Part shown: positions 1 through 64,000 of the stretch, one piece after another
How the letters are laid out: each line of letters starts with the position of its first letter
Position numbering within the stretch: position 1 is the first letter of the stretch
Assembly: GCF_003953935.1 (NCBI RefSeq)
Contig: NZ_RXLQ01000003.1
Coordinates: 124,001-188,000 of the forward strand
DNA length: 64,000 nt
DNA from: Massilia atriviolacea
Lineage (GTDB): Bacteria > Pseudomonadota > Gammaproteobacteria > Burkholderiales > Burkholderiaceae_D
Direction: 5' to 3'
Notes under the pieces: generated by a model
The model's database searches: none
What the model saw: the letters and a program-made list of their open reading frames with translations, nothing else
What the model was told of the DNA's origin: nothing
Program-made: the position numbers and the translations under genes

Positions 1-1
1 C

Positions 2-127
2 GGGCTCGATTCCGTGGCGCGCTGCCAGGATTGCTGGACCCTGTGCCGGGGCTTCACCCAGGCGCTGGGGCAGGGCTCGACCCTGCGCTCGCTGTCGGAC
101 CTCACCACGCGCATGCGCTCCCAATGA
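2..127 (+). CDS. C-terminal end of an unidentified protein (partial)
   Basis: An open frame enters from the left edge and ends at TGA 125-127, giving about 41 residues. It contains a CxxCWxLC cysteine cluster followed by a short polar tail. The next gene begins at ATG 124, overlapping this stop by 4 bp (ATGA). Every junction downstream in this operon has the same overlap, so the frame is very likely a real gene end. The family cannot be named from this fragment; the cysteines could bind metal, but that is a guess. Confidence 0.6.
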   Translation, partial: GLDSVARCQDCWTLCRGFTQALGQGSTLRSLSDLTTRMRSQ

Positions 128-915
128 ACCATGAAACGGACTACCCTGTGATCGACTCCGACGCCTCCACGCCGCCATTGCGGCTCGCGGGAAAACGCTG
201 CCTGGTGACGGGCGGCTCGCGCAACCTTGGCCGCGCCATCTGCCTGGCCTTTGCCGCCGCCGGCGCGCGCGTGGCCTTCACCTATGTCAAGGACGACGAA
301 CAGGTCGAGGTCACGCGCGCCATGCTGCGCGAGCTGGGCGCCGAGCCGCTGGTATTCAAGGGATCGGTCACCGATGCGGCGCACGCCAGGAGCACCGTCA
401 ACGCCGTCGTCGCCGAATGGGAGGGCCTCGACATCCTGGTCAACAACGCCGGCGTGATGCAGGTGCTGCCGATCGCCCTGCTGGAGGAGGACGACTGGGA
501 CCTGGTGCTCGATACCTGCCTCAAGGGCGCGTACATTTTTTCGCGCGCCGCGCTGCGGCCCATGCTGAGGGCAAAAAAAGGCCACATCCTGAACATCGGC
601 TCGATCGCCGGCGAGCGGATCGTCGAGTCGCCCGTGCATTACGCGGCTGCCAAAGCGGGCCTGCAGGGGTTCACGCGCGCGCTGGCCAAGGAAGTGGGAC
701 GCTACGGGATCGCCGTCAACGACCTGTCGGCCGGCCTGCTGGAAGCGGGCATGGGGCAGCAGGCGCCCCAGTACCGGCTGGACGACTACACTACGCACTG
801 TCCGCTGGGCCGCACCGCCACGCTCGAAGAAACCGCCGCTTTCGTCGCCTGGCTGGTATCGGACGAGAACAGCTTCATGAGCGGCGCGCGCCTGACCTTC
901 GACGGAGGCTTGTGA
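124..915 (+). CDS. Short-chain dehydrogenase/reductase, FabG-like
   Basis: This is a 263-residue NAD(P)-dependent oxidoreductase of the classical SDR family, related to 3-oxoacyl-ACP reductases. The N-terminal Rossmann motif TGGSRNLGRA, the NNAG motif, a serine in NIGSIAG and the YAAAK motif (Tyr173, Lys177) are all present, so the catalytic set is intact. The ATG at 124 is chosen over upstream in-frame starts because it overlaps the previous stop, like the other junctions in this operon, and leaves a normal SDR N-terminus. The next gene starts within its stop codon. Neighbours (aminotransferase, second SDR, membrane protein) suggest beta-keto reduction in a small biosynthetic pathway; the substrate is unknown. 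Confidence 0.9.
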   Translation: MNHETDYPVIDSDASTPPLRLAGKRCLVTGGSRNLGRAICLAFAAAGARVAFTYVKDDEQVEVTRAMLRELGAEPLVFKGSVTDAAHARSTVNAVVAEWEGLDILVNNAGVMQVLPIALLEEDDWDLVLDTCLKGAYIFSRAALRPMLRAKKGHILNIGSIAGERIVESPVHYAAAKAGLQGFTRALAKEVGRYGIAVNDLSAGLLEAGMGQQAPQYRLDDYTTHCPLGRTATLEETAAFVAWLVSDENSFMSGARLTFDGGL

Positions 916-2213
916 TGGACGCGCTCCTGCACCAGGGCTACGACGATTTTCGCGCCTTCGTGAACCCGCTGGTTTCCATGCGCGCGCGCCTGAGCAGCGA
1001 ACCTTATTTGCTCGAACGGGTGGAGCAGGGCCGATTGGTCGACACCGACGGCAAAGCGTACATCGACCTGCTGGCCGGCTGGGGCACGCAAGCCTTCGGT
1101 CACCGCCCGCCTGCCATCGAGGCGGCGCTGATGGCCTTCCTGGACGGTAGCGCGCCGTCCTTCTACCCGTCCGGCATCAGCCCGTACGCCGGGCTGCTGG
1201 CCAGCCGGCTGCACCAGCTTACCGGCTACGACGCGGCGTTTTTCGCCAGCGGCGGCAGCGAGGCGGTGGAGGCCGCGCTGAAGCTGGTGCGCGGCGCCAG
1301 CGGCAGGCCGCGCATCGCCTGCGTGCAGGGCGCCTACCACGGCTGCACGTTCGGCAGCGTGGCGATGATGCAGGCAGGCCCGTACCGTGACATCTTCGGC
1401 CCGCACCTGCCCATGGTCGACGCGCTGCCCTTCGGCGACATGCAGGCGCTCGACAAGGCGCTGGCCGATTCCTCGCTCGCCGCCATCGTGGTCGAGCCGA
1501 TCCAGGTCGAAGCGGGCGTGCGCCTGCCCGATGCCGGCTGGCTGGCGCGCCTGTGCCACGGTACGGGCGAGCAGGGCGTGCTGCTGGTGGCCGACGAAAT
1601 CCAGACCGGCCTGGGACGCACCGGGCGCTTTTTGTCGAGCCAGGACTGGCCGCGCCGCCCCGATGTGGTCACCCTCGGCAAGGCGCTCGGCGGCGGCCTG
1701 ATGCCGCTGTCGGCGATGCTCACGCGCCGGCCGGTGTTCGACGGCGTGTATGGCAAGTTCGCGCTGGCCGAGGCGCATGCCTCCACCTTCAGCGGCAATG
1801 CGCTCGCCTGCGTGGCCGGGCTGGCGGCGCTCGACCTGCTGGACGACGCCATGCTGGCCGAGGTGCGGCGCAAGGGCCGCCTGCTGCGCGACGCGCTGGA
1901 GGAATTCGTCGCGCCATCGCCACTGGTCGAGGCGATCCGTGGCGACGGCCTGATGCTCGGCATCGCGCTGGCCGCCCCCGATCATCCGTGCTACCAGTTC
2001 GACTACCTCGGCGTGCCGGAACTGGCGGCGCAGCCGGCCATCGGCATGCTGCTGGTGCACCGGCTGTACAAGGCCGGCTACATTGCGCAGATTTGCGGCC
2101 ACGCGTGGCAGGTACTGCGCGTGCAGCCGTCGTTGACGATTTCCGACGACGAGCTGCTGGCCTGCGTGCACGCCCTGCGCGAGGCGCTCGACTGCCTGTG
2201 GGACCTTCAATGA
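915..2213 (+). CDS. Class III (acetylornithine/GABA-type) aminotransferase
   Basis: This is a 432-residue PLP-dependent fold-type I aminotransferase. Visible motifs are the SGGSEAVEAALK cofactor-phosphate region, the DEIQTGLGRTG motif that holds the PLP ring nitrogen, and TLGKALGGG with the Schiff-base lysine at about residue 256. Length is normal for the class. ATG 915 overlaps the upstream stop (TGATG arrangement), and its own stop overlaps the next start. Class III enzymes transfer amino groups to aldehydes or ketones, often on long or omega-amino substrates. Lying between two FabG-like SDRs, it may aminate a product made by this operon, which is inference. Confidence 0.92.
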   Translation: MDALLHQGYDDFRAFVNPLVSMRARLSSEPYLLERVEQGRLVDTDGKAYIDLLAGWGTQAFGHRPPAIEAALMAFLDGSAPSFYPSGISPYAGLLASRLHQLTGYDAAFFASGGSEAVEAALKLVRGASGRPRIACVQGAYHGCTFGSVAMMQAGPYRDIFGPHLPMVDALPFGDMQALDKALADSSLAAIVVEPIQVEAGVRLPDAGWLARLCHGTGEQGVLLVADEIQTGLGRTGRFLSSQDWPRRPDVVTLGKALGGGLMPLSAMLTRRPVFDGVYGKFALAEAHASTFSGNALACVAGLAALDLLDDAMLAEVRRKGRLLRDALEEFVAPSPLVEAIRGDGLMLGIALAAPDHPCYQFDYLGVPELAAQPAIGMLLVHRLYKAGYIAQICGHAWQVLRVQPSLTISDDELLACVHALREALDCLWDLQ

Positions 2214-2911
2214 AACGCGTACTTGTACTTGGCGGCAGCGGCGCCCTTGGCTCGGCCCTGCTGCGCGAACTGAAACGCAGCGGCGCCGATGCGGTGTTGA
2301 CTTACTGCCACCGGGCGGACGCCGCCGCCGCTATCGGCCACGAACTCGGTTTCCCGGCCTACGCGGCCGACTTCATGCAGGCCGATGCGGTCGATGCTCT
2401 GTTCGATTCGCTCGCGCGCGACGCACGCCTGCCGGATGCGGTGGTCCACTGCGCCGGCGTGGCGCCGATTGCCACCGTCGGCGCGGTGACGGCGGCGTCG
2501 TGGGACGCAGTCCACGCCGTGCACGGACGCGCCGCGCTGTTGTGCGCGCAGCAGATGGAACGGCGCGGCCTGCGCGGTGCGCTGGTGCTGGTGGCCGCCC
2601 TCGACGGCGTGCAGCCGGTGCCCGCGCCCGCGCATTACGCGGCCAGCCAGGCCGCCATGTGGGGCCTTGTCATGGCGCTGGCCAAGGAGCTCGGCCCCAA
2701 GGGCATCCTGGTCAACCTGGCCGTGGTGGGCGTGCTCGATGGCGGCATTGCGGCGGCGCTCGACCCCAAGCTGCGCGAATCGTACCGGCGCTATTCGGCG
2801 CTGGGCCGCACCGGCACCTGCGTGGAGGCCGCGCGCGGGCTGCGCTGGCTCGCGCTGGAAAACACCTACCTGAACGGCGCGCAGTTCCCGCTTACCGGCG
2901 GCCTGGGATGA
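2210..2911 (+). CDS. Degenerate short-chain dehydrogenase homologue
   Basis: This is a 233-residue Rossmann-fold SDR with an intact GGSGALG nucleotide-binding motif. Key catalytic positions are changed: NNAG is HCAG, the serine region reads LVLVAALDG with no serine, and YxxxK is YAASQ (Tyr143 kept, lysine replaced by Gln147). It therefore probably binds nucleotide but is unlikely to be a normal reductase. It may be an inactive partner of the intact SDR encoded at 124-915, or it may have another activity. The start overlaps the aminotransferase stop (ATGA) and the end overlaps the following membrane gene, so it belongs to the same translationally coupled operon. Confidence 0.85.
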   Translation: MKRVLVLGGSGALGSALLRELKRSGADAVLTYCHRADAAAAIGHELGFPAYAADFMQADAVDALFDSLARDARLPDAVVHCAGVAPIATVGAVTAASWDAVHAVHGRAALLCAQQMERRGLRGALVLVAALDGVQPVPAPAHYAASQAAMWGLVMALAKELGPKGILVNLAVVGVLDGGIAAALDPKLRESYRRYSALGRTGTCVEAARGLRWLALENTYLNGAQFPLTGGLG

Positions 2912-3444
2912 ACCGTGCCGGCGGCGCCTGCATGCTGCTGTTGCTGGCCATCCTGGCGGTGCAGAAGACGCAGGATGGCCTGGCGCCCGAACTGCTGTGG
3001 ATGTGCCACGTCACCAGCGCCATGCTGGCGCTCGGCCTGGTCGCCAATGCCGCGCCGCTGATCGCCACCGGCTTCCTGTGCCAGGCCGCCATCGCCATGC
3101 CGGCCTATGTGCTGCATCTGGCGACCGGCGGCCATACCTCGGTTGCGTCCTTCCTGCTGCATGTGTCGGCCCCGGTGCTGGGCGCGCTGGCGATGCGCGG
3201 CAGGCGCATGCCGGCGGCCATTGCCTGGATCGCGCTGCTGCTCTACCAGCTGCTCATTGCACTGAGCCAGGCGTTCACGCCCGAAAGCATGAACGTCAAC
3301 CTGGCGTTTCGCCCGTGGGACCCGCTGGCCGGATTCCTCCCATCGGGCTGGCCGGTGCGGGTGCTGAATCTGGCGCTGATGCTGGCCCAGTTGCAGATGG
3401 TGCGCTGGCTCTGGAACCGCAGCGTGGCGGCGAAGCCTGGGTGA
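2908..3444 (+). CDS. Small polytopic membrane protein of unknown function
   Basis: This 178-residue protein is dominated by hydrophobic helices (about five predicted by eye, starting with residues 8-18), separated by short loops and ending with a basic tail. No known motif was recognised. The ATG overlaps the stop of the preceding SDR, making it the last gene of the plus-strand operon. Its 3' end overlaps the 3' end of the convergent flippase-like gene on the other strand (3296-3444). It may move or anchor the product of the operon. Confidence 0.75.
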   Translation: MNRAGGACMLLLLAILAVQKTQDGLAPELLWMCHVTSAMLALGLVANAAPLIATGFLCQAAIAMPAYVLHLATGGHTSVASFLLHVSAPVLGALAMRGRRMPAAIAWIALLLYQLLIALSQAFTPESMNVNLAFRPWDPLAGFLPSGWPVRVLNLALMLAQLQMVRWLWNRSVAAKPG

Positions 3445-4441
3445 AGACCTTGGGCAGCTTCCATGCGCCCGCGCGCCGGAACTCGCGCGCCAGCACCGCG
3501 GCGCCGGGGACGGCCACCAGATACCAGCACAGGACGCGCAAGGTCACGCTCACGGCCATCCCCTGCGGCGTGAGCGTGGGATCGAGCATGTAGCTCGTCG
3601 CCACTTCCGCCACGCCGATCGCGCCCGGCACCGGCGCCAGGTAGGCGATCATCAGGCTGGTCGAAAAGATGGTCAGCGCTTGCAGCCAGGTCAGCGTAAA
3701 GCCGAAATGGGCGGCCAGCAGCCAGCCGATGGCCACATAGGTGAGCAGGAAAATCACCGACGCCAGATGGCATACCAGATGCTGCAGGTCGCCCGACTTG
3801 CCGATGGCGGACACTGCATGCGCGCTCTGGCCGATGCCGAGCAGCGTTTTTTGCCACAGGCCGCCGCTCTTCATGACGGCGGCGCGCCGTTCGGTCCAGC
3901 GCATCACCGGTCCCGGAAAAAACGCCATCAGCGCGAGCAGCAGCGCAATGCCCAGCAGCGGCGCGGTCAGGAGCGGCAGGCCGGCCTGCAGGGGCGCCGG
4001 CAGCGGGATGGCGTGGCCGAAGGTGAGCGTGACGCACGACACCAGGCAAATCCACAAGGTCATGTAGATGCTCTTGCTGACCGACGCCGCCAGCGCATGC
4101 GGCATCGGCACGCCCTGGCGTCCGAGCATGAACATCATGGCCGGCGTGTGCAGTTCGGCGCTGGGCGTGATACTGGTGACGAAGTAGCTCACGCAGGTCA
4201 GGCGCAGGCCCTGCGCGAAACGCAGCGGATGGCCGAGCACCGCCAGCATGCTGCGAAAGCGGATCCAGTCCAGCAGGTAGAACAGGCAGGTCAGCGCCCC
4301 AAGGCCCAGCCACAGGAGTGCGGGAATGGCGCCGATCAGGGCCAGCACGCCACCCAGGCTGGCGCCGCTGGCATGCGAGAAGAAGCGCGCGGTCAGGAAG
4401 ACGGTCAGCGCGAACAGCAGGGCGAACAGGATTTTTTTCAA
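3296..4441 (-). CDS. Flippase-like integral membrane protein (lysyl-PG synthase TM / UPF0104 type)
   Basis: This 381-residue multi-pass membrane protein resembles the lysylphosphatidylglycerol synthase transmembrane region/UPF0104 family, whose members flip or modify lipids. Motifs typical of the family appear as SYFVTSITPSAELHTP near residue 90 and APVPGAIGVAEVA near residue 275. Translation probably begins at TTG 4441, whose TTGA overlaps the stop of the upstream phospholipase-like gene. The last 50 residues are proline/serine-rich and are read antisense to the convergent membrane gene, so they may be a run-on tail rather than folded sequence. A role in lipid translocation is inferred from family and context. 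Confidence 0.8.
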   Translation of the reverse strand: MKKILFALLFALTVFLTARFFSHASGASLGGVLALIGAIPALLWLGLGALTCLFYLLDWIRFRSMLAVLGHPLRFAQGLRLTCVSYFVTSITPSAELHTPAMMFMLGRQGVPMPHALAASVSKSIYMTLWICLVSCVTLTFGHAIPLPAPLQAGLPLLTAPLLGIALLLALMAFFPGPVMRWTERRAAVMKSGGLWQKTLLGIGQSAHAVSAIGKSGDLQHLVCHLASVIFLLTYVAIGWLLAAHFGFTLTWLQALTIFSTSLMIAYLAPVPGAIGVAEVATSYMLDPTLTPQGMAVSVTLRVLCWYLVAVPGAAVLAREFRRAGAWKLPKVFTQASPPRCGSRASAPSATGPASAPDSAPAPASPMGGIRPAGPTGETPG

Positions 4442-5103
4442 GAGGGACGGGTCGCTTCGATGAAGGTCAGGTAGATGGCCGCCAGGTGGCCGGCGGCGGT
4501 GGGGATGATCTGTTCGGCCTGTGCTGCGAATTCGGCGCGCGTGAGGGAACGGCGCAGGCCGAGGCGCTTGAGCAGGCGTCCCCAGTGGTGGTTGGTGCGG
4601 TCCGGCGCGAAGCCTCGGGTGAATGCGGCCAGGCCGGCGGCGGCGTCACGCGCGTTGGCGTACTGGCGCGGTATGTCGAAGGGCAGCGCCGCCAGTTGCG
4701 GGCCATGGGCCTCGACGTACCATTCGTAGCCGTCGGTCAGGTGCGCCACGCGGCTGGCGTGGACCGGGCAGGCCATGTCGATCACCAGATGCGAGGCCAT
4801 GCCCAGCTGCACGAAGGCGCGCGCGTGCTGGCCGGCGCGCCAGGCCGCGAGCGCGCGCTCGACATGCTGCTGCGCTGTGGCCGGCGCGCTGGCCGTCAGG
4901 AAGGGAACGAATCCGCCGCCGAGATGACGGCCGGAGAAGTGGTTCAGGGACCAGTGTTCCCGGATTGTGCGGCGGCGCGGCATCCAGCTTACGTCTGCGC
5001 GGATCGCACCCAGTACCAGCGCATCGTGGAAGCGGTTGAAGCACGGGTCGTCGATCTTGCGCACGGCAAGGCCGATCACCAGTTGCAGGCCGTTGTACCT
5101 CAC
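4438..5103 (-). CDS. Phospholipase C / P1 nuclease-fold (zinc-dependent) protein
   Basis: This 221-residue protein resembles the zinc-dependent phospholipase C/S1-P1 nuclease superfamily. Histidine and aspartate ligands are spread along the chain, including HDALVLGAI, an NHF segment, and ASHLVIDMACPVHASR, which looks like the family's H-x3-D-x4-HA core. No signal peptide is visible. A GTG start at 5103 is preferred because GTGA overlaps the stop of the 54-codon gene upstream; the longer in-frame extension to 5442 is antisense-like sequence across the radical SAM end. It is co-transcribed with radical SAM and flippase-like genes, which fits phospholipid or phosphoester chemistry. Confidence 0.75.
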   Translation of the reverse strand: MRYNGLQLVIGLAVRKIDDPCFNRFHDALVLGAIRADVSWMPRRRTIREHWSLNHFSGRHLGGGFVPFLTASAPATAQQHVERALAAWRAGQHARAFVQLGMASHLVIDMACPVHASRVAHLTDGYEWYVEAHGPQLAALPFDIPRQYANARDAAAGLAAFTRGFAPDRTNHHWGRLLKRLGLRRSLTRAEFAAQAEQIIPTAAGHLAAIYLTFIEATRPS

Positions 5104-5264
5104 CGATCGGCCGACGCCTGGTAGCGCGCCAGCAGGGCAAGCAGCTCGCCGTAGCGGCGCTGGCCGCCGTGCTCGGTGCAGAAGCGTTCGATGTGCGCGA
5201 GGAACAGGGGAATGGCCTCGTCGGGCAGGTCGAGCGCGCGCAGGATGTCCTCCCGCTCGCTCAT
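5100..5264 (-). CDS. 54-residue protein of unknown function
   Basis: This small, predicted alpha-helical soluble protein starts MSEREDILRALDLPDE and is rich in Leu, Glu and Arg. Its ATG (5264-5262) overlaps the stop of the radical SAM gene, and its stop overlaps the GTG of the phospholipase-like gene, so translation is coupled on both sides. That arrangement is strong evidence that it is a real gene despite its size. No family was recognised. It could be a partner or chaperone for the radical SAM enzyme, by analogy with small proteins next to such enzymes; this is speculation. Confidence 0.65.
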   Translation of the reverse strand: MSEREDILRALDLPDEAIPLFLAHIERFCTEHGGQRRYGELLALLARYQASADR

Positions 5265-6712
5265 GACACGGCCAGCCTGCCGCTGCCCAGGGTAGCCACC
5301 GGTGCGCCAGGCGCCACCGAAAAGCGCGTGTCGCGGTCGCGGTACAGGATGTTGTAGGCGCACGATGGCACGTTGCGTCCGTCCGCTTCGCGGATGCCCA
5401 CGCAGCACTGGCGTATGCGGTCGGTGTCGAAGGTTTCTTCATCCATGTGCGAGTGGATGTAGATCGCTTTCGAACTCTGTTCGCCGATGCGCATGCGCTG
5501 TTCCGTGCTAAGGCCCGGTGCGAACATGCGTGCCAGCAGGCCCTTGAGCGTGGCCAGGATGATGTCGCTGTCGGGACTTTCCATCTCGCCGGCCCACAGG
5601 CGCGTGATCACGTCCTGCAGGCGCAGTTCCACCTGCGGGGTCGGTTCCAGGTACAGGGTGCCGGTCAGGAGGGCGCGCAGGTCGGCGCGCTCCATGAAGC
5701 GGGTGAAGGGCAGCCAGCGGCCGTCGTCCAGGCGCAGCATGTAGGTGATCAGGTAGCACATCGGATGGCTCGATGGCGACGGCACGAAGTCGTCGATGCG
5801 CAGTGCGCCGCCGGTCTGCTTTTCCAGGTCGGCCAGCACGTCGTAGGTGGTGTAGCGGCCGCGCCGGTCGAAGCGCGCGCCGCCCTGGCCGGTAAAGGTC
5901 ATCGTGTGCAGTTCGACGCTGCGGATGAAGTCCTTTTCCAGCGCCAGTTTCACGAAAGCGCCGACTTCATGGTCGTTGCTGCCGCGCGCGAGGACCGGCA
6001 GCAGGGTAGTGTCGACCTTGTGTTTTTCGAGCAGGGCCAGCACCCGCATCTTCGCCTGGTAGAAATTCCCGCCCAGCATATCGATGTTCGTCCCCGGAGT
6101 GAACGAGTCGAACGACAGCACGATGCGCGCGTCCAGTGCCGCCAGCCGTTCGAGCAGCCATTCATCCTTGAGAAAGCGCAGCCCGTGGGTGGAGATGGTG
6201 ATGCGGTTGATGCCTTCGGCATGGCACAGTTCCACCAGCCGTTCGAAGTCGGGGTGCTGGGTCGGTTCGCCGCCGGTCAGGTTGATCATGCGGTTGCCCG
6301 GATCGGCGCGCCGCACGTGCCCCAGGATGGCGCGCAGCTGGTCCTGCGACATGTGGAACGCACCTTCGTTGCGGTTGTGCGTATAGCAGATCGGGCAATC
6401 GAGATTGCAGGCCGACGTGATCGGCACGATCGGCAGCAATACCTGCTGTTCGTGGCTGGTGCACGGGCCGCAGTCGAAGGGGCAGCCCTGGCTGGCCGGT
6501 GCGGCGCCTGCGGGCGGGGTCAGGATCGGCGCTTCGTTCATGGTGGCGTCGTACCAGGCGGCGTTGGACGAGACGACGACTTCTTCGGAACCGTGCCGCG
6601 GGCAGCGCTTGCGCATGACCACCCGGCCCGCGCTGCGCCAGATGGTGGCGTCGACGCTGCGTTTGCAGGTCGAACACAGGCTTGTCGTTGCGCGTACCAG
6701 CTCGTCGCTCAT
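5261..6712 (-). CDS. Radical SAM enzyme, Tes/MJ0619 (COG1964)-like
   Basis: This is a 483-residue iron-sulfur radical SAM protein. An N-terminal Cys-rich segment (Cys13, Cys16, and CPRHG at 37-41) resembles a zinc or Fe-S ribbon. The CPFDCGPCTSHEQQ motif follows at 77-90, then the SAM cluster motif CNLDCPIC at 102-109, GGEPTQHPD, and a C-terminal RQCCVGI...VPSCAYN segment. This combination matches the MJ0619/tetraether synthase family, which joins unactivated lipid alkyl chains in archaea. ATG 6712 is chosen because the conserved N-terminal motif starts there; the longer frame to 6931 is not coding-like. Assignment to the family is fairly sure, but the substrate is not known. Confidence 0.85.
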   Translation of the reverse strand: MSDELVRATTSLCSTCKRSVDATIWRSAGRVVMRKRCPRHGSEEVVVSSNAAWYDATMNEAPILTPPAGAAPASQGCPFDCGPCTSHEQQVLLPIVPITSACNLDCPICYTHNRNEGAFHMSQDQLRAILGHVRRADPGNRMINLTGGEPTQHPDFERLVELCHAEGINRITISTHGLRFLKDEWLLERLAALDARIVLSFDSFTPGTNIDMLGGNFYQAKMRVLALLEKHKVDTTLLPVLARGSNDHEVGAFVKLALEKDFIRSVELHTMTFTGQGGARFDRRGRYTTYDVLADLEKQTGGALRIDDFVPSPSSHPMCYLITYMLRLDDGRWLPFTRFMERADLRALLTGTLYLEPTPQVELRLQDVITRLWAGEMESPDSDIILATLKGLLARMFAPGLSTEQRMRIGEQSSKAIYIHSHMDEETFDTDRIRQCCVGIREADGRNVPSCAYNILYRDRDTRFSVAPGAPVATLGSGRLAVS

Positions 6713-6803
6713 TGAGATCCATTCGGCAAATGCCGGACCAGTCCGGGGTGCTGTGATTGTAATGGCAACGCGGTCGATCGCAAAGCGTTCACCTGTATCG
6801 CGT

Positions 6804-7457
6804 TCACGGGCGGTGCGTACCGGCCGGCGATGCGCACAGCGGATGCGCTTTGAGCGCGGCCAGAAAGTCCAGGTTCCTGTTGCGCGCAATCCGCTTGTTG
6901 CGCGCGTAGGGCGCCAGCGCCGCATCGACATCCTGGCAGCCGTTCCTGAGCAGGCAGATGGCGATGACCGGCAGCGGATACGCGTAATGCAGCGGATTGG
7001 CGGCGACGTCGTCGATCAGGCCCTCGCCGACCGCCAGCAGGCGCTCCATCTTCGGGATGTGATGTCGCGCCAGGCGCTCGACGATCTCGCCGCAGGTCCT
7101 GTCGATATCCATGCCATCGTGCACCCGCACCACGCCGCCGGCATCCGGGCTGAATTCCTTGCGTTCTTCCGACAGCGAATTGAAGAACATCGTGTCGCCG
7201 TTGAACAGATTGCTCTCGTACGGCAGCGCCAGGCCGGCCAGTACCTCGTGCACGATGCCGCCGGCGACCTCGCACGACACATACACGCCGCCCGCATTGC
7301 GCAAGTAGTCGAACGCCAGGCCGCCAAGGGGCTTCCTGGTGACCTTGTCCATGATCCTGATACCGTTCTTGAGTGGCTTGAGCAGCACGATATCGGAATA
7401 GGGCTCGCCAAGCCGCGCGGCCAGCGCCGCCTTGAACTGCAATGTGGTGGTGTTCAA
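6804..7457 (-). CDS. Conserved hypothetical protein, TTG start
   Basis: This is a 217-residue soluble protein with no recognised family. The coding frame shows strong third-position GC from residue 2 onward, and there is no ATG near its beginning. A TTG at 7457-7455 preceded by AGGAG with a nine-base spacer is the best start. The sequence alternates short beta-like segments (IVLLKPLKNGIRIMDK, GGVYVSCEVAGG) with a helical C-terminal half. It lies 40 bp after the lipoprotein hydrolase gene and 91 bp before the radical SAM gene on the same strand, so it may be in the same transcript. Confidence 0.65.
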   Translation of the reverse strand: MNTTTLQFKAALAARLGEPYSDIVLLKPLKNGIRIMDKVTRKPLGGLAFDYLRNAGGVYVSCEVAGGIVHEVLAGLALPYESNLFNGDTMFFNSLSEERKEFSPDAGGVVRVHDGMDIDRTCGEIVERLARHHIPKMERLLAVGEGLIDDVAANPLHYAYPLPVIAICLLRNGCQDVDAALAPYARNKRIARNRNLDFLAALKAHPLCASPAGTHRP

Positions 7458-7497
7458 CGAAGTAGACTCCTGCGAAAGATAAAGAAAGGCGCCGTTG

Positions 7498-8367
7498 TCA
7501 TTCGCCGGACGGCAGGAACGGCGCCACCATGCCCGCCCACCGGGCTTGCCAGCAGCAGGCATGGCCGAATCCCGGCACCACCGTGACCGGCGGCCGGGCT
7601 CCGGCCGGGAAGCGCGCCGCGTAGGCCACCGGCACCGCCGGCGGCACCACCGTGTCATCGGCGCCGACCCAGTGCTGCTGCGGCACGCGCGCCAGCTGCG
7701 CGGCGTAGTCGGCCGGATTGAGCGAGGCTGCCAGGGGGGACAGGCGCTGCCGGCGTGCCCATTCCACGGTATCGAGATTGGCGGCGACGGTCAGCAGCAG
7801 GGCGACGTCGGCGCGGCGCGCGGCCAGCAGCGCGGCCACGGCGCCGCCGCCCGAATAGCCCACCAATACCAGGCGCCGCGCGCCGGCGCGCTGCATCAAG
7901 CGGTCGAGCGCAGTGTCCATGCTGTCGATGACCTCGGGCCCATAGCGCGCATCGGTCCACAGCGCGCTGCGGCAGGCGGCGGGGAGGGCGCGCGCCTGGA
8001 ACTGGCAGGGCCGCGCCAGGTACGCCACCGCGCCGTGCGGATGGCGCAGCGCCAGTTGCAGCGCCACCGGATGCACAGGCGTGGGATCGGGCGAGATGGT
8101 ATTCGCGTTCAGCCACGCCAGGCCGTCGCCTTCCAGGTAGACCGTTAACGTCGCGGCGGGCTGCGATGCGGGGCTGTAGACGGCAAGGGAAAATTCTCCC
8201 GCCTCCAGCGTGTGGCGTTGCCAGCCGGCTTCTGCGGCCATCGCATCGGCCTGTTGCAAGCGCAGGGTCGGATCGAGCGTTGCACAGCCGCTGTGCATGC
8301 CTGCGACAAGCGCGAGACACAATCGCGCCGCGCGCCTTGCATCAGCCTTGGTCAGGTCTGTTTGCAT
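7498..8367 (-). CDS. Alpha/beta-hydrolase, probable lipoprotein
   Basis: This 289-residue protein has a basic N-terminus and hydrophobic segment ending near GMHSGC, a plausible but imperfect lipobox (Cys about residue 28). The alpha/beta-hydrolase signature GYSGGG supplies the nucleophilic serine, GADDTVVPP the acid, and FGHACCW the histidine, in the expected order. It is probably an envelope-located esterase or lipase; the substrate is unknown. Its start overlaps the end of the HEAT-repeat gene by 16 bp, and the next gene begins 40 bp after its stop. Confidence 0.8.
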   Translation of the reverse strand: MQTDLTKADARRAARLCLALVAGMHSGCATLDPTLRLQQADAMAAEAGWQRHTLEAGEFSLAVYSPASQPAATLTVYLEGDGLAWLNANTISPDPTPVHPVALQLALRHPHGAVAYLARPCQFQARALPAACRSALWTDARYGPEVIDSMDTALDRLMQRAGARRLVLVGYSGGGAVAALLAARRADVALLLTVAANLDTVEWARRQRLSPLAASLNPADYAAQLARVPQQHWVGADDTVVPPAVPVAYAARFPAGARPPVTVVPGFGHACCWQARWAGMVAPFLPSGE

Positions 8368-9737
8368 GCCAGCTCGCGCAGCTCTTCCGATGCGTCGTAC
8401 CGGGCTTCATCTGCGATGTGCGCCGGCAGGCATCCCCATTCCTGTAGCCGCTCTACGGCGCGGCAGCGGCAAATGGTGCAGGGGTTGGTGCGGTAAACCC
8501 ACTGCGCGACCCCGGCCATGGCCGCCGTGCGGACGCTGGCGCAGATATCGAGGGCGTTGCTCCCCAGGGCGTGCGCTTCGTCGCCGTCGACAGATTGGCG
8601 CTCGAGTGCGGAGAGAATCAGCGTTTCGTCACCCGGCTCGAAATTGTGCTCGAACAGCGCGATATCGTCGGCAAACTCGCTGGAAAATCCCGTAGCGCGG
8701 AGCCGTTCGAGGCCCAGTGCGCGCACCTGCGGATCCTTGAGACTGGACAAAGCCAGTACCGCCGCATTGCGTACGTCGGCCGAACTGTGGCTGGCCAGTG
8801 CCCAAACGCGCTCATCGAGGCGCGGCAGCGTCGCATGCCTGAACACCCGCAATAACTGTTTGCATACGTCCGTATCGTCCTGCTCGCGCAAATGGTCGAG
8901 GATGCGATTGAGGTCATCCGTTCCCGCCCAGCGGCCGAACCGGAGGAACAGTCCTCGCTGCGGCGACTCGCCAGTCGATGCCGCGATGATGGACTCGACC
9001 GGATTCTGCCTGATGAACTCTTCGCCATAGCGCCTGGCGTCGATGTCGATTTGCTGGCTGGTGCGCTCGTCCGGCGCATCTCTGGCAATCAACGCCTCCT
9101 GCCTGCCGACATAGGCGGCGATGGCCGGGTCGCCAGCCGCCAGGCGCTCAAGTTCAGCGAACGCTTCGTCGAAGGGAAGGGCGTCGCCGGTCAGTTCTTC
9201 CAGCGAGTGGCACCATGCCTGCGGGTCGTGCTGGAGAAACTGGCCGACGCGCCGCGCCACGTCGATAACGGCGCTCATCCCATCGAGTGCGCACATGGCT
9301 GAGGCGCCAACCACGCCGTCGTCGGACATCGCCTGGTTCCGAACGAACGCGCGCAGGCAGGATGCCGCCTGGAGGTCGCCATCGCTCCCCATCAAGCTGG
9401 CCAAGTGGCATAGCTGTTCGCCGTCGTAGTCGTAGTACTGTCCGCCGGTGCTGCGCGCCAGCGCCGCCAGGATCGCCCCGGCGAATCGCGGGTACGCCGG
9501 CGTCCCCTTGAACAGGCTGTACATCCATTCTGCGCGGCTGCCTTCGCACTGGCGGTCGTATGCCTGGTTCTCGAGGCAGGCGGCCAGCACTATATCCTCA
9601 ACGCCGTCCATGCCATGGTCGCGCAAGTGCATCGCAGCGCAGCCGCGTCCGTGCCTGAGTGCAGTGGCAAACGCCTCGCGGCCGAGTTTTGTAGATTGGA
9701 TAGCGCTCTCCGAAAAAATCGATACGTGTGCGTCCAT
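8352..9737 (-). CDS. HEAT-repeat-like protein
   Basis: This is a 461-residue protein of mostly helical repeats, including VWALASHSSADVRNAAVLALSSL and similar paired helices, as in HEAT or PBS-lyase-type scaffolds. A CxxCxCRAVE cysteine cluster sits near the C-terminus. ATG 9737 follows an untranslated-looking stretch and begins MDAHVSIF; an upstream in-frame start would add 16 residues. Proteins of this architecture often accompany type VI secretion or contractile systems, but no such genes are nearby, so I leave its role open. It is the first gene of the minus-strand run that continues to 3296. Confidence 0.65.
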   Translation of the reverse strand: MDAHVSIFSESAIQSTKLGREAFATALRHGRGCAAMHLRDHGMDGVEDIVLAACLENQAYDRQCEGSRAEWMYSLFKGTPAYPRFAGAILAALARSTGGQYYDYDGEQLCHLASLMGSDGDLQAASCLRAFVRNQAMSDDGVVGASAMCALDGMSAVIDVARRVGQFLQHDPQAWCHSLEELTGDALPFDEAFAELERLAAGDPAIAAYVGRQEALIARDAPDERTSQQIDIDARRYGEEFIRQNPVESIIAASTGESPQRGLFLRFGRWAGTDDLNRILDHLREQDDTDVCKQLLRVFRHATLPRLDERVWALASHSSADVRNAAVLALSSLKDPQVRALGLERLRATGFSSEFADDIALFEHNFEPGDETLILSALERQSVDGDEAHALGSNALDICASVRTAAMAGVAQWVYRTNPCTICRCRAVERLQEWGCLPAHIADEARYDASEELRELACKQT

Positions 9738-9858
9738 TGTAAGCCACGTCCGTGCGGCGCCACCTTTGGTAGCGCCAGGCGACACCTGTACGGAAGCGGT
9801 TGGCCGCCGTCCGCGCCACGGGAATAATCATCCGCATCGACTTCCCTGAGAACCTGCC

Positions 9859-11289
9859 ATGAACCACTCCAACGATTTCCCCTTGGTGAACGATGTCCAT
9901 TCCGGCCTGAACGCCACCCGCGTGGCGGAGATCATCGCGCCGCGCAACGTGGCCGGCATCGGCGCGGCGCTCGCCCACGCCGCCGAACACGATCTGCCGG
10001 TAGCCATTTGCGGGGCGCGCCATGCGATGGGCGGCCAGCAGTTCGGCCACGCGGCGCTGCTGCTCGACATGCGGCACATGAACCGCGTACTCGACTTCGA
10101 CAACGTGAATGGCCTGATCGAGGTGGAGGGCGGCATCCAGTGGCCGGCGCTGATCGACTACCTGGAGGCCGCCCCGCAGGACGGTGCGCAGCGCTGGAGC
10201 ATCCGCCAGAAGCAGACCGGCGCCGACGCGCTCACCCTGGGCGGCTGCCTGTCGGCCAATGTGCATGGACGCGGCCTGCGCATGGCGCCCTTCATCGCCG
10301 ACGTCGAAGCGTTCAAGCTGGTCGACGCCAACGGCACGCCGCACCTGTGCAGCCGCCAGCGCAATCCGCACCTGTTCAGCCTCGCCGTCGGCGGCTACGG
10401 CCTGTTCGGGGTGATCGCCAGCGTCACCCTGCGCCTGGCGCCACGCCGAAAAATGCGGCGCGACGTCAGCGTGATCGGGCTCGACGACCTGCCGGCCGCC
10501 TTCCAGCAGCGCATCGACGCCGGCTATGTCTACGGCGACTTCCAGTTCGCGATCGACCCGGCCGGCAACGACTTCCTGCGGCGCGGCGTGTTCTCCTGCT
10601 ACCTGCCGGTGGACGATGCGACCCCGGTCGATGCCAGCGGCAAGGACCTGTCGGAACAGGACTGGCGCGACCTGCTCGCACTGGCCCACACCCACAAGAC
10701 GGACGCCTTTGCCCGCTACGCGGCGCACTACCTGTCCACCGACGGCCAGGTGGCCTGGAGCGACCGGCTCCAGCAAACCATCTATCCGGACGGCTACCAC
10801 CGCGCCATCGACGACCGGCTGGGACACTGCGGCTCGGAGATGATTGGCGAACTCTATGTGCCGCGCGAGCGCCTGTGCGACTTCATGCACGAGGCGGCGG
10901 CCGATTTTAGGCGCCATGGCGTGGATGTGATCTACGGGACCATCCGCCTGATCGAAGCGGACCGCGAAAGCTACCTGCCGTGGGCGCGCCAGGCCTGTGC
11001 CTGCGTGATTTTCAACCTGCACACGGAGCATACCGTGCACGGCATCGAAGCGAGCAATGCCGCCTTCCGGCGCCTGATCGACCTGGCGATCGCGCGCGGC
11101 GGCAGCTACTATCTGACGTATGCGGCAGCGGCCAGCCTGCGCCAGGTGCGGGCCTGCCACCCGAATTTTGCCGCGTTCCTCGAATGGAAACGGCGTCTCG
11201 ACCCGCAGCAGCGATTCCAGAGCAACTGGTACCGCCACTACCGCGACCTGTTCGCCGCGGAGGAAGAGACGCCAAAGGCCCTGGCTTAA
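9859..11289 (+). CDS. FAD-linked oxidase (PCMH-type)
   Basis: This 476-residue flavoprotein has an FAD-binding type 4 (PCMH) N-terminal half: CGARHAMGGQQ at about residues 52-62, where the histidine is a candidate covalent FAD site, then GGCLSANVHGRG and GGYGLFGVI. The C-terminal half resembles sugar-lactone or alditol oxidase caps and ends with FQSNWYRHYRDLF. Family members oxidise secondary alcohols, lactones or similar substrates using O2 or another acceptor. No signal peptide is visible. The gene stands alone, and its stop overlaps the convergent gene by 4 bp. Confidence 0.85.
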   Translation: MNHSNDFPLVNDVHSGLNATRVAEIIAPRNVAGIGAALAHAAEHDLPVAICGARHAMGGQQFGHAALLLDMRHMNRVLDFDNVNGLIEVEGGIQWPALIDYLEAAPQDGAQRWSIRQKQTGADALTLGGCLSANVHGRGLRMAPFIADVEAFKLVDANGTPHLCSRQRNPHLFSLAVGGYGLFGVIASVTLRLAPRRKMRRDVSVIGLDDLPAAFQQRIDAGYVYGDFQFAIDPAGNDFLRRGVFSCYLPVDDATPVDASGKDLSEQDWRDLLALAHTHKTDAFARYAAHYLSTDGQVAWSDRLQQTIYPDGYHRAIDDRLGHCGSEMIGELYVPRERLCDFMHEAAADFRRHGVDVIYGTIRLIEADRESYLPWARQACACVIFNLHTEHTVHGIEASNAAFRRLIDLAIARGGSYYLTYAAAASLRQVRACHPNFAAFLEWKRRLDPQQRFQSNWYRHYRDLFAAEEETPKALA

Positions 11290-11810
11290 CGGGCAGGGCA
11301 AGCGCCGTAGTTGACCGCCTGCTTCGACGGATAAGCGGCGACCGGGCCGATCTTATTGGTGACATCGGTGATGCTCAGGTCGTTCCAGCTGACGCTTTGC
11401 ACCACCAGTTTCATCGGGCCGGGGCAGGGGTTGTGTTTCGGCTTCGGCGCTTTCAGCGTGATGCAGGCCGATACGGTACCGTGCTTGTCCGGCGAGTAGG
11501 TCGCCGAGGCGGTGACGGTTTGCTTCAGAGAAGTGTCCTGGCCTTTCGGGCAGTTGCCGCCGGGGTTAAGGCAGGCAAACGATGCCGTGACGTTGCCCTT
11601 GGCAAGGTAGGAGACTGCCTTGTCTTTCTTCAGCCCGGTTTCTTTGAAGCATATTTTCACGTCGCCGCTTTTGGGGTCGATCGACGACGTGACTTTGCCG
11701 GAGAACTGTGGTCCGGAGGGGTGCTGGGTGGCCTGGGCCGCACCGGCTGCGCATAACAGCGCACCGCATACTGCCAGCGTGCTTGCGCACTGCTTGATTG
11801 ATCGTTTCAT
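11286..11810 (-). CDS. Secreted hypothetical protein
   Basis: This 174-residue protein has a clear Sec signal peptide (basic MKRSIKQC, hydrophobic core, cleavage near AQA at residues 25-27). The mature part is beta-rich, lysine-rich and has several cysteines in likely pairs (CFKE, ACLNPGGNC, CITL, NPCPG, GAC at the end). No family was recognised. It is monocistronic and convergent with the FAD oxidase gene. Confidence 0.7.
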   Translation of the reverse strand: MKRSIKQCASTLAVCGALLCAAGAAQATQHPSGPQFSGKVTSSIDPKSGDVKICFKETGLKKDKAVSYLAKGNVTASFACLNPGGNCPKGQDTSLKQTVTASATYSPDKHGTVSACITLKAPKPKHNPCPGPMKLVVQSVSWNDLSITDVTNKIGPVAAYPSKQAVNYGACPAR

Positions 11811-12000
11811 GGTAATGCCCCTTAAAAGTCCCGCTGTGAGTACTGCTTACGGCTACCTCGCGCAGACGTTTCTGACGACCAATCGATCGGTCAGGGCGTT
11901 GATGCGCACTCTCAGGGTAGGCCGCCGGGACGGGTGACCTTTGTGCTGACGCAGACCTTCCGGTTGATTCAGACGAGCGAAAGCGCAGGGGCGGGGCAGT

Positions 12001-12480
12001 CTATTTCAGGTAGACACCTCCACACACGACCACATCGTCGTGCGGCTGGCAATACATGGCCTTCGGCTCGGTTTTCTTGCTCACCGGATTGGTGAATTTG
12101 TATTCCTGCCAGAACGGCGCCTTCTTGCGCGCCAGTTCCAGGCGCTCGCGCACGAATTCCTTGCCGTCCACATCCTTGATGTCCATGAGATTACGATTGA
12201 TCATCTTGAGATTGGCGCCGTGTGCGCGCACCACGCCGTCGGTGCCGTACACGGTGATGTAGAGGTCGCGGTCGGTGAACGGGCCATCCTTGCGGTTGAC
12301 CTCGGCATAACTCTTTTCCCTGCCGTTGGCCTTCATGTAGGCGATGGTCTTTTTCACCATCGCCTCGGCTTCGGCCTTGGTGACGAAGTCCTCGGCGGAG
12401 GCGGCGGCGGGCAGGGCAAACGCACAGGATAGTATCAGCGGCAATATCGTGCGTGCACGCAAGGCTTGGACGATGTACAT
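12001..12480 (-). CDS. Periplasmic single Cache-domain protein
   Basis: This 159-residue protein has a signal peptide ending around ASA (residues 28-30), then a single Cache-like ligand-binding domain. The sequence around KKTIAYMKANG, DLYITVYGTDGVVRAHG and LMDIKDVDGKEFVRE matches Cache domains of the Cache_2/sCache type. ATG 12480 is supported by AGGAG a few bases upstream. No transmembrane or signalling domain follows, so it is probably a free periplasmic sensor or ligand-binding protein, as seen for proteins paired with cytochrome or chemotaxis systems. Confidence 0.8.
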   Translation of the reverse strand: MYIVQALRARTILPLILSCAFALPAAASAEDFVTKAEAEAMVKKTIAYMKANGREKSYAEVNRKDGPFTDRDLYITVYGTDGVVRAHGANLKMINRNLMDIKDVDGKEFVRERLELARKKAPFWQEYKFTNPVSKKTEPKAMYCQPHDDVVVCGGVYLK

Positions 12481-12756
12481 TGAAGCTCCTTGGAAAGCGC
12501 GCCCGGGTGGCGCAAGGTTCACGCTAGCACCCGTGCGGGTGCGGCGGTACACGCTACACTGCTAGTGTCCCGAGTCAGAAATTCCTTGAATAAATATGAC
12601 GACAATCGCACCGGTACTGCGTCGCACATGCCCGCCAGGCCTTGGCCTGCCTGCGTTTTGTTCCTTGTCTCGGTACGATGTCGCCATATTTCATCATCAA
12701 GCAATTTCCGGCTCAGGACCCTGCTTGCCAACCGAGCCATCGCATTGAAAGCCCTC

Positions 12757-13344
12757 ATGAACATCTGCCTGCGCGTATTGACGATGACGTTCCTGGCCTG
12801 CATGGCCTTTCCGGCCGCGCGCGCGGCCGACGACCAGGCTTTCTGGGGCTTGCTCAAGGAAGGCGGCAAGGTGGTGCTGATGCGCCATGCGCAGACCGAT
12901 GCCGGCATCGGCGACCCGCCCGGCTTCGTGCTGGAACAGTGCGGCACCCAGCGCAACCTGTCGGCGCAGGGCCGGAGCCGCGCGGTGCGCACCGGCGCGC
13001 GCTTTCGCCAGCATGGCGTGGCGCTCGCCGAAGTGCTGTCGAGCCGCTGGTGCCGCTGCCTCGACACCGCGCGCCTGGCCTTCGGCAGGGTGACGCCATC
13101 GGCGATGCTCGACTCGGTGTTCGACCAGTACGCCCCGAGCGAGGCCGCCAGGACGCGCGAGCTGATGACCTGGCTGGCCGCCCGCGTACGCCCGGGCAGC
13201 CGCGCCAACGTGGTGCTGGTCACGCATGCGGTCAATATCGAGGCCCTGGCCGGCGTCTCGCTGGCTTCGGGCGAAATGGCGGTCGCCACGCTCGACGGCC
13301 CGCGCAAGCTCAAGGTGCTGGCGCGGGCCACGCCGGGCAGTTAG
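12757..13344 (+). CDS. Exported histidine phosphatase family protein
   Basis: This 195-residue protein has an N-terminal signal peptide (cleavage near ARAA) and a histidine phosphatase (SixA/phosphoglycerate mutase-like) fold. The catalytic motif appears as LMRHAQTD, the second histidine as VTHAVN, and a conserved SSRWCRCLDTA region follows the first core. The start at ATG 12757 is chosen to give a proper signal sequence. Its location suggests a periplasmic phosphatase. Its stop overlaps the end of the convergent metallophosphoesterase gene by 4 bp. Confidence 0.85.
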   Translation: MNICLRVLTMTFLACMAFPAARAADDQAFWGLLKEGGKVVLMRHAQTDAGIGDPPGFVLEQCGTQRNLSAQGRSRAVRTGARFRQHGVALAEVLSSRWCRCLDTARLAFGRVTPSAMLDSVFDQYAPSEAARTRELMTWLAARVRPGSRANVVLVTHAVNIEALAGVSLASGEMAVATLDGPRKLKVLARATPGS

Positions 13345-15521
13345 TTGAAGCTCAAGCCGCCGGGGTTGGCGTTGGTGAGCGTCTTCGCCTTCAGGTTCAC
13401 CGTGAAGTGGTCGCTCGGCTTGGCCGATCCGAGGCCCTTGAAGATCGAGAAAACCTGCTTGAACTGATCCTGGAACAGTACGTGGACCGGGTTCTGGTCG
13501 GACGGCTGGGCGCCGACCTTGAGCACGGCCGCCGGCGCGGCCGGGAAGGCCGACATCAGCACCTTGTACATGCGCACCCGCTCCGCGCCCATGTCGCGCA
13601 GGGCCAGTTCGCCCGCGTACACGGTGCGGTGGAAGTCGCCATGGAAGTCATAGGCGGTGACGCTGGCAAAGTCGTCCAGCTTCAGGCCGGCCGCGGCGGC
13701 CAGCTTGCCCGCGCGGACGGTGGCGTCGGCCCAGTCGGCGGCCAGCTGGCTTGCCGGCGCCGGCGTACCGGCCGGCGTGCCCTTGGCCGCGCACGATGCG
13801 CCGATCGGCACGATGCCCGGCGCGTCCTTGAGCTGCGCCAGCGTGACCTTGGTGTCGAGCTGCGACAGGATCAGCATCTGTTTTGCGTTCAGCGTGGTCG
13901 CCGCTTCCTTCATCTCGCACGGCCAGTATTCGTCCATGAAGCGCAGGCGCGACAGCTCGCCGAAATAGTAGCGCGTGAATTCGCCGTACGACCGGGTGTC
14001 GAGGATGGCGTGGTTCCAGCGTTTCTTGATATCCGCCTCGGCGCTGCTGCCCTGCAGGTAGGCGTACTCGCTCTCGTAGAGCGGAAACAGCTCGTTAAAA
14101 CGCGGTACGTTGTTCAGGGCGACCGTGGTCACGTCGACCGTGTCGGCATCCTTGTAGGTGACGACCTTGTACGAGGCGCCGTACACCGCCAGCGAGGGCG
14201 ACTGCACGTTGACCAGGAAGTTACCCGCCGCATCCTGGTAATCGTTGGTGCCGTTGAAGTGCATATGGCCGCCCACGTGCAGGCGCAGGCCGGCGGCCGC
14301 CAGCGCCGCCGTGGTGGCCGCCGCCGGCACGCGCGCGGTCTGGAATGCGCCCGGCTTGAACACCGCCTTCATGGCGTCGGTCTGGTTGGCGTAGAAATCC
14401 ATGGTCGGATAATGCGAGAAGGCCATCAGCTGCTTGCCTTCGGCCCTGGCGCGCGCGGTGACCGACTTGATCCACTCCGTCTGGTGGCGCTTGTGCGTGA
14501 GGACCTTGTTCCAGCCCGCGTTGCCGGCGCCGTCGAAGCCCTTGAACGCCTTTGGATTGGCCGGATTGAACGATGCGTTCGGGATGAACACGTTGGCGTC
14601 GATCGACAGCAGCCACAAACCCCTGACCGGTTCGACCAGATAGCTCGAATCGATGATGTCGCTGCATTTGGTATACGGCTTGCCGAGTGCCTTTTCGCCC
14701 TCGGCCCGGTAGATGCCGCCTTCGCCCTCGGCGCACATTTCGAACTGGCGGTTGCGCACATCGCCGCTGACCATCGCCTCGGCGTAGCTGTATTTGCCGC
14801 CCGGGTACTTGCTGAACGGGGTTTCCCAGTGCAAGTCGGCCTTGTTCGGCATGTAGCCGAAATCGGCCAGTTGCGCGATCAGTCGTTCGTAGCCCATTTC
14901 CAGCAGCTCGTTGGTGCAGATCACGCTCGGGTCCTTGGCCTTGCAGGCCGCGTTTCCGGTGGCGAACACCTTCTGCTCCTTGCCGTCCCTGGTGAGGAAG
15001 TCGCTCTTGCCGGCTTCGTCATCGTCGTACGGTTCGTTGGGGTCGTGGTTGCCCGGTGCGATAAAGAAGCGCATGCCCTTGGCCTGGTATTCGTGCAGGA
15101 TGGCGCTGATGCCGTTGATGTTGATCGGCTGCGCATCGTCCGAATAATCGCCCGGCAGCGCGACCAGGCGGATGCCTTTTGCGAAGGCGTCGTCCAGCGC
15201 GGCGCGGAAGGCGAAGTAGTTTTCGTTGAACAGGCGCGTCGAGGTGAGCTGCGCATACATGGTGCGGATGGTGGCGTTCTTGCCGTCCTTGGTCGGGATG
15301 CCGCTGAACTGCGCGTTCTTGAAGTCGCCGTACACGTCCTCGAAGTGCACGTCGGTCATGAAGGCGACGCTGGGCATCGCGGCAGGCGCTTCGACCGGTG
15401 GCGCCACAGGCGCGGGCGCCGGCGCGGCGGCCGGTTCGTCGTCACTGCTGCAGGCGGCCAGCAGCAACAGCGAGGCGGCGGCCAGGCCCAGCGACGGGCG
15501 AACGTAGGGTGTGATTCTCAT
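13341..15521 (-). CDS. Lipoprotein metallophosphoesterase (calcineurin-like)
   Basis: This is a 726-residue lipoprotein whose signal ends in LLLAACSS (lipobox Cys at about residue 24), followed by an Ala/Pro linker. The calcineurin-like metal-binding motifs occur in order: MTDVHFED, GDYSDD, GNHDPNE, FSHYP and GGHMHF. The long C-terminal half holds beta-strands and additional cysteines with no recognised domain. It is likely a cell-surface or periplasmic phosphodiesterase/phosphatase. ATG 15521 has GGAG upstream. The gene is divergent from the endopeptidase gene at 15690 and convergent with the histidine phosphatase. Confidence 0.85.
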   Translation of the reverse strand: MRITPYVRPSLGLAAASLLLLAACSSDDEPAAAPAPAPVAPPVEAPAAMPSVAFMTDVHFEDVYGDFKNAQFSGIPTKDGKNATIRTMYAQLTSTRLFNENYFAFRAALDDAFAKGIRLVALPGDYSDDAQPININGISAILHEYQAKGMRFFIAPGNHDPNEPYDDDEAGKSDFLTRDGKEQKVFATGNAACKAKDPSVICTNELLEMGYERLIAQLADFGYMPNKADLHWETPFSKYPGGKYSYAEAMVSGDVRNRQFEMCAEGEGGIYRAEGEKALGKPYTKCSDIIDSSYLVEPVRGLWLLSIDANVFIPNASFNPANPKAFKGFDGAGNAGWNKVLTHKRHQTEWIKSVTARARAEGKQLMAFSHYPTMDFYANQTDAMKAVFKPGAFQTARVPAAATTAALAAAGLRLHVGGHMHFNGTNDYQDAAGNFLVNVQSPSLAVYGASYKVVTYKDADTVDVTTVALNNVPRFNELFPLYESEYAYLQGSSAEADIKKRWNHAILDTRSYGEFTRYYFGELSRLRFMDEYWPCEMKEAATTLNAKQMLILSQLDTKVTLAQLKDAPGIVPIGASCAAKGTPAGTPAPASQLAADWADATVRAGKLAAAAGLKLDDFASVTAYDFHGDFHRTVYAGELALRDMGAERVRMYKVLMSAFPAAPAAVLKVGAQPSDQNPVHVLFQDQFKQVFSIFKGLGSAKPSDHFTVNLKAKTLTNANPGGLSFN

Positions 15522-15689
15522 GCATCGACTCCAGCAATCCGGCGCGCGGCCGGGCGGGGTGGGGAAGCGCGCATTCTTGCATCGCAAAATGACCTGTTCA
15601 TGACAGCCGCCTTGCGCAAGGACGCGCGATGCGCAAGAATGGATCTCCTTCAACCACGATGCCGGCGCCCTGCGTATCGGTTCCGGTCC

Positions 15690-16442
15690 ATGTTCCGTCC
15701 CATGTTCCGTCCAGCTCTCGCTGTATTTATCAGATCGGCGCGCGCCATCGCGCTGCTGGCGTTCGGCGCGGCCGCCATGGGCGCGCATGCGGCGCCGGCC
15801 AGCCAGTGCTACGGTGGCGTGAGCAAGGGAAGGCTCGCAGGCGGCGTCAGGCTGCCGGTGGCGGGGCCGAATTTTTCCGCCTACAGCGCCGAGGCCATTG
15901 CCGCCGGCCGCACCCATGTGCATGCGACGGTGGCGCGCATCATGGCGCACGCGTATGCGGGCGCGCTCGTGCCGCTGCCGTCGGCCAGGTTTGTGTATGG
16001 CGAGACCGGCATGGCCAATGGCGGGCCGTTCGCGCCGCACAAGACCCACCAGAACGGGCTGTCGGTCGACTTTTTTGTCCCGGTGCGCGACGCGCGCGGT
16101 GCGGCGGCGTTACCGGCCAGCGCGCAAAACCGCTACGGCTACGACATCGAATTCGATGCCGATGGCCGCTACCAGGGCTACCGCATCGATTTTGCCGCCT
16201 ACGCCGAGCACCTGTACCAGCTCGACCTGGCCGCCAGGGCGCACGGCGCGGCGCTGGCGCTGGTGATCGTCGATCCGCGCTACATGCCGGCGCTGCTGTC
16301 CAGCGCGCGCGGACCGTGGCTGCGCAAGCACATTCCGTTCATGCGCGCCAGGCCCTGGGTGCGCCACGACGAGCATTACCACGTCGACTTCAAGCTCGCC
16401 TGCGCGCCGCTGCACGCCGCGCCCGCCGGAGGCAGGCGTTGA
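15690..16442 (+). CDS. Penicillin-insensitive murein endopeptidase-like protein (MepA type)
   Basis: This roughly 250-residue exported protein has a signal peptide ending near AHA-AP. The zinc-peptidase motifs KTHQNGLSVDFF (H-x-x-x-G-x-x-x-D) and RHDEHYHVDF (HxH) match the LAS/M74-type MepA endopeptidases that cut D-Ala-mDAP cross-links. No ribosome site clearly decides the start: ATG 15690 gives the most natural signal peptide, with 15639 and 15702 as alternatives. The stop lies 22 bp before the repeat array. Confidence 0.78.
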   Translation: MFRPMFRPALAVFIRSARAIALLAFGAAAMGAHAAPASQCYGGVSKGRLAGGVRLPVAGPNFSAYSAEAIAAGRTHVHATVARIMAHAYAGALVPLPSARFVYGETGMANGGPFAPHKTHQNGLSVDFFVPVRDARGAAALPASAQNRYGYDIEFDADGRYQGYRIDFAAYAEHLYQLDLAARAHGAALALVIVDPRYMPALLSSARGPWLRKHIPFMRARPWVRHDEHYHVDFKLACAPLHAAPAGGRR

Positions 16443-16463
16443 CATCGGCTCTGCCGCGCCACA

Positions 16464-16765
16464 TGTCCACTCCGGTGCCAGGTCTTGTCCACTCCGGTGC
16501 CAGGTCTGACTTTCGGACACGACCCCAGCAGTAGTGCGATGTGAATTTCATCACTTGTCCACTCCGGTGCCAGGTCTGACTTTCGGACACGACCCCAGCA
16601 GTAGTGCGATGTGAATTTCATCACTTGTCCACTCCGGTGCCAGGTCTGACTTTCGGACACGACCCCAGCAGTAGTGCGATGTGAATTTCATCACTTGTCC
16701 ACTCCGGTGCCAGGTCTGACTTTCGGACACGACCCCAGCAGTAGTGCGATGTGAATTTCATCACT
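16464..16765. repeat. Tandem repeat array, four 70-bp units plus a 22-bp truncated unit
   Basis: A 22-bp truncated copy (16464-16485) is followed by four apparently identical 70-bp direct repeats at 16486-16555, 16556-16625, 16626-16695 and 16696-16765. Each unit begins TGTCCACTCCGGTGCC, has a central CAGGTCTGAC and GGACACG, and ends with GATGTGAATTTCATCACT. TGTCC near the start and GGACA in the middle are complementary, so each core could fold. There is no variable spacer, so this is not CRISPR. The same core is found at 62192-62615. It looks like a REP-like intergenic element amplified in place. Confidence 0.92.
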
Positions 16766-16814
16766 CGCCGGGTGACATGGGAATGCCATCGTGGCAACGT
16801 CATTGTTCAGGTCG

Positions 16815-16846
16815 TATCCGAAGTCAGGCCTGACACCGGATGGGAC
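16815..16846 (-). repeat. Diverged inverted copy of the repeat core
   Basis: The segment starting TATCCGAAGTCAGG aligns with the reverse complement of the repeat core (TGTCCGATTGTCAGACCTGG and onward to the GGAC end) with a few substitutions and a one-base gap. It lies about 50 bp after the tandem array in opposite orientation, giving the locus the same forward-then-inverted layout as the array at 62.2-62.6 kb. The rest of 16847-17024 holds the yfaA upstream region and nothing else I could identify. Confidence 0.6.
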
Positions 16847-16948
16847 CGACGGCGGATGACGGCAGCGGGTGTGTTTGCTCACAAGTTGTCGCCATAAACT
16901 CACGGCACGGCGCCAATCCCTCGCCTATCGGAATGTTTACTTTCTTCC

Positions 16949-16979
16949 GTGACATGAAAATGCTACCCTACGCTATTAT
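16949..16979 (+). promoter_or_regulatory. Possible promoter of the yfa cluster
   Basis: A GTGACA element (16949-16954) and TATTAT (16974-16979) lie 46 bp before the yfaA start, with a 19-bp spacer that is longer than ideal. The local AT content is clearly higher than in the flanking genes. The assignment rests on resemblance only. Confidence 0.3.
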
Positions 16980-17024
16980 GCGAAAAACATCATTGCCTCC
17001 GCCGCCAGTCACCATCGATACGCT

Positions 17025-18605
17025 ATGAACAAGAAAAAGTTGGGAATCATCGCCGCAGGCGCCGCCCTGTGCGCGGCCGCCGTGGCCGGCTATGCCATGT
17101 TCGGCTGGAAGAAGCTGCAGCATGGCGCAGGCCTGGACCTGGACCTGTCGCAGCCGGACGCGCTGATCGTGACCAGAAGCCTGTCCACGCTGCCGCGCGA
17201 CCTGCTCACCATTCCGCTGGCGCGCGACGTGCTGCGCGAGGACTTCGTGTTCTATTACGAGCAGAACGGCGACAAACTCGGCTTGCAGGGCGCCTTGCGC
17301 CGCATCGCCTACGAACATGAACTGGGCTGGGGCGACCAGATGATCCGCACGGTCCTCGACGAACCGGCCGACGTGGCCCTGTGGCGCGAGGAAGACGGCT
17401 CGCTCAGGCACTTCGCCATCGCCGTTTCGCGCAACAGCATGACGCGCCTGCTGGAACAAGCCGGCAAGGTCGCGCTCAAGGACACCCAGATGAAGCTGGC
17501 CGGCGAGATCCGCGTCGATGGCGACAAGGTCGCGCTGTACTCGCTCAATTACGCCCACAAGCGCACCTTGCTGATCGGCGCGCGCGGCACCCGCATGGTG
17601 ATCCTGTCCGATCCGGGCATGCTGTTCGACGGCGACGGCAAGGCGGACGGCAAGGCCGAAACGACAGTGGCCAAGCTGCTGGCCGCCGATCCGAAGCAGC
17701 AGCAGGCCTTCCGCCAGCAGTTCCAGCTCGACGCCCAGCCGGTCGACGGCCACAGCGTGGCGGTCAAGGCCGACGTGCTGGCCTTCGGCTACCAGCCGTT
17801 CTTCGGCGCGCTCGATGCGCTGCGCTTCGATTTTTCGAAAGGCCAGTGGCAGACGCGCGCGCTGGTCGATGCCGGCAAGCTGGCCGCCGGCGGCTACGAC
17901 AACCGCGCCCTGTGGCCGGTGCTGCCGCATAATCCGGCCGCCTGCTTCGCCTTGCCCGCCGACTGGGCGGCGATGACGTCGGTGCTGGGCGATGTCGACG
18001 CCTCGTCCGACCCGGCGCCGCTGGCCGAGCAGTTGACCGGGCCGGCCGCCGTGTGCTGGTACGGCAGCTCGCGCCTGTACACGCCGCTGGTGGTGGCGAC
18101 CCGCAAGGCGGGCGGCAACGACGAGCTGTATGGCGCGCTGTTCGCGGCCGCCATCGGCAACAAGAAAAGCGGCGCGGTGCAAAAGTCGTCCGGCCCGAAC
18201 GGCGCCACCTTGTGGCAGCGCGACGTCGCCACCGGCATCGGTCCCCAGCATCCGACCCTGGCGCTGAGCGGCCAGACCGTCCTGTTTTCGCCGGACCGCA
18301 AGCTGGTCGAGCAGGCGCTGGCCGTGAGCCGCAAGCAGGCGCCGGCGATTGCCGACCGCCTGGCCGACCCTTCGCGCACGGTGGGCCTGATCGCACCGTC
18401 CTCGCTGGCCGAATTGATCCGCAAGGAAGCCTTCGACGCGCTGCCGTCCGCGCGCGAACCGGTGCTGCGCGCCGCCGCCGACGCGCATCTGGTGCCGCGC
18501 CTGAACGCGCTCAAAAAATATCCGCCGTACCGCCTCGTGCTCAAGTCGCTGCCCGCCAGCGGCGCGAGCTGGCAGCCGGTCGAGTGGCAGGCGCTGGATA
18601 AATGA
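17025..18605 (+). CDS. yfaA: DUF2138 family protein, YfaA-like
   Basis: This 526-residue protein has an N-terminal membrane anchor (residues 6-27) followed by a large predicted periplasmic domain of the DUF2138 family. Characteristic stretches include [16 protein letters not shown] near residue 55 and [14 protein letters not shown]. It heads a five-gene cluster in the same order as E. coli yfaA-yfaT-yfaS-yfaQ-yfaP, which is the main reason for the name. Its function is not established. The stop overlaps the yfaT start. It probably acts with the alpha-2-macroglobulin encoded two genes downstream. Confidence 0.88.
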
Positions 18606-19270
18606 TGGCAGTCACCCGCCGCCATATGCTGGGCCTTGCCGCCGGCTGCGCCGTGCTGCCCTGGGCGCACGCGCTCACCGGCGCGCCCGCCGCCGCCATG
18701 CCGGCCTACCTGTCGAAGGCGCAGAGCCGCGCCTTCCAGGCCTGGATGCTGCGCATCGTGAACGCACAGATGGAGCAGGGCCCGTCGCCGCGCTGGCAGC
18801 ACCGCGACTGCGCGGGCCTGGTGCGCTTTGCCGTGAACGAGGCGTTGACGGTGCACGACGCCAAATGGATGCGCGCCAACGGCATCGGCAGCGACAGCCA
18901 GCTGCCGCCCGAACTCGATCTCACGCCCGCCCAGAAGACCCTGCGCAACCGCTGGGTGCAGACCGGCGGCACGGTCGGCCATTATGTTTCGGCCATCGGC
19001 CTGGTCCAGAACAACAGCCGCTTCATCGGGCGCGACCTGAATCAGGCGCAGCCCGGCGACCTGCTGTTTTTCGACCAGGGCGAGGAACACCACCTGATGG
19101 TCTGGATGGGCGCGCGCATCGCCTACCACACCGGCACCGTCACACCGAACGACAACGGCCTGCGTACCGTCGATATCCCACAACTCAAAACCTGGAAGGA
19201 CACGCGGTGGCAACCAGCGGTCGACAATCCCAATTTTGCCGGCATGTTCCGGCTGGCGTTTTTAACATGA
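18602..19270 (+). CDS. yfaT: DUF1175 family protein, YfaT-like
   Basis: This 222-residue exported protein has a twin-arginine-like signal ([12 protein letters not shown], cleavage near AHA). The body has a cysteine motif ([11 protein letters not shown]) and a later histidine (EHHLMVWMG), an arrangement like NlpC/P60-type cysteine peptidases, although family members are listed as DUF1175 and no activity is known. It overlaps yfaA by 4 bp and yfaS by 4 bp, so translation is coupled. ATG 18602 or 18605 could be used. Confidence 0.85.
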
Positions 19271-22200
19271 ACAATCCACTCACGCGCGCCATGGCGCTGC
19301 TGGTGCTGCTGTGCGGCCTGTTGCCCGCGCTGGCGCCGGCCCAGGACAACGAGGCGGCCGCGCCATCGGGCAGCAATTACACCACCTTCAAGGGCGAGCC
19401 CTTCTTCCTGCTCTCCGACGCCGCCTATGGCAGCGGCGAGGTGGCCAAGGTGCGCCTGGAAGTGCCGGGACGCGATTTTGCGCGCTCCAACCTGGAGCAG
19501 TACGGCGGCGTCGACGTGCTGGTCTACCGCGTGCCGGAACCGCTGGAATTCCTGAAGAAGCAGCGCAACCTGCACCGCGTGCAGGTGAGCGGCAACTACA
19601 AGGGCGAAGGCCTGTTCAATACCCTGACCATGCTGTGGGACCGCTGGTGGAAGCAGTCGCGCATGGCGTGGCGCAAGCTGTTTTCGAGCGAGGCGCGCGA
19701 GGCGGTCACCAGCGCCCAGCCCAAGCTGGCCACCAGCGAAGCGATCACGCGTCCGGTGCCGTTTCGCGCGCAGCCGCAGTACGAGCCGCTCAAGGGCTTC
19801 GACCTGGTCGACCGCTTCCGCTATCCGGTCTGGCAGGCGAAGATGATCGCGCCGCCGGCCGGCGTGAAGCTGGAAGGATCGAGCAGCGAATTCATGACCT
19901 CCAGCGCCGGCAACGTGATGATCCCGATCGGCCAGCGCAAACCGGGCCTGTACCTGGTCGAGGCGATCATCGGCGAACATCGCGCCACCACCCTGGTGTT
20001 CGTGTCGGACACGATGGCGATCACCAAGGTGTCGGCCAGCCAGATGCTGGTATGGGCCGCGCGGCGCGACAATGGGGCGGCGGTGCCCGACGTCGACGTC
20101 ACCTGGACCGACGGCAGCGGCGTGCTGCAATCGGGCCGCACCGGCGCCAACGGCGTGGTGTCGCTCGACCGCGGCAGTCCCGAGCATACCTATGTGATGG
20201 GTGAAGACCGCGGCGGCGGCGTGTTCGTGTCCGAGAATTTTTACTACGACAGCGAAATCTATAACACCAAGGTGTATGCGGTGACCGACCGTCCGCTGTA
20301 CCGGCCGGGCGATGAAGTCAACGTCAAGTTCATCGGCCGCGAATTTACCGGTGCGCGCGCCTCGCAGGCCGCCATGACGGCGCCGCTGGCGCTGACGGTG
20401 TTCGATCCGAACGGCACGCCGCTGCTGACGCAGTCGCTGCAACTGAGCGGCGAGACCGGCAGCGACACGCGCTTCCGCCTGCCCGACAACGCCGGCGCCG
20501 GCGGCTACGAGCTGCGTTTCACCTACCGCGACACGCAGTATGGCGCCGCCTTCCGCGTGGCCGATTACGTCAAGCCGCATTTCGAGATCAACCTGGTGCC
20601 CGCAAAAGCCGACTTCAAGACCGGCGAAGACGTCAAGGGCCGCATCGAACTGCGCTACCCGGACGGCACGCCGGTCGCCAAGGCCAGCCTGTCGCTGACC
20701 CTGCGCGCCCAGAAGAACGCCATGGTCGAAGGCGAATTGCGCTACAGCGGCGCGTTCCCGGTCGAACTCAAGACCCAGGAACTGGTCAGCGACGGCAAGG
20801 GCAATGTCGATTTCGTCCTGCCGCAGGCAAAAGATCCGTCGCGCTACATCCTCACCGTGCTGGCCTCGGACGGCGCCGCCTACCGCGTGCGCAGCACACG
20901 CGAACTGATGATCGAGCGTTCCGCCAGCCAGTACACGCTCAAGGCGCAGCGCCGCTTCTCCGCGCCCGGCGAGACGGTGCGCTTCGACGTGGCCGCCGAC
21001 GGCGCGGCAGGCGCCAAACCGGTGCGCTGGGAGATGATCCAGCTGGAGAAGCAGACCAGGACCGAAGGCGCCTTCGACGCATCCAAATCGACCTGGGACG
21101 TGAATTTCCCCGCGTCCGGTTCCTACCAGCTGAGTTTGCGCGACGCCCAGGGCAATCTGGTGGGCGGCACCAGCCACTGGGTCAGCGGCCAAGGCCTGGC
21201 GGCCACGCCGGGCAGCATCGAGATCGTCCTTGACCATGAGCGCTACCGCGCCGGCGACACCGCCGAAGCGCTGATCACCTTCGCCGACCCGGTCGACCAG
21301 GCCTTGCTGACGCTGGAGCGCGACAAGGTCGAGCAGGTCGGCTTGCTCGGCGCCGGCGCCGACTGGATCAAGCCGGTGCGCGTGGCGCCGAACCAGTGGC
21401 GCGTGAAGATTCCGGTCAAGGAGGACTACGGCCCGAACATCACGTTTTCGGTGGCGTACACGCGCAAGGGCGACTTCGTGTTCCAGAACGCCGGCATCCA
21501 GATCGTCGAACCGCGCATCGCGCTGCAGTTCAAGACCGACAAGGAAGTCTACCAGCCGGGCGAGAAGGTCACCATCGACGTCACCGCGCAGATGGACGGC
21601 AAACCGGTGTCGACCCTGGTCACGCTCGGCGTGGTGGACGAAATGATCTATGTGCTGCAGCCGGAGATCGCACCGGACATCGGCGACTTCTTCTACCACC
21701 CGCGCCGCAACAACGTGCGTACCACCGCCAGCCTGTCGTTCATCAGCTACGACCTGGCGGCGGGACGCAGCGCCGGGGCGCCCGCGCGCCACAACTACAA
21801 CGAGCGCGGCGTCAAGGTGCTGGAACGCCCGCGCCGCGACAACATCGATACCGCCCTGTGGGCGCCGGCGCTCAGGACCGATGCCGACGGCCGTGCGCGC
21901 GTCACCTTCACGATGCCGGACGCGCTGACGCGCTGGCGTATCACCGGCCGCGCGATGGATGCGCAGGGACGGGTCGGCCAGCGCAGCGGCTATCTGCGCT
22001 CCGACAAGAACTTCTTCGCCAAGTGGACCGCGCCGGACTGGATGCGCGTGGGCGACGCGCCGCAGGCGTCGGTGGCGGTGTTTAACCAGACCGCCAGCGA
22101 CCAGGCCATCGAAGTGACCCTCACCGCCGGCGCGCTCGTCAAGACCGAGAAAATCACCGCGCGCCGTGGCGTAAACTATGTGCGGTTCGCGCTGCCGGCC

Positions 22201-23823
22201 AACAGCGGCCCGATGCGCCTGGAAGTCAGGCACGGCGGCAAGCTGGTCGACGCGCTCGACACCGACGTGCAGGCATTGCCGGCCGCCTGGAACAGCCCGC
22301 GCACCCTGAGCGTACCGCTTACCGGCGCCACGGTTCCAGTCGCCTTGCCGGCGGACGCGCGCAATATCCGCGTCTCGTTCGCGAGCGGCGCGGCCAGCCA
22401 CTTCGCGCGCATTGCGGACGACCTGATCGAGTACCCGTACGGCTGCGTCGAGCAGACCTCGAGCCGCCTGATTCCGCTGGCGCTGGGATTGCAGAACCTT
22501 GGTCCCGAGGCCGGTCCGGTGCAGCTGCGCCTCCTGAACACCTTGCAGGCGCAGCGCCTGCGGCTGGTGTCGATGGCCGGTCCGGAAGCGCAGTTCGGCT
22601 GGTGGGGCAACGCCACCGCCGGCAATTCGCTGATGACCGCCTACGCCTATTACGCCGACTGGTACGCGGCGCGCGCGCTGCGCATCGAGATGCCGCCCGA
22701 GCACTGGCAAGGCTTGCTGGCCATGTACGGCAAGGAGGGCCTGAAAGAGCCGGTGCTGCACCGCGCTCTGACATTGTGGCTGGCGCAGGAAATGGGCTTG
22801 CCGGTCAAGACGCTCGCTTCCGGCCTGGCCGACGAACTGGCGAAAACCAAGCTCGATGCCAAACCGGCCGCGCTGGCGCCGACCAGCAGCATGCTGCTCA
22901 CCGCCGAAAGCGCCAACTCGCAGGCGCTGACCCTGGCCCTGCTGTCGGTCGTCGCCGCCAACGATGGCGTGACGCTGGCGCCGGAACTGCAGGAGCAGGC
23001 CGGCGCCGCCTGGACCACCTTGCGCGCCAATCCGGCGCCGCTGGCGCAAGCCTTGCTGATGCTGGGTGGGCAGGTCCCGGCCAGCCAGGCCGACGCGGTG
23101 CTGGGCGCGGTGCGCGCCGACATGCCGACCCTGGACCGCGCACTGACGCTGGTGTGGGTGCAGAAGAAGCTGGGCGGCCCGCCGGCGGCCAGAGACGCCG
23201 GCGTGGCCCTGAGCGGCACCTGGCAGAAGACGGCCAGCCCGCTCGGCCAGGCCCTGTTCCGCTGGCAGCCGGCCAAGGGCGTGCCGACCCAGCTGCAACT
23301 GGCCGAGGCGCCGCCGGCCAACACCGTCGCCGTCATCCAGTACGACAGCCGCGAAGCCGAAACGCACGCACTGCCGGTGAGGATCGAACGGCGCCTGATG
23401 CGCATGGAGCAGAAGGACGCGACCTTCAACCCGGTACCCGTGAAGAACGGCGAAGCGCTGCGTACGGATGCGCTGTACATGGATGAAATCACGCTCACCC
23501 CGGCCTCCGGCGCGAAGTACCGCTACGGCTTGCTGGAAGTGGCGCTGCCGCCGGGCGCCTCGGTCGAGGCGACCACCTGGGGCATGACGCTGGCCGGCGA
23601 GAAGAAGGAAGCGCTGGAAGCGGCGCGTCACGAGCCGCGCCGCGAAGGCTACGTGGTGCCGGTCGAACCGCTGGCCGAACCGCTGCGCGTTCGCCACCTG
23701 CTGCGCTTTGCGCAAAAGGGCAAATATGTGCTGCCGCCGGCGCGCTACTACCGCATGTACCAGCCCGAGAACAAGGCGCTGGAAGGCGAGGGCAAGACCA
23801 TGCGCACGCTGCAGGTCGAATAA
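19267..23823 (+). CDS. yfaS: Bacterial alpha-2-macroglobulin, YfaS-like
   Basis: This is a 1518-residue periplasmic or envelope protein with a signal peptide (cleavage near APAQ, residues 24-27) and serial macroglobulin-type beta domains. The central region contains [16 protein letters not shown] and the VDEMIY segment typical of the family. The thioester motif is present as YGCVEQ (Cys1060 to Gln1063), so the protein could form the internal thioester used to trap proteases. Length is close to E. coli YfaS (about 1530). It lies between yfaT and yfaQ with overlapping junctions. A protease-trapping defence role is inferred from the family. Confidence 0.93.
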
Positions 23824-25508
23824 TGTCGCCATGGCTGTTAGCGGGACTGGCGCTGTGCGCGCCGCTGGCGCAGGCGGCCACGCTCGATGTGGCGTGGTGG
23901 CGCGACGGCCGGCTCACGGCGCTGCAACTGGACGACAAGGGCGCCACCCGCCGCGCCGCCTTCGACGGCAATCGGCAGGTTCCCCTGGGCAGCCTGTGGA
24001 AGCTGTTCGTCTACGTCTACGCGATCGACAACAAGGTGCCGACGCCGGACTATACCTGCGGCGGGCAGAAGGACGAGGAAGTGTACTGCTGCACGGCCGG
24101 CAAGCGCATCGCGCGCGACCTGGCGCTGGCGCAGTCGTGCGGCCTGTTTTTTTCGCCGGCGCGCCTGATGCTCGCGCGCGCCCCATGGCGGCAGTACTGG
24201 AGCGGGCGGCTCGGGCGCGGCGCGAGCGGCGAGTACGACTGGCTGGCCGACCCCTCGCACCTGGCGCCGGAACGGCTGGTCAGCCTGCGCAGCCTGCTGG
24301 CGGCGCTGGCCAGCATTCCGGCCGGGAGCCGCAAGGACGCCGAATCGGCGCTGCTGCACGTGGTGCTGGGCGCGCGCGGCGTCAACACGGCCAGCTGGTT
24401 CGGCAGCCGCCTGCGCGTGAAGACCTACTCGTGGCACCACCCGCAGCGCCCCGGCGAGCGTCTCGGCGGCGCGGCCGGCTGGCTGGCCGACGGCACGCCG
24501 CTCTGGTTCGGCGGCGCCGACACCAGCAGCCGCATCCTGGAAAAATGGGCGCCGCGCCTCGCAAGCACCTTGCCGGCGGCAGCGCCGCCGGGCGACGCGG
24601 GCTGCGTGGTGGTCGACTACTTCGCGCGCTACCCGATCAGGAGCGTCGCCGCCGGGCGCGCCGCCGCCGTGCCGGGACTGCTGAACGGGCCGTACCAGGT
24701 GCGCTTCGAGAATGGCCGCAGCCTGGCTTTCTTCAGCCAGAACGACATGGTGCTCGCGCGCGATGCGCAGGGCCGCCTGCGCCTGACGGGCCGCTTCGGC
24801 GTCAACGACTATGTGGCGCGCGTGATCGACCGCGAAGGCGGCACCGCCGCGCCGGAGGCGGCCAAGGCGCTGGCGGTGGCGGCGCGCACCTACCTGCAGC
24901 AGAATGCGCAGTGGGCCGAGGGCTGCCAGCGCATCGCCGACAGCAGCGCCACGCAGCGGGTCGGTCCGCAGCCGGCCAGCGTGGCGGCGCGCGCGATTGC
25001 CGACTGGACCGACCAGCTGGTGCTGTCCGGCGTGAACGTCCGCTATCACACGGATACGGCTTCGAAGGACACGATGGCCTGGAGCGAAGCCGTGGCGCAG
25101 GCGGGGCAGGGCATGCGCTTCGATGCGATCTTGACGTCCGCCTATCCGGGCGCCGACCTGACCACGCTTTCGGGCGGCGACTCGCAGCAGTGCGTGCGCC
25201 TGCCCGGCGCGCAAGCCTGGCTGGCGCGCGAGCTGCCGCGCTGGGAGCGCGCGCTGCGCAGGCAGGCCGGCTACGAAACGCCGGCCGAACTGCCGGCGGT
25301 ATGCCACCTGGCGCGCGGCACGCCGTATTCGGAGCAGTCGCGCAACCGGATCTATGTGCGCGGCCTGGCCAGCCGCGAAGACCGCATCACCCTGGCGCAC
25401 GAGTTCCTGCACCTGGGCCTGCGCAACCATCCGAGCGGACAGGATGAAGTCCTGGTCGAACAAGTGGCGCGGCGCCTGGTCGATGCGCGCCTGGAAGCGC
25501 ATCAATAA
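23823..25508 (+). CDS. yfaQ: DUF2300 family protein, YfaQ-like
   Basis: This is a 561-residue exported protein (signal cleavage near AQA, residue 18). Three features stand out. SLWK (residues 57-60) with a nearby AQSCGLFF resembles the SxxK and SxN motifs of penicillin-binding proteins, and RVKTYSW could stand in for KTG. The middle AKALAVAARTYLQQNAQ resembles SpoIID-type peptidoglycan enzymes. HEFLH at residues 526-530 is an HExxH zinc motif. These are resemblances by eye; the known family label is DUF2300. The start overlaps the yfaS stop. Confidence 0.87.
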   Translation: MSPWLLAGLALCAPLAQAATLDVAWWRDGRLTALQLDDKGATRRAAFDGNRQVPLGSLWKLFVYVYAIDNKVPTPDYTCGGQKDEEVYCCTAGKRIARDLALAQSCGLFFSPARLMLARAPWRQYWSGRLGRGASGEYDWLADPSHLAPERLVSLRSLLAALASIPAGSRKDAESALLHVVLGARGVNTASWFGSRLRVKTYSWHHPQRPGERLGGAAGWLADGTPLWFGGADTSSRILEKWAPRLASTLPAAAPPGDAGCVVVDYFARYPIRSVAAGRAAAVPGLLNGPYQVRFENGRSLAFFSQNDMVLARDAQGRLRLTGRFGVNDYVARVIDREGGTAAPEAAKALAVAARTYLQQNAQWAEGCQRIADSSATQRVGPQPASVAARAIADWTDQLVLSGVNVRYHTDTASKDTMAWSEAVAQAGQGMRFDAILTSAYPGADLTTLSGGDSQQCVRLPGAQAWLARELPRWERALRRQAGYETPAELPAVCHLARGTPYSEQSRNRIYVRGLASREDRITLAHEFLHLGLRNHPSGQDEVLVEQVARRLVDARLEAHQ

Positions 25509-25525
25509 TCTTACCGAACCCGATC

Positions 25526-26278
25526 ATGAAAATACTGTTGATACCCGCACTGCTGCTGTCCACCGCCGCCCTGGCCCAGGTGAAAATCGACTCGCCCAAC
25601 AGCGGCTGGCGCAATTCCAGGGGCGCGCAGGAAGCGTACACGCAGGACGTGAATTACCCGGCGGCGTCGGTCAGCGTGCAGGAGGGGCAGAGCCCGACCG
25701 CCGAGATCCGCGGCCGCATCGCCGCCAGGGGCAAGGGCAAGCCGGCCACGCTGGTGGTCAACGGCGTGGCGATGCCGATGGCGGTGCGGGAAGACGGCAG
25801 CTTTGCGCGGCCTTACGCTTTCGGACGCGGATCGAACAGCGTGGAAGTGCGCTCGCCGGACGGCAAGACGCGCAACCGCAGCCAGTTCCTCGACGCGAAC
25901 GCCGGCAAGACCCAGTCGCGCCTGCGCGTGGTGCTGTCGTGGGACAGCGACGGCACCGACGTCGACCTGCACGTGGTCGCGCCCGACGGCGGCCACGCGT
26001 GGTTCGGCGGGCGCGTGATGCCCAACGGCGGCGCGCTCGATGTCGACGTCACCACCGGCTACGGCCCGGAGATTTTCTCCAGCGCCGCGCCGCCCAAGGG
26101 CAATTACCACGTCTACGTGAACTACTACGGCGCCGGCCAGGAAACCGGCATCCTGACGGTGGCGCAGGTGGCGATCATCACCAACGAAAACTCGCCGAAC
26201 GAGCGCCAGGAAGTCATCCGCGTGCCGCTGCGCGCGCCGGGCGAGCTGACACTGGTGAAGTCGTTCGTGTATCCCTGA
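25526..26278 (+). CDS. yfaP: DUF2135 family protein, YfaP-like
   Basis: This 250-residue secreted protein has a short signal peptide (cleavage near LAQ) and a DUF2135 beta-sandwich domain marked by LSWDSDGTDVDLHVVAPDGG, then YHVYVNYYG and a final basic strand. It completes the yfaA-T-S-Q-P order and sits 17 bp after yfaQ. Related domains occur in proteins with von Willebrand-like or calcium-binding roles; no activity is known for this family. Confidence 0.88.
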   Translation: MKILLIPALLLSTAALAQVKIDSPNSGWRNSRGAQEAYTQDVNYPAASVSVQEGQSPTAEIRGRIAARGKGKPATLVVNGVAMPMAVREDGSFARPYAFGRGSNSVEVRSPDGKTRNRSQFLDANAGKTQSRLRVVLSWDSDGTDVDLHVVAPDGGHAWFGGRVMPNGGALDVDVTTGYGPEIFSSAAPPKGNYHVYVNYYGAGQETGILTVAQVAIITNENSPNERQEVIRVPLRAPGELTLVKSFVYP

Positions 26279-26408
26279 CCGGCGCTCCGAAAACAACGCT
26301 CCTCAGCGGCGCTTTGACAGTTTTTGAACGGCATGTAAAACTGTCGTCAGGAAATATCATCCTGGCCGCGCTCCGTGCGCGAGAAACTTTTGACGAATGG
26401 GAGTGCAA

Positions 26409-26780
26409 GTGAGTATTGCAGCATGGATTTACGATGCCAGCATCGTAATCAGGACCGACCGGCAGCCGGCGGCTTTGGAAGCGCTTCGGACATCGTTCGA
26501 AGATTGCGACTCCTGGTACGGCGAGCGAGCGCGCGCGGCCGATGATTTTCCGGCATTCCTCGAAGCGATCTACTTCACCAGCAAAAGCCAGGAAGGCGCA
26601 TTGATGATCGACGGCGGCGACATCGACGTCATCAGCAATGGCCTGATCCGCCTGTTCGAAACGCTCGGCCCCTTCGTGGAAGCGGGCGGCGTGGTCGAAA
26701 TCCGCGACGAAGAAGGCGAGCAGATGAATTTTTGCTACAACGGCGAGCAAATGGATATCGAATTCACCATCGGCGAGTAA
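26409..26780 (+). CDS. Conserved hypothetical acidic protein
   Basis: This is an approximately 123-residue soluble, acidic protein with several Glu/Asp-rich turns near the C-terminus (IRDEEGEQMNF, MDIEFTIGE). GTG 26409 is preferred because GGGAG lies 5 bp upstream; ATG 26397 in the same frame would add four residues. No family was recognised. It is not clearly part of the yfa cluster or the cobalamin operon, since about 130 bp precede it and 140 bp separate it from the riboswitch. Confidence 0.65.
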   Translation: MSIAAWIYDASIVIRTDRQPAALEALRTSFEDCDSWYGERARAADDFPAFLEAIYFTSKSQEGALMIDGGDIDVISNGLIRLFETLGPFVEAGGVVEIRDEEGEQMNFCYNGEQMDIEFTIGE

Positions 26781-26920
26781 TCGCGGCCTGCTACCCTGGT
26801 GCGCCTTGCGGCTTATCGCCCGACACCGGCGCGACCCGGCAGATAAGCGCACGGCGGCGCGCACCGCGCGCGCAACCTTGCATTTTAACTAGTCCAGACC
26901 TATACTTCGCCGGTAGTCAA

Positions 26921-27119
26921 GCTTCTGGTTCGGGCAAACGATCGTTTGCCCGATTAAATGGGAAGCCGGTGCGCCCCTCCCGTGGGCAAAGCCGGCGCTG
27001 CCCCCGCAACGGTAAGCGAGTCGAGGATGTGCATGACGCCACTGTGCAAAGCATGGGAAGGCGCATATCCGGGAGGGGGAAATACCCCGCCACTCGCCAG
27101 CCCGGAAACCAGCCGAAGC
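26921..27119 (+). promoter_or_regulatory. Cobalamin (B12) riboswitch aptamer
   Basis: The conserved core is visible in order: GGGAAGCCGGTG, AAAGCCGGCGCTGCCCCCGC followed by AACGGTAAGC, GCCACTG, GGGAAGG, and a final CCCGGAAACCAGCC. The outer P1 helix forms between GCTTCTGGTT (26921-26930) and AACCAGCCGAAGC near the end. A perfect 22-bp palindrome (26931-26952) forms P2. It precedes cbtB by 162 bp and should repress the cobalt transport and cobalamin operon when B12 is abundant. Confidence 0.93.
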
Positions 27120-27143
27120 GGTAAGTCGTTTGTATCGCGGAGG

Positions 27144-27161
27144 GCGATCCAGGTGGATCGC
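27144..27161 (+). promoter_or_regulatory. Probable expression-platform hairpin of the B12 riboswitch
   Basis: GCGATCC and GGATCGC form a perfect 7-bp stem with an AGGT loop, 25 bases after the aptamer. The loop could pair with aptamer or downstream bases to switch translation or termination of cbtB. No U-tract follows, so translational control is more likely than termination, which is inference. Confidence 0.4.
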
Positions 27162-27281
27162 TGCGTACCGCACCCCCATCTCACGTTCCTCTCCCCGTAC
27201 AAGCCCCCGGTTGCCGGCCATGGCAAGACGCGCGCGTCTGCATCGGCCGGCTCTATGCGCAGTGCTTTAGGAAGGAATGCC

Positions 27282-27476
27282 ATGTCGATCCGCAGCGTTA
27301 TCACCACCGCCGATGAACAAGTCCCGTTTGCCGCCGTCAAGGAGCGCATCGTGCAAGCCATGTGCGCCGCCGGCCTTGGCGCCGTGCTGCTGTTCGGCGC
27401 CGGCTTCTCTTCGATGGAAACGCTGCACAACGCAGCCCACGACAGCCGCCACTCGGCCGGCTTCCCATGCCACTGA
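27282..27476 (+). CDS. cbtB: Cobalt transporter subunit CbtB
   Basis: This 64-residue single-pass protein has a transmembrane segment at about 29-47 and the typical histidine-rich C-terminus (HNAAHDSRHSAGFPCH). CbtB works with CbtA in B12-regulated cobalt uptake. The ATG is preceded by AGGAAGGAAT. The frame overlaps the start of cbtA by 10 bp, and the gene directly follows the riboswitch. Confidence 0.93.
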   Translation: MSIRSVITTADEQVPFAAVKERIVQAMCAAGLGAVLLFGAGFSSMETLHNAAHDSRHSAGFPCH

Positions 27477-28222
27477 TTCGCAGCGCGCCCGTCGCGGGCC
27501 TGGGAACCTTCAACCGCATCGTCGCCAGCGCGGCGGCGGCCGGCATCCTGGCCGGCCTGCTGCTGACCGGCGTGCAGCAGGTGCAGGTTGCGCCCATCAT
27601 CCTGCAGGCCGAGGTGTTCGAGAGCGCCGCGCCGAAGCCGCTGGAAACGGCCGCGCCGCACAGCCACGCCGACGCCGCGCCGCACGAGCACAGTCACGAC
27701 GCCGCGCCGCATGAACACGGCGGCTGGCAGCCGGACGACGGCGCCGAACGCACCTTCTACACGGCGCTGTCGAATATCAGCGCCGGCGTCGGTTATGCGC
27801 TGCTGCTGGCGGCGGCCATCAGCCTGTATGGCCGCACCAGCAACTGGCGTGCCGGCCTGCTATGGGGCGCCGCCGGCTACACGGTGTTCTTCGTGGCGCC
27901 GTCGGTCGGCTTGCCGCCCGAGCTGCCCGGCACCGTCGCCGCGCCGCTGCTGGCGCGCCAGCTATGGTGGACCGTGACGGTCGCCGCCAGTGCCGGCGGC
28001 CTGGCGCTGCTGGTCTTCGCCAAAAACTGGCCGCTCAAGGTCGCCGGCGCCTTGCTGCTGTTCGTGCCGCACCTGGTCGGATCGCCCCAGCCGGCGGTCC
28101 ATTCGAGCACCGCGCCGGCGGAGCTGGCACGCAGCTTCCTGTACGCGACCCTGCTGGCGAATGCCGCCTTCTGGCTGGCCATGGGCGCACTGGCGGGCCA
28201 CTTCTACAAGAAGTTCGGCTGA
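27467..28222 (+). CDS. cbtA: Cobalt transporter subunit CbtA
   Basis: This 251-residue membrane protein has about five transmembrane segments. After the first helix there is a His-rich periplasmic loop (SHADAAPHEHSHDAAPHEH) that should bind Co2+. CbtA families carry such histidines. The ATG overlaps the cbtB reading frame, so the two are co-translated. The gene is 3 bp upstream of a ferredoxin gene. Confidence 0.92.
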   Translation: MPLIRSAPVAGLGTFNRIVASAAAAGILAGLLLTGVQQVQVAPIILQAEVFESAAPKPLETAAPHSHADAAPHEHSHDAAPHEHGGWQPDDGAERTFYTALSNISAGVGYALLLAAAISLYGRTSNWRAGLLWGAAGYTVFFVAPSVGLPPELPGTVAAPLLARQLWWTVTVAASAGGLALLVFAKNWPLKVAGALLLFVPHLVGSPQPAVHSSTAPAELARSFLYATLLANAAFWLAMGALAGHFYKKFG

Positions 28223-28225
28223 CCG

Positions 28226-28561
28226 ATGCGCACTCACGACCGGCACGTGTTCATGTGCGTCGGCCCGCGCTGCACCGAAAACGGCGTGCAGGCGCAGGCC
28301 GTGTTCGAGCACATGGGGCGCGAAATCGACGCGCACCCGGACCTGTGCGTCAAACGCACGCGCACCCACTGCATGGTCGCCTGCCGCAATGAAGGGCCGA
28401 TCGTGGTCGTGTATCCGGAAGGCGTGTGGTACCGGCGCGTGGACGAAGCGGCGGCTTGCCGCATCGTCAGCGAACACCTGATCGGCGGCGAAGAAGTGAC
28501 CGACCTGATTTTCCATCGCATCGGCGAAGGCGACACACTCGTGGCAGACAATGACAGCTGA
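28226..28561 (+). CDS. 2Fe-2S thioredoxin-like ferredoxin
   Basis: This 111-residue protein begins HVFMCVGPRC and has a second cysteine pair in THCMVACRNEGP. The spacing matches the thioredoxin-fold [2Fe-2S] ferredoxins, often found beside cobN. It might supply electrons in corrin synthesis or metal handling, since no specific partner is known. Its 3' end overlaps the cobN start by 11 bp, placing it inside the operon. Confidence 0.85.
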   Translation: MRTHDRHVFMCVGPRCTENGVQAQAVFEHMGREIDAHPDLCVKRTRTHCMVACRNEGPIVVVYPEGVWYRRVDEAAACRIVSEHLIGGEEVTDLIFHRIGEGDTLVADNDS

Positions 28562-31500
28562 TTTTCCTCAAGGCCCGGCGCCCATCGCGCTGCTTACCCA
28601 TGCATCGAACGACCTGACGGTACTGCATCACGCGGTGAGCCAGCTGCCGCCGGAGTTCGGCGCGGTGGCTGGCGTGAGCCTGCAGGGACTCGACCTCGAT
28701 GGCGGCGCAACGGCGCTGCTCTCGCGCGAGGTGCAGGGCGCGCGCATCATCATCCTGCGTGTGCTGGGACGGCTCGGCAGCGTTCCCGGTTTTGCGGACC
28801 TGGTCAGCCACGCGCGCCGCACCGGCCAGCACCTGATCGCGATCAGCGGCACCGGCGAGCCCGATCCCGAACTGGCCGCGGTATCGACCGTCGCTCCCGA
28901 CGTGCTGCAACAGACGCTCAATTACTTCCATTGCGGCGGCAGCGGCAACCTGGCGCAGCTGCTGCGCTACCTGTCCGACCACCTGCTGCTGACCGGCTTC
29001 GGCTTCGAAAGCGCGCTGCCTTTGCCGGAACACGGCATCTATCATCCCGACCTGGCGCAGGGCGCCGGCATCGACGACTGGCTGGCGCTGCGCAAGGCCG
29101 GCGCGCCGAGTGCGGGCATCGTGTTCTATCGCGCACACTGGATGAGCGGGAACACGCGCTTCATCGACGCGCTGCTCGACGCGCTGGAAAAGCGCGGCAT
29201 GAATGTGCTGCCGGTGTTCACGTCCTCGCTGCGCAGCGGCGCAGGAGCCGGCGGCAGTGGCGCTTTGCCTGACGCACTGCGCTACTTCAGCGATGCGCGC
29301 GGCGTGCATATCGATGTACTGATCAATACAACCTCGTTCGCGATGGGCGAGATCACGCCTGGCGGCCCCACGCCGGCCGGCTGGTCGGTCGGGGTGCTGG
29401 AAACGCTCGACGTGCCGGTGCTCCAGGCGATCACCAGCGGCATGACCCTGGCGCAGTGGGAGCAGTCCGCGCGCGGCCTCAATCCGCTCGATACCGCCAT
29501 GAACGTGGTGCTGCCGGAATTCGACGGGCGCATCATCACCGCGCCGGTCTCGTTCAAGTCGCGCGCCGCCGGTTTGCAGGGCGACGCGGTCGAATACGAA
29601 CCGGTGCCTGACCGCGTGGCGCGCGTGGCCGGCATCGCCGCGCGCTTCGCACGCCTCAAGCACGTGCCGAACGCCGAAAAGCGCGTGGCCTTCATGTTCA
29701 CCAACTCGAGCAGCAAGGCCGCGCAGATCGGCAATGCGGTCGGGCTGGACGCGCCGGCCTCGCTGATGCGCATCCTGGAAGCCATGCGCGCCGCCGGCTA
29801 CGACGTCGGCCAGCCGCCCGCCGACGGCACGACGCTGATCCACGAGCTGGTGGCGCGCTGTTCGTACGACCAGATTTACGTGACCACCGAGCAGTTGCGC
29901 AATGCCGCCGGGCGCGTGCCGGCCGCGCTGTACGCGCAGTGGTTCGCCGAGCTCACGCCCGACATGCAGGAAAAAATGAGCACCCAGTGGGGCGCCGCAC
30001 CTGGCGAAGCCTACGTGTGCGACGGCCACCTGGCGCTGGCCGGCATCGAATTGGGCAATACCTTCGTCGCGCTGCAACCGCCGCGCGGCTATGGCATGGA
30101 CCCGGATGCGATCTATCACCAGAGCGACCTGCCGCCGACCCACCACTACTATGCGCTGTACCGCTGGCTGCGCGACGTGTGGCGCGCGGACGCCATCGTC
30201 CACGTCGGCAAGCACGGCACCATGGAATGGCTGCCCGGTAAAGGCGTGGGCCTGTCGCAGGACTGCTTCCCGGATGCGCTGCTGGGCGACCTGCCGCTGT
30301 TCTACCCGTTCATCATCAACGATCCGGGCGAAGGCTCGCAGGCCAAGCGCCGCGCGCACTCGGTCGTGGTCGACCACCTGACGCCGCCGATGACCACCGC
30401 CGATACCTACGGCGCGCTGGCGCAATTGACGCAGCTGGTCGACGAGTATTACCAGGTCGAGGTGCTGGACCCGGCCAAACTGCCGCTGTTGCAGCAGCAG
30501 ATCTGGGACCTGGTCAAGCAGACCAACCTGAATGCCGACCTGCAGGCGCGCCTGCTGCACCACGACCATGACCATGGCCACGACCACGACCACGACCACG
30601 ACCATGGGCATGGCCATCACCACCATCATGGTCACGACCATGACCATGACCACGACCACGATCATCATCACCATCACGAGGAAGACGGCGAACTGCCGGC
30701 CGCGCTGGCGTCGATGGGCGGCTCCGACGTGGCCCACCTGATCGAAGACCTGGACGGCTATCTGTGCGAACTCGGTTCGGCCCAGATTCGCGACGGCCTG
30801 CACATCCTCGGCGGCGGTCCCGATGCGCAGCAGATGCCGGCCATGCTGGTCTCGCTCACGCGCCTGCCCAACCTGGATATTCCGGGCCTGCAGGCCGAAG
30901 TGGCAAAGCTGTTCGGCCTCACCATGGACCTGCTGCTCGACCAGAAGGGCCGCCGCATCAACGCGGCGCCCGCGCTGGCGCGCCTGGCGCAGTGCGCGGT
31001 GGTCACGCGCTCCGACGCGCTGGACGCCATCGACGCGCTGTGCCTGCGCCTGTTTACCGAGCTGGCCTCGCGCGATTACCGCCAAGACGCCATCGGCGAC
31101 GTGATCGGGCTGGTCTTCGCCGACATCGACGCCGCGGCATCGGCCGCGCCCCTGCTGCAACCAGCGCTGCGCGCAAAGACCAATGTGCTGTCGCAGATGG
31201 GCAAAGCGCGTCCGGTAGCGGCGCGCGCGCCAGTCGCCGCAGCCGCTCCCGCTCCCGCCGCGCCGGCATCGAATCGCTTCGACGCACTGCGCACGGTGCT
31301 CGCTTTCGCGTGCAGCCAGCTGGTGCCGAACCTGGCGCGCGCCACCGACGAAATCGACAACCTGATCGACGGCCTGTCCGGCGCCTACGTACCGGCCGGC
31401 CCGAGCGGCTCGCCAACGCGCGGCATGGCGCACATCCTGCCGACCGGGCGCAATTTCTATTCGGTCGACCCGCGCAGCGTGCCGTCGCAATCGGCCTGGC

Positions 31501-32672
31501 GCGTCGGCCTGCAACTGGCGCACGAAGTACTGACGCGGCACGAGCGCGAAACCGGTGAGTATCCCGAGAGCGTCGCCATCAGCATCTGGGGCACCAGCGC
31601 GATGCGCACCCACGGCGACGACGTGGCCCAGATCCTGGCGCTGCTCGGCGTGCGCCCGGTGTGGCGCGCCGAAAGCCGCCAGGTGAGCGGGGTGGAAGTG
31701 ATCCCGCTGGACGAACTGAAACGCCCGCGCATCGACGTCACGACACGCATCAGCGGCTTTTTCCGCGACGCGTTCCCGCAGCTGATCGACCTGATCGACG
31801 ACGCGGTCAACACCGTCATCGCCCTTGACGAACCGCTCACGCACAACTTCGTGCGCAAGCACTACCTGGCCGAACTGGGAGGCTGGATCGAACAGGGACT
31901 GAGTCCTGACGAGGGCGCGCGGCGCGCATCGTACCGCGTGTTCGGCGCCAAGCCGGGCAGCTACGGCGCCGGCATCCTGCCGCTGATCCAGCACAAGAAC
32001 TGGGAAGCCGACACCGATTTTGCCGAAGCCTACGTCAACTGGGGCGGCTATGCCTACGCGCGCGGCGAACAGGGCGCGGACCAGCGCGACGCCTTCAAGG
32101 TGCGCCTGTCCGGCGTGCAGGTCGCCCTGCACAACCAGGACAACCGCGAACACGACATCTTCGACAGCGACGACTACCTGCAATTTCACGGCGGGATGAT
32201 CGCCACCATCCGCGCCCTGACCGGCCAGCAGCCGCGCCACTATTTCGGCGACAGCCACGACCCGGCGCGCGCGCAGGTGCGCGACCTCAAGGAAGAAACC
32301 CTGCGCGTGTTCCGCTCGCGCGTGGTCAATCCCAAATGGCTGGCCAGCATACAGCGCCACGGCTACAAGGGCGGGCTGGAACTGACCGCCACCGTCGACT
32401 ACCTGTTCGGCTACGACGCCACAGCCCACGTGATGGACGACTGGATGTACGAAGACGTGGCCCAGGCCTACGGCTTCGACGAGGACATGCAGCGCTTCCT
32501 GGAAGAGGCCAACCCGTGGGCGCAGAACGCGATTGCCGAGCGCCTGCTGGAAGCGGCCAGCCGTGGCATGTGGGCCGAACCGCGCCCGGAAACGCTGGCA
32601 AGGCTGCGCGAACTGTATCTCGATAGCGAAACCCTGCTCGAAGCACGCGGTGAAACGGCGCGCAATGGATAA
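28551..32672 (+). CDS. cobN: Cobaltochelatase subunit CobN with His-rich insert
   Basis: This 1373-residue CobN/magnesium-chelatase H-type subunit inserts Co2+ into hydrogenobyrinic acid a,c-diamide. Recognisable CobN motifs include HVGKHGTMEWLPGKG and WGTSAMRTHGDDVAQ, with GGWIEQGLSPDEGARRASYR near residue 1120. It is longer than most CobN proteins (roughly 1250-1300), largely because of a 40-residue stretch (residues 670-709: 25 His, 11 Asp, 4 Gly), plus a proline/alanine linker at about residue 885-905. The ATG lies inside the ferredoxin gene. Confidence 0.95.
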   Translation: MTADFPQGPAPIALLTHASNDLTVLHHAVSQLPPEFGAVAGVSLQGLDLDGGATALLSREVQGARIIILRVLGRLGSVPGFADLVSHARRTGQHLIAISGTGEPDPELAAVSTVAPDVLQQTLNYFHCGGSGNLAQLLRYLSDHLLLTGFGFESALPLPEHGIYHPDLAQGAGIDDWLALRKAGAPSAGIVFYRAHWMSGNTRFIDALLDALEKRGMNVLPVFTSSLRSGAGAGGSGALPDALRYFSDARGVHIDVLINTTSFAMGEITPGGPTPAGWSVGVLETLDVPVLQAITSGMTLAQWEQSARGLNPLDTAMNVVLPEFDGRIITAPVSFKSRAAGLQGDAVEYEPVPDRVARVAGIAARFARLKHVPNAEKRVAFMFTNSSSKAAQIGNAVGLDAPASLMRILEAMRAAGYDVGQPPADGTTLIHELVARCSYDQIYVTTEQLRNAAGRVPAALYAQWFAELTPDMQEKMSTQWGAAPGEAYVCDGHLALAGIELGNTFVALQPPRGYGMDPDAIYHQSDLPPTHHYYALYRWLRDVWRADAIVHVGKHGTMEWLPGKGVGLSQDCFPDALLGDLPLFYPFIINDPGEGSQAKRRAHSVVVDHLTPPMTTADTYGALAQLTQLVDEYYQVEVLDPAKLPLLQQQIWDLVKQTNLNADLQARLLHHDHDHGHDHDHDHDHGHGHHHHHGHDHDHDHDHDHHHHHEEDGELPAALASMGGSDVAHLIEDLDGYLCELGSAQIRDGLHILGGGPDAQQMPAMLVSLTRLPNLDIPGLQAEVAKLFGLTMDLLLDQKGRRINAAPALARLAQCAVVTRSDALDAIDALCLRLFTELASRDYRQDAIGDVIGLVFADIDAAASAAPLLQPALRAKTNVLSQMGKARPVAARAPVAAAAPAPAAPASNRFDALRTVLAFACSQLVPNLARATDEIDNLIDGLSGAYVPAGPSGSPTRGMAHILPTGRNFYSVDPRSVPSQSAWRVGLQLAHEVLTRHERETGEYPESVAISIWGTSAMRTHGDDVAQILALLGVRPVWRAESRQVSGVEVIPLDELKRPRIDVTTRISGFFRDAFPQLIDLIDDAVNTVIALDEPLTHNFVRKHYLAELGGWIEQGLSPDEGARRASYRVFGAKPGSYGAGILPLIQHKNWEADTDFAEAYVNWGGYAYARGEQGADQRDAFKVRLSGVQVALHNQDNREHDIFDSDDYLQFHGGMIATIRALTGQQPRHYFGDSHDPARAQVRDLKEETLRVFRSRVVNPKWLASIQRHGYKGGLELTATVDYLFGYDATAHVMDDWMYEDVAQAYGFDEDMQRFLEEANPWAQNAIAERLLEAASRGMWAEPRPETLARLRELYLDSETLLEARGETARNG

Positions 32673-34560
32673 GATCATGAACTTCCCGTTTTCGGCCATC
32701 GTCGGCCAGGCGCAGTTGCAGCGCGCGCTGATGCTGTGCGCAGTCGATCCGAGCATGGGCGGTGTGCTGATTCGTGGCGACAAGGGCACGGCCAAGAGCA
32801 CGGCGGCGCGCGCGCTGGCCGACGTCCTGCCGCAGATCGACACCGTGGCCGGCTGCGCCTTCAACTGCGGCGCCGGTGCGGTGTCCGAACACTGCGACGC
32901 CTGCGCCAGCGGCACGCCGCGCCAGGCGCCGGTTCCTTTCGTGACGCTGCCATTGGGCGCGACCGAAGACCGCGTGATCGGCAGCGTCGATCTTGCGCGT
33001 GCCCTGCAGGGAGGCCAGCGCGTGTTCCAGCCAGGCTTGCTGGCGGCGGCGCACCGTGGCGTACTCTATATCGATGAAGTCAACCTGCTGGCCGATCACC
33101 TGGTCGACGTGCTGCTCGACGTGGCGGCCATGGGCGTCAATTCGGTCCAGCGCGAAGGCCTGTCGATCCGCCACCCGGCGCGTTTTACGCTGGTCGGCAC
33201 GATGAACCTGGAAGAGGGCGACCTGCGCCCGCAACTGCTGGACCGCTTCGCCCTGATGGTCGAAGTGGCGGCGCCGCGCGAGAAGACGGTGCGTTCGGAG
33301 GTCGTGCGCCGCCGGATCGCCTTCGAAGCCGATCCGGCGGCCTTCAGTGCGGCGTGGGACGAACAGCAGCAAGCCTTGCACCGCCAGCTGGCCGAGGCCC
33401 AGCGCCTGCTGCCGCAGGTGACGCTGGACGACGCCATGCTCGACCTGATCAGCCACCTGTGCTGCGAGTTCGACGTCGCCAGCCTGCGTGCGGACATCGT
33501 CATGCACAAGGCATCGCGCGCCCTGGCGGCGCTGGACGGGCGCCTGCACGTCACGCCGGCCGACCTGCGCGCCGCCGCCGAACTGGTACTGCCGCACCGG
33601 CGCCGCCGCAAACCGTTCGAACAACCTGGCCTGGATCGCGACCGCCTGGATGAATTGATGCGCGAAGCGTCGCCGCCGCCGCCGGCGCAGGACGACGCCG
33701 GCGCATCCGAAGATGGCGAACAGACGCCGCCCGAGCAGCAAGGTGAGGAGCAGGTGTTCGCGGCCGCCCCCAGCGCCGCCGCGCCCCGCATCGTGGTCGA
33801 ATCGACCGCAGGCAGCAGCAGCGCAGGGCGCCGCAGCGAAGCGATGGGCGCCTCGCGCGGCCGCGTGGTGCGGGCCGTGCCCGACGAACAGCCGACCAGC
33901 ATCGCCATCGGCGCAACCTTGCTGAGCGCCGCCATGCGCGAGCCGGGCCACGTGCAGGTCACGCGGGCCGACCTGCACCAGCAGATCCGGGTCGGCAAAA
34001 GCGCCAACCTGATCCTGTTCGTGGTGGACGCCTCCGGCTCCATGGCCGCGCAGCGCCGCATGGAGGCGGTCAAGGGCGCCGTGCTGGCCCTGCTGACCGA
34101 CGCCTACCAGCGGCGCGATACGGTAGCCGTGATTGCCTTCCGGGGCCAGTCGGCGCAGTTGCTGCTGGCGCCGACGGGCAGCGTGGAGCGCGCGGAACAG
34201 GGCTTGTCCGAGCTGCCGACCGGCGGGCGCACGCCTTTGCCGCACGCGCTGCACCTGGCGCTGGACACGCTGGACAAATCGGCCCATCGCGCCCCGGCGC
34301 TGATGGTGCTGCTCACCGACGGCAAGGCCAATGTGCCGCTGGCGGCCGATGGCGACGCCTGGCGCGAATCGCTGGAGCTGGCCGGCCAGCTGGCCGAACG
34401 GGGCGTGCCGGCGCTGGTGCTCGACACCGAGAGCGGCTACCTGCGCCTCGGACGCGCCGCGCAACTGGCGCAAACCCTGGGCGCCGAATGCCTGACGCTG
34501 GAGCAGCTGTCGGCCGATAACCTGGCGCTGACGATCCGCGCGCGCCTTGCGCCCACCTGA
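32665..34560 (+). CDS. Cobaltochelatase ATPase, ChlI-ChlD fusion type (VWA)
   Basis: This 631-residue protein has an AAA+ domain (Walker [10 protein letters not shown] at about residue 35, Walker [10 protein letters not shown]) and a cysteine cluster typical of chelatase I subunits ([17 protein letters not shown]). An acidic, Pro/Glu-rich linker follows (about 330-400), then a VWA domain with the MIDAS motif DASGSM. It is the ATPase partner of CobN, in the form that replaces separate CobS and CobT. ATG 32665 overlaps cobN by 8 bp; 32677 is another in-frame start. Confidence 0.93.
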
Positions 34561-34587
34561 CAACACAGAATCGAGGAGCAGTTTTAC

Positions 34588-35292
34588 ATGATTATTTGCA
34601 TAGGCGCGGGACCCGGCGACGTCGGCTACCTGACGCAGCGCGGCGCGCAACTCATTCGCGAGGCCGACGTCGTCGCCGGTTTCGACGCGGTACTGAACGT
34701 GGTCCAGAGCCTGATACCGGCCGACGCGCAGGTCATCGGCATGGCCTACCGCGACCAGGTTGCGCAGCTCGACGAAGTGGCGCGCCTGCACCACGCCGGC
34801 AAACGCTGCGTGGTCGTCTTCATGGGCGACATTCACTTCAGCGGCTTCCAGTACCTGGAACGGGTCGAACGCGCCTGCGGCCACCCGGTCGAATCGCTGC
34901 CCGGCATTTCGTCGGCCCAGATCCTCGCGTCGCGCGCCAAGGTGTGCTTCGACGAGACCACCTTCATCACCTTCCACCGCCGTGGCGACCTCGATCCCTT
35001 CAAGCGCCACCTGGTGCACGTGCTGCAGGACCAGCGCAACGCGATCGTGATCCCGTGCCCATGGGACGCGGCGCGCTCGTTCATGCCTTGGCATATCGCG
35101 GCCTACCTGCTGGAAAACGGCATCTCGCCCGATCATCCGGTCGAAGTCTGGGAGAACCTGACCCGTGGCGAAGCCGAATGGCATGGCAGCCTGCTGGAAT
35201 GCGCCAGCCATACCTGTTCCGACATGAGCATCATGCTGATTCGTACGCTCGCGCCGATGGCCAGCCAGATCGAGGCGGCGCCGGTACCATGA
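34588..35292 (+). CDS. cbiE: Cobalt-precorrin-7 C5-methyltransferase (CbiE)
   Basis: This 234-residue SAM-dependent tetrapyrrole methylase begins with the [11 protein letters not shown] motif. The CbiE-type substrate loop appears as [13 protein letters not shown] and [13 protein letters not shown], and a late motif reads [11 protein letters not shown], resembling the EnLt-E pattern of CbiE. A GAGGAG ribosome site is 11 bp upstream. The CbiT decarboxylase domain that usually accompanies it is not fused here and is not found elsewhere in the window. Confidence 0.85.
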
Positions 35293-36851
35293 CCCGACAA
35301 GAAAAACTCGGCATCGTCGTCGCGGGCCACGGCAGCCGCGATCCCGACGCCGTGCGCGAATTCGAGGCGCTGGTCGAACTGGTGCGCGCGCGCGCACCGG
35401 ACGACGTGGTCACGCATGGCTACCTGGAGTTCTCCAGCCCGACCATCGCGCAAGCGGTGCAGGCCAACCTGGCTGCGGGCACGCGCCAGGTGGCGGTGGT
35501 GCCGGGCGTGCTGCTGGCCGCCCGCCACGCCAAGAACGACATGCCGGCCGAAGTGCAGGCCATGGCGCGCGATTATCCGGAGATCGATTTCCATTTCGGC
35601 GCGCCGATGAACCTGCACCCGAAGCTGCTGCAACTGGCCCAGGAGCGCATCGTCGAAGCGGAGGCCACGTCGCCGCTGACGGTGCGCCGTTCCGATACCT
35701 GCCTGGTGCTGGTCGGACGCGGCACCACGGACCCGGATGCGAATGGCGAGGTGGCCAAGCTGGCGCGCATGCTGGAAGAGGGCATGGGCTTCGGCGGCGT
35801 GTACGTATGCTATTCGGGTACGGCGACGCCGCTGGTGGCCGACGGCCTGCGCGCCGCCGCCCGCATGGGCTACGAGCGCCTGGTGGTGCTGCCGTTCTTT
35901 TTGTTCGACGGCGTGCTGGTCAAGCGTATCTATGCGGCCGCCGACGACCTGCGCGAGCGCGAGCCGGGGCTGGAAGTGCTCAAGGCCGGCTACTTCGGCG
36001 TGCATCCGCATGTGGCGGATGTGATGATCGAACGCGCCCGCGAGGCCGTGGCCGGACGCGCGGCCATGAACTGCTCCCTGTGCAAATACCGCGTGCAGAT
36101 CGTCGGCTTCGAGCAGCAGGTAGGCGAGCCGCAGCGTGCGCACCACCTGGCGGTACGCGGCCTGCTGGCGCAAGCGCCGGAGGCGGCCGCCGCGCCGGCG
36201 TATGCGCCGTACGAGCCGCACCCGATCGAGGCGGAAAGCTTCCAGATCATCGCCGCAGGGCGCGACTGGTCGGGCTTCCCGGCCTCGCACCTGACGATCC
36301 TGCAACGGCTGGTGCACACCAGCGGCGACTTCGGCGCGGTGGACGATATGTACTTTTCGCCGGGCGCGGTCGAAAGCGGCATCCTGGCGCTGCTGCGCTG
36401 CAAGCGCGTGCTGACCGATGTGACCATGGTGCAGACGGGCCTCAAGCGCCAACTGCTCGAAACACTCGGTGTCGATACCTGGTGCGGCGTGCATGACCGC
36501 GAAACGCACCTGATGTCGGCGGCCGAAGGGATTACGCGTTCGGCCGCCGGCATTCGGCGCGGCTGGCAAAAATTCGGCAACGACGTGGTGCTGTCGATCG
36601 GCGACGCGCCGACGGCGATTGCCGAAGCGGTGCGCCTGATCCGCGACCATGGCTGGCGCCCGCAGCTCGTGATCGGCCTGCCGGTCGGCTTTGTCGGCAC
36701 GCGCGAAACCAAGGACGAATTGCGGCGCTGCCTGCAGGTGCCACGCATTACCAACAGCGGCACGCGCGGCGGGTCGCCCTGGGCGGCAAGCGTGGTCAAT
36801 GGCCTGATGATTGACGCGCTCAATCAGCTTGCAGGGTATGAAGCCCCTTGA
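35289..36851 (+). CDS. CbiX-CbiC fusion: sirohydrochlorin cobaltochelatase and cobalt-precorrin-8 methylmutase
   Basis: This is a 520-residue two-domain protein. The N-terminal half (about 1-300) is CbiX, with [10 protein letters not shown] and a second metal-site repeat [11 protein letters not shown]; the NCSLCKYR segment (about 259-266) lies at its end. The C-terminal half (about 315-520) is CbiC, with LVHTSGDF containing the catalytic histidine, [10 protein letters not shown] and [13 protein letters not shown]. It thus joins early cobalt insertion and a late methyl migration in one chain. The ATG overlaps cbiE and the stop overlaps cbiD. Confidence 0.92.
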
Positions 36852-37986
36852 ACGGGTCCGGTTCGACCTTGCCATCCCCGCATTAAATGGCTTGCGGCGC
36901 GGCCGCACGACAGGCAGTTGCGCCACGGCGGCGGTCAAGGCCGCACTCGGGCTGCTGCTGCACGGCCAGCGCTGCGAGGCCGTCAGGGTCAGCCTGCCCG
37001 ATGGCGTGCATTTTCTGGAAGTGCCGATCCAGATGGTGGATTGGACCGATGACGGCGCAGCACGGGCCGAGGTGTTGAAAGATGGTGGCGACGATCCGGA
37101 CAACACCCACGGCGCCACCATCTTTGCCGAGGTACGGCGCAACGATGCGCGCGCGCTGCGTTTTTTTGCCGGACGTGGCGTGGGCACGGCGACGCGTCCC
37201 GGCCTTCGGGTGGCGGTGGGCGAGCCGGCGATTAATCCGGTGCCGCGCCAGATGATGCGGCGCGCGGTCGAGGAAATGCTGGACGACGCCATGGCGGAGC
37301 CGCCCGACAGCGGCTTCGACCTGACCATCGGCTGCGAGAACGGGGACGTCATCGCGCGCAAGACCTTCAATCCGCGCCTGGGCATCGTCGGCGGGATCTC
37401 GATACTCGGCACCTCGGGCATCGTCGAGCCGATGTCGCTGTCGACCTGGATCGCGTCGGTTGAAGTGTATGTGCGGGTGGCGCTGGCGGCGAGTACGGAG
37501 AGCGTCGCTTACCTGCCCGGCAAGATCGGGCGCGAGTTCGCCAGCGGCGTCCTCGGGCTGCCGGACGAACGCTCGGTGCAGATCGCGAACTTCCTCGGCG
37601 ACGCGCTGGACTTTACCGAAAAGGCGCTGCGGGAAGCGGAGCGCAGCCTCGATGTGCTGTGGCTCGCCGGCCACCCGGGCAAGCTGGCCAAGGTGCTGGA
37701 CGGGTTTTGGGACACGCATTCGAGCAAGAGCAATATGGCCATGGCGGGCGTGGCGCGCGTGGTGCAAGAAATGGGCGGCGATGCGCAACTGGTACTGGAT
37801 ATGGAAAATGCAAACACAGTGGAAGCAGCAATGGAACGTTTAAAGAGTGAGTCCTTCGCCAGGGCGGTGTGGGTCGAGATCGAGCACCGCATCGGCGCGC
37901 TCGCGCATGCGCGCGTGCCGTCCGTGAAGCGCCTCGAAGTACGCCTGTTCGACCTGGCCGGCAACGCGCTGGGGGTGGACGCATGA
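36838..37986 (+). CDS. cbiD: Cobalt-precorrin-5B C1-methyltransferase (CbiD)
   Basis: This 382-residue protein has the CbiD signature [12 protein letters not shown] near residue 22 and [16 protein letters not shown] near residue 190. CbiD methylates C1 in the cobalt-early pathway. ATG 36838 overlaps the upstream stop by 14 bp, and the TGA overlaps the next start. Its presence is a marker of the early cobalt route. Confidence 0.95.
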
Positions 37987-38708
37987 GCACCGGCACCCTC
38001 TGGGGGATCGGCGTCGGCCCCGGCCCGGCCGGCTACCTGCCGCTGGCGGCGCTGGACGCATTGCGCCGCGCCGACCTGATTTACGCGCCGCGCGCGCGTG
38101 GCGCCGAACTGTCGGTCGCGCTCCAGTGCCTGGCCGGGATCGACATCGACCCCGCCAGGCTGCGCGAGATCGAATTCAATATGGACCCGGACCGTTCGGT
38201 CCTGAGCGAGCATTACGCGCAGCTGGCCGACGCCATCGCGCTGGAGCTGCGCGCGGGGCGCGACGTGGCTTACCTGACCATCGGCGATTCGCTCACCTAT
38301 TCCACCTACGGCTACGTGCTGGCGGCCCTGCGCGCGCGCATTCCGGACCTGCCGCAGCGCACCTTCCCGGGCATTACCAGCTATGCCGCCGCCGCGTCGG
38401 CGCTGGCGTGGCCGCTGGGGGAGGGCAAGGAGCGCGTGCTGATTCTGCCATGCCCCGAGACGCCGGAAGAACTGCGCAACGACATCCTCACGCACGACAT
38501 CGTGGTGCTGATGAAGGTCGGCGCGCGCCTCGGCTGGGTGCTCGACCTGCTGCGCGAGATGGGGATTGCCGAGCATTGCGCCTTTGCCCGCCGCATCGGC
38601 CTGCCCGGCGAATTGCTGGCCTCGGGCGTCGGCGACCTTGTCGCCAACGACGCCATGGGCTACCTGGCCACCTTGCTGGTGCGCCGTCAACCACGGCAGG
38701 AGAGATAA
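37983..38708 (+). CDS. cbiL: Precorrin-2 / cobalt-factor II C20-methyltransferase (CbiL)
   Basis: This 241-residue tetrapyrrole methylase has the N-terminal GIGVGPGPAGYLPL motif, LTIGDSLTYSTYGYVL and PGITSYAAAAS. These features match CbiL/CobI, which add the C20 methyl early in the pathway. In the cbi operon context cobalt-containing precorrin-2 is the likely substrate. The ATG overlaps cbiD, and cbiF follows within 2 bp. Confidence 0.93.
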   Translation: MSTGTLWGIGVGPGPAGYLPLAALDALRRADLIYAPRARGAELSVALQCLAGIDIDPARLREIEFNMDPDRSVLSEHYAQLADAIALELRAGRDVAYLTIGDSLTYSTYGYVLAALRARIPDLPQRTFPGITSYAAAASALAWPLGEGKERVLILPCPETPEELRNDILTHDIVVLMKVGARLGWVLDLLREMGIAEHCAFARRIGLPGELLASGVGDLVANDAMGYLATLLVRRQPRQER

Positions 38709-38709
38709 G

Positions 38710-39492
38710 ATGAAAGTGTACTTCGTTGGAGCGGGCCCCGGCGCCGCCGATTTGATCACCCTGCGCGGTGCGCGCCTGCTGGGCAGCGTCGACATGGTGC
38801 TGTACGCCGGTTCGCTGGTGCCGACCGAGATGCTGACCCACTGCCGCCTCGACGCCGAGATCATCGACACCGCCAAGCTCGATCTGGAGCAGCAGCAGGC
38901 CTGCTACGTGCGCGCGAAGGAGAAGGATATCGACGTGGTGCGCCTGCACTCGGGCGACCCGGCCATCTACGGCGCCACCGCCGAACAGATGCGCCGCCTC
39001 GACGCGCTGGGCATCGCCTATGAAGTCGTGCCCGGCGTGTCCTCGTTCACCGCCGCGGCGGCGGCCATCAGCGCCGAGCTGACCAAGCCCGAAGTGTCGC
39101 AGAGCGTGATCCTGACGCGCGTTTCGGGCCGCGCCTCGGCCGTGCCGGAACTCGAATCGATCGCGCGCCTGGCCGAACACCGCGCCACCATGTGCATCTT
39201 CCTGTCCGGACCGCACCTTAAAAAGATCGTCGGCGACCTCTCGCTGCACTATCCGCAGGAGACGCCGGTGCGCCTCGTGTACCGCGCCACCTGGCCGGAA
39301 CAGAAAATCTACCAGGGCACGCTCGGCACCGTACTGGAAGACACCAGGCGCGGCGAATGGAACCTGACCACGATGATGCTGGTCGGCGCCGCGCTCGACA
39401 AGGATGTCGCGGTCGAATCGAGCCTGTATTCGAAGGACTTCACGCACCTGTTCAGGGTTGTCAAGAAGAACAGGACGGAGGCCGCGTCGTGA
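38710..39492 (+). CDS. cbiF: Cobalt-precorrin-4 C11-methyltransferase (CbiF)
   Basis: This 260-residue SAM methylase starts VYFVGAGPGAADLITLRG and carries VVRLHSGDPAIYGA and PGVSSFTAAAAA. RVSGRASAVPE is typical of CbiF/CobM. The gene is the C11 methylase of the corrin ring. It directly precedes cbiG, whose GTG start lies in its stop. Confidence 0.95.
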   Translation: MKVYFVGAGPGAADLITLRGARLLGSVDMVLYAGSLVPTEMLTHCRLDAEIIDTAKLDLEQQQACYVRAKEKDIDVVRLHSGDPAIYGATAEQMRRLDALGIAYEVVPGVSSFTAAAAAISAELTKPEVSQSVILTRVSGRASAVPELESIARLAEHRATMCIFLSGPHLKKIVGDLSLHYPQETPVRLVYRATWPEQKIYQGTLGTVLEDTRRGEWNLTTMMLVGAALDKDVAVESSLYSKDFTHLFRVVKKNRTEAAS

Positions 39493-40244
39493 ACGCGGCG
39501 CCGGCCATCTGGCTGGTGCGCGCGCATGGCGAGGAGCTGGCGGCGGTGCTGCAAGCGGCGCTGGGCGCCGAAGTGTATCGCCCGTGGCTGCGCGAAGGCG
39601 TCAGCCACAAGGCGCAGTTTGCCGAGTGCTACCGCCGCCATGCGCAGTGGATCGTGATCGGCGCGACCGGCATCGCGGTGCGCTTTATCGACGGTTTGGC
39701 GCTGGACAAGCACACCGACCCGGCGGTCGTGGTGCTGGACGAAGCGGGGCGCTTTGCCGTGTCGCTGCTGGCCGGTCACGAGGGCGGCGCCAATGCGCTG
39801 GCTTACACAGTCGCGCGGTCGGTCGGCGCAACGCCGGTCGTGACCACCGCCACCGAGGCCTTGAAGCCGCTGGTGGTCGGCATCGGCTGCCGCAAGGGCG
39901 TGCCGGCGCAGCGGATCGAGGCGGCGGTGCGCCATGCGCTCGGCCAGCGCCGCATGGAAGACGTGCGCGAGATCGCCACCGTGGACCTGAAAGCGAATGA
40001 ACCCGGCCTGCTGGAATTTTGCAGCCGCCACGAGCTGCCGCTGCGCGTGTTTGCGCGCGCGACCCTGGCGGCGCGTCCGTGGGTGAGCGTGCCGTCGGAC
40101 TGGGTGCGCAGCAATGTGGGATTGGATGGCGTCTGCGAGCCGTGCGCGCTGGTTGCCAGTCCGCGCGGCGCGCTCGTGGTGCCGAAAACGTGCCTGGACG
40201 GCGTGGCCGTCGCGGTAGTGGAAGATAAATGGATGGAGATCTGA
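39489..40244 (+). CDS. cbiG: Cobalt-precorrin-5A hydrolase (CbiG), short form
   Basis: This 251-residue protein has the CbiG N-terminal region (IGATGIAVR, DEAGRFAVSLLAGHEGGAN) and C-terminal region (VVGIGCRKGVP, ending with NVGLDGVCEPCAL). It is shorter than many CbiG proteins (about 330-350), and the central domain appears to be missing. CbiG opens the lactone ring and releases acetaldehyde. The GTG start at 39489 overlaps the cbiF stop. Confidence 0.9.
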   Translation: MNAAPAIWLVRAHGEELAAVLQAALGAEVYRPWLREGVSHKAQFAECYRRHAQWIVIGATGIAVRFIDGLALDKHTDPAVVVLDEAGRFAVSLLAGHEGGANALAYTVARSVGATPVVTTATEALKPLVVGIGCRKGVPAQRIEAAVRHALGQRRMEDVREIATVDLKANEPGLLEFCSRHELPLRVFARATLAARPWVSVPSDWVRSNVGLDGVCEPCALVASPRGALVVPKTCLDGVAVAVVEDKWMEI

Positions 40245-41797
40245 TGAGTGGTGTATTGAATCTGGTGTCGGTCGGTCCCGGTTACGAGGACCTGATCGCG
40301 CCGCGCGCGATTGCGGCGCTGAGGGACAGCGACGTGATCGTGGCGTACGAACTGTATTTGCGCTGGATTATGCCGCATGTCGAGGGCAAGGAAATCCACA
40401 CGCCGCCGCTGACGCAGGAGCGCGAGCGCGCCCTGATGGCCATCGACAAGGCCCGTGGCGGAGCGCGCGTGGCCCTCATCTCCAGCGGCGACATCGGCAT
40501 CTACGCGATGGCCGCGCTGGCGTATGAAGAAATGAGCGAGACTGATACCTATCAGGTCAACCTGATCCCCGGGATCACCTCGGCCAACGCCTGCGCGTCG
40601 CTGCTCGGCTCCCCGCTGTCGCACGACTTTGCCACACTGAGTTTGTCGGACCTGCTGTGCCCATGGGAATGGATCGAGCACCGCGCGCGCCACATCGCCA
40701 AGGCCGACCTGGCCTGCGTGATGTACAACGTGCAGAGCGCCAGCCGCCAGCAGGGCGTGTACCGCGTGCTGCAGCTGATGCTCGAATCGAAAGCCCCGCA
40801 CACCCTGTGCGGCGTGGTGAAGAACGCTTACCGCCCGGGGCAGGAAGTAAGCATCCACCGGCTCGACGAACTGCCGTCGCTGCAGTTCGACATGCTCACC
40901 ACCATCGTGGTCGGCAACCGCTTCACGCAGCGCAAGCGCGGGCAGATCTTTACTCCGCGCGGCTACAACGACTGGGACGCCAAGGCCGACAGCACGCTGC
41001 CGCAGCGCCAGGAACTGCCCGATGGCGGCGTGTGGGTCTTCTCCGGCACCAGCGACGGCAATGCGCTGGCGGCCCGGCTGGCGGCCGGCCAGGCGCGTCC
41101 CGTGGTGGTGTCGGCGGCGACCGACCATGGCGGCGATGTGGCGCTCAAGGCCTGCCCCGGCGCCACCGTCTGGGCCGGACGCCAGGGCATCGAGGCGCGG
41201 CGCCAGGCGCTGGTCGCCAGCGGCGCCAGGGTGCTGGTGGACGCCACCCATCCCTATGCGACCAGCATGTCGGAACAGTTGATCGGCCTGTCGCGCGAGT
41301 TGGACATTCCTTACCTGCGCTACGAGCGCCCAAGCAGTTTCAGTGCGGACGGCGGTACCCTGTGCGCGTCGCCGCAGGACGCGGCCGAACGCGCCATCGC
41401 GACCGGGCAGCGCATCTTCCTGTCCACCGGGTCGAAAGACCTGGCGGCGTTTTTGCATGCCGACGGCGCCGGCGACCGGCAATGGTTCGCGCGCCTGACG
41501 GCCGAACCGGAATTCATCGAGCGCGCGGTGGCGCTGGGCGTGCCGCGCGAGCGCATCTGCGCGATGCAGGGGCCGTTCTCGAAGGAGTTCAACATCGCCC
41601 TGTGGCGCGACTGGCAGATCGACTGCGTGGTGACCAAGGATTCGGGCGACGCCGGCGGCTACGCGGCCAAGGTGGCGGCGGCCAGGGAACTCGGCATCCC
41701 GCTGCTGGTGGTGCGCCGTCCGCAGGTCGACTACCCGGCCATGTGCAACAGCGCCGACGACCTGATCGCGCAACTGGCGGCACTGGAGCTGGCATGA
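40244..41797 (+). CDS. CbiH-CbiJ fusion: C17-methyltransferase and cobalt-precorrin-6A reductase
   Basis: This is a 517-residue protein. The N-terminal half (about 1-250) is a CobJ/CbiH C17-methylase, with GPGYEDLIAPRAI, LISSGDIGIYAMA and PGITSANA. The C-terminal half (about 260-517) is CbiJ/CobK, with FSGTSDGNALA, DATHPYA and TKDSGDAGGYAAK. Fusion of the two consecutive corrin-pathway enzymes is clear. ATG 40244 shares its first base with the cbiG stop and is preferred over an in-frame ATG 15 bp upstream. Confidence 0.92.
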   Translation: MSGVLNLVSVGPGYEDLIAPRAIAALRDSDVIVAYELYLRWIMPHVEGKEIHTPPLTQERERALMAIDKARGGARVALISSGDIGIYAMAALAYEEMSETDTYQVNLIPGITSANACASLLGSPLSHDFATLSLSDLLCPWEWIEHRARHIAKADLACVMYNVQSASRQQGVYRVLQLMLESKAPHTLCGVVKNAYRPGQEVSIHRLDELPSLQFDMLTTIVVGNRFTQRKRGQIFTPRGYNDWDAKADSTLPQRQELPDGGVWVFSGTSDGNALAARLAAGQARPVVVSAATDHGGDVALKACPGATVWAGRQGIEARRQALVASGARVLVDATHPYATSMSEQLIGLSRELDIPYLRYERPSSFSADGGTLCASPQDAAERAIATGQRIFLSTGSKDLAAFLHADGAGDRQWFARLTAEPEFIERAVALGVPRERICAMQGPFSKEFNIALWRDWQIDCVVTKDSGDAGGYAAKVAAARELGIPLLVVRRPQVDYPAMCNSADDLIAQLAALELA

Positions 41798-42897
41798 AGC
41801 AGCCGATTCCCGTCACCATCGTGACCGGCTTCCTCGGCTCGGGCAAGACGACCCTGCTGCGCAGCCTGATCGAAAAGCGCCAGAGCCGGCGCCTGGCGTT
41901 GTTGATCAACGAGTTCGGCGAAATCTCCATCGACGGCGCGCTGGTGCGCGGCGAGGCAGGGCTTGACGACCAGGTGCGGGTCCACGATTTTCCGTATGGG
42001 CTGATCGCGTATGGCGACGACGAACTGTTCTTGCCGACCATGCGGGCGATTGCCGCGCGCCGCGCGAACGTCGACCACGTGCTGATCGAAACGTCCGGCC
42101 TGGCGCTGCCGACGGCGATCATGGAGATGCTGCAAAGCGCCGAACTGGCCGAGGACTTCATCCTCGACGCCACCCTGGCGGTGGTGGATACGCCGCTGCT
42201 GCTGTCGGACCAGTTCGAACCTGGCGGCGGCAGCGATGCGGCGGCCACGGTGTTCGGCCAGCAGCTCGAATTTGCCGACGTGGTGGTGCTCAACAAGATC
42301 GATGAGCTGGACGACGACGCGCTGCTGCTGGCGGAAACGCGGGTGCGCGAGCGCGCGCCCAAGGTGCGCTTCCTGGAGCTGGCGCACAAGGCGCAACTCG
42401 ACATCCGCCTCGCGCTCGGCCTGCGCCTGCACCAGCCGACCCGTACCGAGCATACGCACAGCTACACGCCGCTGGCGACCATGCCCGGCCCGAACACCGG
42501 CGTGCTGGCCGAGCAGGGGCGCCTGAACGGGCATGCGCATTCGGGGCTCGCTGCGCATTCGCACGGGCTGGCCACGCACAAGCATTTTCACGAGCAGGAC
42601 CCGGGCTGGCTGTCGTTCGTGCTGCGCAGCGATGCGCCGCAGAGCGCGGACAAGGTGCGCCACGCCTTGCAGGAAGCGGTGCGCCTGGAGCCGGTCTTGC
42701 GCAGCAAGGGATTCATTCGCACCAGCGAGACCGATCAGGCAGTGCTGGTGCAGGGCGTGCGCTCGCGCGTGATGATCAGCGTCGACGCGGTGCGGCCGGC
42801 GGCGCGCCGTTCGGAACTGGTCATCATCGGTTATCACGCCAGCCGCACGCGCGTGGCGGCGGTGCTGTCGGAACTGACCGGAACCGCCTGGCGCTAA
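41794..42897 (+). CDS. CobW/COG0523-family GTPase without cysteines
   Basis: This 367-residue P-loop GTPase has GFLGSGKTT (about residues 12-20), ETSGLALP and NKID, then a CobW C-terminal domain. The usual GCxCC metal site is replaced by the FPYGLIAYGD segment, and the whole chain has no cysteine. A His-rich linker is present (HTHSYTP and AHSHGLATHKHFHE), which could carry metal instead. It lies at the end of the cobalamin operon, overlapping the upstream stop. Confidence 0.9.
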   Translation: MKQPIPVTIVTGFLGSGKTTLLRSLIEKRQSRRLALLINEFGEISIDGALVRGEAGLDDQVRVHDFPYGLIAYGDDELFLPTMRAIAARRANVDHVLIETSGLALPTAIMEMLQSAELAEDFILDATLAVVDTPLLLSDQFEPGGGSDAAATVFGQQLEFADVVVLNKIDELDDDALLLAETRVRERAPKVRFLELAHKAQLDIRLALGLRLHQPTRTEHTHSYTPLATMPGPNTGVLAEQGRLNGHAHSGLAAHSHGLATHKHFHEQDPGWLSFVLRSDAPQSADKVRHALQEAVRLEPVLRSKGFIRTSETDQAVLVQGVRSRVMISVDAVRPAARRSELVIIGYHASRTRVAAVLSELTGTAWR

Positions 42898-42930
42898 ATT
42901 CTTTATTCATTTTCTATCCTGGAGCTTCAC

Positions 42931-43503
42931 ATGAAATCGACATTCATCCGTACCCTGGCGCTGGCGCCACTGTTCTACTGCGGCGCGGCGCTGGCCCATC
43001 CCGGCCATGACGGCGGCCTGCTGGCCGGCCTGGCGCATCCGTTTTCCGGCCTGGACCACATGCTGGCCGCCGTCGCCGTCGGCATCTGGGCGGCGCAACT
43101 GGGCGGGCGCGCGCGGGCGCTGCTGCCAATGAGCTTCATCGCCTTGCTGGCCGCCGGCGGCATGATGGGCATGGCCGGCATGGGCATCGCCGCGCTGGAA
43201 AGCGCGATCATCGCTTCGGTGCTGGTGCTTGGCCTGTCGATCGCCTTCAAGATCAAGCTGATGCCGGCGCTGGGCGCATTGATGGTCGGTTCGTTCGCCG
43301 TCGTTCACGGCCTGGCGCATGGCGCCGAAATGCCGCACGTGGGCAGCGCCGGCATGTACTTCATGGGCATCCTGGCGTCGAGCGCGGTGCTGCTGGCCGG
43401 CGGCATGCTGGCTGGCGCGGTACTGCGCCAGCAGCAGGCATGGCTGCGCGGCGTCGGCGCGGTCATCGCGCTGGGCGGCGTCTGGATCGGCGCCGCGTTT
43501 TAA
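42931..43503 (+). CDS. HupE/UreJ-family metal permease
   Basis: This 190-residue protein has a signal-like N-terminus followed by several transmembrane segments. The HAHPG-like start (AHPGHDG), HPFSGLDHMLA and HGLAHGAEMP motifs are those of HupE/UreJ, small nickel or cobalt permeases. A GGAG ribosome site is 8 bp upstream. Given the operon, cobalt is the more likely substrate. The 3' end overlaps the convergent gene by 4 bp. Confidence 0.9.
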   Translation: MKSTFIRTLALAPLFYCGAALAHPGHDGGLLAGLAHPFSGLDHMLAAVAVGIWAAQLGGRARALLPMSFIALLAAGGMMGMAGMGIAALESAIIASVLVLGLSIAFKIKLMPALGALMVGSFAVVHGLAHGAEMPHVGSAGMYFMGILASSAVLLAGGMLAGAVLRQQQAWLRGVGAVIALGGVWIGAAF

Positions 43504-44213
43504 AGCGCCTGGGCGGGCTGCGCGCGCATTCCCATCGCCAGCGGGCCGCGCGCGCTCAGGGCGATGTCCCAGTGCTGCCGCTCGATGAACGGGAACAGCG
43601 CGGCGCCGGCCAGTACCAGGCGGCTGCTCGCTTTCCATAACGGGAGCGCAATGTCGTCGTCGGCGCCGGCCAGCTTCCACGCGGCGTGCACAATGTGCGG
43701 GCCGTGCGCGGACATTGCCACCGTCACGCGCAAACCGCCCAGGCGGTGCGGCGACGGCAGTTCTTGCAGCAGATAGCCGCGCGCGCAGGGCAGCTCCAGC
43801 AGGCGCACCACATCGCTCAGCGCGATCGGCGCGCCGTTGCCGAGCACCGCGGCATCGGCGTTTTTCTCGTAAGCGATCGCCGAAAACGTCTCGGCACCGC
43901 CGTCCTCGCTCACCGGGACGAACAGCAGCGGATAGACCGCGCCGTCGCGCAGGTAGCGGCGCGCTTCGGCGGCGCTGTGCAGCGCGCGCACGCCAGCCAT
44001 CGCGCAGGCGCTGTTGAACAGGGCGGCGACGCGCGGGCAGGGCAGGTTGTGGGCTTGCATCGCGGCCTGGAAGGCGATGCAGTCGGGCGCGCTGGCCGGC
44101 TGCGGCGCCGGCGCACGCGGCGCGGACAGGGCGTTCAAAATCCGCTGCACCAGGTCGTGTGCCTGCGTGAACCCGCTTGTGTGCGCTTCGATCGGGTGGC
44201 CGATGTAAGACAT
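43500..44213 (-). CDS. Conserved hypothetical protein
   Basis: This 237-residue protein without a signal peptide has no family I could assign. The start at ATG 44213 is supported by AGGGGGA upstream. The sequence shows a helix-rich N-terminal half with several cysteines (DCIAF, PCPRVAALF, ACAMAG) and a beta-rich C-terminal half. It is monocistronic and convergent with the HupE gene. Confidence 0.65.
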   Translation of the reverse strand: MSYIGHPIEAHTSGFTQAHDLVQRILNALSAPRAPAPQPASAPDCIAFQAAMQAHNLPCPRVAALFNSACAMAGVRALHSAAEARRYLRDGAVYPLLFVPVSEDGGAETFSAIAYEKNADAAVLGNGAPIALSDVVRLLELPCARGYLLQELPSPHRLGGLRVTVAMSAHGPHIVHAAWKLAGADDDIALPLWKASSRLVLAGAALFPFIERQHWDIALSARGPLAMGMRAQPAQAL

Positions 44214-44565
44214 GGATGTCCCCCTGATTGTTTCACCGCAACATCTCTTTAAGCAACGGTACTGCGAAGTATCAGCGCCGGGTATGACGCAGGGCAAGCT
44301 TGCAGCTGAGCGTGCGGAAACGCCACAATCGCCCCGTCAGGTAGCTTGCGCCCGCGAGGCGGTCAAGGAACGCGACCGTGCAGGTGTTCGAGCATCTGCG
44401 CGAGATGATCGTGACCTTGGCGCTGGAACCGGGCGCCACCCCTCGCGCGGACGATGCGCGGGCCTTGCAGTATCCGATTCGGCTTAGGCGTTTCGACAAC
44501 AAGCGGCCTCGCCTGGTGCGCTGAGCGGCCGTGGTAAGCTGGGCGATTCAGGAGACCCACATACG
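44214..44565. other. Intergenic region with a possible gene fragment
   Basis: This 352-bp stretch has no full gene. A GTG-started frame at 44378-44524 on the plus strand (48 codons, beginning VQVFEHLREM) has coding-like third-position GC and ends at TGA. It looks like either a very small gene or the remnant of a longer one. No family was recognised. The rest of the region shows nothing I can support. Confidence 0.45.
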
Positions 44566-44961
44566 ATGAAATCGCGCATGACGCCACGGCGTAAAAAGGA
44601 GCTCAGTTACGCCAAGGATGGACGCAACACATTGGCTGAAGCGCGCAGCAAGGCGCATAAGGCGATCGCTTTGCGAAAGGCGATGGCCAACCGTGCCCTG
44701 CGCCATGCGGAGGCGTTGGCAACGGGCGCCGCCGCGCGCGATCCGGACGCCGATACGGCTGTCGCCAGACGCGGCCGCCGCTCCTGGCGCAAGACGCCGG
44801 ACGCGCCGCTGGCCGTGTACGTGGCGGCGCGATTGGGGAGCGCCAATCTCGCCCGCAAGAATTCGGTGCTGCTACAGCAAGGCAGACAATCGGCGACAGT
44901 GCGCCGTTCCGTTCTGAAGGGGCCGCTTTTCGACGGACTAGCGCGGATGGACGAAGAATGA
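44566..44961 (+). CDS. Basic hypothetical protein
   Basis: This 131-residue, strongly basic protein (MKSRMTPRRKKELSYAKD at the start) is rich in Arg, Lys and Ala, and could bind nucleic acid. AGGAG lies 14 bp upstream of the ATG. The stop overlaps the start of the next small gene by 4 bp, so the two form a pair. No family was recognised. A toxin/immunity or two-part regulatory pair is possible but not shown. Confidence 0.65.
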   Translation: MKSRMTPRRKKELSYAKDGRNTLAEARSKAHKAIALRKAMANRALRHAEALATGAAARDPDADTAVARRGRRSWRKTPDAPLAVYVAARLGSANLARKNSVLLQQGRQSATVRRSVLKGPLFDGLARMDEE

Positions 44962-45221
44962 TCAGTGCCGAAGCGGCCCAGTCAATGATTCTGCGCCACT
45001 CCGAAGGCGATCCGCTCTCGCCACAGTACGAGAAATTCGCGCTCATTTCCTGCGAATTGTCAGGCGACGGAGACTACTGGATCGTACGGGTCAACAGCGA
45101 GGACGATGTGTTGCATGGACGTTTCGAGCGTTGCTACGTCGGGGTGAACGCATACCTGGTCAACGTGATGTCAGGCGAGATCGAGACGGTCGGAAGCGCA
45201 CAAAGCGTCGAAACATATTGA
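44958..45221 (+). CDS. Small acidic hypothetical protein, partner of the preceding gene
   Basis: This 87-residue acidic protein has a beta-rich pattern (ALISCELSGDGDYWIVRV, YVGVNAYLVNVMSGEIE) somewhat like small YrhB/immunity-type folds. Its ATG overlaps the stop of the basic protein, so the two are translated together. Opposite charges within such a pair suggest the products may bind each other; this is inference. No family assignment is secure. Confidence 0.65.
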   Translation: MISAEAAQSMILRHSEGDPLSPQYEKFALISCELSGDGDYWIVRVNSEDDVLHGRFERCYVGVNAYLVNVMSGEIETVGSAQSVETY

Positions 45222-45511
45222 GCTGGAATCGAAGAACATACCCACCACCATCGTTCTCTTGCCTGATCCGGCAGGCGCTGTCGACATCCGTAACCAGTTC
45301 CGGCGTTGGGATGAACCGGCAGCGGTGCTGAAGCGCAAGTCGGCATAGGGGATGAGTGGGCGGCATGTCGTCGAACGACGAATTTGTCAAGACAGCTTGC
45401 CTAGCATGGTATTGGCCACTTGCGCGAACCTGGCATAGGCGTCAGCGTAAGGCGGGGCGGCTTTGGTGTAGAGGAGAGGAGACAGCTTTTCCTGATACAG
45501 ACCGCAGCGCT

Positions 45512-47332
45512 TCATGCCACCCCGGCGCTCGCCCGCAAGGCTTCATCGGCCACGTCGGCGGCGCGCATGTCCGCCGCCGGCAGTTCGATGGTAAACCGGC
45601 TGCCCTGGCCCGCGCCCTCGCTGTAGGCCATCACGCTGCCGCCGTGCAGCTCCACCAGTTTGCGCACCAGCGCCAGGCCCAGGCCCAGCCCGCCGGTGGC
45701 CCGGTCGGGCGTCCGCCGTCCCTGCGAAAACAGTTCGAACACGCGCGGCAGCAGTTCCGGTTCGATGCCGTTGCCGTTGTCGCTGACCTCGACGCTGATG
45801 CGTTCTCCGTCGCGCGCCAGGGTCACCCGGATCGACGATTGCGGCGGCGAGTACTTGGCGGCGTTGACCAGCAGGTTGGTCAGCACCTGGATCAGGCGGG
45901 TGGCGTCGCCGCGCACCCAGTAGTCTTCTTCGCCGCACACGGTGTCGAAATGGTGAGCGCCCTTGTGCATGGCGCCCATGGTCTGCTCGACGGCGGCGGC
46001 CAGGATGGCGCGCAGCGACACCGGTTTCTTCTCCAGCGTGATCAGACCGCGCGTCACGCGCGACACATCGAGCAAGTCGTTCACCAGATGGTTCATGTGG
46101 TCGACCTGGCGCGAGATGATGTCGCCGGCCTGGCGCATCTGCTCGGGCGAGATGTTCGGCATCTTCAGCAGGTGCGCGGCGGTGCTGATCGGCGCCATCG
46201 GGTTGCGCAGTTCGTGCCCGAGCATGGCCAGGAATTCATCCTTGGAGCGGTTCTGGCCCTCGGCGATTTCGCGCGCCTGCTGCGCTTCGGACAGCAGGCG
46301 TTCGCGCTCGGCCGAGGCGCTCGCCAGCAGGTGGGCGCCCAGGTACACATTCTGGTCGAGCCGGTCGACTTCGGTGATGCCCGAATACAGCGGCAGCCGG
46401 GTCGGCCCGCCCACCATCGCGCGCGCCGCCTCGCCGGTGCGGGCGATCGCGTGCGTCACGCGCGCGCTGAACAGCAAAGCGGCGGCGCCGGCCAGCAGCA
46501 GGGCGATCAGCAGCCCGGAGACCGAATACAGCACCGTGCGCCGCGCGGTGCCGTCGATGGCCGCGCGCGGGGCCGACATGGCCACCCACCAGCCCGACAC
46601 GGTGGACACGGTCAGCATCGCATAGCGCCCGTCCGGCGTGGCGACCAGGCCGTTCTCGCGCAGGCGGATCGCGACCAGCAGCGCCGGCGGCGCCAGGCTG
46701 CCCACGGCGGCGTGCTTGCCGTTGCTGGCCAGCAGGCGTCCCTTGCGGTCGTACACGGTGTAGGTGGTGCCCTCGGCGTCGGGCGCGGGCAGGGCGCGCA
46801 GCAGGTCGTCGACGTCGAAGCCGTAACCGAGCACATAGCGCACGCCGCTGTCGAGGAACACGGGATAGTCGACCTCGACCACCCAGGTGTCGGGCAATTT
46901 GCCGGGCTGAAGGTCGGAAATGGCATACGCCGCGCTCGAGAGCATGCGCTCGACGCGGGCGCGTTCCCTGGCGCGCGTATCGGGCAGGGGCTCGCCGAGG
47001 GGGCGGGAGGTGTCGACCAGCACCTGGCCGCTGTCGTCGAACAGCTCGATCCAGGCGCCTTCGTTGCCGGCCATGGTGCGCGCCTTGATATTGAACTGGG
47101 CGATCTGTCCGGATTCCAGCTTGTTCGAACTGCTCAGTCCGCGAATCAGGCCGATCGCCTGGTGCCATTGGCCGTCGACGGCAATCGAGGTGGCGCGCGC
47201 CGCCAGTTTCATGGACAGCACGGCGGCGTCGCGCTCGGCCTGGATCAGGCGGCTCAGCGGAACGGTCGAAAACAGAATCACCGGCGCCAGCGCCGCCACG
47301 ATCATCAATGCGAGGAAGGACCGAATCTTCAT
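45512..47332 (-). CDS. Sensor histidine kinase
   Basis: This 606-residue membrane sensor kinase has TM1 (about residues 5-22), a periplasmic Cache-like sensing domain (about 25-270) and TM2 (about 272-295). A linker with ARVTHAIARTGEAARAMVGG is followed by the H-box GHELRNPMAPI, then N (NLLVNAAKYS), G1 (DNGNGIEPELL) and G2 (GGLGLGLALV) boxes of the HATPase domain. No receiver domain or response regulator gene is adjacent, so it is an orphan. Its position next to the pectin locus suggests, but does not show, a role in sensing carbohydrates. Confidence 0.93.
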   Translation of the reverse strand: MKIRSFLALMIVAALAPVILFSTVPLSRLIQAERDAAVLSMKLAARATSIAVDGQWHQAIGLIRGLSSSNKLESGQIAQFNIKARTMAGNEGAWIELFDDSGQVLVDTSRPLGEPLPDTRARERARVERMLSSAAYAISDLQPGKLPDTWVVEVDYPVFLDSGVRYVLGYGFDVDDLLRALPAPDAEGTTYTVYDRKGRLLASNGKHAAVGSLAPPALLVAIRLRENGLVATPDGRYAMLTVSTVSGWWVAMSAPRAAIDGTARRTVLYSVSGLLIALLLAGAAALLFSARVTHAIARTGEAARAMVGGPTRLPLYSGITEVDRLDQNVYLGAHLLASASAERERLLSEAQQAREIAEGQNRSKDEFLAMLGHELRNPMAPISTAAHLLKMPNISPEQMRQAGDIISRQVDHMNHLVNDLLDVSRVTRGLITLEKKPVSLRAILAAAVEQTMGAMHKGAHHFDTVCGEEDYWVRGDATRLIQVLTNLLVNAAKYSPPQSSIRVTLARDGERISVEVSDNGNGIEPELLPRVFELFSQGRRTPDRATGGLGLGLALVRKLVELHGGSVMAYSEGAGQGSRFTIELPAADMRAADVADEALRASAGVA

Positions 47333-47448
47333 GTCGACTCTTTCGGGAAAACACCCCAGCGCGAGCGGATTCGCTCATGCATTGCATCCCTTAAAGCTTA
47401 GCATGTCTTTACGATCTTGATTCCTATTAGTATTTCTCTACTGTTGGA

Positions 47449-47480
47449 TGGGAGTAACGCCGCTTGACGCGGCGCTTCCC
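47449..47480 (-). terminator. Possible transcription terminator hairpin
   Basis: A GC-rich hairpin reads, on the minus strand, GGGAAGCGCCGC with a complementary GCGGCGTTACTCCC after a short loop. It lies between the stop of the pectate lyase-pectinesterase gene and the start of the sensor kinase gene. No T-tract follows, so an intrinsic terminator is uncertain. Confidence 0.35.
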
Positions 47481-47487
47481 ATGCGTC

Positions 47488-50400
47488 CTATGGATTCCAG
47501 CCGAGGCCATTGTTCCACGCGGAAAAGACTTTGGCACGATCGGCAAACCCGGCCGCCACCTCGTCCTCGCTCAGCAGGTAGCCGCCGACCCGCGCCGCCA
47601 GGTTCAGCGGTGCGCCCTGCAAGTCCGTTGTGCCGAACTCGCGCCAGCCCGACAGCGCGCCCGGCTGCACCGGGTTGGGCGCCGGCTGGCCGTTCACGCC
47701 CAGGCCGGCCCAGCCGGCCGGGGCCACGTGCGCGTCCATCCTGCAGTTGATGAAGGCGATATTGTCCCAGCTCGCCGTGCCGCCGGGGCTGCGCGCGAGC
47801 CAGGTGGCGCCGTTGGGCACGTCGCCATGCAGGGGACCGGGGCCGGGGCCGCGGGTCAGGCTGCTGTTGAGGAAAACGAAGCCTTTGTCGGCCGCGTTCG
47901 GCACACGCGCCTGCAGCACATAGCCGCCGCCGGTGGCGCTGCTGCTGTCGCCGACGCTGCGGATGTCGCTTTCTTCGAACAGGGCCGCGCGCGCGCCGCC
48001 CCAGATGAAGTCGACGTTGCCGGCCACCAGCGAGCGGTAGAACCAGGCATAGCCCTTCAGGTTCAGCGTATCCTGTTCGCTGTGGAAGGCGGCGTTGGTG
48101 GCCGTCAGGCGGCCCTCGCTGTTGAAGTAGATGGTTTCGGCCTGGGCCGCGATGGCGGGCGAGCGCAGGGTGGTGTTTTTCAGGGTCAGCCGGTCGAGGG
48201 TGAGCATGTCGGCCGCTTCCACCAGCAGCACCGAGCGGCCCCCGAGCGGCGCACCGGTGGCGCCCGGCGCCTCGCTGGCGCCCGTGCCCGGATTGAGGCT
48301 GTCGTAGTTCGTGTAGTGGATGACGACGCCGTCGCGGCTTTCGCCCCGGATGGTCAGGTTATCCTTGCCGCGCAGGTAGAGCAGCTCGCGGTAGCTGCCG
48401 TTACGCACGCCGATGGTCACCGGATCGGCCTTGGCGAAGGCGGCCGTGGCGTGGTTGAGCGCGCCCTGCACGGTGCGGAAGTCGGCGCGGCCGTCGTCGT
48501 CCACGCTCAGGCTGGCGCTGCCTGGCGCGCCGGCCCTGGTCGTGAAGCCCCAGCCGGCCGCCTTGCCGATGCCGCGAAACGGCGTGCCGCCCAGGCTGGC
48601 GCCCGTGAACACGCCGTCGGCAATCGCCACGTAGTAGGCGCTGCCGTAGGCAAGGCGGTTGTTGTGCGGCGTGATGGTCACCGTGTTGCCGTCGATCTGC
48701 ACCGGCGCATAGCGCACCCGGCGCACGCGGTCCTGGCCGGCGTGGCCGATGGCGTCCACCTCGTCGGCGGGGCGGATCACGTCGACCAGCGCATCGTCGC
48801 TCATGCGGAAGATGCGGATGGTGCCGCCGCTGCCCAGGGCCGGCGGATTGTCGAAGCTCAGGCGCAGGGGGCTGTCGATGGGCTCATCGACCGCGCCGGC
48901 GGGCGGGAAGCTGGCGCCGTCGAGGCGGTAGGTCTGGGTCGGCTGCACGAAGGCGGGCGCGATGGTCGCGCCGATGCTGCGCGTCAGGGCCGGATCGGCG
49001 CCGCTGGTGAAGACGATGCTGGCGCTGCCGGCCGCCAGCGGGGTCAGGGTGACGCTGGCGCCGTCGCTGCTCACGCCGACCACGCCCGGCTTGCTGGACT
49101 CCACCGTGAAGGTGTCCGCGCTGCCGTCGCCTTTTTTTGCGCCCACCTTGATGACGAGGGGCGCGTCGCCCGCTTCGGCCGTGTACGCCGGCGGATGCGG
49201 GTCGAGGGTCAGCTGCACCGGCTTGAGCGCGGGGTCGCCGACCCGCACATCGTCGATCTGGAACGACTTGTTGGTTGTGTACAGGCCGATCAGGCCGCGC
49301 GCGGCAAAGCTGCTGTCGCTCACCGAGCCCAGGTTTTCGCCGTCGAGATACAGGGTCAGGGTGCTGCCGATCATCTCGGCACGCACGGTGTAGAACTGCG
49401 CATCCATGGCGATGGGGCGCTTGCTCTGCTTGATCTTGCTCAGGCTGTTGCCGAGCATGCGGGCGATCTCGACCTGGGTGCTGCTGCTGGCGTTCTGCAC
49501 GTTCAGTCCGGCGCCGTACCAGTTGGCCGGGTCGACGTAGCGCGTGATCAGGTACAGCTGCTTGTTGCCGGTGGTGCTGTTGCTCAGCGGCCGGATGCGC
49601 GCTTCGACAAAATAGTCGCCCGAGGGCACGCCCTTGAAGGCGTCCGGCTTGACCAGCGCCAGGATGCCGCCGGTGCCAGCCGCCGTGTATTGCAGCACCT
49701 TGTTGCTGCCGCCCGAGGCATCGGCCTGGACCGCGAACGCGCCGTTGGCGCCGGGCAGGGGCAGCAGGCTCCAGCGCGCGCTCGACCCATCCTGGAAGTC
49801 GTCGCAGAAGTACAGGCCGCTGGCCGGGCAGAACAGGGTCGGCACGGTGCCGGTGCTGGTGTCGCCGCTGCCCGTGATGCTGGTGCCGAGCTTGCCGCCG
49901 CCGGATTGCGCCAGGGCGTTGGCCTTGACCAGCGCCACCGGACGCGGGGCGAAGGCGTAGGGCACGCTCCAGTTCACCGTGGCCGGCACCGAGCAGCCTT
50001 GCAGGGGGCTGCCGTTCAGCTGCGAGCCCTGGTCCCTGTAGGCGCCGCCGTCGCCGCCGGGCGCGTTGACCACGTCGTCGCAACGGCTCGCGCCGGCGAT
50101 GGCGAAGACGTTGTTGTGCGACAGGATCTTGGCGTTCTTGCCCACGCCCACGCTGTACTGGTGGTGGTAGACCGGCGCCGTCTTGCTGCCCGCATGGTAG
50201 TTGTTGAACAGGTGGACCATCCCGAAGCGCACCCGTGGCGCGCGTTGCGAAATGTCGGCGAACACATTGTTGCTGTAGGTGACGCGCAGCTTGCCTTCAT
50301 CGCCGCTGGCGCCGTCGGCGCCGCCGATCAGGTTGTTCTTGTTGTGCTGGCCGAAGTGGTTGTACGACACCGTCACGAAGTCGGAGGCGTTGGTGATGTC

Positions 50401-51033
50401 CAGCGCGCCGTCGTGGCATTGCTTGGGCTTGCCGTTTTCGATGGGCAACTGGTCGTCGGTCTGTGGCGTGTCGGTAAAGCTGTTGTGGTCGATCCAGACG
50501 TGGTGCGCGTTCGATACGCCGATCGCGTCGTAGGCCGCGTTCCAGTTGCCGCTGGCGCCGTCGAGCGGGTCCCAGATGGGACCGGCGTCGCAGGGATTGA
50601 CGATCTTCAGGTTGCGGATGATGACCTGCTCGACGTTCTGCACGGCGATGTGGCCGTTGACGATCCCGGCGCCGGGTCCGGCGCCGATCAGGGTCGTGTT
50701 GCTGCCGAGGCGGATGGCGCCGCGCGCGGCCTGGTCGCCGCTGCTGGCGTAGGGCACGCCGCCGCTCATGTCGATCATGCCGCTCAGCTTGATGATCTTG
50801 CTGCTGTTGCCGCCGTTGCGCAGGGCGGCCAGCAGCTGCGCGCGGTCGGCCACGCTGTAGATCTGCCCGGGCACGGCGTTGGCGCCGCCGACGGTGCCGC
50901 CAGCCTGGCTGGCCCAGCCATCGGCGGGGGCGATCTGGCGTGCGGGGTCGGTGGCGGCGCTGGCCTGGCTGCAGGCGAACGCCGCCAGCAGGGCCGCGCT
51001 GAGGGCAGCGGCCCTGGAAGGTGATGCTTTCAT
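47488..51033 (-). CDS. Bifunctional pectate lyase (PL1) - pectinesterase (CE8)
   Basis: This is a 1181-residue secreted enzyme with a signal peptide (about 1-26). Domain order is: PL1 pectate lyase (about 40-330; WIDHNSF, SYNHFGQHN, RAPRVRFG); a concanavalin-like module (about 400-600); Ig-like segments (about 605-790); and a CE8 pectin methylesterase (about 810-1181) with HSEQDTLNLKG and GNVDFIWGGA, the two aspartate motifs. The first domain cleaves polygalacturonate and the last removes methyl esters. It is the last gene of the pectin locus, downstream of the PEP-CTERM gene. Confidence 0.9.
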   Translation of the reverse strand: MKASPSRAAALSAALLAAFACSQASAATDPARQIAPADGWASQAGGTVGGANAVPGQIYSVADRAQLLAALRNGGNSSKIIKLSGMIDMSGGVPYASSGDQAARGAIRLGSNTTLIGAGPGAGIVNGHIAVQNVEQVIIRNLKIVNPCDAGPIWDPLDGASGNWNAAYDAIGVSNAHHVWIDHNSFTDTPQTDDQLPIENGKPKQCHDGALDITNASDFVTVSYNHFGQHNKNNLIGGADGASGDEGKLRVTYSNNVFADISQRAPRVRFGMVHLFNNYHAGSKTAPVYHHQYSVGVGKNAKILSHNNVFAIAGASRCDDVVNAPGGDGGAYRDQGSQLNGSPLQGCSVPATVNWSVPYAFAPRPVALVKANALAQSGGGKLGTSITGSGDTSTGTVPTLFCPASGLYFCDDFQDGSSARWSLLPLPGANGAFAVQADASGGSNKVLQYTAAGTGGILALVKPDAFKGVPSGDYFVEARIRPLSNSTTGNKQLYLITRYVDPANWYGAGLNVQNASSSTQVEIARMLGNSLSKIKQSKRPIAMDAQFYTVRAEMIGSTLTLYLDGENLGSVSDSSFAARGLIGLYTTNKSFQIDDVRVGDPALKPVQLTLDPHPPAYTAEAGDAPLVIKVGAKKGDGSADTFTVESSKPGVVGVSSDGASVTLTPLAAGSASIVFTSGADPALTRSIGATIAPAFVQPTQTYRLDGASFPPAGAVDEPIDSPLRLSFDNPPALGSGGTIRIFRMSDDALVDVIRPADEVDAIGHAGQDRVRRVRYAPVQIDGNTVTITPHNNRLAYGSAYYVAIADGVFTGASLGGTPFRGIGKAAGWGFTTRAGAPGSASLSVDDDGRADFRTVQGALNHATAAFAKADPVTIGVRNGSYRELLYLRGKDNLTIRGESRDGVVIHYTNYDSLNPGTGASEAPGATGAPLGGRSVLLVEAADMLTLDRLTLKNTTLRSPAIAAQAETIYFNSEGRLTATNAAFHSEQDTLNLKGYAWFYRSLVAGNVDFIWGGARAALFEESDIRSVGDSSSATGGGYVLQARVPNAADKGFVFLNSSLTRGPGPGPLHGDVPNGATWLARSPGGTASWDNIAFINCRMDAHVAPAGWAGLGVNGQPAPNPVQPGALSGWREFGTTDLQGAPLNLAARVGGYLLSEDEVAAGFADRAKVFSAWNNGLGWNP

Positions 51034-51048
51034 GGGATTCTCCGGTAA

Positions 51049-51630
51049 CTAGGCTGTGGGGGCGCGGCGGCGCGCGCTGGCGATGGCGGCCAGGCCGGCC
51101 AGCAACAGGGCTGCGCCGGCCGGTTCGGGCACGGGTGAGGGCGCCGCGTCCAGGCGCGCGCTGAAACTGCTGAAGCCGCTGCCCCAGTCGAGCGCGGAGA
51201 GGTCGAGGCCGATGGTGTGGCCGTCGATCAGGTGCAGGACCGGCAGGCCGCCCACGGCGGCGCTGTCGATCAGGGCGAAGCGCGTCAGCGGTGCGGCCAG
51301 GCTGGCGCCGAAATCGAAGCGCATGCTGTACGCGCCCGTTTGCACCGGTCCATTGTTGTAGACCGTCATCACGCCATCGTCGGCGAAGTCGATGCCGAAC
51401 AGGAAGTCGGCACTGAGGAATTCGACCCCGCCGCTGCCAAGGGGGTCGATGGCCGTGACGTTCGACCCCGCAACCGGGGCGAACTGGCTGTCCAGTCCCA
51501 GCATGCCGGCGGCAAGCCCGTTGTAGGTCGCGCTGATGATGCTGTGTTGCAGCGGCAGGGGCGCCGCCTGTGCTTGTCCCGCAGTCAATGCCACGAGCGC
51601 GAGCGTCTCCAAGATTGTTCTTGTTTTCAT
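51049..51630 (-). CDS. PEP-CTERM sorting-domain protein
   Basis: This 193-residue protein has an N-terminal signal peptide (cleavage near QAQA) and a C-terminal PEP-CTERM signal (SPVPEPAGAALLLAGLAAI, then RRR). Such proteins are exported and handled by exosortase/EpsH-type machinery. The central part is a beta-sandwich without a recognised catalytic motif, and may bind polysaccharide. It sits between GH28 and PL1-CE8 genes in the pectin locus. Confidence 0.88.
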   Translation of the reverse strand: MKTRTILETLALVALTAGQAQAAPLPLQHSIISATYNGLAAGMLGLDSQFAPVAGSNVTAIDPLGSGGVEFLSADFLFGIDFADDGVMTVYNNGPVQTGAYSMRFDFGASLAAPLTRFALIDSAAVGGLPVLHLIDGHTIGLDLSALDWGSGFSSFSARLDAAPSPVPEPAGAALLLAGLAAIASARRRAPTA

Positions 51631-51659
51631 TTTTTTGTCGTCCCTTTTTTGTCGTCCCT
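51631..51659. repeat. Short tandem repeat before the PEP-CTERM gene
   Basis: TTTTTTGTCGTCCC occurs twice in tandem in the leader of the PEP-CTERM gene. On the coding strand this reads GGGACGACAAAAAA twice, so each copy brings a GGGA Shine-Dalgarno-like element. It may affect translation; no more can be said. Confidence 0.5.
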
Positions 51660-51709
51660 TAAGTAAGACAGCAGCTACATCGTCAGTACCTCGTCAAGAA
51701 CATATGGAT

Positions 51710-53545
51710 TTACGCGGTCAAAGTCGTGTTGTAGACCTTGCCGGCGATGGTCACGTTTGTCAGTTTTGCCGACTTCACGTTGTAGGCGTACCAGGGGTGT
51801 TCGGCATTGGCCGGGATGCCGAAGTCGCAGTCGCTGATGGTGATATCGGTGATCGGCACGATCGTCGACGGGTCGCTGCCGTTGTAATCGAAAGCGACAG
51901 GTCCCAGCAGCATGATGGCCTGGTAGCACGAGAAGGTGCCCGCCCTGGTCTTCACATTGCCGACCTTGACGTTCGAAATATGCACGTTGGACACCACCGG
52001 CGGGCGCGTGCGCACATTGTCGGCGGTCGGTGCGTAATCGCAATCGATGGTGATCACCGCGCCGGCCGAGGACGACACGCTTTTCGGCGCGATCGGCGAG
52101 CCCGGCAAGGGTGTGTAGAAGTGCGGCGTGGTCTGCACCCCGTTCGGAATGGTCACATTGCGCACGTAGAAATGCTTGAGGAAGCCGCCCCGGTTCATAT
52201 TCGTCTTCATGCGGATCGCCGTGCTCAGCGGACTGGTGGCCCAGTTCACGTTGCGGAATTCGACGTCCTGCGCGTACACATGCTGGATGCCGCCCGACAT
52301 TTCGCTGCCCAGGGTCACGCCGCCGTGGCCGCTGTTCATGATGCATTTCTGGATCAGCACGTTCTGGGTCGGGCCGAACTGCGTGTCCAGGTTCTTGCCG
52401 GCCTTGATCGCGATGCAATCGTCGCCGGTGTTGAAGGTGCAGTCTTCGACCAGCACGTAGTCGCACGCTTCCGGATCGAAACCGTCGCTGTTCGGACCCA
52501 TGCTGTCCATGTGGACCTGGCGCATCTCGAGGTCGCGGCAAGCCACCGGGTGGTGCAGCCAGAACGGCGCCTGGTTGACCTGGTAGCCCTTGAGCAGGAC
52601 CCTGTCGCAACCGATGAATTCCACCATGCAGGGGCGCAGGTAGTGGCCGCGCCCGAACACGCGCTTGCCGACCGGCACGCCCGCTTCCGACAGCGAGGGC
52701 AGGTAGGATTCGTCGTTGCGCCAGCGGCTGGACTCGCCTTCGATCAGCTTGACCTGGCTTGGGCTCAGGTTCGGCGCCACCGTCAGGATGCTGGGCGGAT
52801 TGGCCGGATTGACCGCCACCTGCGAGACCAGTTCCCTGGCGCCCGTGCGCTTGCTCTTCCAGTCCCACCAGCAGTCGCCGCCGTTCAGCGGCACGCCGCC
52901 CTGGCCGTCCAGGATGCTGGTCCAGTCCTCGCCGGTCAGGGCGATATTGTTCTGCTTGTGCGCATACACCAGCGGCGAGTAGTTCAGGCAATCGTTGCTC
53001 TGCCAGCGCGACAGGGTCAGCTTGCCGTTGGGGCCGCAATCGACCTCGCCGTATCTGGCGAAATCCTCAGGATCGTTGCTGAAGAACACATGGGCACCGG
53101 ACTTGAGGTGCACATGCACGTTCGACCGCAGCACGATCGGGCCCTTGCACAGCCAGGCGCCGGCCGGAATCAGCACGCGCCCGCCGCCCGCCCTGGCGCA
53201 GGCGGCAATCGCGGCGGCAATCGCCGGATAGCAGTCGTGCGCGCCGGGGGCGGGCGTGCTGACCATGCCCGGCTCGTGATGGCCGACGAAACCTTGCACG
53301 GTGATGACCTTGCACGGCTTGGCGCCGTGCGCGGTGATCGGAAAGTCCTGCTTGCGAAACACCAGCGGCGTCTTGAAACGCCCGGCAATGGCCTCGGCCT
53401 GCCGCCACGGGTCGGACGGCCTGTCATGGGCCATGGCGTCCGCTGCGGCCGGCAGGGACAGGGCACCCCCGCCCAGGGCCAGGCTGGCGGCCCCGGCGCC
53501 GCGCAGGAGGGCGCGGCGCCGGGTATCGATTGCTTGCTTGTTCAT
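51710..53545 (-). CDS. Polygalacturonase, GH28
   Basis: This 611-residue exported glycoside hydrolase has a probable Tat-type signal (DTRRRALLRG, cleavage near AADA). GH28 active-site motifs are present: NSDGFDP, NTGDDCIAIKAG (the two catalytic aspartates), SGHGGVTLGSE and RMKTN. These act on polygalacturonan. ATG 53545 is chosen; ATG 53551 and GTG 53557 are also in frame. It follows the TonB receptor gene by about 45 bp. Confidence 0.92.
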   Translation of the reverse strand: MNKQAIDTRRRALLRGAGAASLALGGGALSLPAAADAMAHDRPSDPWRQAEAIAGRFKTPLVFRKQDFPITAHGAKPCKVITVQGFVGHHEPGMVSTPAPGAHDCYPAIAAAIAACARAGGGRVLIPAGAWLCKGPIVLRSNVHVHLKSGAHVFFSNDPEDFARYGEVDCGPNGKLTLSRWQSNDCLNYSPLVYAHKQNNIALTGEDWTSILDGQGGVPLNGGDCWWDWKSKRTGARELVSQVAVNPANPPSILTVAPNLSPSQVKLIEGESSRWRNDESYLPSLSEAGVPVGKRVFGRGHYLRPCMVEFIGCDRVLLKGYQVNQAPFWLHHPVACRDLEMRQVHMDSMGPNSDGFDPEACDYVLVEDCTFNTGDDCIAIKAGKNLDTQFGPTQNVLIQKCIMNSGHGGVTLGSEMSGGIQHVYAQDVEFRNVNWATSPLSTAIRMKTNMNRGGFLKHFYVRNVTIPNGVQTTPHFYTPLPGSPIAPKSVSSSAGAVITIDCDYAPTADNVRTRPPVVSNVHISNVKVGNVKTRAGTFSCYQAIMLLGPVAFDYNGSDPSTIVPITDITISDCDFGIPANAEHPWYAYNVKSAKLTNVTIAGKVYNTTLTA

Positions 53546-53572
53546 CGTCATTCTCACAGAGACAGAAGTGGT

Positions 53573-53605
53573 GCGTCAGAAGTTGTACGTCAGAAGTTGT
53601 ACGTC
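53573..53605. repeat. 15-bp tandem duplication at the TonB-receptor stop
   Basis: GTCAGAAGTTGTACG is present twice in tandem across the receptor stop codon (reading TACAACTTCTGAC in the coding sense). A third, partial copy follows. It suggests a small slippage duplication near the end of the gene. Confidence 0.5.
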
Positions 53606-56295
53606 ATGCGCAGATTGTACGAGCGGCCGATCGGGCTGGCCGCGCTGCTCAGGTAGCCGAAGGTGTAGCCGCTGTGGTTGGTCACCGGCGGATTTTCGTC
53701 GAACATATTGGTAATGCCGGCCACGATGCTGATGTTCTTGAAGCCGCTGTAGGTGCCGGTCAGGTTCCAGACCGAATACGGCTTGATCTCGCGGTGATAC
53801 TCGGCTGCCACCAGGTTCTGGTCGTCGTACTGCGAATTGTAGTTTTGCGTGAGCTGGGAACTCCAGTCGCCGCGCTTCCAGTTCATCTTCAGCGTGTGCT
53901 TCCAGCGATAGGTGATGATCGGGAAGCTGCTGGTGGTGCCGTTGCTGGCCAGGCCGAAGCGGCCGACGTTGGACACAAAAGCGCTGTCTTTTTCCAGCTG
54001 GTTGTCGAACTGGGTCAGGTAGGTGCCGTCGAGCTGGAACTTGAACTCGCCGATGTCCATGCGCGGCAGCGCGTAGTTGGCCGTGACGTCGATCCCGGAC
54101 GTCTTCTGGCCGCCCAGGTTCATGGTCACGTTCTTGATGTAGGCCAGGGTGCCGTCCGGATTGCGCACGAACAGGTCCTTGTATTTGACCGGATCCTGGA
54201 AGTAGACCTGCTCCGGCAGGTTGGCCAGCATGTCCTTCATGCGGATGTTCCAGTAGTCGAGCGAGACGGTGAAGTTCTTGACCGGCTCGACCACCACGCC
54301 CAGGGTCCAGCCGCGCGAGGTCTCCGGGGTCAGCTGGTCGTTGCTGCCGGTCTGCTTGGGCAGGGCCACGTTGCACACTTCGGAGGCCACCGCGCCCGGC
54401 ACGGCGGTGCCGCTGCCGGCCACGCCGGGTTTGCCGCCAGGGCACAGGGTCGGGTCGTCCCATTTGCCCGAGGTGTTGCCATTGGCGCCGGGCAGGCGGT
54501 AGCCGTAGCGGTCGAACAGGGTCGGGGCGCGGAAGCCGGTGTTGGCGGAACCGCGCAACATCAGCGTTTTCGAGGGCTCGTAGCGAAAGCTCGCCTTCGG
54601 ATTGAAGGTGTTGCCGAAGTCGCTGAAATAATCGTCGCGCGCGGCCACGTTGACCGTCAGTTGCTTACTGATCGGAATATCGAGCTCGGCGTACAGCGCC
54701 GACACATTGCGCGCGCCTTCGCCGCGCGAGGAGGAGGCGTTGGCGTAGCTCACTTCATTGGTGATGGCCAGGCGTTCGTCCCTGGTGGTGTCGCGGTGGA
54801 TGTCGATGCCGACCGCCATCGCCAGCGCGCCGCCCGGCAGCTGCATCAGCGAGCGGCTGGCGGTGGCGTCGATGCCGGCGAAGGTGCTGGTCGAATTGCG
54901 GTTCATCTGGCCGTCGACCGAGATGTCGCGCAGATAGTTCTTGCCGGCCTCGTCCTGCAGGCCGAAGGGATTGAGCGCGCCGCTCGCCAGGCCCGAGTTC
55001 AGGCCGGGGCCGCTGACGTAGCCGGTGTGGTAATAGTTCTTGCGGTTGCTGTGACCGTACACCAGGCCGGCCTTGTAGTCCCACTCGCCGATCCTGCCTT
55101 CGTCGACCAGCGCCAGGCGCTGGTTCAGCTGGACGTCCTTGTTGCTGGCCAGGCCCAGGTCGGCCACGCTCCAGGTCACGATCAGCGGTTCGCCTTTCAG
55201 GCCGGCAACGGCCGGCACCCCGCCGGCGCCGCCCGGATACCATTTGCTGGTGGACGGCACGCGCGCGCTCACGCCCTTGGCGGTCACGCTCTGGGTCGGA
55301 TTGCGGGCCGCGATGATGGTCGACTCGCCGCGCATGTAGTCCAGGCTGATGCTGTGCTCGTCCGACACCTGCCTGGTGCCGCGCGCATAGAAGGTCAGCT
55401 GCCTGGTCTCGTGCAGGGCGGTGCCGTACTCGTTGTTATCGATGATGCAGGTGTTCTTGGCGCCCTGGATCGAGTAGGGCGCCAGGCAGCCGGACTTGTA
55501 GTAGGGATTGGCGGCGGTCTTGTTGGTGGCGGTGGTGAAGTTGGCCGGGCTGGCATAGCCGCCGCTGCCCAGGGTCGGGGCGCGGCCGATGCTGGCCAGC
55601 AGTTCGGGCGAACTCAGTTCGAGGCGGTCGCGCGCGGCCAGGCGGCTGCGCTGGCGGCCGTCGATGGTGCCGTAGACGTTCCAGCCGTCGGTGGCCAGGT
55701 TGCCGTGGCCGAAGGTGGCCGACAGGCGCTGCTCGTCGCCGCCGCCCGATTTTTCGGGCTGCACGTACTGGGCGGTCACATTGCCGCCTTCGACGCTGTT
55801 CTTGGTGATGAAGTTGACCACGCCGCCGATGGCGTCCGAGCCGTAGATCGAGGAGGCGCCGTCGCGCAGGATTTCCACGCGCAGCAGGGAGCTCATCGGG
55901 ATGACGTCGAGGTTGGCGTAGCCGTCGGCGATCGCCTCGTTGGCCAAGCGGCGGCCGTTGAGCAGCACCAGGGTGCGGTTCACGCCCAGGCCGCGCAGGT
56001 TGATGTTGGTGCCGGAACCGGCGTTGGACGGGGCCAGCGAGTTCGATTGCGGCAGCGCCATCATCACATCGGCCAGGCTGGTCATGCCGCGCTGGGTGAA
56101 TTCCTCGGCCTTGATCGTCGAGACCGGCAGGGCCATCTCGGTCGCCAGGCGCTTGATGCTCGACCCCGTCACTTCGACGCGCTGCATGCCGGCGTCCGCC
56201 TGTTGGGCCGCGGCCTGGTTCATCACCGTCAGCACCGCAAGGGTGATGGACGACAATACGAGTTTCGATTGGATCGAGCTGGTGTGCTTATTCAT
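53590..56295 (-). CDS. TonB-dependent receptor
   Basis: This 901-residue outer membrane receptor has a signal peptide (cleavage near AAAQ), a plug domain (about 35-165; NINLRGLGVNRTLVLLNGRR and VEILRDGASSIYGSDAIGGVVN), then a 22-strand barrel ending in the typical MTYNF-type C-terminal phenylalanine. It is presumably the uptake channel for pectin oligomers, as it leads the run of GH28, PEP-CTERM and PL1-CE8 genes. This substrate is inferred from context. Confidence 0.93.
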   Translation of the reverse strand: MNKHTSSIQSKLVLSSITLAVLTVMNQAAAQQADAGMQRVEVTGSSIKRLATEMALPVSTIKAEEFTQRGMTSLADVMMALPQSNSLAPSNAGSGTNINLRGLGVNRTLVLLNGRRLANEAIADGYANLDVIPMSSLLRVEILRDGASSIYGSDAIGGVVNFITKNSVEGGNVTAQYVQPEKSGGGDEQRLSATFGHGNLATDGWNVYGTIDGRQRSRLAARDRLELSSPELLASIGRAPTLGSGGYASPANFTTATNKTAANPYYKSGCLAPYSIQGAKNTCIIDNNEYGTALHETRQLTFYARGTRQVSDEHSISLDYMRGESTIIAARNPTQSVTAKGVSARVPSTSKWYPGGAGGVPAVAGLKGEPLIVTWSVADLGLASNKDVQLNQRLALVDEGRIGEWDYKAGLVYGHSNRKNYYHTGYVSGPGLNSGLASGALNPFGLQDEAGKNYLRDISVDGQMNRNSTSTFAGIDATASRSLMQLPGGALAMAVGIDIHRDTTRDERLAITNEVSYANASSSRGEGARNVSALYAELDIPISKQLTVNVAARDDYFSDFGNTFNPKASFRYEPSKTLMLRGSANTGFRAPTLFDRYGYRLPGANGNTSGKWDDPTLCPGGKPGVAGSGTAVPGAVASEVCNVALPKQTGSNDQLTPETSRGWTLGVVVEPVKNFTVSLDYWNIRMKDMLANLPEQVYFQDPVKYKDLFVRNPDGTLAYIKNVTMNLGGQKTSGIDVTANYALPRMDIGEFKFQLDGTYLTQFDNQLEKDSAFVSNVGRFGLASNGTTSSFPIITYRWKHTLKMNWKRGDWSSQLTQNYNSQYDDQNLVAAEYHREIKPYSVWNLTGTYSGFKNISIVAGITNMFDENPPVTNHSGYTFGYLSSAASPIGRSYNLRMTYNF

Positions 56296-56501
56296 GTGAG
56301 ACGGTCTCCTGCGGATTATTGTTTGACATTAGAAGCCCCCGGCCGTGGCGCGGAAGCTGGTCAGGACACCTCGCGTATCCTGTGCCACGGCGACGAAGGC
56401 GTGAGCCGGGGTCGACGTGGTCAATAATGGGGTGCTCGCGTGGTGCGGCGTTCTGTGCGCCTGCTGCCCACTGATAGATAGAGATAGAGACAGGCCGGTG
56501 C
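56296..56501. other. Intergenic region between GntR gene and TonB receptor
   Basis: This 206-bp stretch should hold the promoter of the pectin operon. It includes GCTGGTCAGGACACC (around 56355), only partly like the GntR operator found at 57244, and a GATAGATAGAGATAGAGA tract (about 56474-56492). I cannot define a promoter with confidence. Confidence 0.3.
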
Positions 56502-57206
56502 TTATCCTCGCGAAAATGTCCGTGTGACGCGTTCCAGGTGGGAGCGCATGGCGGCGTGGGCGGCGGCCGGATCGCGCGCCACGATGGCTTCCAGGATGCG
56601 GCGGTGGTCGAGCAGGGTGGCCTGGCGCAATTCTTCGGTCTGGAAATGTTCCTTGAGCTTGTGCCAGAGGCGGCCGCGCTGTTTCCACAGGTGGTCGACC
56701 GCGCCGACCATGGCGCTGTTGCCGGTGGCGCGCGCGATCGACAGGTGGAAGTCGCGGTCGAGCTGTTCGTTGCTGCTGTAATTGTCGTGCTGGCGTTCCA
56801 TTTCGAGGACGGCGGCGCGGATCGCCTCGATGGCGCCGTCGCTGGCCATGCGGGCGGCGCTGGCGCACACCTCGGCTTCGACCAGGCGGCGCGCGGCCAG
56901 CACCTCGAACGGGCCGGGCCCGGCTTCCTCGGGTTCGGAGCGGGGCGGCTGGACGCGGGTCACGTAGACGCCGGAGCCGCCGCGCACGTCGACCACGCCG
57001 CGCAGCTCCAGGGCGATCAGGGCTTCGCGCAGGGATGCGCGGCTGACGGCCAGGCGGCTTGCCATCTCGCGTTCGGGCGGCAAGCGCTCGCCGGCGCCGA
57101 TTCCTTCGTCGCGGATCAGTTCCTCGATGCGCCCGGCGACGATGCGGTACAGCCGCGGTTCGTGCGCGAGGGAACTGTCGGGAGCGAGTGTGACTTTCTT
57201 GAGCAT
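56502..57206 (-). CDS. GntR-family (FadR/FCD type) transcription regulator
   Basis: This 234-residue regulator has an N-terminal winged helix (GERLPPEREMASRLAVSRASLREALIAL) and a C-terminal FCD effector domain. FCD metal-binding residues appear as RDFHLSIA, LLDHRRILEAI and MRSHLERV. This subfamily includes regulators of hexuronate and pectin use. ATG 57206 is chosen; GTG 57218 is also in frame. It is likely to control the pectin locus and itself through the site at 57244. Confidence 0.9.
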   Translation of the reverse strand: MLKKVTLAPDSSLAHEPRLYRIVAGRIEELIRDEGIGAGERLPPEREMASRLAVSRASLREALIALELRGVVDVRGGSGVYVTRVQPPRSEPEEAGPGPFEVLAARRLVEAEVCASAARMASDGAIEAIRAAVLEMERQHDNYSSNEQLDRDFHLSIARATGNSAMVGAVDHLWKQRGRLWHKLKEHFQTEELRQATLLDHRRILEAIVARDPAAAHAAMRSHLERVTRTFSRG

Positions 57207-57223
57207 GGAGGCCTGCACATCTT

Positions 57224-57255
57224 TTGGTCAGGCCATTCTAAAGTGGTCTGACCAA
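57224..57255. promoter_or_regulatory. FadR/GntR-type operator upstream of the GntR gene
   Basis: TGGTCTGACCA (57244-57254) is a perfect palindrome, matching the TGGTC-N-GACCA pattern of FadR-family operators. It is 37 bp before the GntR start. TTGGTCAG at 57224-57231 forms a second half-site, an inverted repeat with CTGACCAA (57248-57255). Both lie where autoregulation would be expected. Confidence 0.65.
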
Positions 57256-57306
57256 TCGCGCAAGGTGCTCGGGCCAAAATAGTGCGGGGTGTACCTGTTT
57301 TGGTGC

Positions 57307-58698
57307 TTACTTGGCCAGGCGGCGCTGCATGGCGGCCAGGCGCCGTCCCAGGCGCGACATCAGGCTGGCAAACAGATAGCGCAAGGTGGCCAGCGGATGC
57401 TGCACGCCGTAACCCTGGCGCCCCAGGTTCTGCGGCATGAAAAAGCGGCTGAAACGCTGCAGCGCGCCGCTGTCGCCGACCCGGAAGCGGGCGTTGACGT
57501 GGGTGGTGCTGAAGCCGTATTCATTGGCGAACAGGAAGACCGCGCTGGGCGACGTCATCGAGATATCCGCCAGTTCGTCGTCGTGCAGCTGGGTGCAGCC
57601 GCGCAGGTAGGAGACGCGGATGGTGAGGGCGATGTCGGGAATGCGGATCGTCAGCGGCTGGATCAGGCCGACCAGCTCCAGCAGGCAGGGCAGGCCCAGC
57701 AGGTTGGCATTGGCGCCCTTGCGGTAGCTGTCGGCGGCGGCGCGCACCTGGGCCGGCGTGGCCGGCGGCTCGGACGGCAACAGCTCGCAGGGCGCGCCAA
57801 GCAGGCGCTCCCAGTGCTCGACGGCGGCATCGCTGGCCCAGGCCAGGCTTTCGGCGGTGTCCACGCCCAGGGCGATGGTGTCGCCCGGCCGCAGGAAGCG
57901 CACCGAGCCGGTGGCGCGCGACAGGCGCGCCCACTGCGCCAGGCGGCGCGGCGTGTTCTGGTGGTCGTTCATATAGCAGTTGTCGATGTGGGCAAACGAC
58001 ACGAAGGAGGCGAAGGGCACCGTGATCCTGGGTCCGAAGGCCTCGATCTGCAACTTGATGCGGTGCAGTTTTTCGGCGGCCGCGGCGCAGCGCAGCTCGG
58101 CCTGGAAGGGGTTGCCGACCCAGTTGGCGTAGCCGAACTGGGTCATCAACACATCGACCCGCTCGCACAGCAGGGCGATGCTGGCCTTGACCACGGCGCA
58201 CTGGGCGGCGGTGCTCAAGGCGCAATCGTTGATGTCGAGAACGTGGCGCCCGCCCGCGCTGATCAGGCAGTAGGCATCGCCGTCGGCATGCGGGAAGACC
58301 GTGATGCGCATCTCGTCGTCGAGCGCGACCGGGATGCCGGGCGCGCATTCGATGACATCGAAGCCATTCCCGCGCAAAAAGTTGACCACGCGCTTGTCCT
58401 TGGTTTGCTGGAACAGCATGGTGACCTTGCCGGCGAAGTCGCGTTTCAGGCGCTTGACGAAGGGCACCGAAAAGTGATCGGGATGCTCGTGCGAAAACCA
58501 GATGAAGGTGTTGCGCTTGAGCGCGGCCAGGTCGGCGATCAGGGCCGCGTTCGAGGTGCCCGGGTCGAGCAGGCTCCAGCCGTTGTTGAAGACCGGGCCT
58601 TCGACCCAGGGATCGGCCAGCAGCACGGTGTGCTCGTTGGCGATGTGGAAGCAGGCGTGGTTGACGAAGGTGAGCAAGTTGGGGGACATGGGATTCAT
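57307..58698 (-). CDS. Metallo-beta-lactamase-fold hydrolase
   Basis: This 463-residue soluble protein has the HxHxDH metal motif as FSHEHPDHFS, and later histidine and aspartate residues (HADGDAY, DINDCALS). DPWVEGPVFNNGW near the N-terminus is similar to MBL domains of UlaG/CMP-NeuAc-hydroxylase-like proteins, but there is no Rieske domain. The substrate is unknown. The flavin reductase gene lies only 12 bp upstream, so the two are likely an operon with an oxidoreductive reaction in common. Confidence 0.85.
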   Translation of the reverse strand: MNPMSPNLLTFVNHACFHIANEHTVLLADPWVEGPVFNNGWSLLDPGTSNAALIADLAALKRNTFIWFSHEHPDHFSVPFVKRLKRDFAGKVTMLFQQTKDKRVVNFLRGNGFDVIECAPGIPVALDDEMRITVFPHADGDAYCLISAGGRHVLDINDCALSTAAQCAVVKASIALLCERVDVLMTQFGYANWVGNPFQAELRCAAAAEKLHRIKLQIEAFGPRITVPFASFVSFAHIDNCYMNDHQNTPRRLAQWARLSRATGSVRFLRPGDTIALGVDTAESLAWASDAAVEHWERLLGAPCELLPSEPPATPAQVRAAADSYRKGANANLLGLPCLLELVGLIQPLTIRIPDIALTIRVSYLRGCTQLHDDELADISMTSPSAVFLFANEYGFSTTHVNARFRVGDSGALQRFSRFFMPQNLGRQGYGVQHPLATLRYLFASLMSRLGRRLAAMQRRLAK

Positions 58699-58710
58699 GG
58701 CGGCACCGGT

Positions 58711-59214
58711 TCAGCTGAGGGCGATAAACCGGCCGCGGTGAAAGCCGAGCGACCGGTGCGGATGGAACTGGCAGCGCTCGACCATGCCGACGAAAATCGC
58801 ATGGTCGCCTTCCGGGTAACGGCTGCGCGCACGGCATTCGAAGCAGGCCACCGTGCCGTCCAGCAGCGGCTGGCCGGAGGCCGAGCGCGTGAAGCCGACC
58901 TGCGCGAAGCGGTCCTCGCCCGGGCGCGCGAAGCGCTGCGCCAGCGCCGCCTGGCCCTCGGCCAGCACGTTGACGACGTAGGCGTCGGCGAGCTCGAAGT
59001 CGGCCATGCAGCTGGCCGCGTGCGCCAGGCTCCACAGCACCAGAGGCGGATCGAGCGAGACCGCGTTGAAGGAATTGATGGTCACGCCGGCCAGGCGGCC
59101 GCCGGGCAGGGCGGCGGTCACGATGGTCACCCCGGTGGCGAACTGCGACAGGGCTTGCCGGAAATACTGGCGATCGAATTCGGCGGTCGGGGCGCACGGA
59201 GGAGGGGCTTGCAT
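58711..59214 (-). CDS. Flavin reductase-like protein
   Basis: This 167-residue protein is of the flavin reductase (FMN-binding split barrel) family. FATGVTIVTA, AGVTINSFNAVSLDPPLVLWSL and the late ARSRYPEGDHAIFVGMVE are typical. It probably supplies reduced flavin to a partner oxygenase. It lies upstream of, and is probably co-transcribed with, the MBL-fold gene. Confidence 0.9.
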   Translation of the reverse strand: MQAPPPCAPTAEFDRQYFRQALSQFATGVTIVTAALPGGRLAGVTINSFNAVSLDPPLVLWSLAHAASCMADFELADAYVVNVLAEGQAALAQRFARPGEDRFAQVGFTRSASGQPLLDGTVACFECRARSRYPEGDHAIFVGMVERCQFHPHRSLGFHRGRFIALS

Positions 59215-59299
59215 GGCTGGCCTGCGCGTGGTGGAGGTTTACCCATCCTAACGGCGGTCGGGTGCGCGGTTTTGATCCCGCACAAGCGGCCTGAACGGC

Positions 59300-60040
59300 T
59301 CAGTTGGCGGGCTGGTAGGTCGCCAGGATGGCTTGCATCCTGCCATTTTTGCGCAGCGCCAGCAGGGCGCGGTTCACCTGCGCCAGGGTCAGCTTGCCGC
59401 CCGGCGGCAGCGCGCAATACGTGTCGAACGGTTCGACGGCCAGCACCGCGCGGCTCAAACGCGCGCGTTCGGCGTGGGCGCGCCGCTGGTAGTCGTAATA
59501 CAGCGAATTGGTGACCATGTAATTGAAGCGGCGGCGCAGCAGCTTGCGCAGGTTCAGGTCGTCGCTGGCGGTGTCGTCGCGCACGAATTGCGGGCCCAGT
59601 TCGTGGTCCAGCAAGGGATAGCGGTAACCGGTGATGGTGCCGGTGCGGGCCCCGGCCAGCTCGCGCAGGCTGCCCAGCGGCGCCGTGTCGGTGCGGCCGA
59701 CGATGATCATCCGGTTCGAAAACACGGTCTCCGACCATTGCCAGCGTGGGCTGTCGAGCCATTCCGGCCGCAGGTCGCACAACAGGTCGACCGTGCCGTG
59801 CGCCAGCGCGGCCTCGACCCGCTTGCGCGGCAAGGTCAGGTAGCGCGGCCGCAGCTTCAGTTCGTGCGCGAGGGCGTCGCCCACGTCCTTGAGCAGGCCG
59901 CCGCTGAGTTCTTCGCCGTGGAAGCGGGTCATCGGCATGGCGCTGCCGGTGGACACGCCGAAGACCAGTTCGGCGCCGCCCGCGGGCAGCGCCAGTGCAA
60001 GGGAACAGAGGGAGGACAGCAGCAGGAAGCCAATCTTCAT
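59300..60040 (-). CDS. Periplasmic solute-binding protein (SBP family 3)
   Basis: This 246-residue protein has a signal peptide (cleavage near AGGA) and the fold of extracellular solute-binding proteins family 3: FHGEELSGGLLKDVGDAL, then GTVDLLCDLRPEW, and later residues that form the second lobe. No permease gene is adjacent. Amino acids or similar polar ligands are typical, and the actual ligand is unknown. ATG 60040 is chosen over an in-frame start at 60076, since it gives a normal signal peptide. Confidence 0.82.
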   Translation of the reverse strand: MKIGFLLLSSLCSLALALPAGGAELVFGVSTGSAMPMTRFHGEELSGGLLKDVGDALAHELKLRPRYLTLPRKRVEAALAHGTVDLLCDLRPEWLDSPRWQWSETVFSNRMIIVGRTDTAPLGSLRELAGARTGTITGYRYPLLDHELGPQFVRDDTASDDLNLRKLLRRRFNYMVTNSLYYDYQRRAHAERARLSRAVLAVEPFDTYCALPPGGKLTLAQVNRALLALRKNGRMQAILATYQPAN

Positions 60041-60082
60041 GCCGCCATCATACCTTGCCGTCGCCGGCAAGGGCACACCGGC

Positions 60083-60301
60083 TTACTGGATCTTGGCGAT
60101 GGACACCTCCGTCGACTTGACCAGGGCGATGACGTCGCTGCCGACCTTCAGGTCCAGATCCTGGATCGAGCGGCTGGTAATGACCGAGGTGACGATGCCG
60201 TGCGCGGTTTCGACATCGACCTCGGAGACCACCGGACCGGCGATGATTTCCTTGATCTTGCCCCTGAACTGGTTGCGTACATTGATTTCCGAGATAGCCA
60301 T
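60083..60301 (-). CDS. Mop/TOBE-domain molybdate-binding protein
   Basis: This 72-residue protein is a single Mop (molbindin) domain: INVRNQFRGKIKEIIAGPVVSEV is the family pattern, then VTSVITSRSIQDLDLKVGSDV. Such proteins oligomerise to bind molybdate or tungstate. It is the only molybdate gene in the window. Confidence 0.92.
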   Translation of the reverse strand: MAISEINVRNQFRGKIKEIIAGPVVSEVDVETAHGIVTSVITSRSIQDLDLKVGSDVIALVKSTEVSIAKIQ

Positions 60302-60334
60302 GGTGTTCCTTTCGCTTGGTGGGGGAGGGGTGTT

Positions 60335-61162
60335 TCAGTAACTCATGAGCAGGCGCAGCGGTTTACTGCCGCTGTCGCTGCCGGGACCGGGGTGGATCGC
60401 CTGCGGCGCGCCGCCGGCGAACAGTTTCAGTTCGCCCGGCTCGAAGCGCTGCCATTGCTCCCCGGTGGTCAGGGGCAGGGTGGCGATCACGACGATCTGG
60501 TCGTCCAGGTGGTTATGCTGGCGAAAATCGATCTGCAGGTCGCAATCGACCAGGCTGGCGCTGGCGAAGGGGTAGGCGCGCACCACGTAATACAGCTGGG
60601 TCGAGCAATGCGCCAGTAAGAACTCGCCATTCGACAAGATGAAATTGAAGCTGCCGTGGCGCGCGATCACTGCGGCCATGGTCTGGACCGCCGTGAACAG
60701 GGCCGCGCGCGAGGGCGGCTGGACCGGAAAGCGGCGCCGCAGTCCGGCCAGAAGATAGCAGAACGCGCGTTCGCTGTCGGTTTCGCCGGCCGGGGCGAAA
60801 TGCGGATCGGGCGCCGGCCGGAACGTGCTCAGGTCGCCGTTGTGCGCAAACGACCAGGTCGTGCCCCACAGCACCCGGGTGAAGGGATGGCTGTTCTGCG
60901 GCGCCACCCCGCCTTGGGTGGCCTTGCGGATATGCGCCACCACGTTCCGTGCCTTGACCGGATTGTGCTTGAGCGCATCGGCCAGCGGCGAATCGATGGA
61001 TGGGCGGTCGTCGATGATGAGGCGGCAGCCGGACGGCTCGTGAAAGGCGATGCCCCAGCCGTCGCGATGCACCCCGGTCCGCCCGCCGCGCTCGCTGAAG
61101 CCGGCGAAGCTGAAATTCAGCGCTGCCGGCTTGCTGCTGTTCATTCCGAGTAATTCACACAT
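60335..61162 (-). CDS. Class II glutamine amidotransferase
   Basis: This 275-residue Ntn-type amidotransferase begins MCELLGMN, so Cys2 becomes the N-terminal nucleophile. HRDGWGIAFHE, HIRKATQGGVAPQNSHPF and WSFAHNGDLSTF are classic motifs of this YafJ-like group. Start ATG 61162 is set by the conserved Cys; longer frames do not fit. Function is unknown; relatives act as glutaminases in small-molecule pathways. Confidence 0.92.
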   Translation of the reverse strand: MCELLGMNSSKPAALNFSFAGFSERGGRTGVHRDGWGIAFHEPSGCRLIIDDRPSIDSPLADALKHNPVKARNVVAHIRKATQGGVAPQNSHPFTRVLWGTTWSFAHNGDLSTFRPAPDPHFAPAGETDSERAFCYLLAGLRRRFPVQPPSRAALFTAVQTMAAVIARHGSFNFILSNGEFLLAHCSTQLYYVVRAYPFASASLVDCDLQIDFRQHNHLDDQIVVIATLPLTTGEQWQRFEPGELKLFAGGAPQAIHPGPGSDSGSKPLRLLMSY

Positions 61163-61371
61163 GGGCGTCATTCCTGTTTGCATCTGTTGACCCCAGCGTA
61201 GTCGCGGCGGGCGCATCCGCAAACGAATGTTTTCGCGTTTCGATAGACGCATTTTGCGCATAAGCGTGCCGGCTCGATATGCACTTGCCGCATATCGATG
61301 GGCGAAACGATTCCTTCGTTGCCGATACCGGCGGGGCTAGACTTTCCGCTTTACCTACAGCGAGAGATGCG

Positions 61372-62181
61372 ATGCCTTTCCCTACCTTGAACACCTACCT
61401 GGCCCACCTGTCCGACCCGGACCGTCCGGCCAGCAGCGTGTGGCTGGACGCGGCGGGCCGGGCCCAGGGCAAGTATTTCAACTGCACCATCACGAGCGCC
61501 TTCCAGCCCATCCGCGCGCTCGGCAGCAGCCGCATCGTCGCCTACGAAGGGCTGGCGCGCAGCGCCTCGGCCGGGGACGCCGGGCTCTCGCTGTGGAAAC
61601 TGCTCGACCACGCCGCCAGCGACGACGAATCGATCGAGCTCGACCGGCTATGCCGCATGCTGCACGCGATCAATTTCTTTCGCCAGGATGCGGCGGGGCA
61701 GAGCGACTTGTACCTGAACGTGCACGACCGTCTGCTCAGTGCGGTCAGCAGCAATCACGGGCATGCCTTCAAGCGCATTCTCGACGCGCTCGACCTGCCG
61801 CTGGGGCGCATCGTGCTGCAACTGCCGGCCACGACGCCGCAGCAGGGGTGGCTGCTGAACTACGTGGCCGACAACTACCGGCGCAACGGCTTCCGGCTGG
61901 CCCTGAATGCGGCCTCGGTAGCGCAGGCGCAGGCGATGGTGGCGGAGCAGAGGCCGCATGCGATCAAGCTCGACGCGCGCTATCTGTCGGGGGGCGTCTC
62001 GCTCGAACCGCTGCTCGACGCGGCCCGGGCGGCAGGGGTGCGGCTGATCTTCAAGCGGGTCGAGACGGCGCCGGCGATTGCCTCGCCGGAGGTCATCGCC
62101 GACCTGCCGCTGTATGCGCAAGGCTTCTTCCTCGACCAGCCGCAGGCATCGCTCGCCCCCGACACCGCCCTGGCCGCCTGA
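61372..62181 (+). CDS. EAL-domain protein, degenerate
   Basis: This 269-residue protein is an EAL-domain homologue (FQPIRALGSSRIVAYEGLAR as the EAL region). The DDFG metal motif, needed for c-di-GMP hydrolysis, is replaced by LNAASV, and the later EGVE motif is FKRVET. It is thus probably not a phosphodiesterase but may bind c-di-GMP or another protein. ATG 61372 is preceded by GCGAGAG and is chosen over 61279. It ends 10 bp before the second repeat array. Confidence 0.8.
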   Translation: MPFPTLNTYLAHLSDPDRPASSVWLDAAGRAQGKYFNCTITSAFQPIRALGSSRIVAYEGLARSASAGDAGLSLWKLLDHAASDDESIELDRLCRMLHAINFFRQDAAGQSDLYLNVHDRLLSAVSSNHGHAFKRILDALDLPLGRIVLQLPATTPQQGWLLNYVADNYRRNGFRLALNAASVAQAQAMVAEQRPHAIKLDARYLSGGVSLEPLLDAARAAGVRLIFKRVETAPAIASPEVIADLPLYAQGFFLDQPQASLAPDTALAA

Positions 62182-62191
62182 ACCGCCCCGA

Positions 62192-62615
62192 TGTCCACCC
62201 CGGTGCCAGGTCTGACAATCGGACACGGACTCAACAATCTTTTACCGGCCGGACCGCCGGGACCGTGTCCACTCCGGTGCCAGGTCTGACAATCGGACAC
62301 GAGCTCAACAACCTTTTGTCGGCCGGACGGTCGGGACCGTGTCCACTCCGGTGCCAGGTCTTGTCCACTCCGGTGCCAGGTCTGACAATCGGACACGAGC
62401 TCGTCCAGAGTTCTGGGACGGGAGCCATGATTTCTATCGCCGAGACGGTTGGGGCCGTGTCCGATTGTCAGACCTGGCACCGGAGTGGACAATTTTCATC
62501 GACGAGACGGTCGGGGCCGTGTCCGATTGTCAGACCTGGCACCGGGGTGGACAATTTTCATCGACGAGACGGTTGGGGCCGTGTCCGATTGTCAGACCTG
62601 GCACCGGGGTGGACA
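62192..62615. repeat. Second repeat array, forward and inverted copies
   Basis: Forward units of the same core as at 16.46 kb start at 62192, 62266 and 62340 (74-bp period; the third truncated to 22 bp, like the truncated unit in the first array) and at 62362. Three inverted units then start at 62457, 62519 and 62581 (62-bp period). The unit is TGTCCACTCCGGTGCC, then CAGGTCTGACAATCGGACAC. Spacer sequences are partly shared (GAGACGGTCGGGGCC). The array lies between the EAL-like and TonB-like genes, with no protein gene. Confidence 0.9.
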
Positions 62616-62762
62616 CGGGCGGGACGGTGGCGGTGGGGTGTGCACGGGACGCAAGTTTATTCCTCAGCGGCAGGGGCTTTTCGCTTAGAATTCGGGGGCT
62701 ATTAACGAATTTCGGGCAGGGGCAGGTATGGCGTCAGCAGGTGGTTGTCACGATTTGGTCAT

Positions 62763-64000
<1,238 letters not shown>

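Follow-up and report, generated by a model that had tools for sequence, protein, structure and literature searches.

A Tes-like radical SAM enzyme at one end of a type II synthase cluster in Massilia that may direct an amine-bearing long-chain lipid

The window analysed here, 64 kb of Massilia atriviolacea DNA, contains a gene for a Tes-like radical SAM enzyme, rSAM1. Judging by sequence and gene content, we lean towards the view that rSAM1 forms the right-hand end of a horizontally spread cluster for an amine-bearing long-chain lipid. The cluster consists of 21 genes over 19.6 kb, from SDR_A to rSAM1 (G000:C23:111087-130712). Only its right third lies in the window (Table 1); the cluster extends 12.9 kb beyond the left edge. 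The original prediction had proposed an unusual membrane lipid or a long-chain amine, and this would remain the best product class for a locus that carries both lipid-type and amine-forming genes.

Table 1. Cluster genes in the window (window coordinates unless another contig is named)
Feature	Position	Strand	Remarks
rSAM3, radical SAM/SPASM gene, 3' end	1..126	+	whole gene L005:15078-16127 = G000:C23:123078-124127
SDR_C, FabG-like short-chain dehydrogenase	124..915	+	
AT2, class III aminotransferase	915..2213	+	top NCBIfam match PigE
SDR_D, short-chain dehydrogenase	2210..2911	+	
TM2, 178-aa protein	2908..3444	+	membrane type by eye; no Pfam match
Flippase-like membrane protein (LPG_synthase_TM)	3296..4441	-	PF03706, 73.4 bits
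Zinc-dependent phospholipase C-like protein	4438..5103	-	PF00882, weak, 29 bits (cut-off 26.8)
ORF54, 54-aa protein	5100..5264	-	no Pfam or NCBIfam match
rSAM1, Tes-like radical SAM enzyme, 483 aa	5261..6712	-	right end of cluster
Remaining left part of cluster	G000:C23:111087-124127		outside window

rSAM1 is a complete ORF in the reverse complement; the original prediction had given no strand for it. The motifs reported earlier (CPRHG, CPFDCGPCTSHEQQ, CNLDCPIC and RQCCVGI...VPSCAYN) are all present in the minus-strand translation. Long overlapping ORFs also occur on the plus strand of the same interval, as is usual for opposite-strand frames at comparable G+C, and family matches came from the minus frame only. 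The start at 6712 agrees with the nearest relative, which is also 483 aa long. Pfam searches detected Radical_SAM (1.1e-22) and the HMPTM zinc ribbon (1.1e-15), and the top solved structure was 7tol, the M. jannaschii enzyme (E 1.9e-58). rSAM1 is related over nearly its whole length to Tes/GDGT-MAS (MJ0619; 7tol, 7tom).

To place rSAM1 among known families, it was scored against two NCBI models together with rSAM2, a second Tes-like paralogue that this contig carries ~16 kb further left (37% identity, E 1.6e-96). Against the Tes equivalog model NF045702, rSAM1 and rSAM2 reached 234.6 and 268.3 bits, below the cut-off of 450. The TrsS model NF045646 gave a full-length match to rSAM1 at 233.2 bits and scored 285.8 bits with rSAM2, both under its cut-off of 490. 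Identity with TrsS was ruled out by this cut-off, which none of six cluster-bearing genomes and none of 14 controls exceeded. For TrsS, the literature searched offered one table line and no function.

A tree was built from 81 rows, thinned for similarity from 111 and rooted on 13 archaeal Tes rows (support 100), by a quick method with SH-aLRT support only and with long branches flagged. The cluster enzymes (50 rows, 98) separate from the common proteobacterial homologues (clade B; 18 rows, 99), and the long-branch join of the archaeal rows with clade B was flagged as possibly false. rSAM1 lies outside the archaeal Tes clade in this 81-row tree. The cluster clade splits into rSAM2 (15 rows, 100), a third paralogue (9 rows, 99), and a group of 22 rows (95) that holds rSAM1 and its divergent forms. 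rSAM1 itself groups with a Janthinobacterium MAG, a gammaproteobacterial MAG and two proteins (5 rows, 99), next to myxobacterial rows. The missed cut-off and the separate bacterial clade rule out rSAM1 as Tes proper. The tree, which holds no TrsS sequence, did not place rSAM1 firmly in a non-lipid family; since the equally scoring TrsS family is absent from it, the tree alone is no proof of a lipid substrate.

The metal sites bear out the relationship of rSAM1 to Tes. MJ0619 is described as carrying three [4Fe4S] clusters and a rubredoxin-type iron (PMC9433317). The rubredoxin site (CX2CX20CX2H), the N-terminal auxiliary site [4Fe4S]N (C/C/C/H) and the SAM cluster (CX3CX2C) are each present in 18 of 19 rSAM1 rows, and H40 is found in all 19. 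The exception is L054, in which the N-terminal part is encoded in a different frame; ligand gaps in the alignment come nearly all from trimmed or cut rows. In rSAM2 the rubredoxin-site His is replaced by Cys (13/13 rows with residues there). We assigned C338, C455 and C470 of MJ0619 to the C-terminal auxiliary cluster on the ground that 13/13 archaeal rows have them; in the alignment they correspond to C319, C436 and C451 of rSAM1. All three are conserved in the rSAM1 (19/19), rSAM2 (15/15) and third-paralogue (9/9) rows, and in 0/18 rows at each site in clade B, which shares with rSAM1 the zinc ribbon, N-terminal auxiliary and SAM cluster residues. From this conservation we infer that C319, C436 and C451 would hold a Tes-type catalytic auxiliary cluster.

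All archaeal metal-ligand positions are kept in rSAM1 save one. Met439 of MJ0619 is reported as a labile ligand of the C-terminal auxiliary cluster (PMC9433317). Its position is Met in 13/13 archaeal rows and His in every row of rSAM1 (H420; 19/19), rSAM2 (15/15) and the third paralogue (9/9). The position of Tyr459 is occupied by Ile, Met or Val in the rSAM1 rows (Ile in rSAM1 itself), by Asn or Asp in the third paralogue and by Tyr in rSAM2. These replacements do not exclude a Tes reaction, because the M439A and Y459F/L mutants of MJ0619 are reported to be still active (PMC9433317), and together they suggest that substrate or outcome may differ from Tes. The cysteine pattern suggests a simple sequence rule separating bacterial homologues that could perform Tes chemistry from those that probably cannot, and this rule bears on the gene-based prediction of membrane-spanning lipid producers.

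The cluster begins on the minus strand with SDR_A and rSAM2. A plus-strand run follows with a FabZ-like dehydratase, KS1, CLF1, KS2, CLF2, the FabG-like SDR_B, a nitroreductase, ACP, TM1, AT1 (class III aminotransferase), rSAM3 (SPASM), SDR_C, AT2, SDR_D and TM2; the flippase-like, phospholipase-like, 54-aa and rSAM1 genes then lie, left to right, on the minus strand. The coupled overlaps described earlier were found as ATGA (rSAM1/ORF54), GTGA (ORF54/phospholipase-like) and TTGA (phospholipase-like/flippase-like), and TM2 and the flippase-like gene overlap convergently. Two SDRs and an aminotransferase had been predicted opposite rSAM1, and the family search indeed assigned SDR, class III aminotransferase and SDR. 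The G+C content is 0.695-0.731 across seven 2-kb steps (L005 6001 to 20000) and 0.637-0.669 over rSAM2 and SDR_A, vs. 0.671 for the window.

The left part of the cluster encodes a type II synthase. The Cys-His-His residues align at C164/H291/H328 in KS1 and C178/H316/H351 in KS2, and CLF1 and CLF2 lack all three; with these KS-like partners devoid of the active Cys stand a KR, a DH and an ACP. The ACP was assigned by eye from its GAESLDFLDIVF motif and had no Pfam or NCBIfam match in the frame scanned. H43 and E57 of the dehydratase are kept in 11 rows and the Lys of the aminotransferases is invariant in 13 rows; we take these to be the catalytic residues of the two families. At the level of genes, the KS/CLF pairs, KR, DH and ACP resemble the highly reducing type II PKS of aryl polyenes and ishigamide, and a KS/CLF pair with a class III aminotransferase resembles the cispentacin system (AmcF-AmcG, AmcC). 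In contrast to both, the Massilia cluster has two KS/CLF pairs, Tes-like enzymes and a flippase-like gene. The closest solved KS to KS1 is of FabF type (211 bits), above 6kxd (125) and 6qsp (124), presumably the ishigamide and aryl polyene enzymes. AT1 and AT2 score best to PigE of prodigiosin biosynthesis (428 and 303 bits) and match its aminotransferase part, with 4ppm, which we take to be PigE, as the nearest solved chain. Unlike PigE, they have no fused reductase domain, and no other prodigiosin gene was recognised in the cluster.

TM1 (L005:12686-13738) is of membrane type, has no Pfam match and carries H51, H113, H252 and H325, which are invariant in six sequences; it may be an undescribed membrane metal enzyme. 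An FA_hydroxylase gene is present in seven of 13 relatives' stretches without TM1, and one gammaproteobacterial MAG (G688) has both.

Much of the cluster gene set recurs in Myxococcota and other MAGs. We compared stretches from 25 genomes, chosen for the presence of rSAM1 (25/25) and leaving aside the near-duplicate Polyangium genomes G695 and G696 and the fragments L058 and L060. rSAM2, AT2 and SDR_A were each found in 21, the dehydratase and SDR_D in 20, KS and ACP in 19, SDR_C in 18, TM2 in 17, SDR_B and the nitroreductase in 15, CLF1 and the flippase-like gene in 14, CLF2 and TM1 in 12, rSAM3 in 11, and AT1 and the third Tes-like paralogue in 10. FA_hydroxylase and the phospholipase-like gene occurred in eight, the only carriers of the latter other than Massilia being a Janthinobacterium MAG and G698; acyltransferase-3 and phosphopantetheinyl transferase occurred in three. 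These counts are rough lower bounds, since the stretches are incomplete and the labels are best hits (tblastn, at least 35 bits), so that SDR, aminotransferase and short labels can be wrong; that of rSAM3 in G689, for example, comes from a match of 59 residues. Ten further genes of the relatives' stretches were assigned to families by family search. ORF54 has matches in four named Massilia, in G192 and in a Janthinobacterium MAG. Only one of the 25 stretches (G707) has both rSAM3 and the third Tes paralogue, as if the two were interchangeable.

A search of 20 relatives' whole genomes with rSAM2 gave matches of 67-82% identity in 14 and of 42-45% in G705-G707. In the other three (G689, G692, G702) the only matches, at 33-37%, were their rSAM1, and no rSAM2-type match was detected. 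For eight further cluster genes, distances correlated with the rSAM1 distances (r 0.75-0.92, 11-20 genomes; an equally high value in 0 or 1 of 2000 permutations), to which five near-identical Massilia, mixing of SDR paralogues and shared host ancestry can contribute.

The distribution is patchy. A Tes-like match at E ≤ 1e-20 was present in 24 of 294 Oxalobacteraceae genomes, and a cluster-type gene in seven (six of genus g1, one Janthinobacterium MAG); in the other 17 the best match was a different gene, 28-32% identical. Within its own genus the cluster occurs in 6 of 17 genomes. Across the phylum, 12 of 398 genomes gave a match at E ≤ 1e-40, and only the own genome reached a cluster-type score (967 bits; others ≤ 223). 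A protein search gave 1326 matches from 8000 scored candidates, the best 120 of the 1326 at 67-94% identity; named among the matches listed were Janthinobacterium, Hyalangium, Kofleriaceae, Polyangiaceae, Myxococcales and unplaced deltaproteobacteria and Pseudomonadota. A contig scan with two short patterns recovered 34 loci, 27 of them of the rSAM1 family (50-97% identity); the remaining seven (L061-L067), which are 25-34% identical over part of their length, were counted as outside it. The 27 include four named Massilia, Polyangium, Sorangium, deltaproteobacterial/myxobacterial MAGs, one gammaproteobacterial MAG and one acidobacterial MAG. Named cultured carriers are Massilia aquatica, M. 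rubra, M. frigida and M. mucilaginosa, and Polyangium. The cluster is found in some Antarctic Massilia, and a related form in myxobacteria.

The outer limits of the cluster are marked by a deletion scar. The gene flanking the cluster on the left is present in seven of 17 genus genomes, and G138 alone has this flank without the cluster. At this locus (L147) both flanks are collinear with those of the own genome, apart from insertions of about 2 kb and about 5 kb of other DNA in the left flank and the absence of the gene that lies immediately right of rSAM1. In a short reading frame at L147:4126-4356, residues 1-23 of rSAM1 (91% identical) run directly into the C-terminal 21 residues of SDR_A (100%). 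The fused frame indicates that the block was once present in G138 and then lost, and that rSAM1 and SDR_A are its outermost genes. The scar is followed by a reading frame that by eye resembles a TonB-type receptor.

The gene content allows a route to be proposed. Two KS/CLF heterodimers with ACP, the FabG-like and FabZ-like proteins and probably the nitroreductase would build ACP-bound acyl chains. rSAM1 and rSAM2 (with the third paralogue in 10/25 stretches) would cleave SAM and abstract H from unactivated chain carbons; a sulfur of the C-terminal auxiliary cluster would retain the carbon radical until attack by a second radical gives a C-C bond. In MJ0619 the substrate carbon is thought to be held on the C-terminal cluster sulfur in this manner until a second radical attacks (PMC9433317), and this precedent leads us to favour C-C bonding over other outcomes. 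The SDR/class III aminotransferase pairs may then turn the polar-end carbonyl(s) into amines, although the order of steps could differ. PigE-type enzymes aminate aldehydes. Amination of an ACP-bound ketone by a class III aminotransferase has a precedent in AmcC of cispentacin biosynthesis (PMC10698177). A membrane oxidase-like protein (TM1 or FA_hydroxylase) and the flippase-like protein would finish and place the lipid. That the product is a membrane lipid is suggested by the flippase-like, FA_hydroxylase and acyltransferase genes.

The original prediction had also mentioned that related bacterial enzymes have been linked to membrane-spanning lipids. The family matches of the cluster include no recognisable ether-forming gene, and brGDGT-type ether lipids were rejected on this ground. 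A bacterial pathway to membrane-spanning lipids is described with the synthase Mss and with Ger (PMC11868695).

A bolder form of the amine-bearing lipid can be put forward tentatively, and it is rather doubtful that all of its parts will hold. The product may be a bola-aminolipid of a so far unrecognised bacterial class, in which two KS/CLF-made chains are joined tail to tail by the His-ligated Tes-like enzymes, and an amine (or a sphingoid-like amino alcohol) is added at each end by a separate SDR/aminotransferase set. This would give a two-headed, membrane-spanning lipid in aerobic bacteria. The two-headed reading derives from the two synthases, the two aminotransferases and the tail-joining enzymes. 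A chemical analogue is known from sponges, which contain bola-like sphingolipids (PMC11767167); if the proposal is true, it would open a route to two-headed sphingolipid-like compounds, of which we found only sponge examples. One M. antarctica strain is reported to contain an unidentified aminolipid and nine unidentified lipids (PMC9028926), and the fab genes of Antarctic Massilia to number about four more on average (PMC10213415). Both are compatible with the aminolipid idea and neither is a test of it. Two split-transketolase-like genes, recognised by eye, lie between AT1 and rSAM3 in the gammaproteobacterial MAG G688 (L138:9178-12074). This is the only genome with such a pair within the cluster; the pair is a candidate source of a C2 unit for a sphingoid head.

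The same enzymes could instead close rings within one chain, giving carbocycles as proposed for ladderanes and, as product, a cyclised fatty amine. We consider this unlikely. With two or three paralogues per cluster, each might contribute a single bond within a single chain, but we know of no Tes relative that makes small carbocycles. A KS/CLF with KR and DH can make polyenes, which could be cyclised (PMC10698177); MJ0619, however, is described as joining two separate chains or two tails of one lipid (PMC9433317).

It is quite improbable that the cluster makes a diffusible secondary metabolite, such as an amine antibiotic or pigment, rather than a membrane lipid. The PigE-like aminotransferases, the patchy presence in the genus (6/17 genomes) with one loss, and a tree that crosses phyla would suit such a product, and Antarctic Massilia do make prodiginines, although from another cluster (PMC10213415). 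For M. frigida, the same source lists 17 antiSMASH clusters, among which are prodigiosin and one that matches an aryl polyene cluster at 36% (PMC10213415). Against a diffusible product stand the recurring flippase-like, phospholipase-like and FA_hydroxylase genes, and no efflux or resistance gene was seen among the family matches of the 19.6 kb, in which TM1, TM2, ORF54 and ACP had no match.

Little probability attaches to a sulfur-containing lipid (thiol or cyclic thioether) with the auxiliary cluster as sulfur source. MJ0619 under limiting SAM is reported to yield a sulfur-bearing lipid, sulfur-inserting enzymes to have non-traditional ligands at the donor cluster (PMC9433317), and the cluster clade has an invariant His at the labile Met position. 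The Met to His replacement alone does not decide the outcome, however, and the family matches of the cluster showed no protein recognisable as an iron-sulfur repair or carrier protein. It is very unlikely that rSAM1 acts on a cofactor, pterin, RNA or peptide and has lipid genes as neighbours only fortuitously: several relatives are still named as pterin methylase and the TrsS model scores equally (233 bits), but the same neighbours recur across phyla, the G138 scar marks rSAM1 as one end of a lost block, and the Tes metal sites are kept.

Bacterial Tes homologues are reported by the hundreds, with no experimentally confirmed role given in the sources consulted (PMC8941075, PMC11868695). Our literature search, which covered mainly open-access journal papers, found no account joining Tes-like enzymes with a KS/CLF cluster. 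The cluster ties one clade of these homologues to chain-building and amine-forming genes in named cultured species, and the role of this clade is now approachable by gene deletion and lipid extraction.

The other Tes-like clade (L076-L084, in other Oxalobacteraceae) is more widespread and lacks the C-terminal auxiliary cysteines. Unlike rSAM1, its members in the gene-called loci L076 and L078 have no synthase cluster; the Tes-like gene is preceded by a lipoprotein-like gene and by one for a membrane protein, which resembles Lgt by eye. Elsewhere in the window, DUF2138, alpha-2-macroglobulin-like and DUF2300 genes are followed by CbtA, CobN and a magnesium-chelatase-like gene (17025-34557). A pectate lyase/pectinesterase protein, a GH28 protein and a TonB-dependent receptor lie side by side at 47491-56295, perhaps a locus for pectin use.
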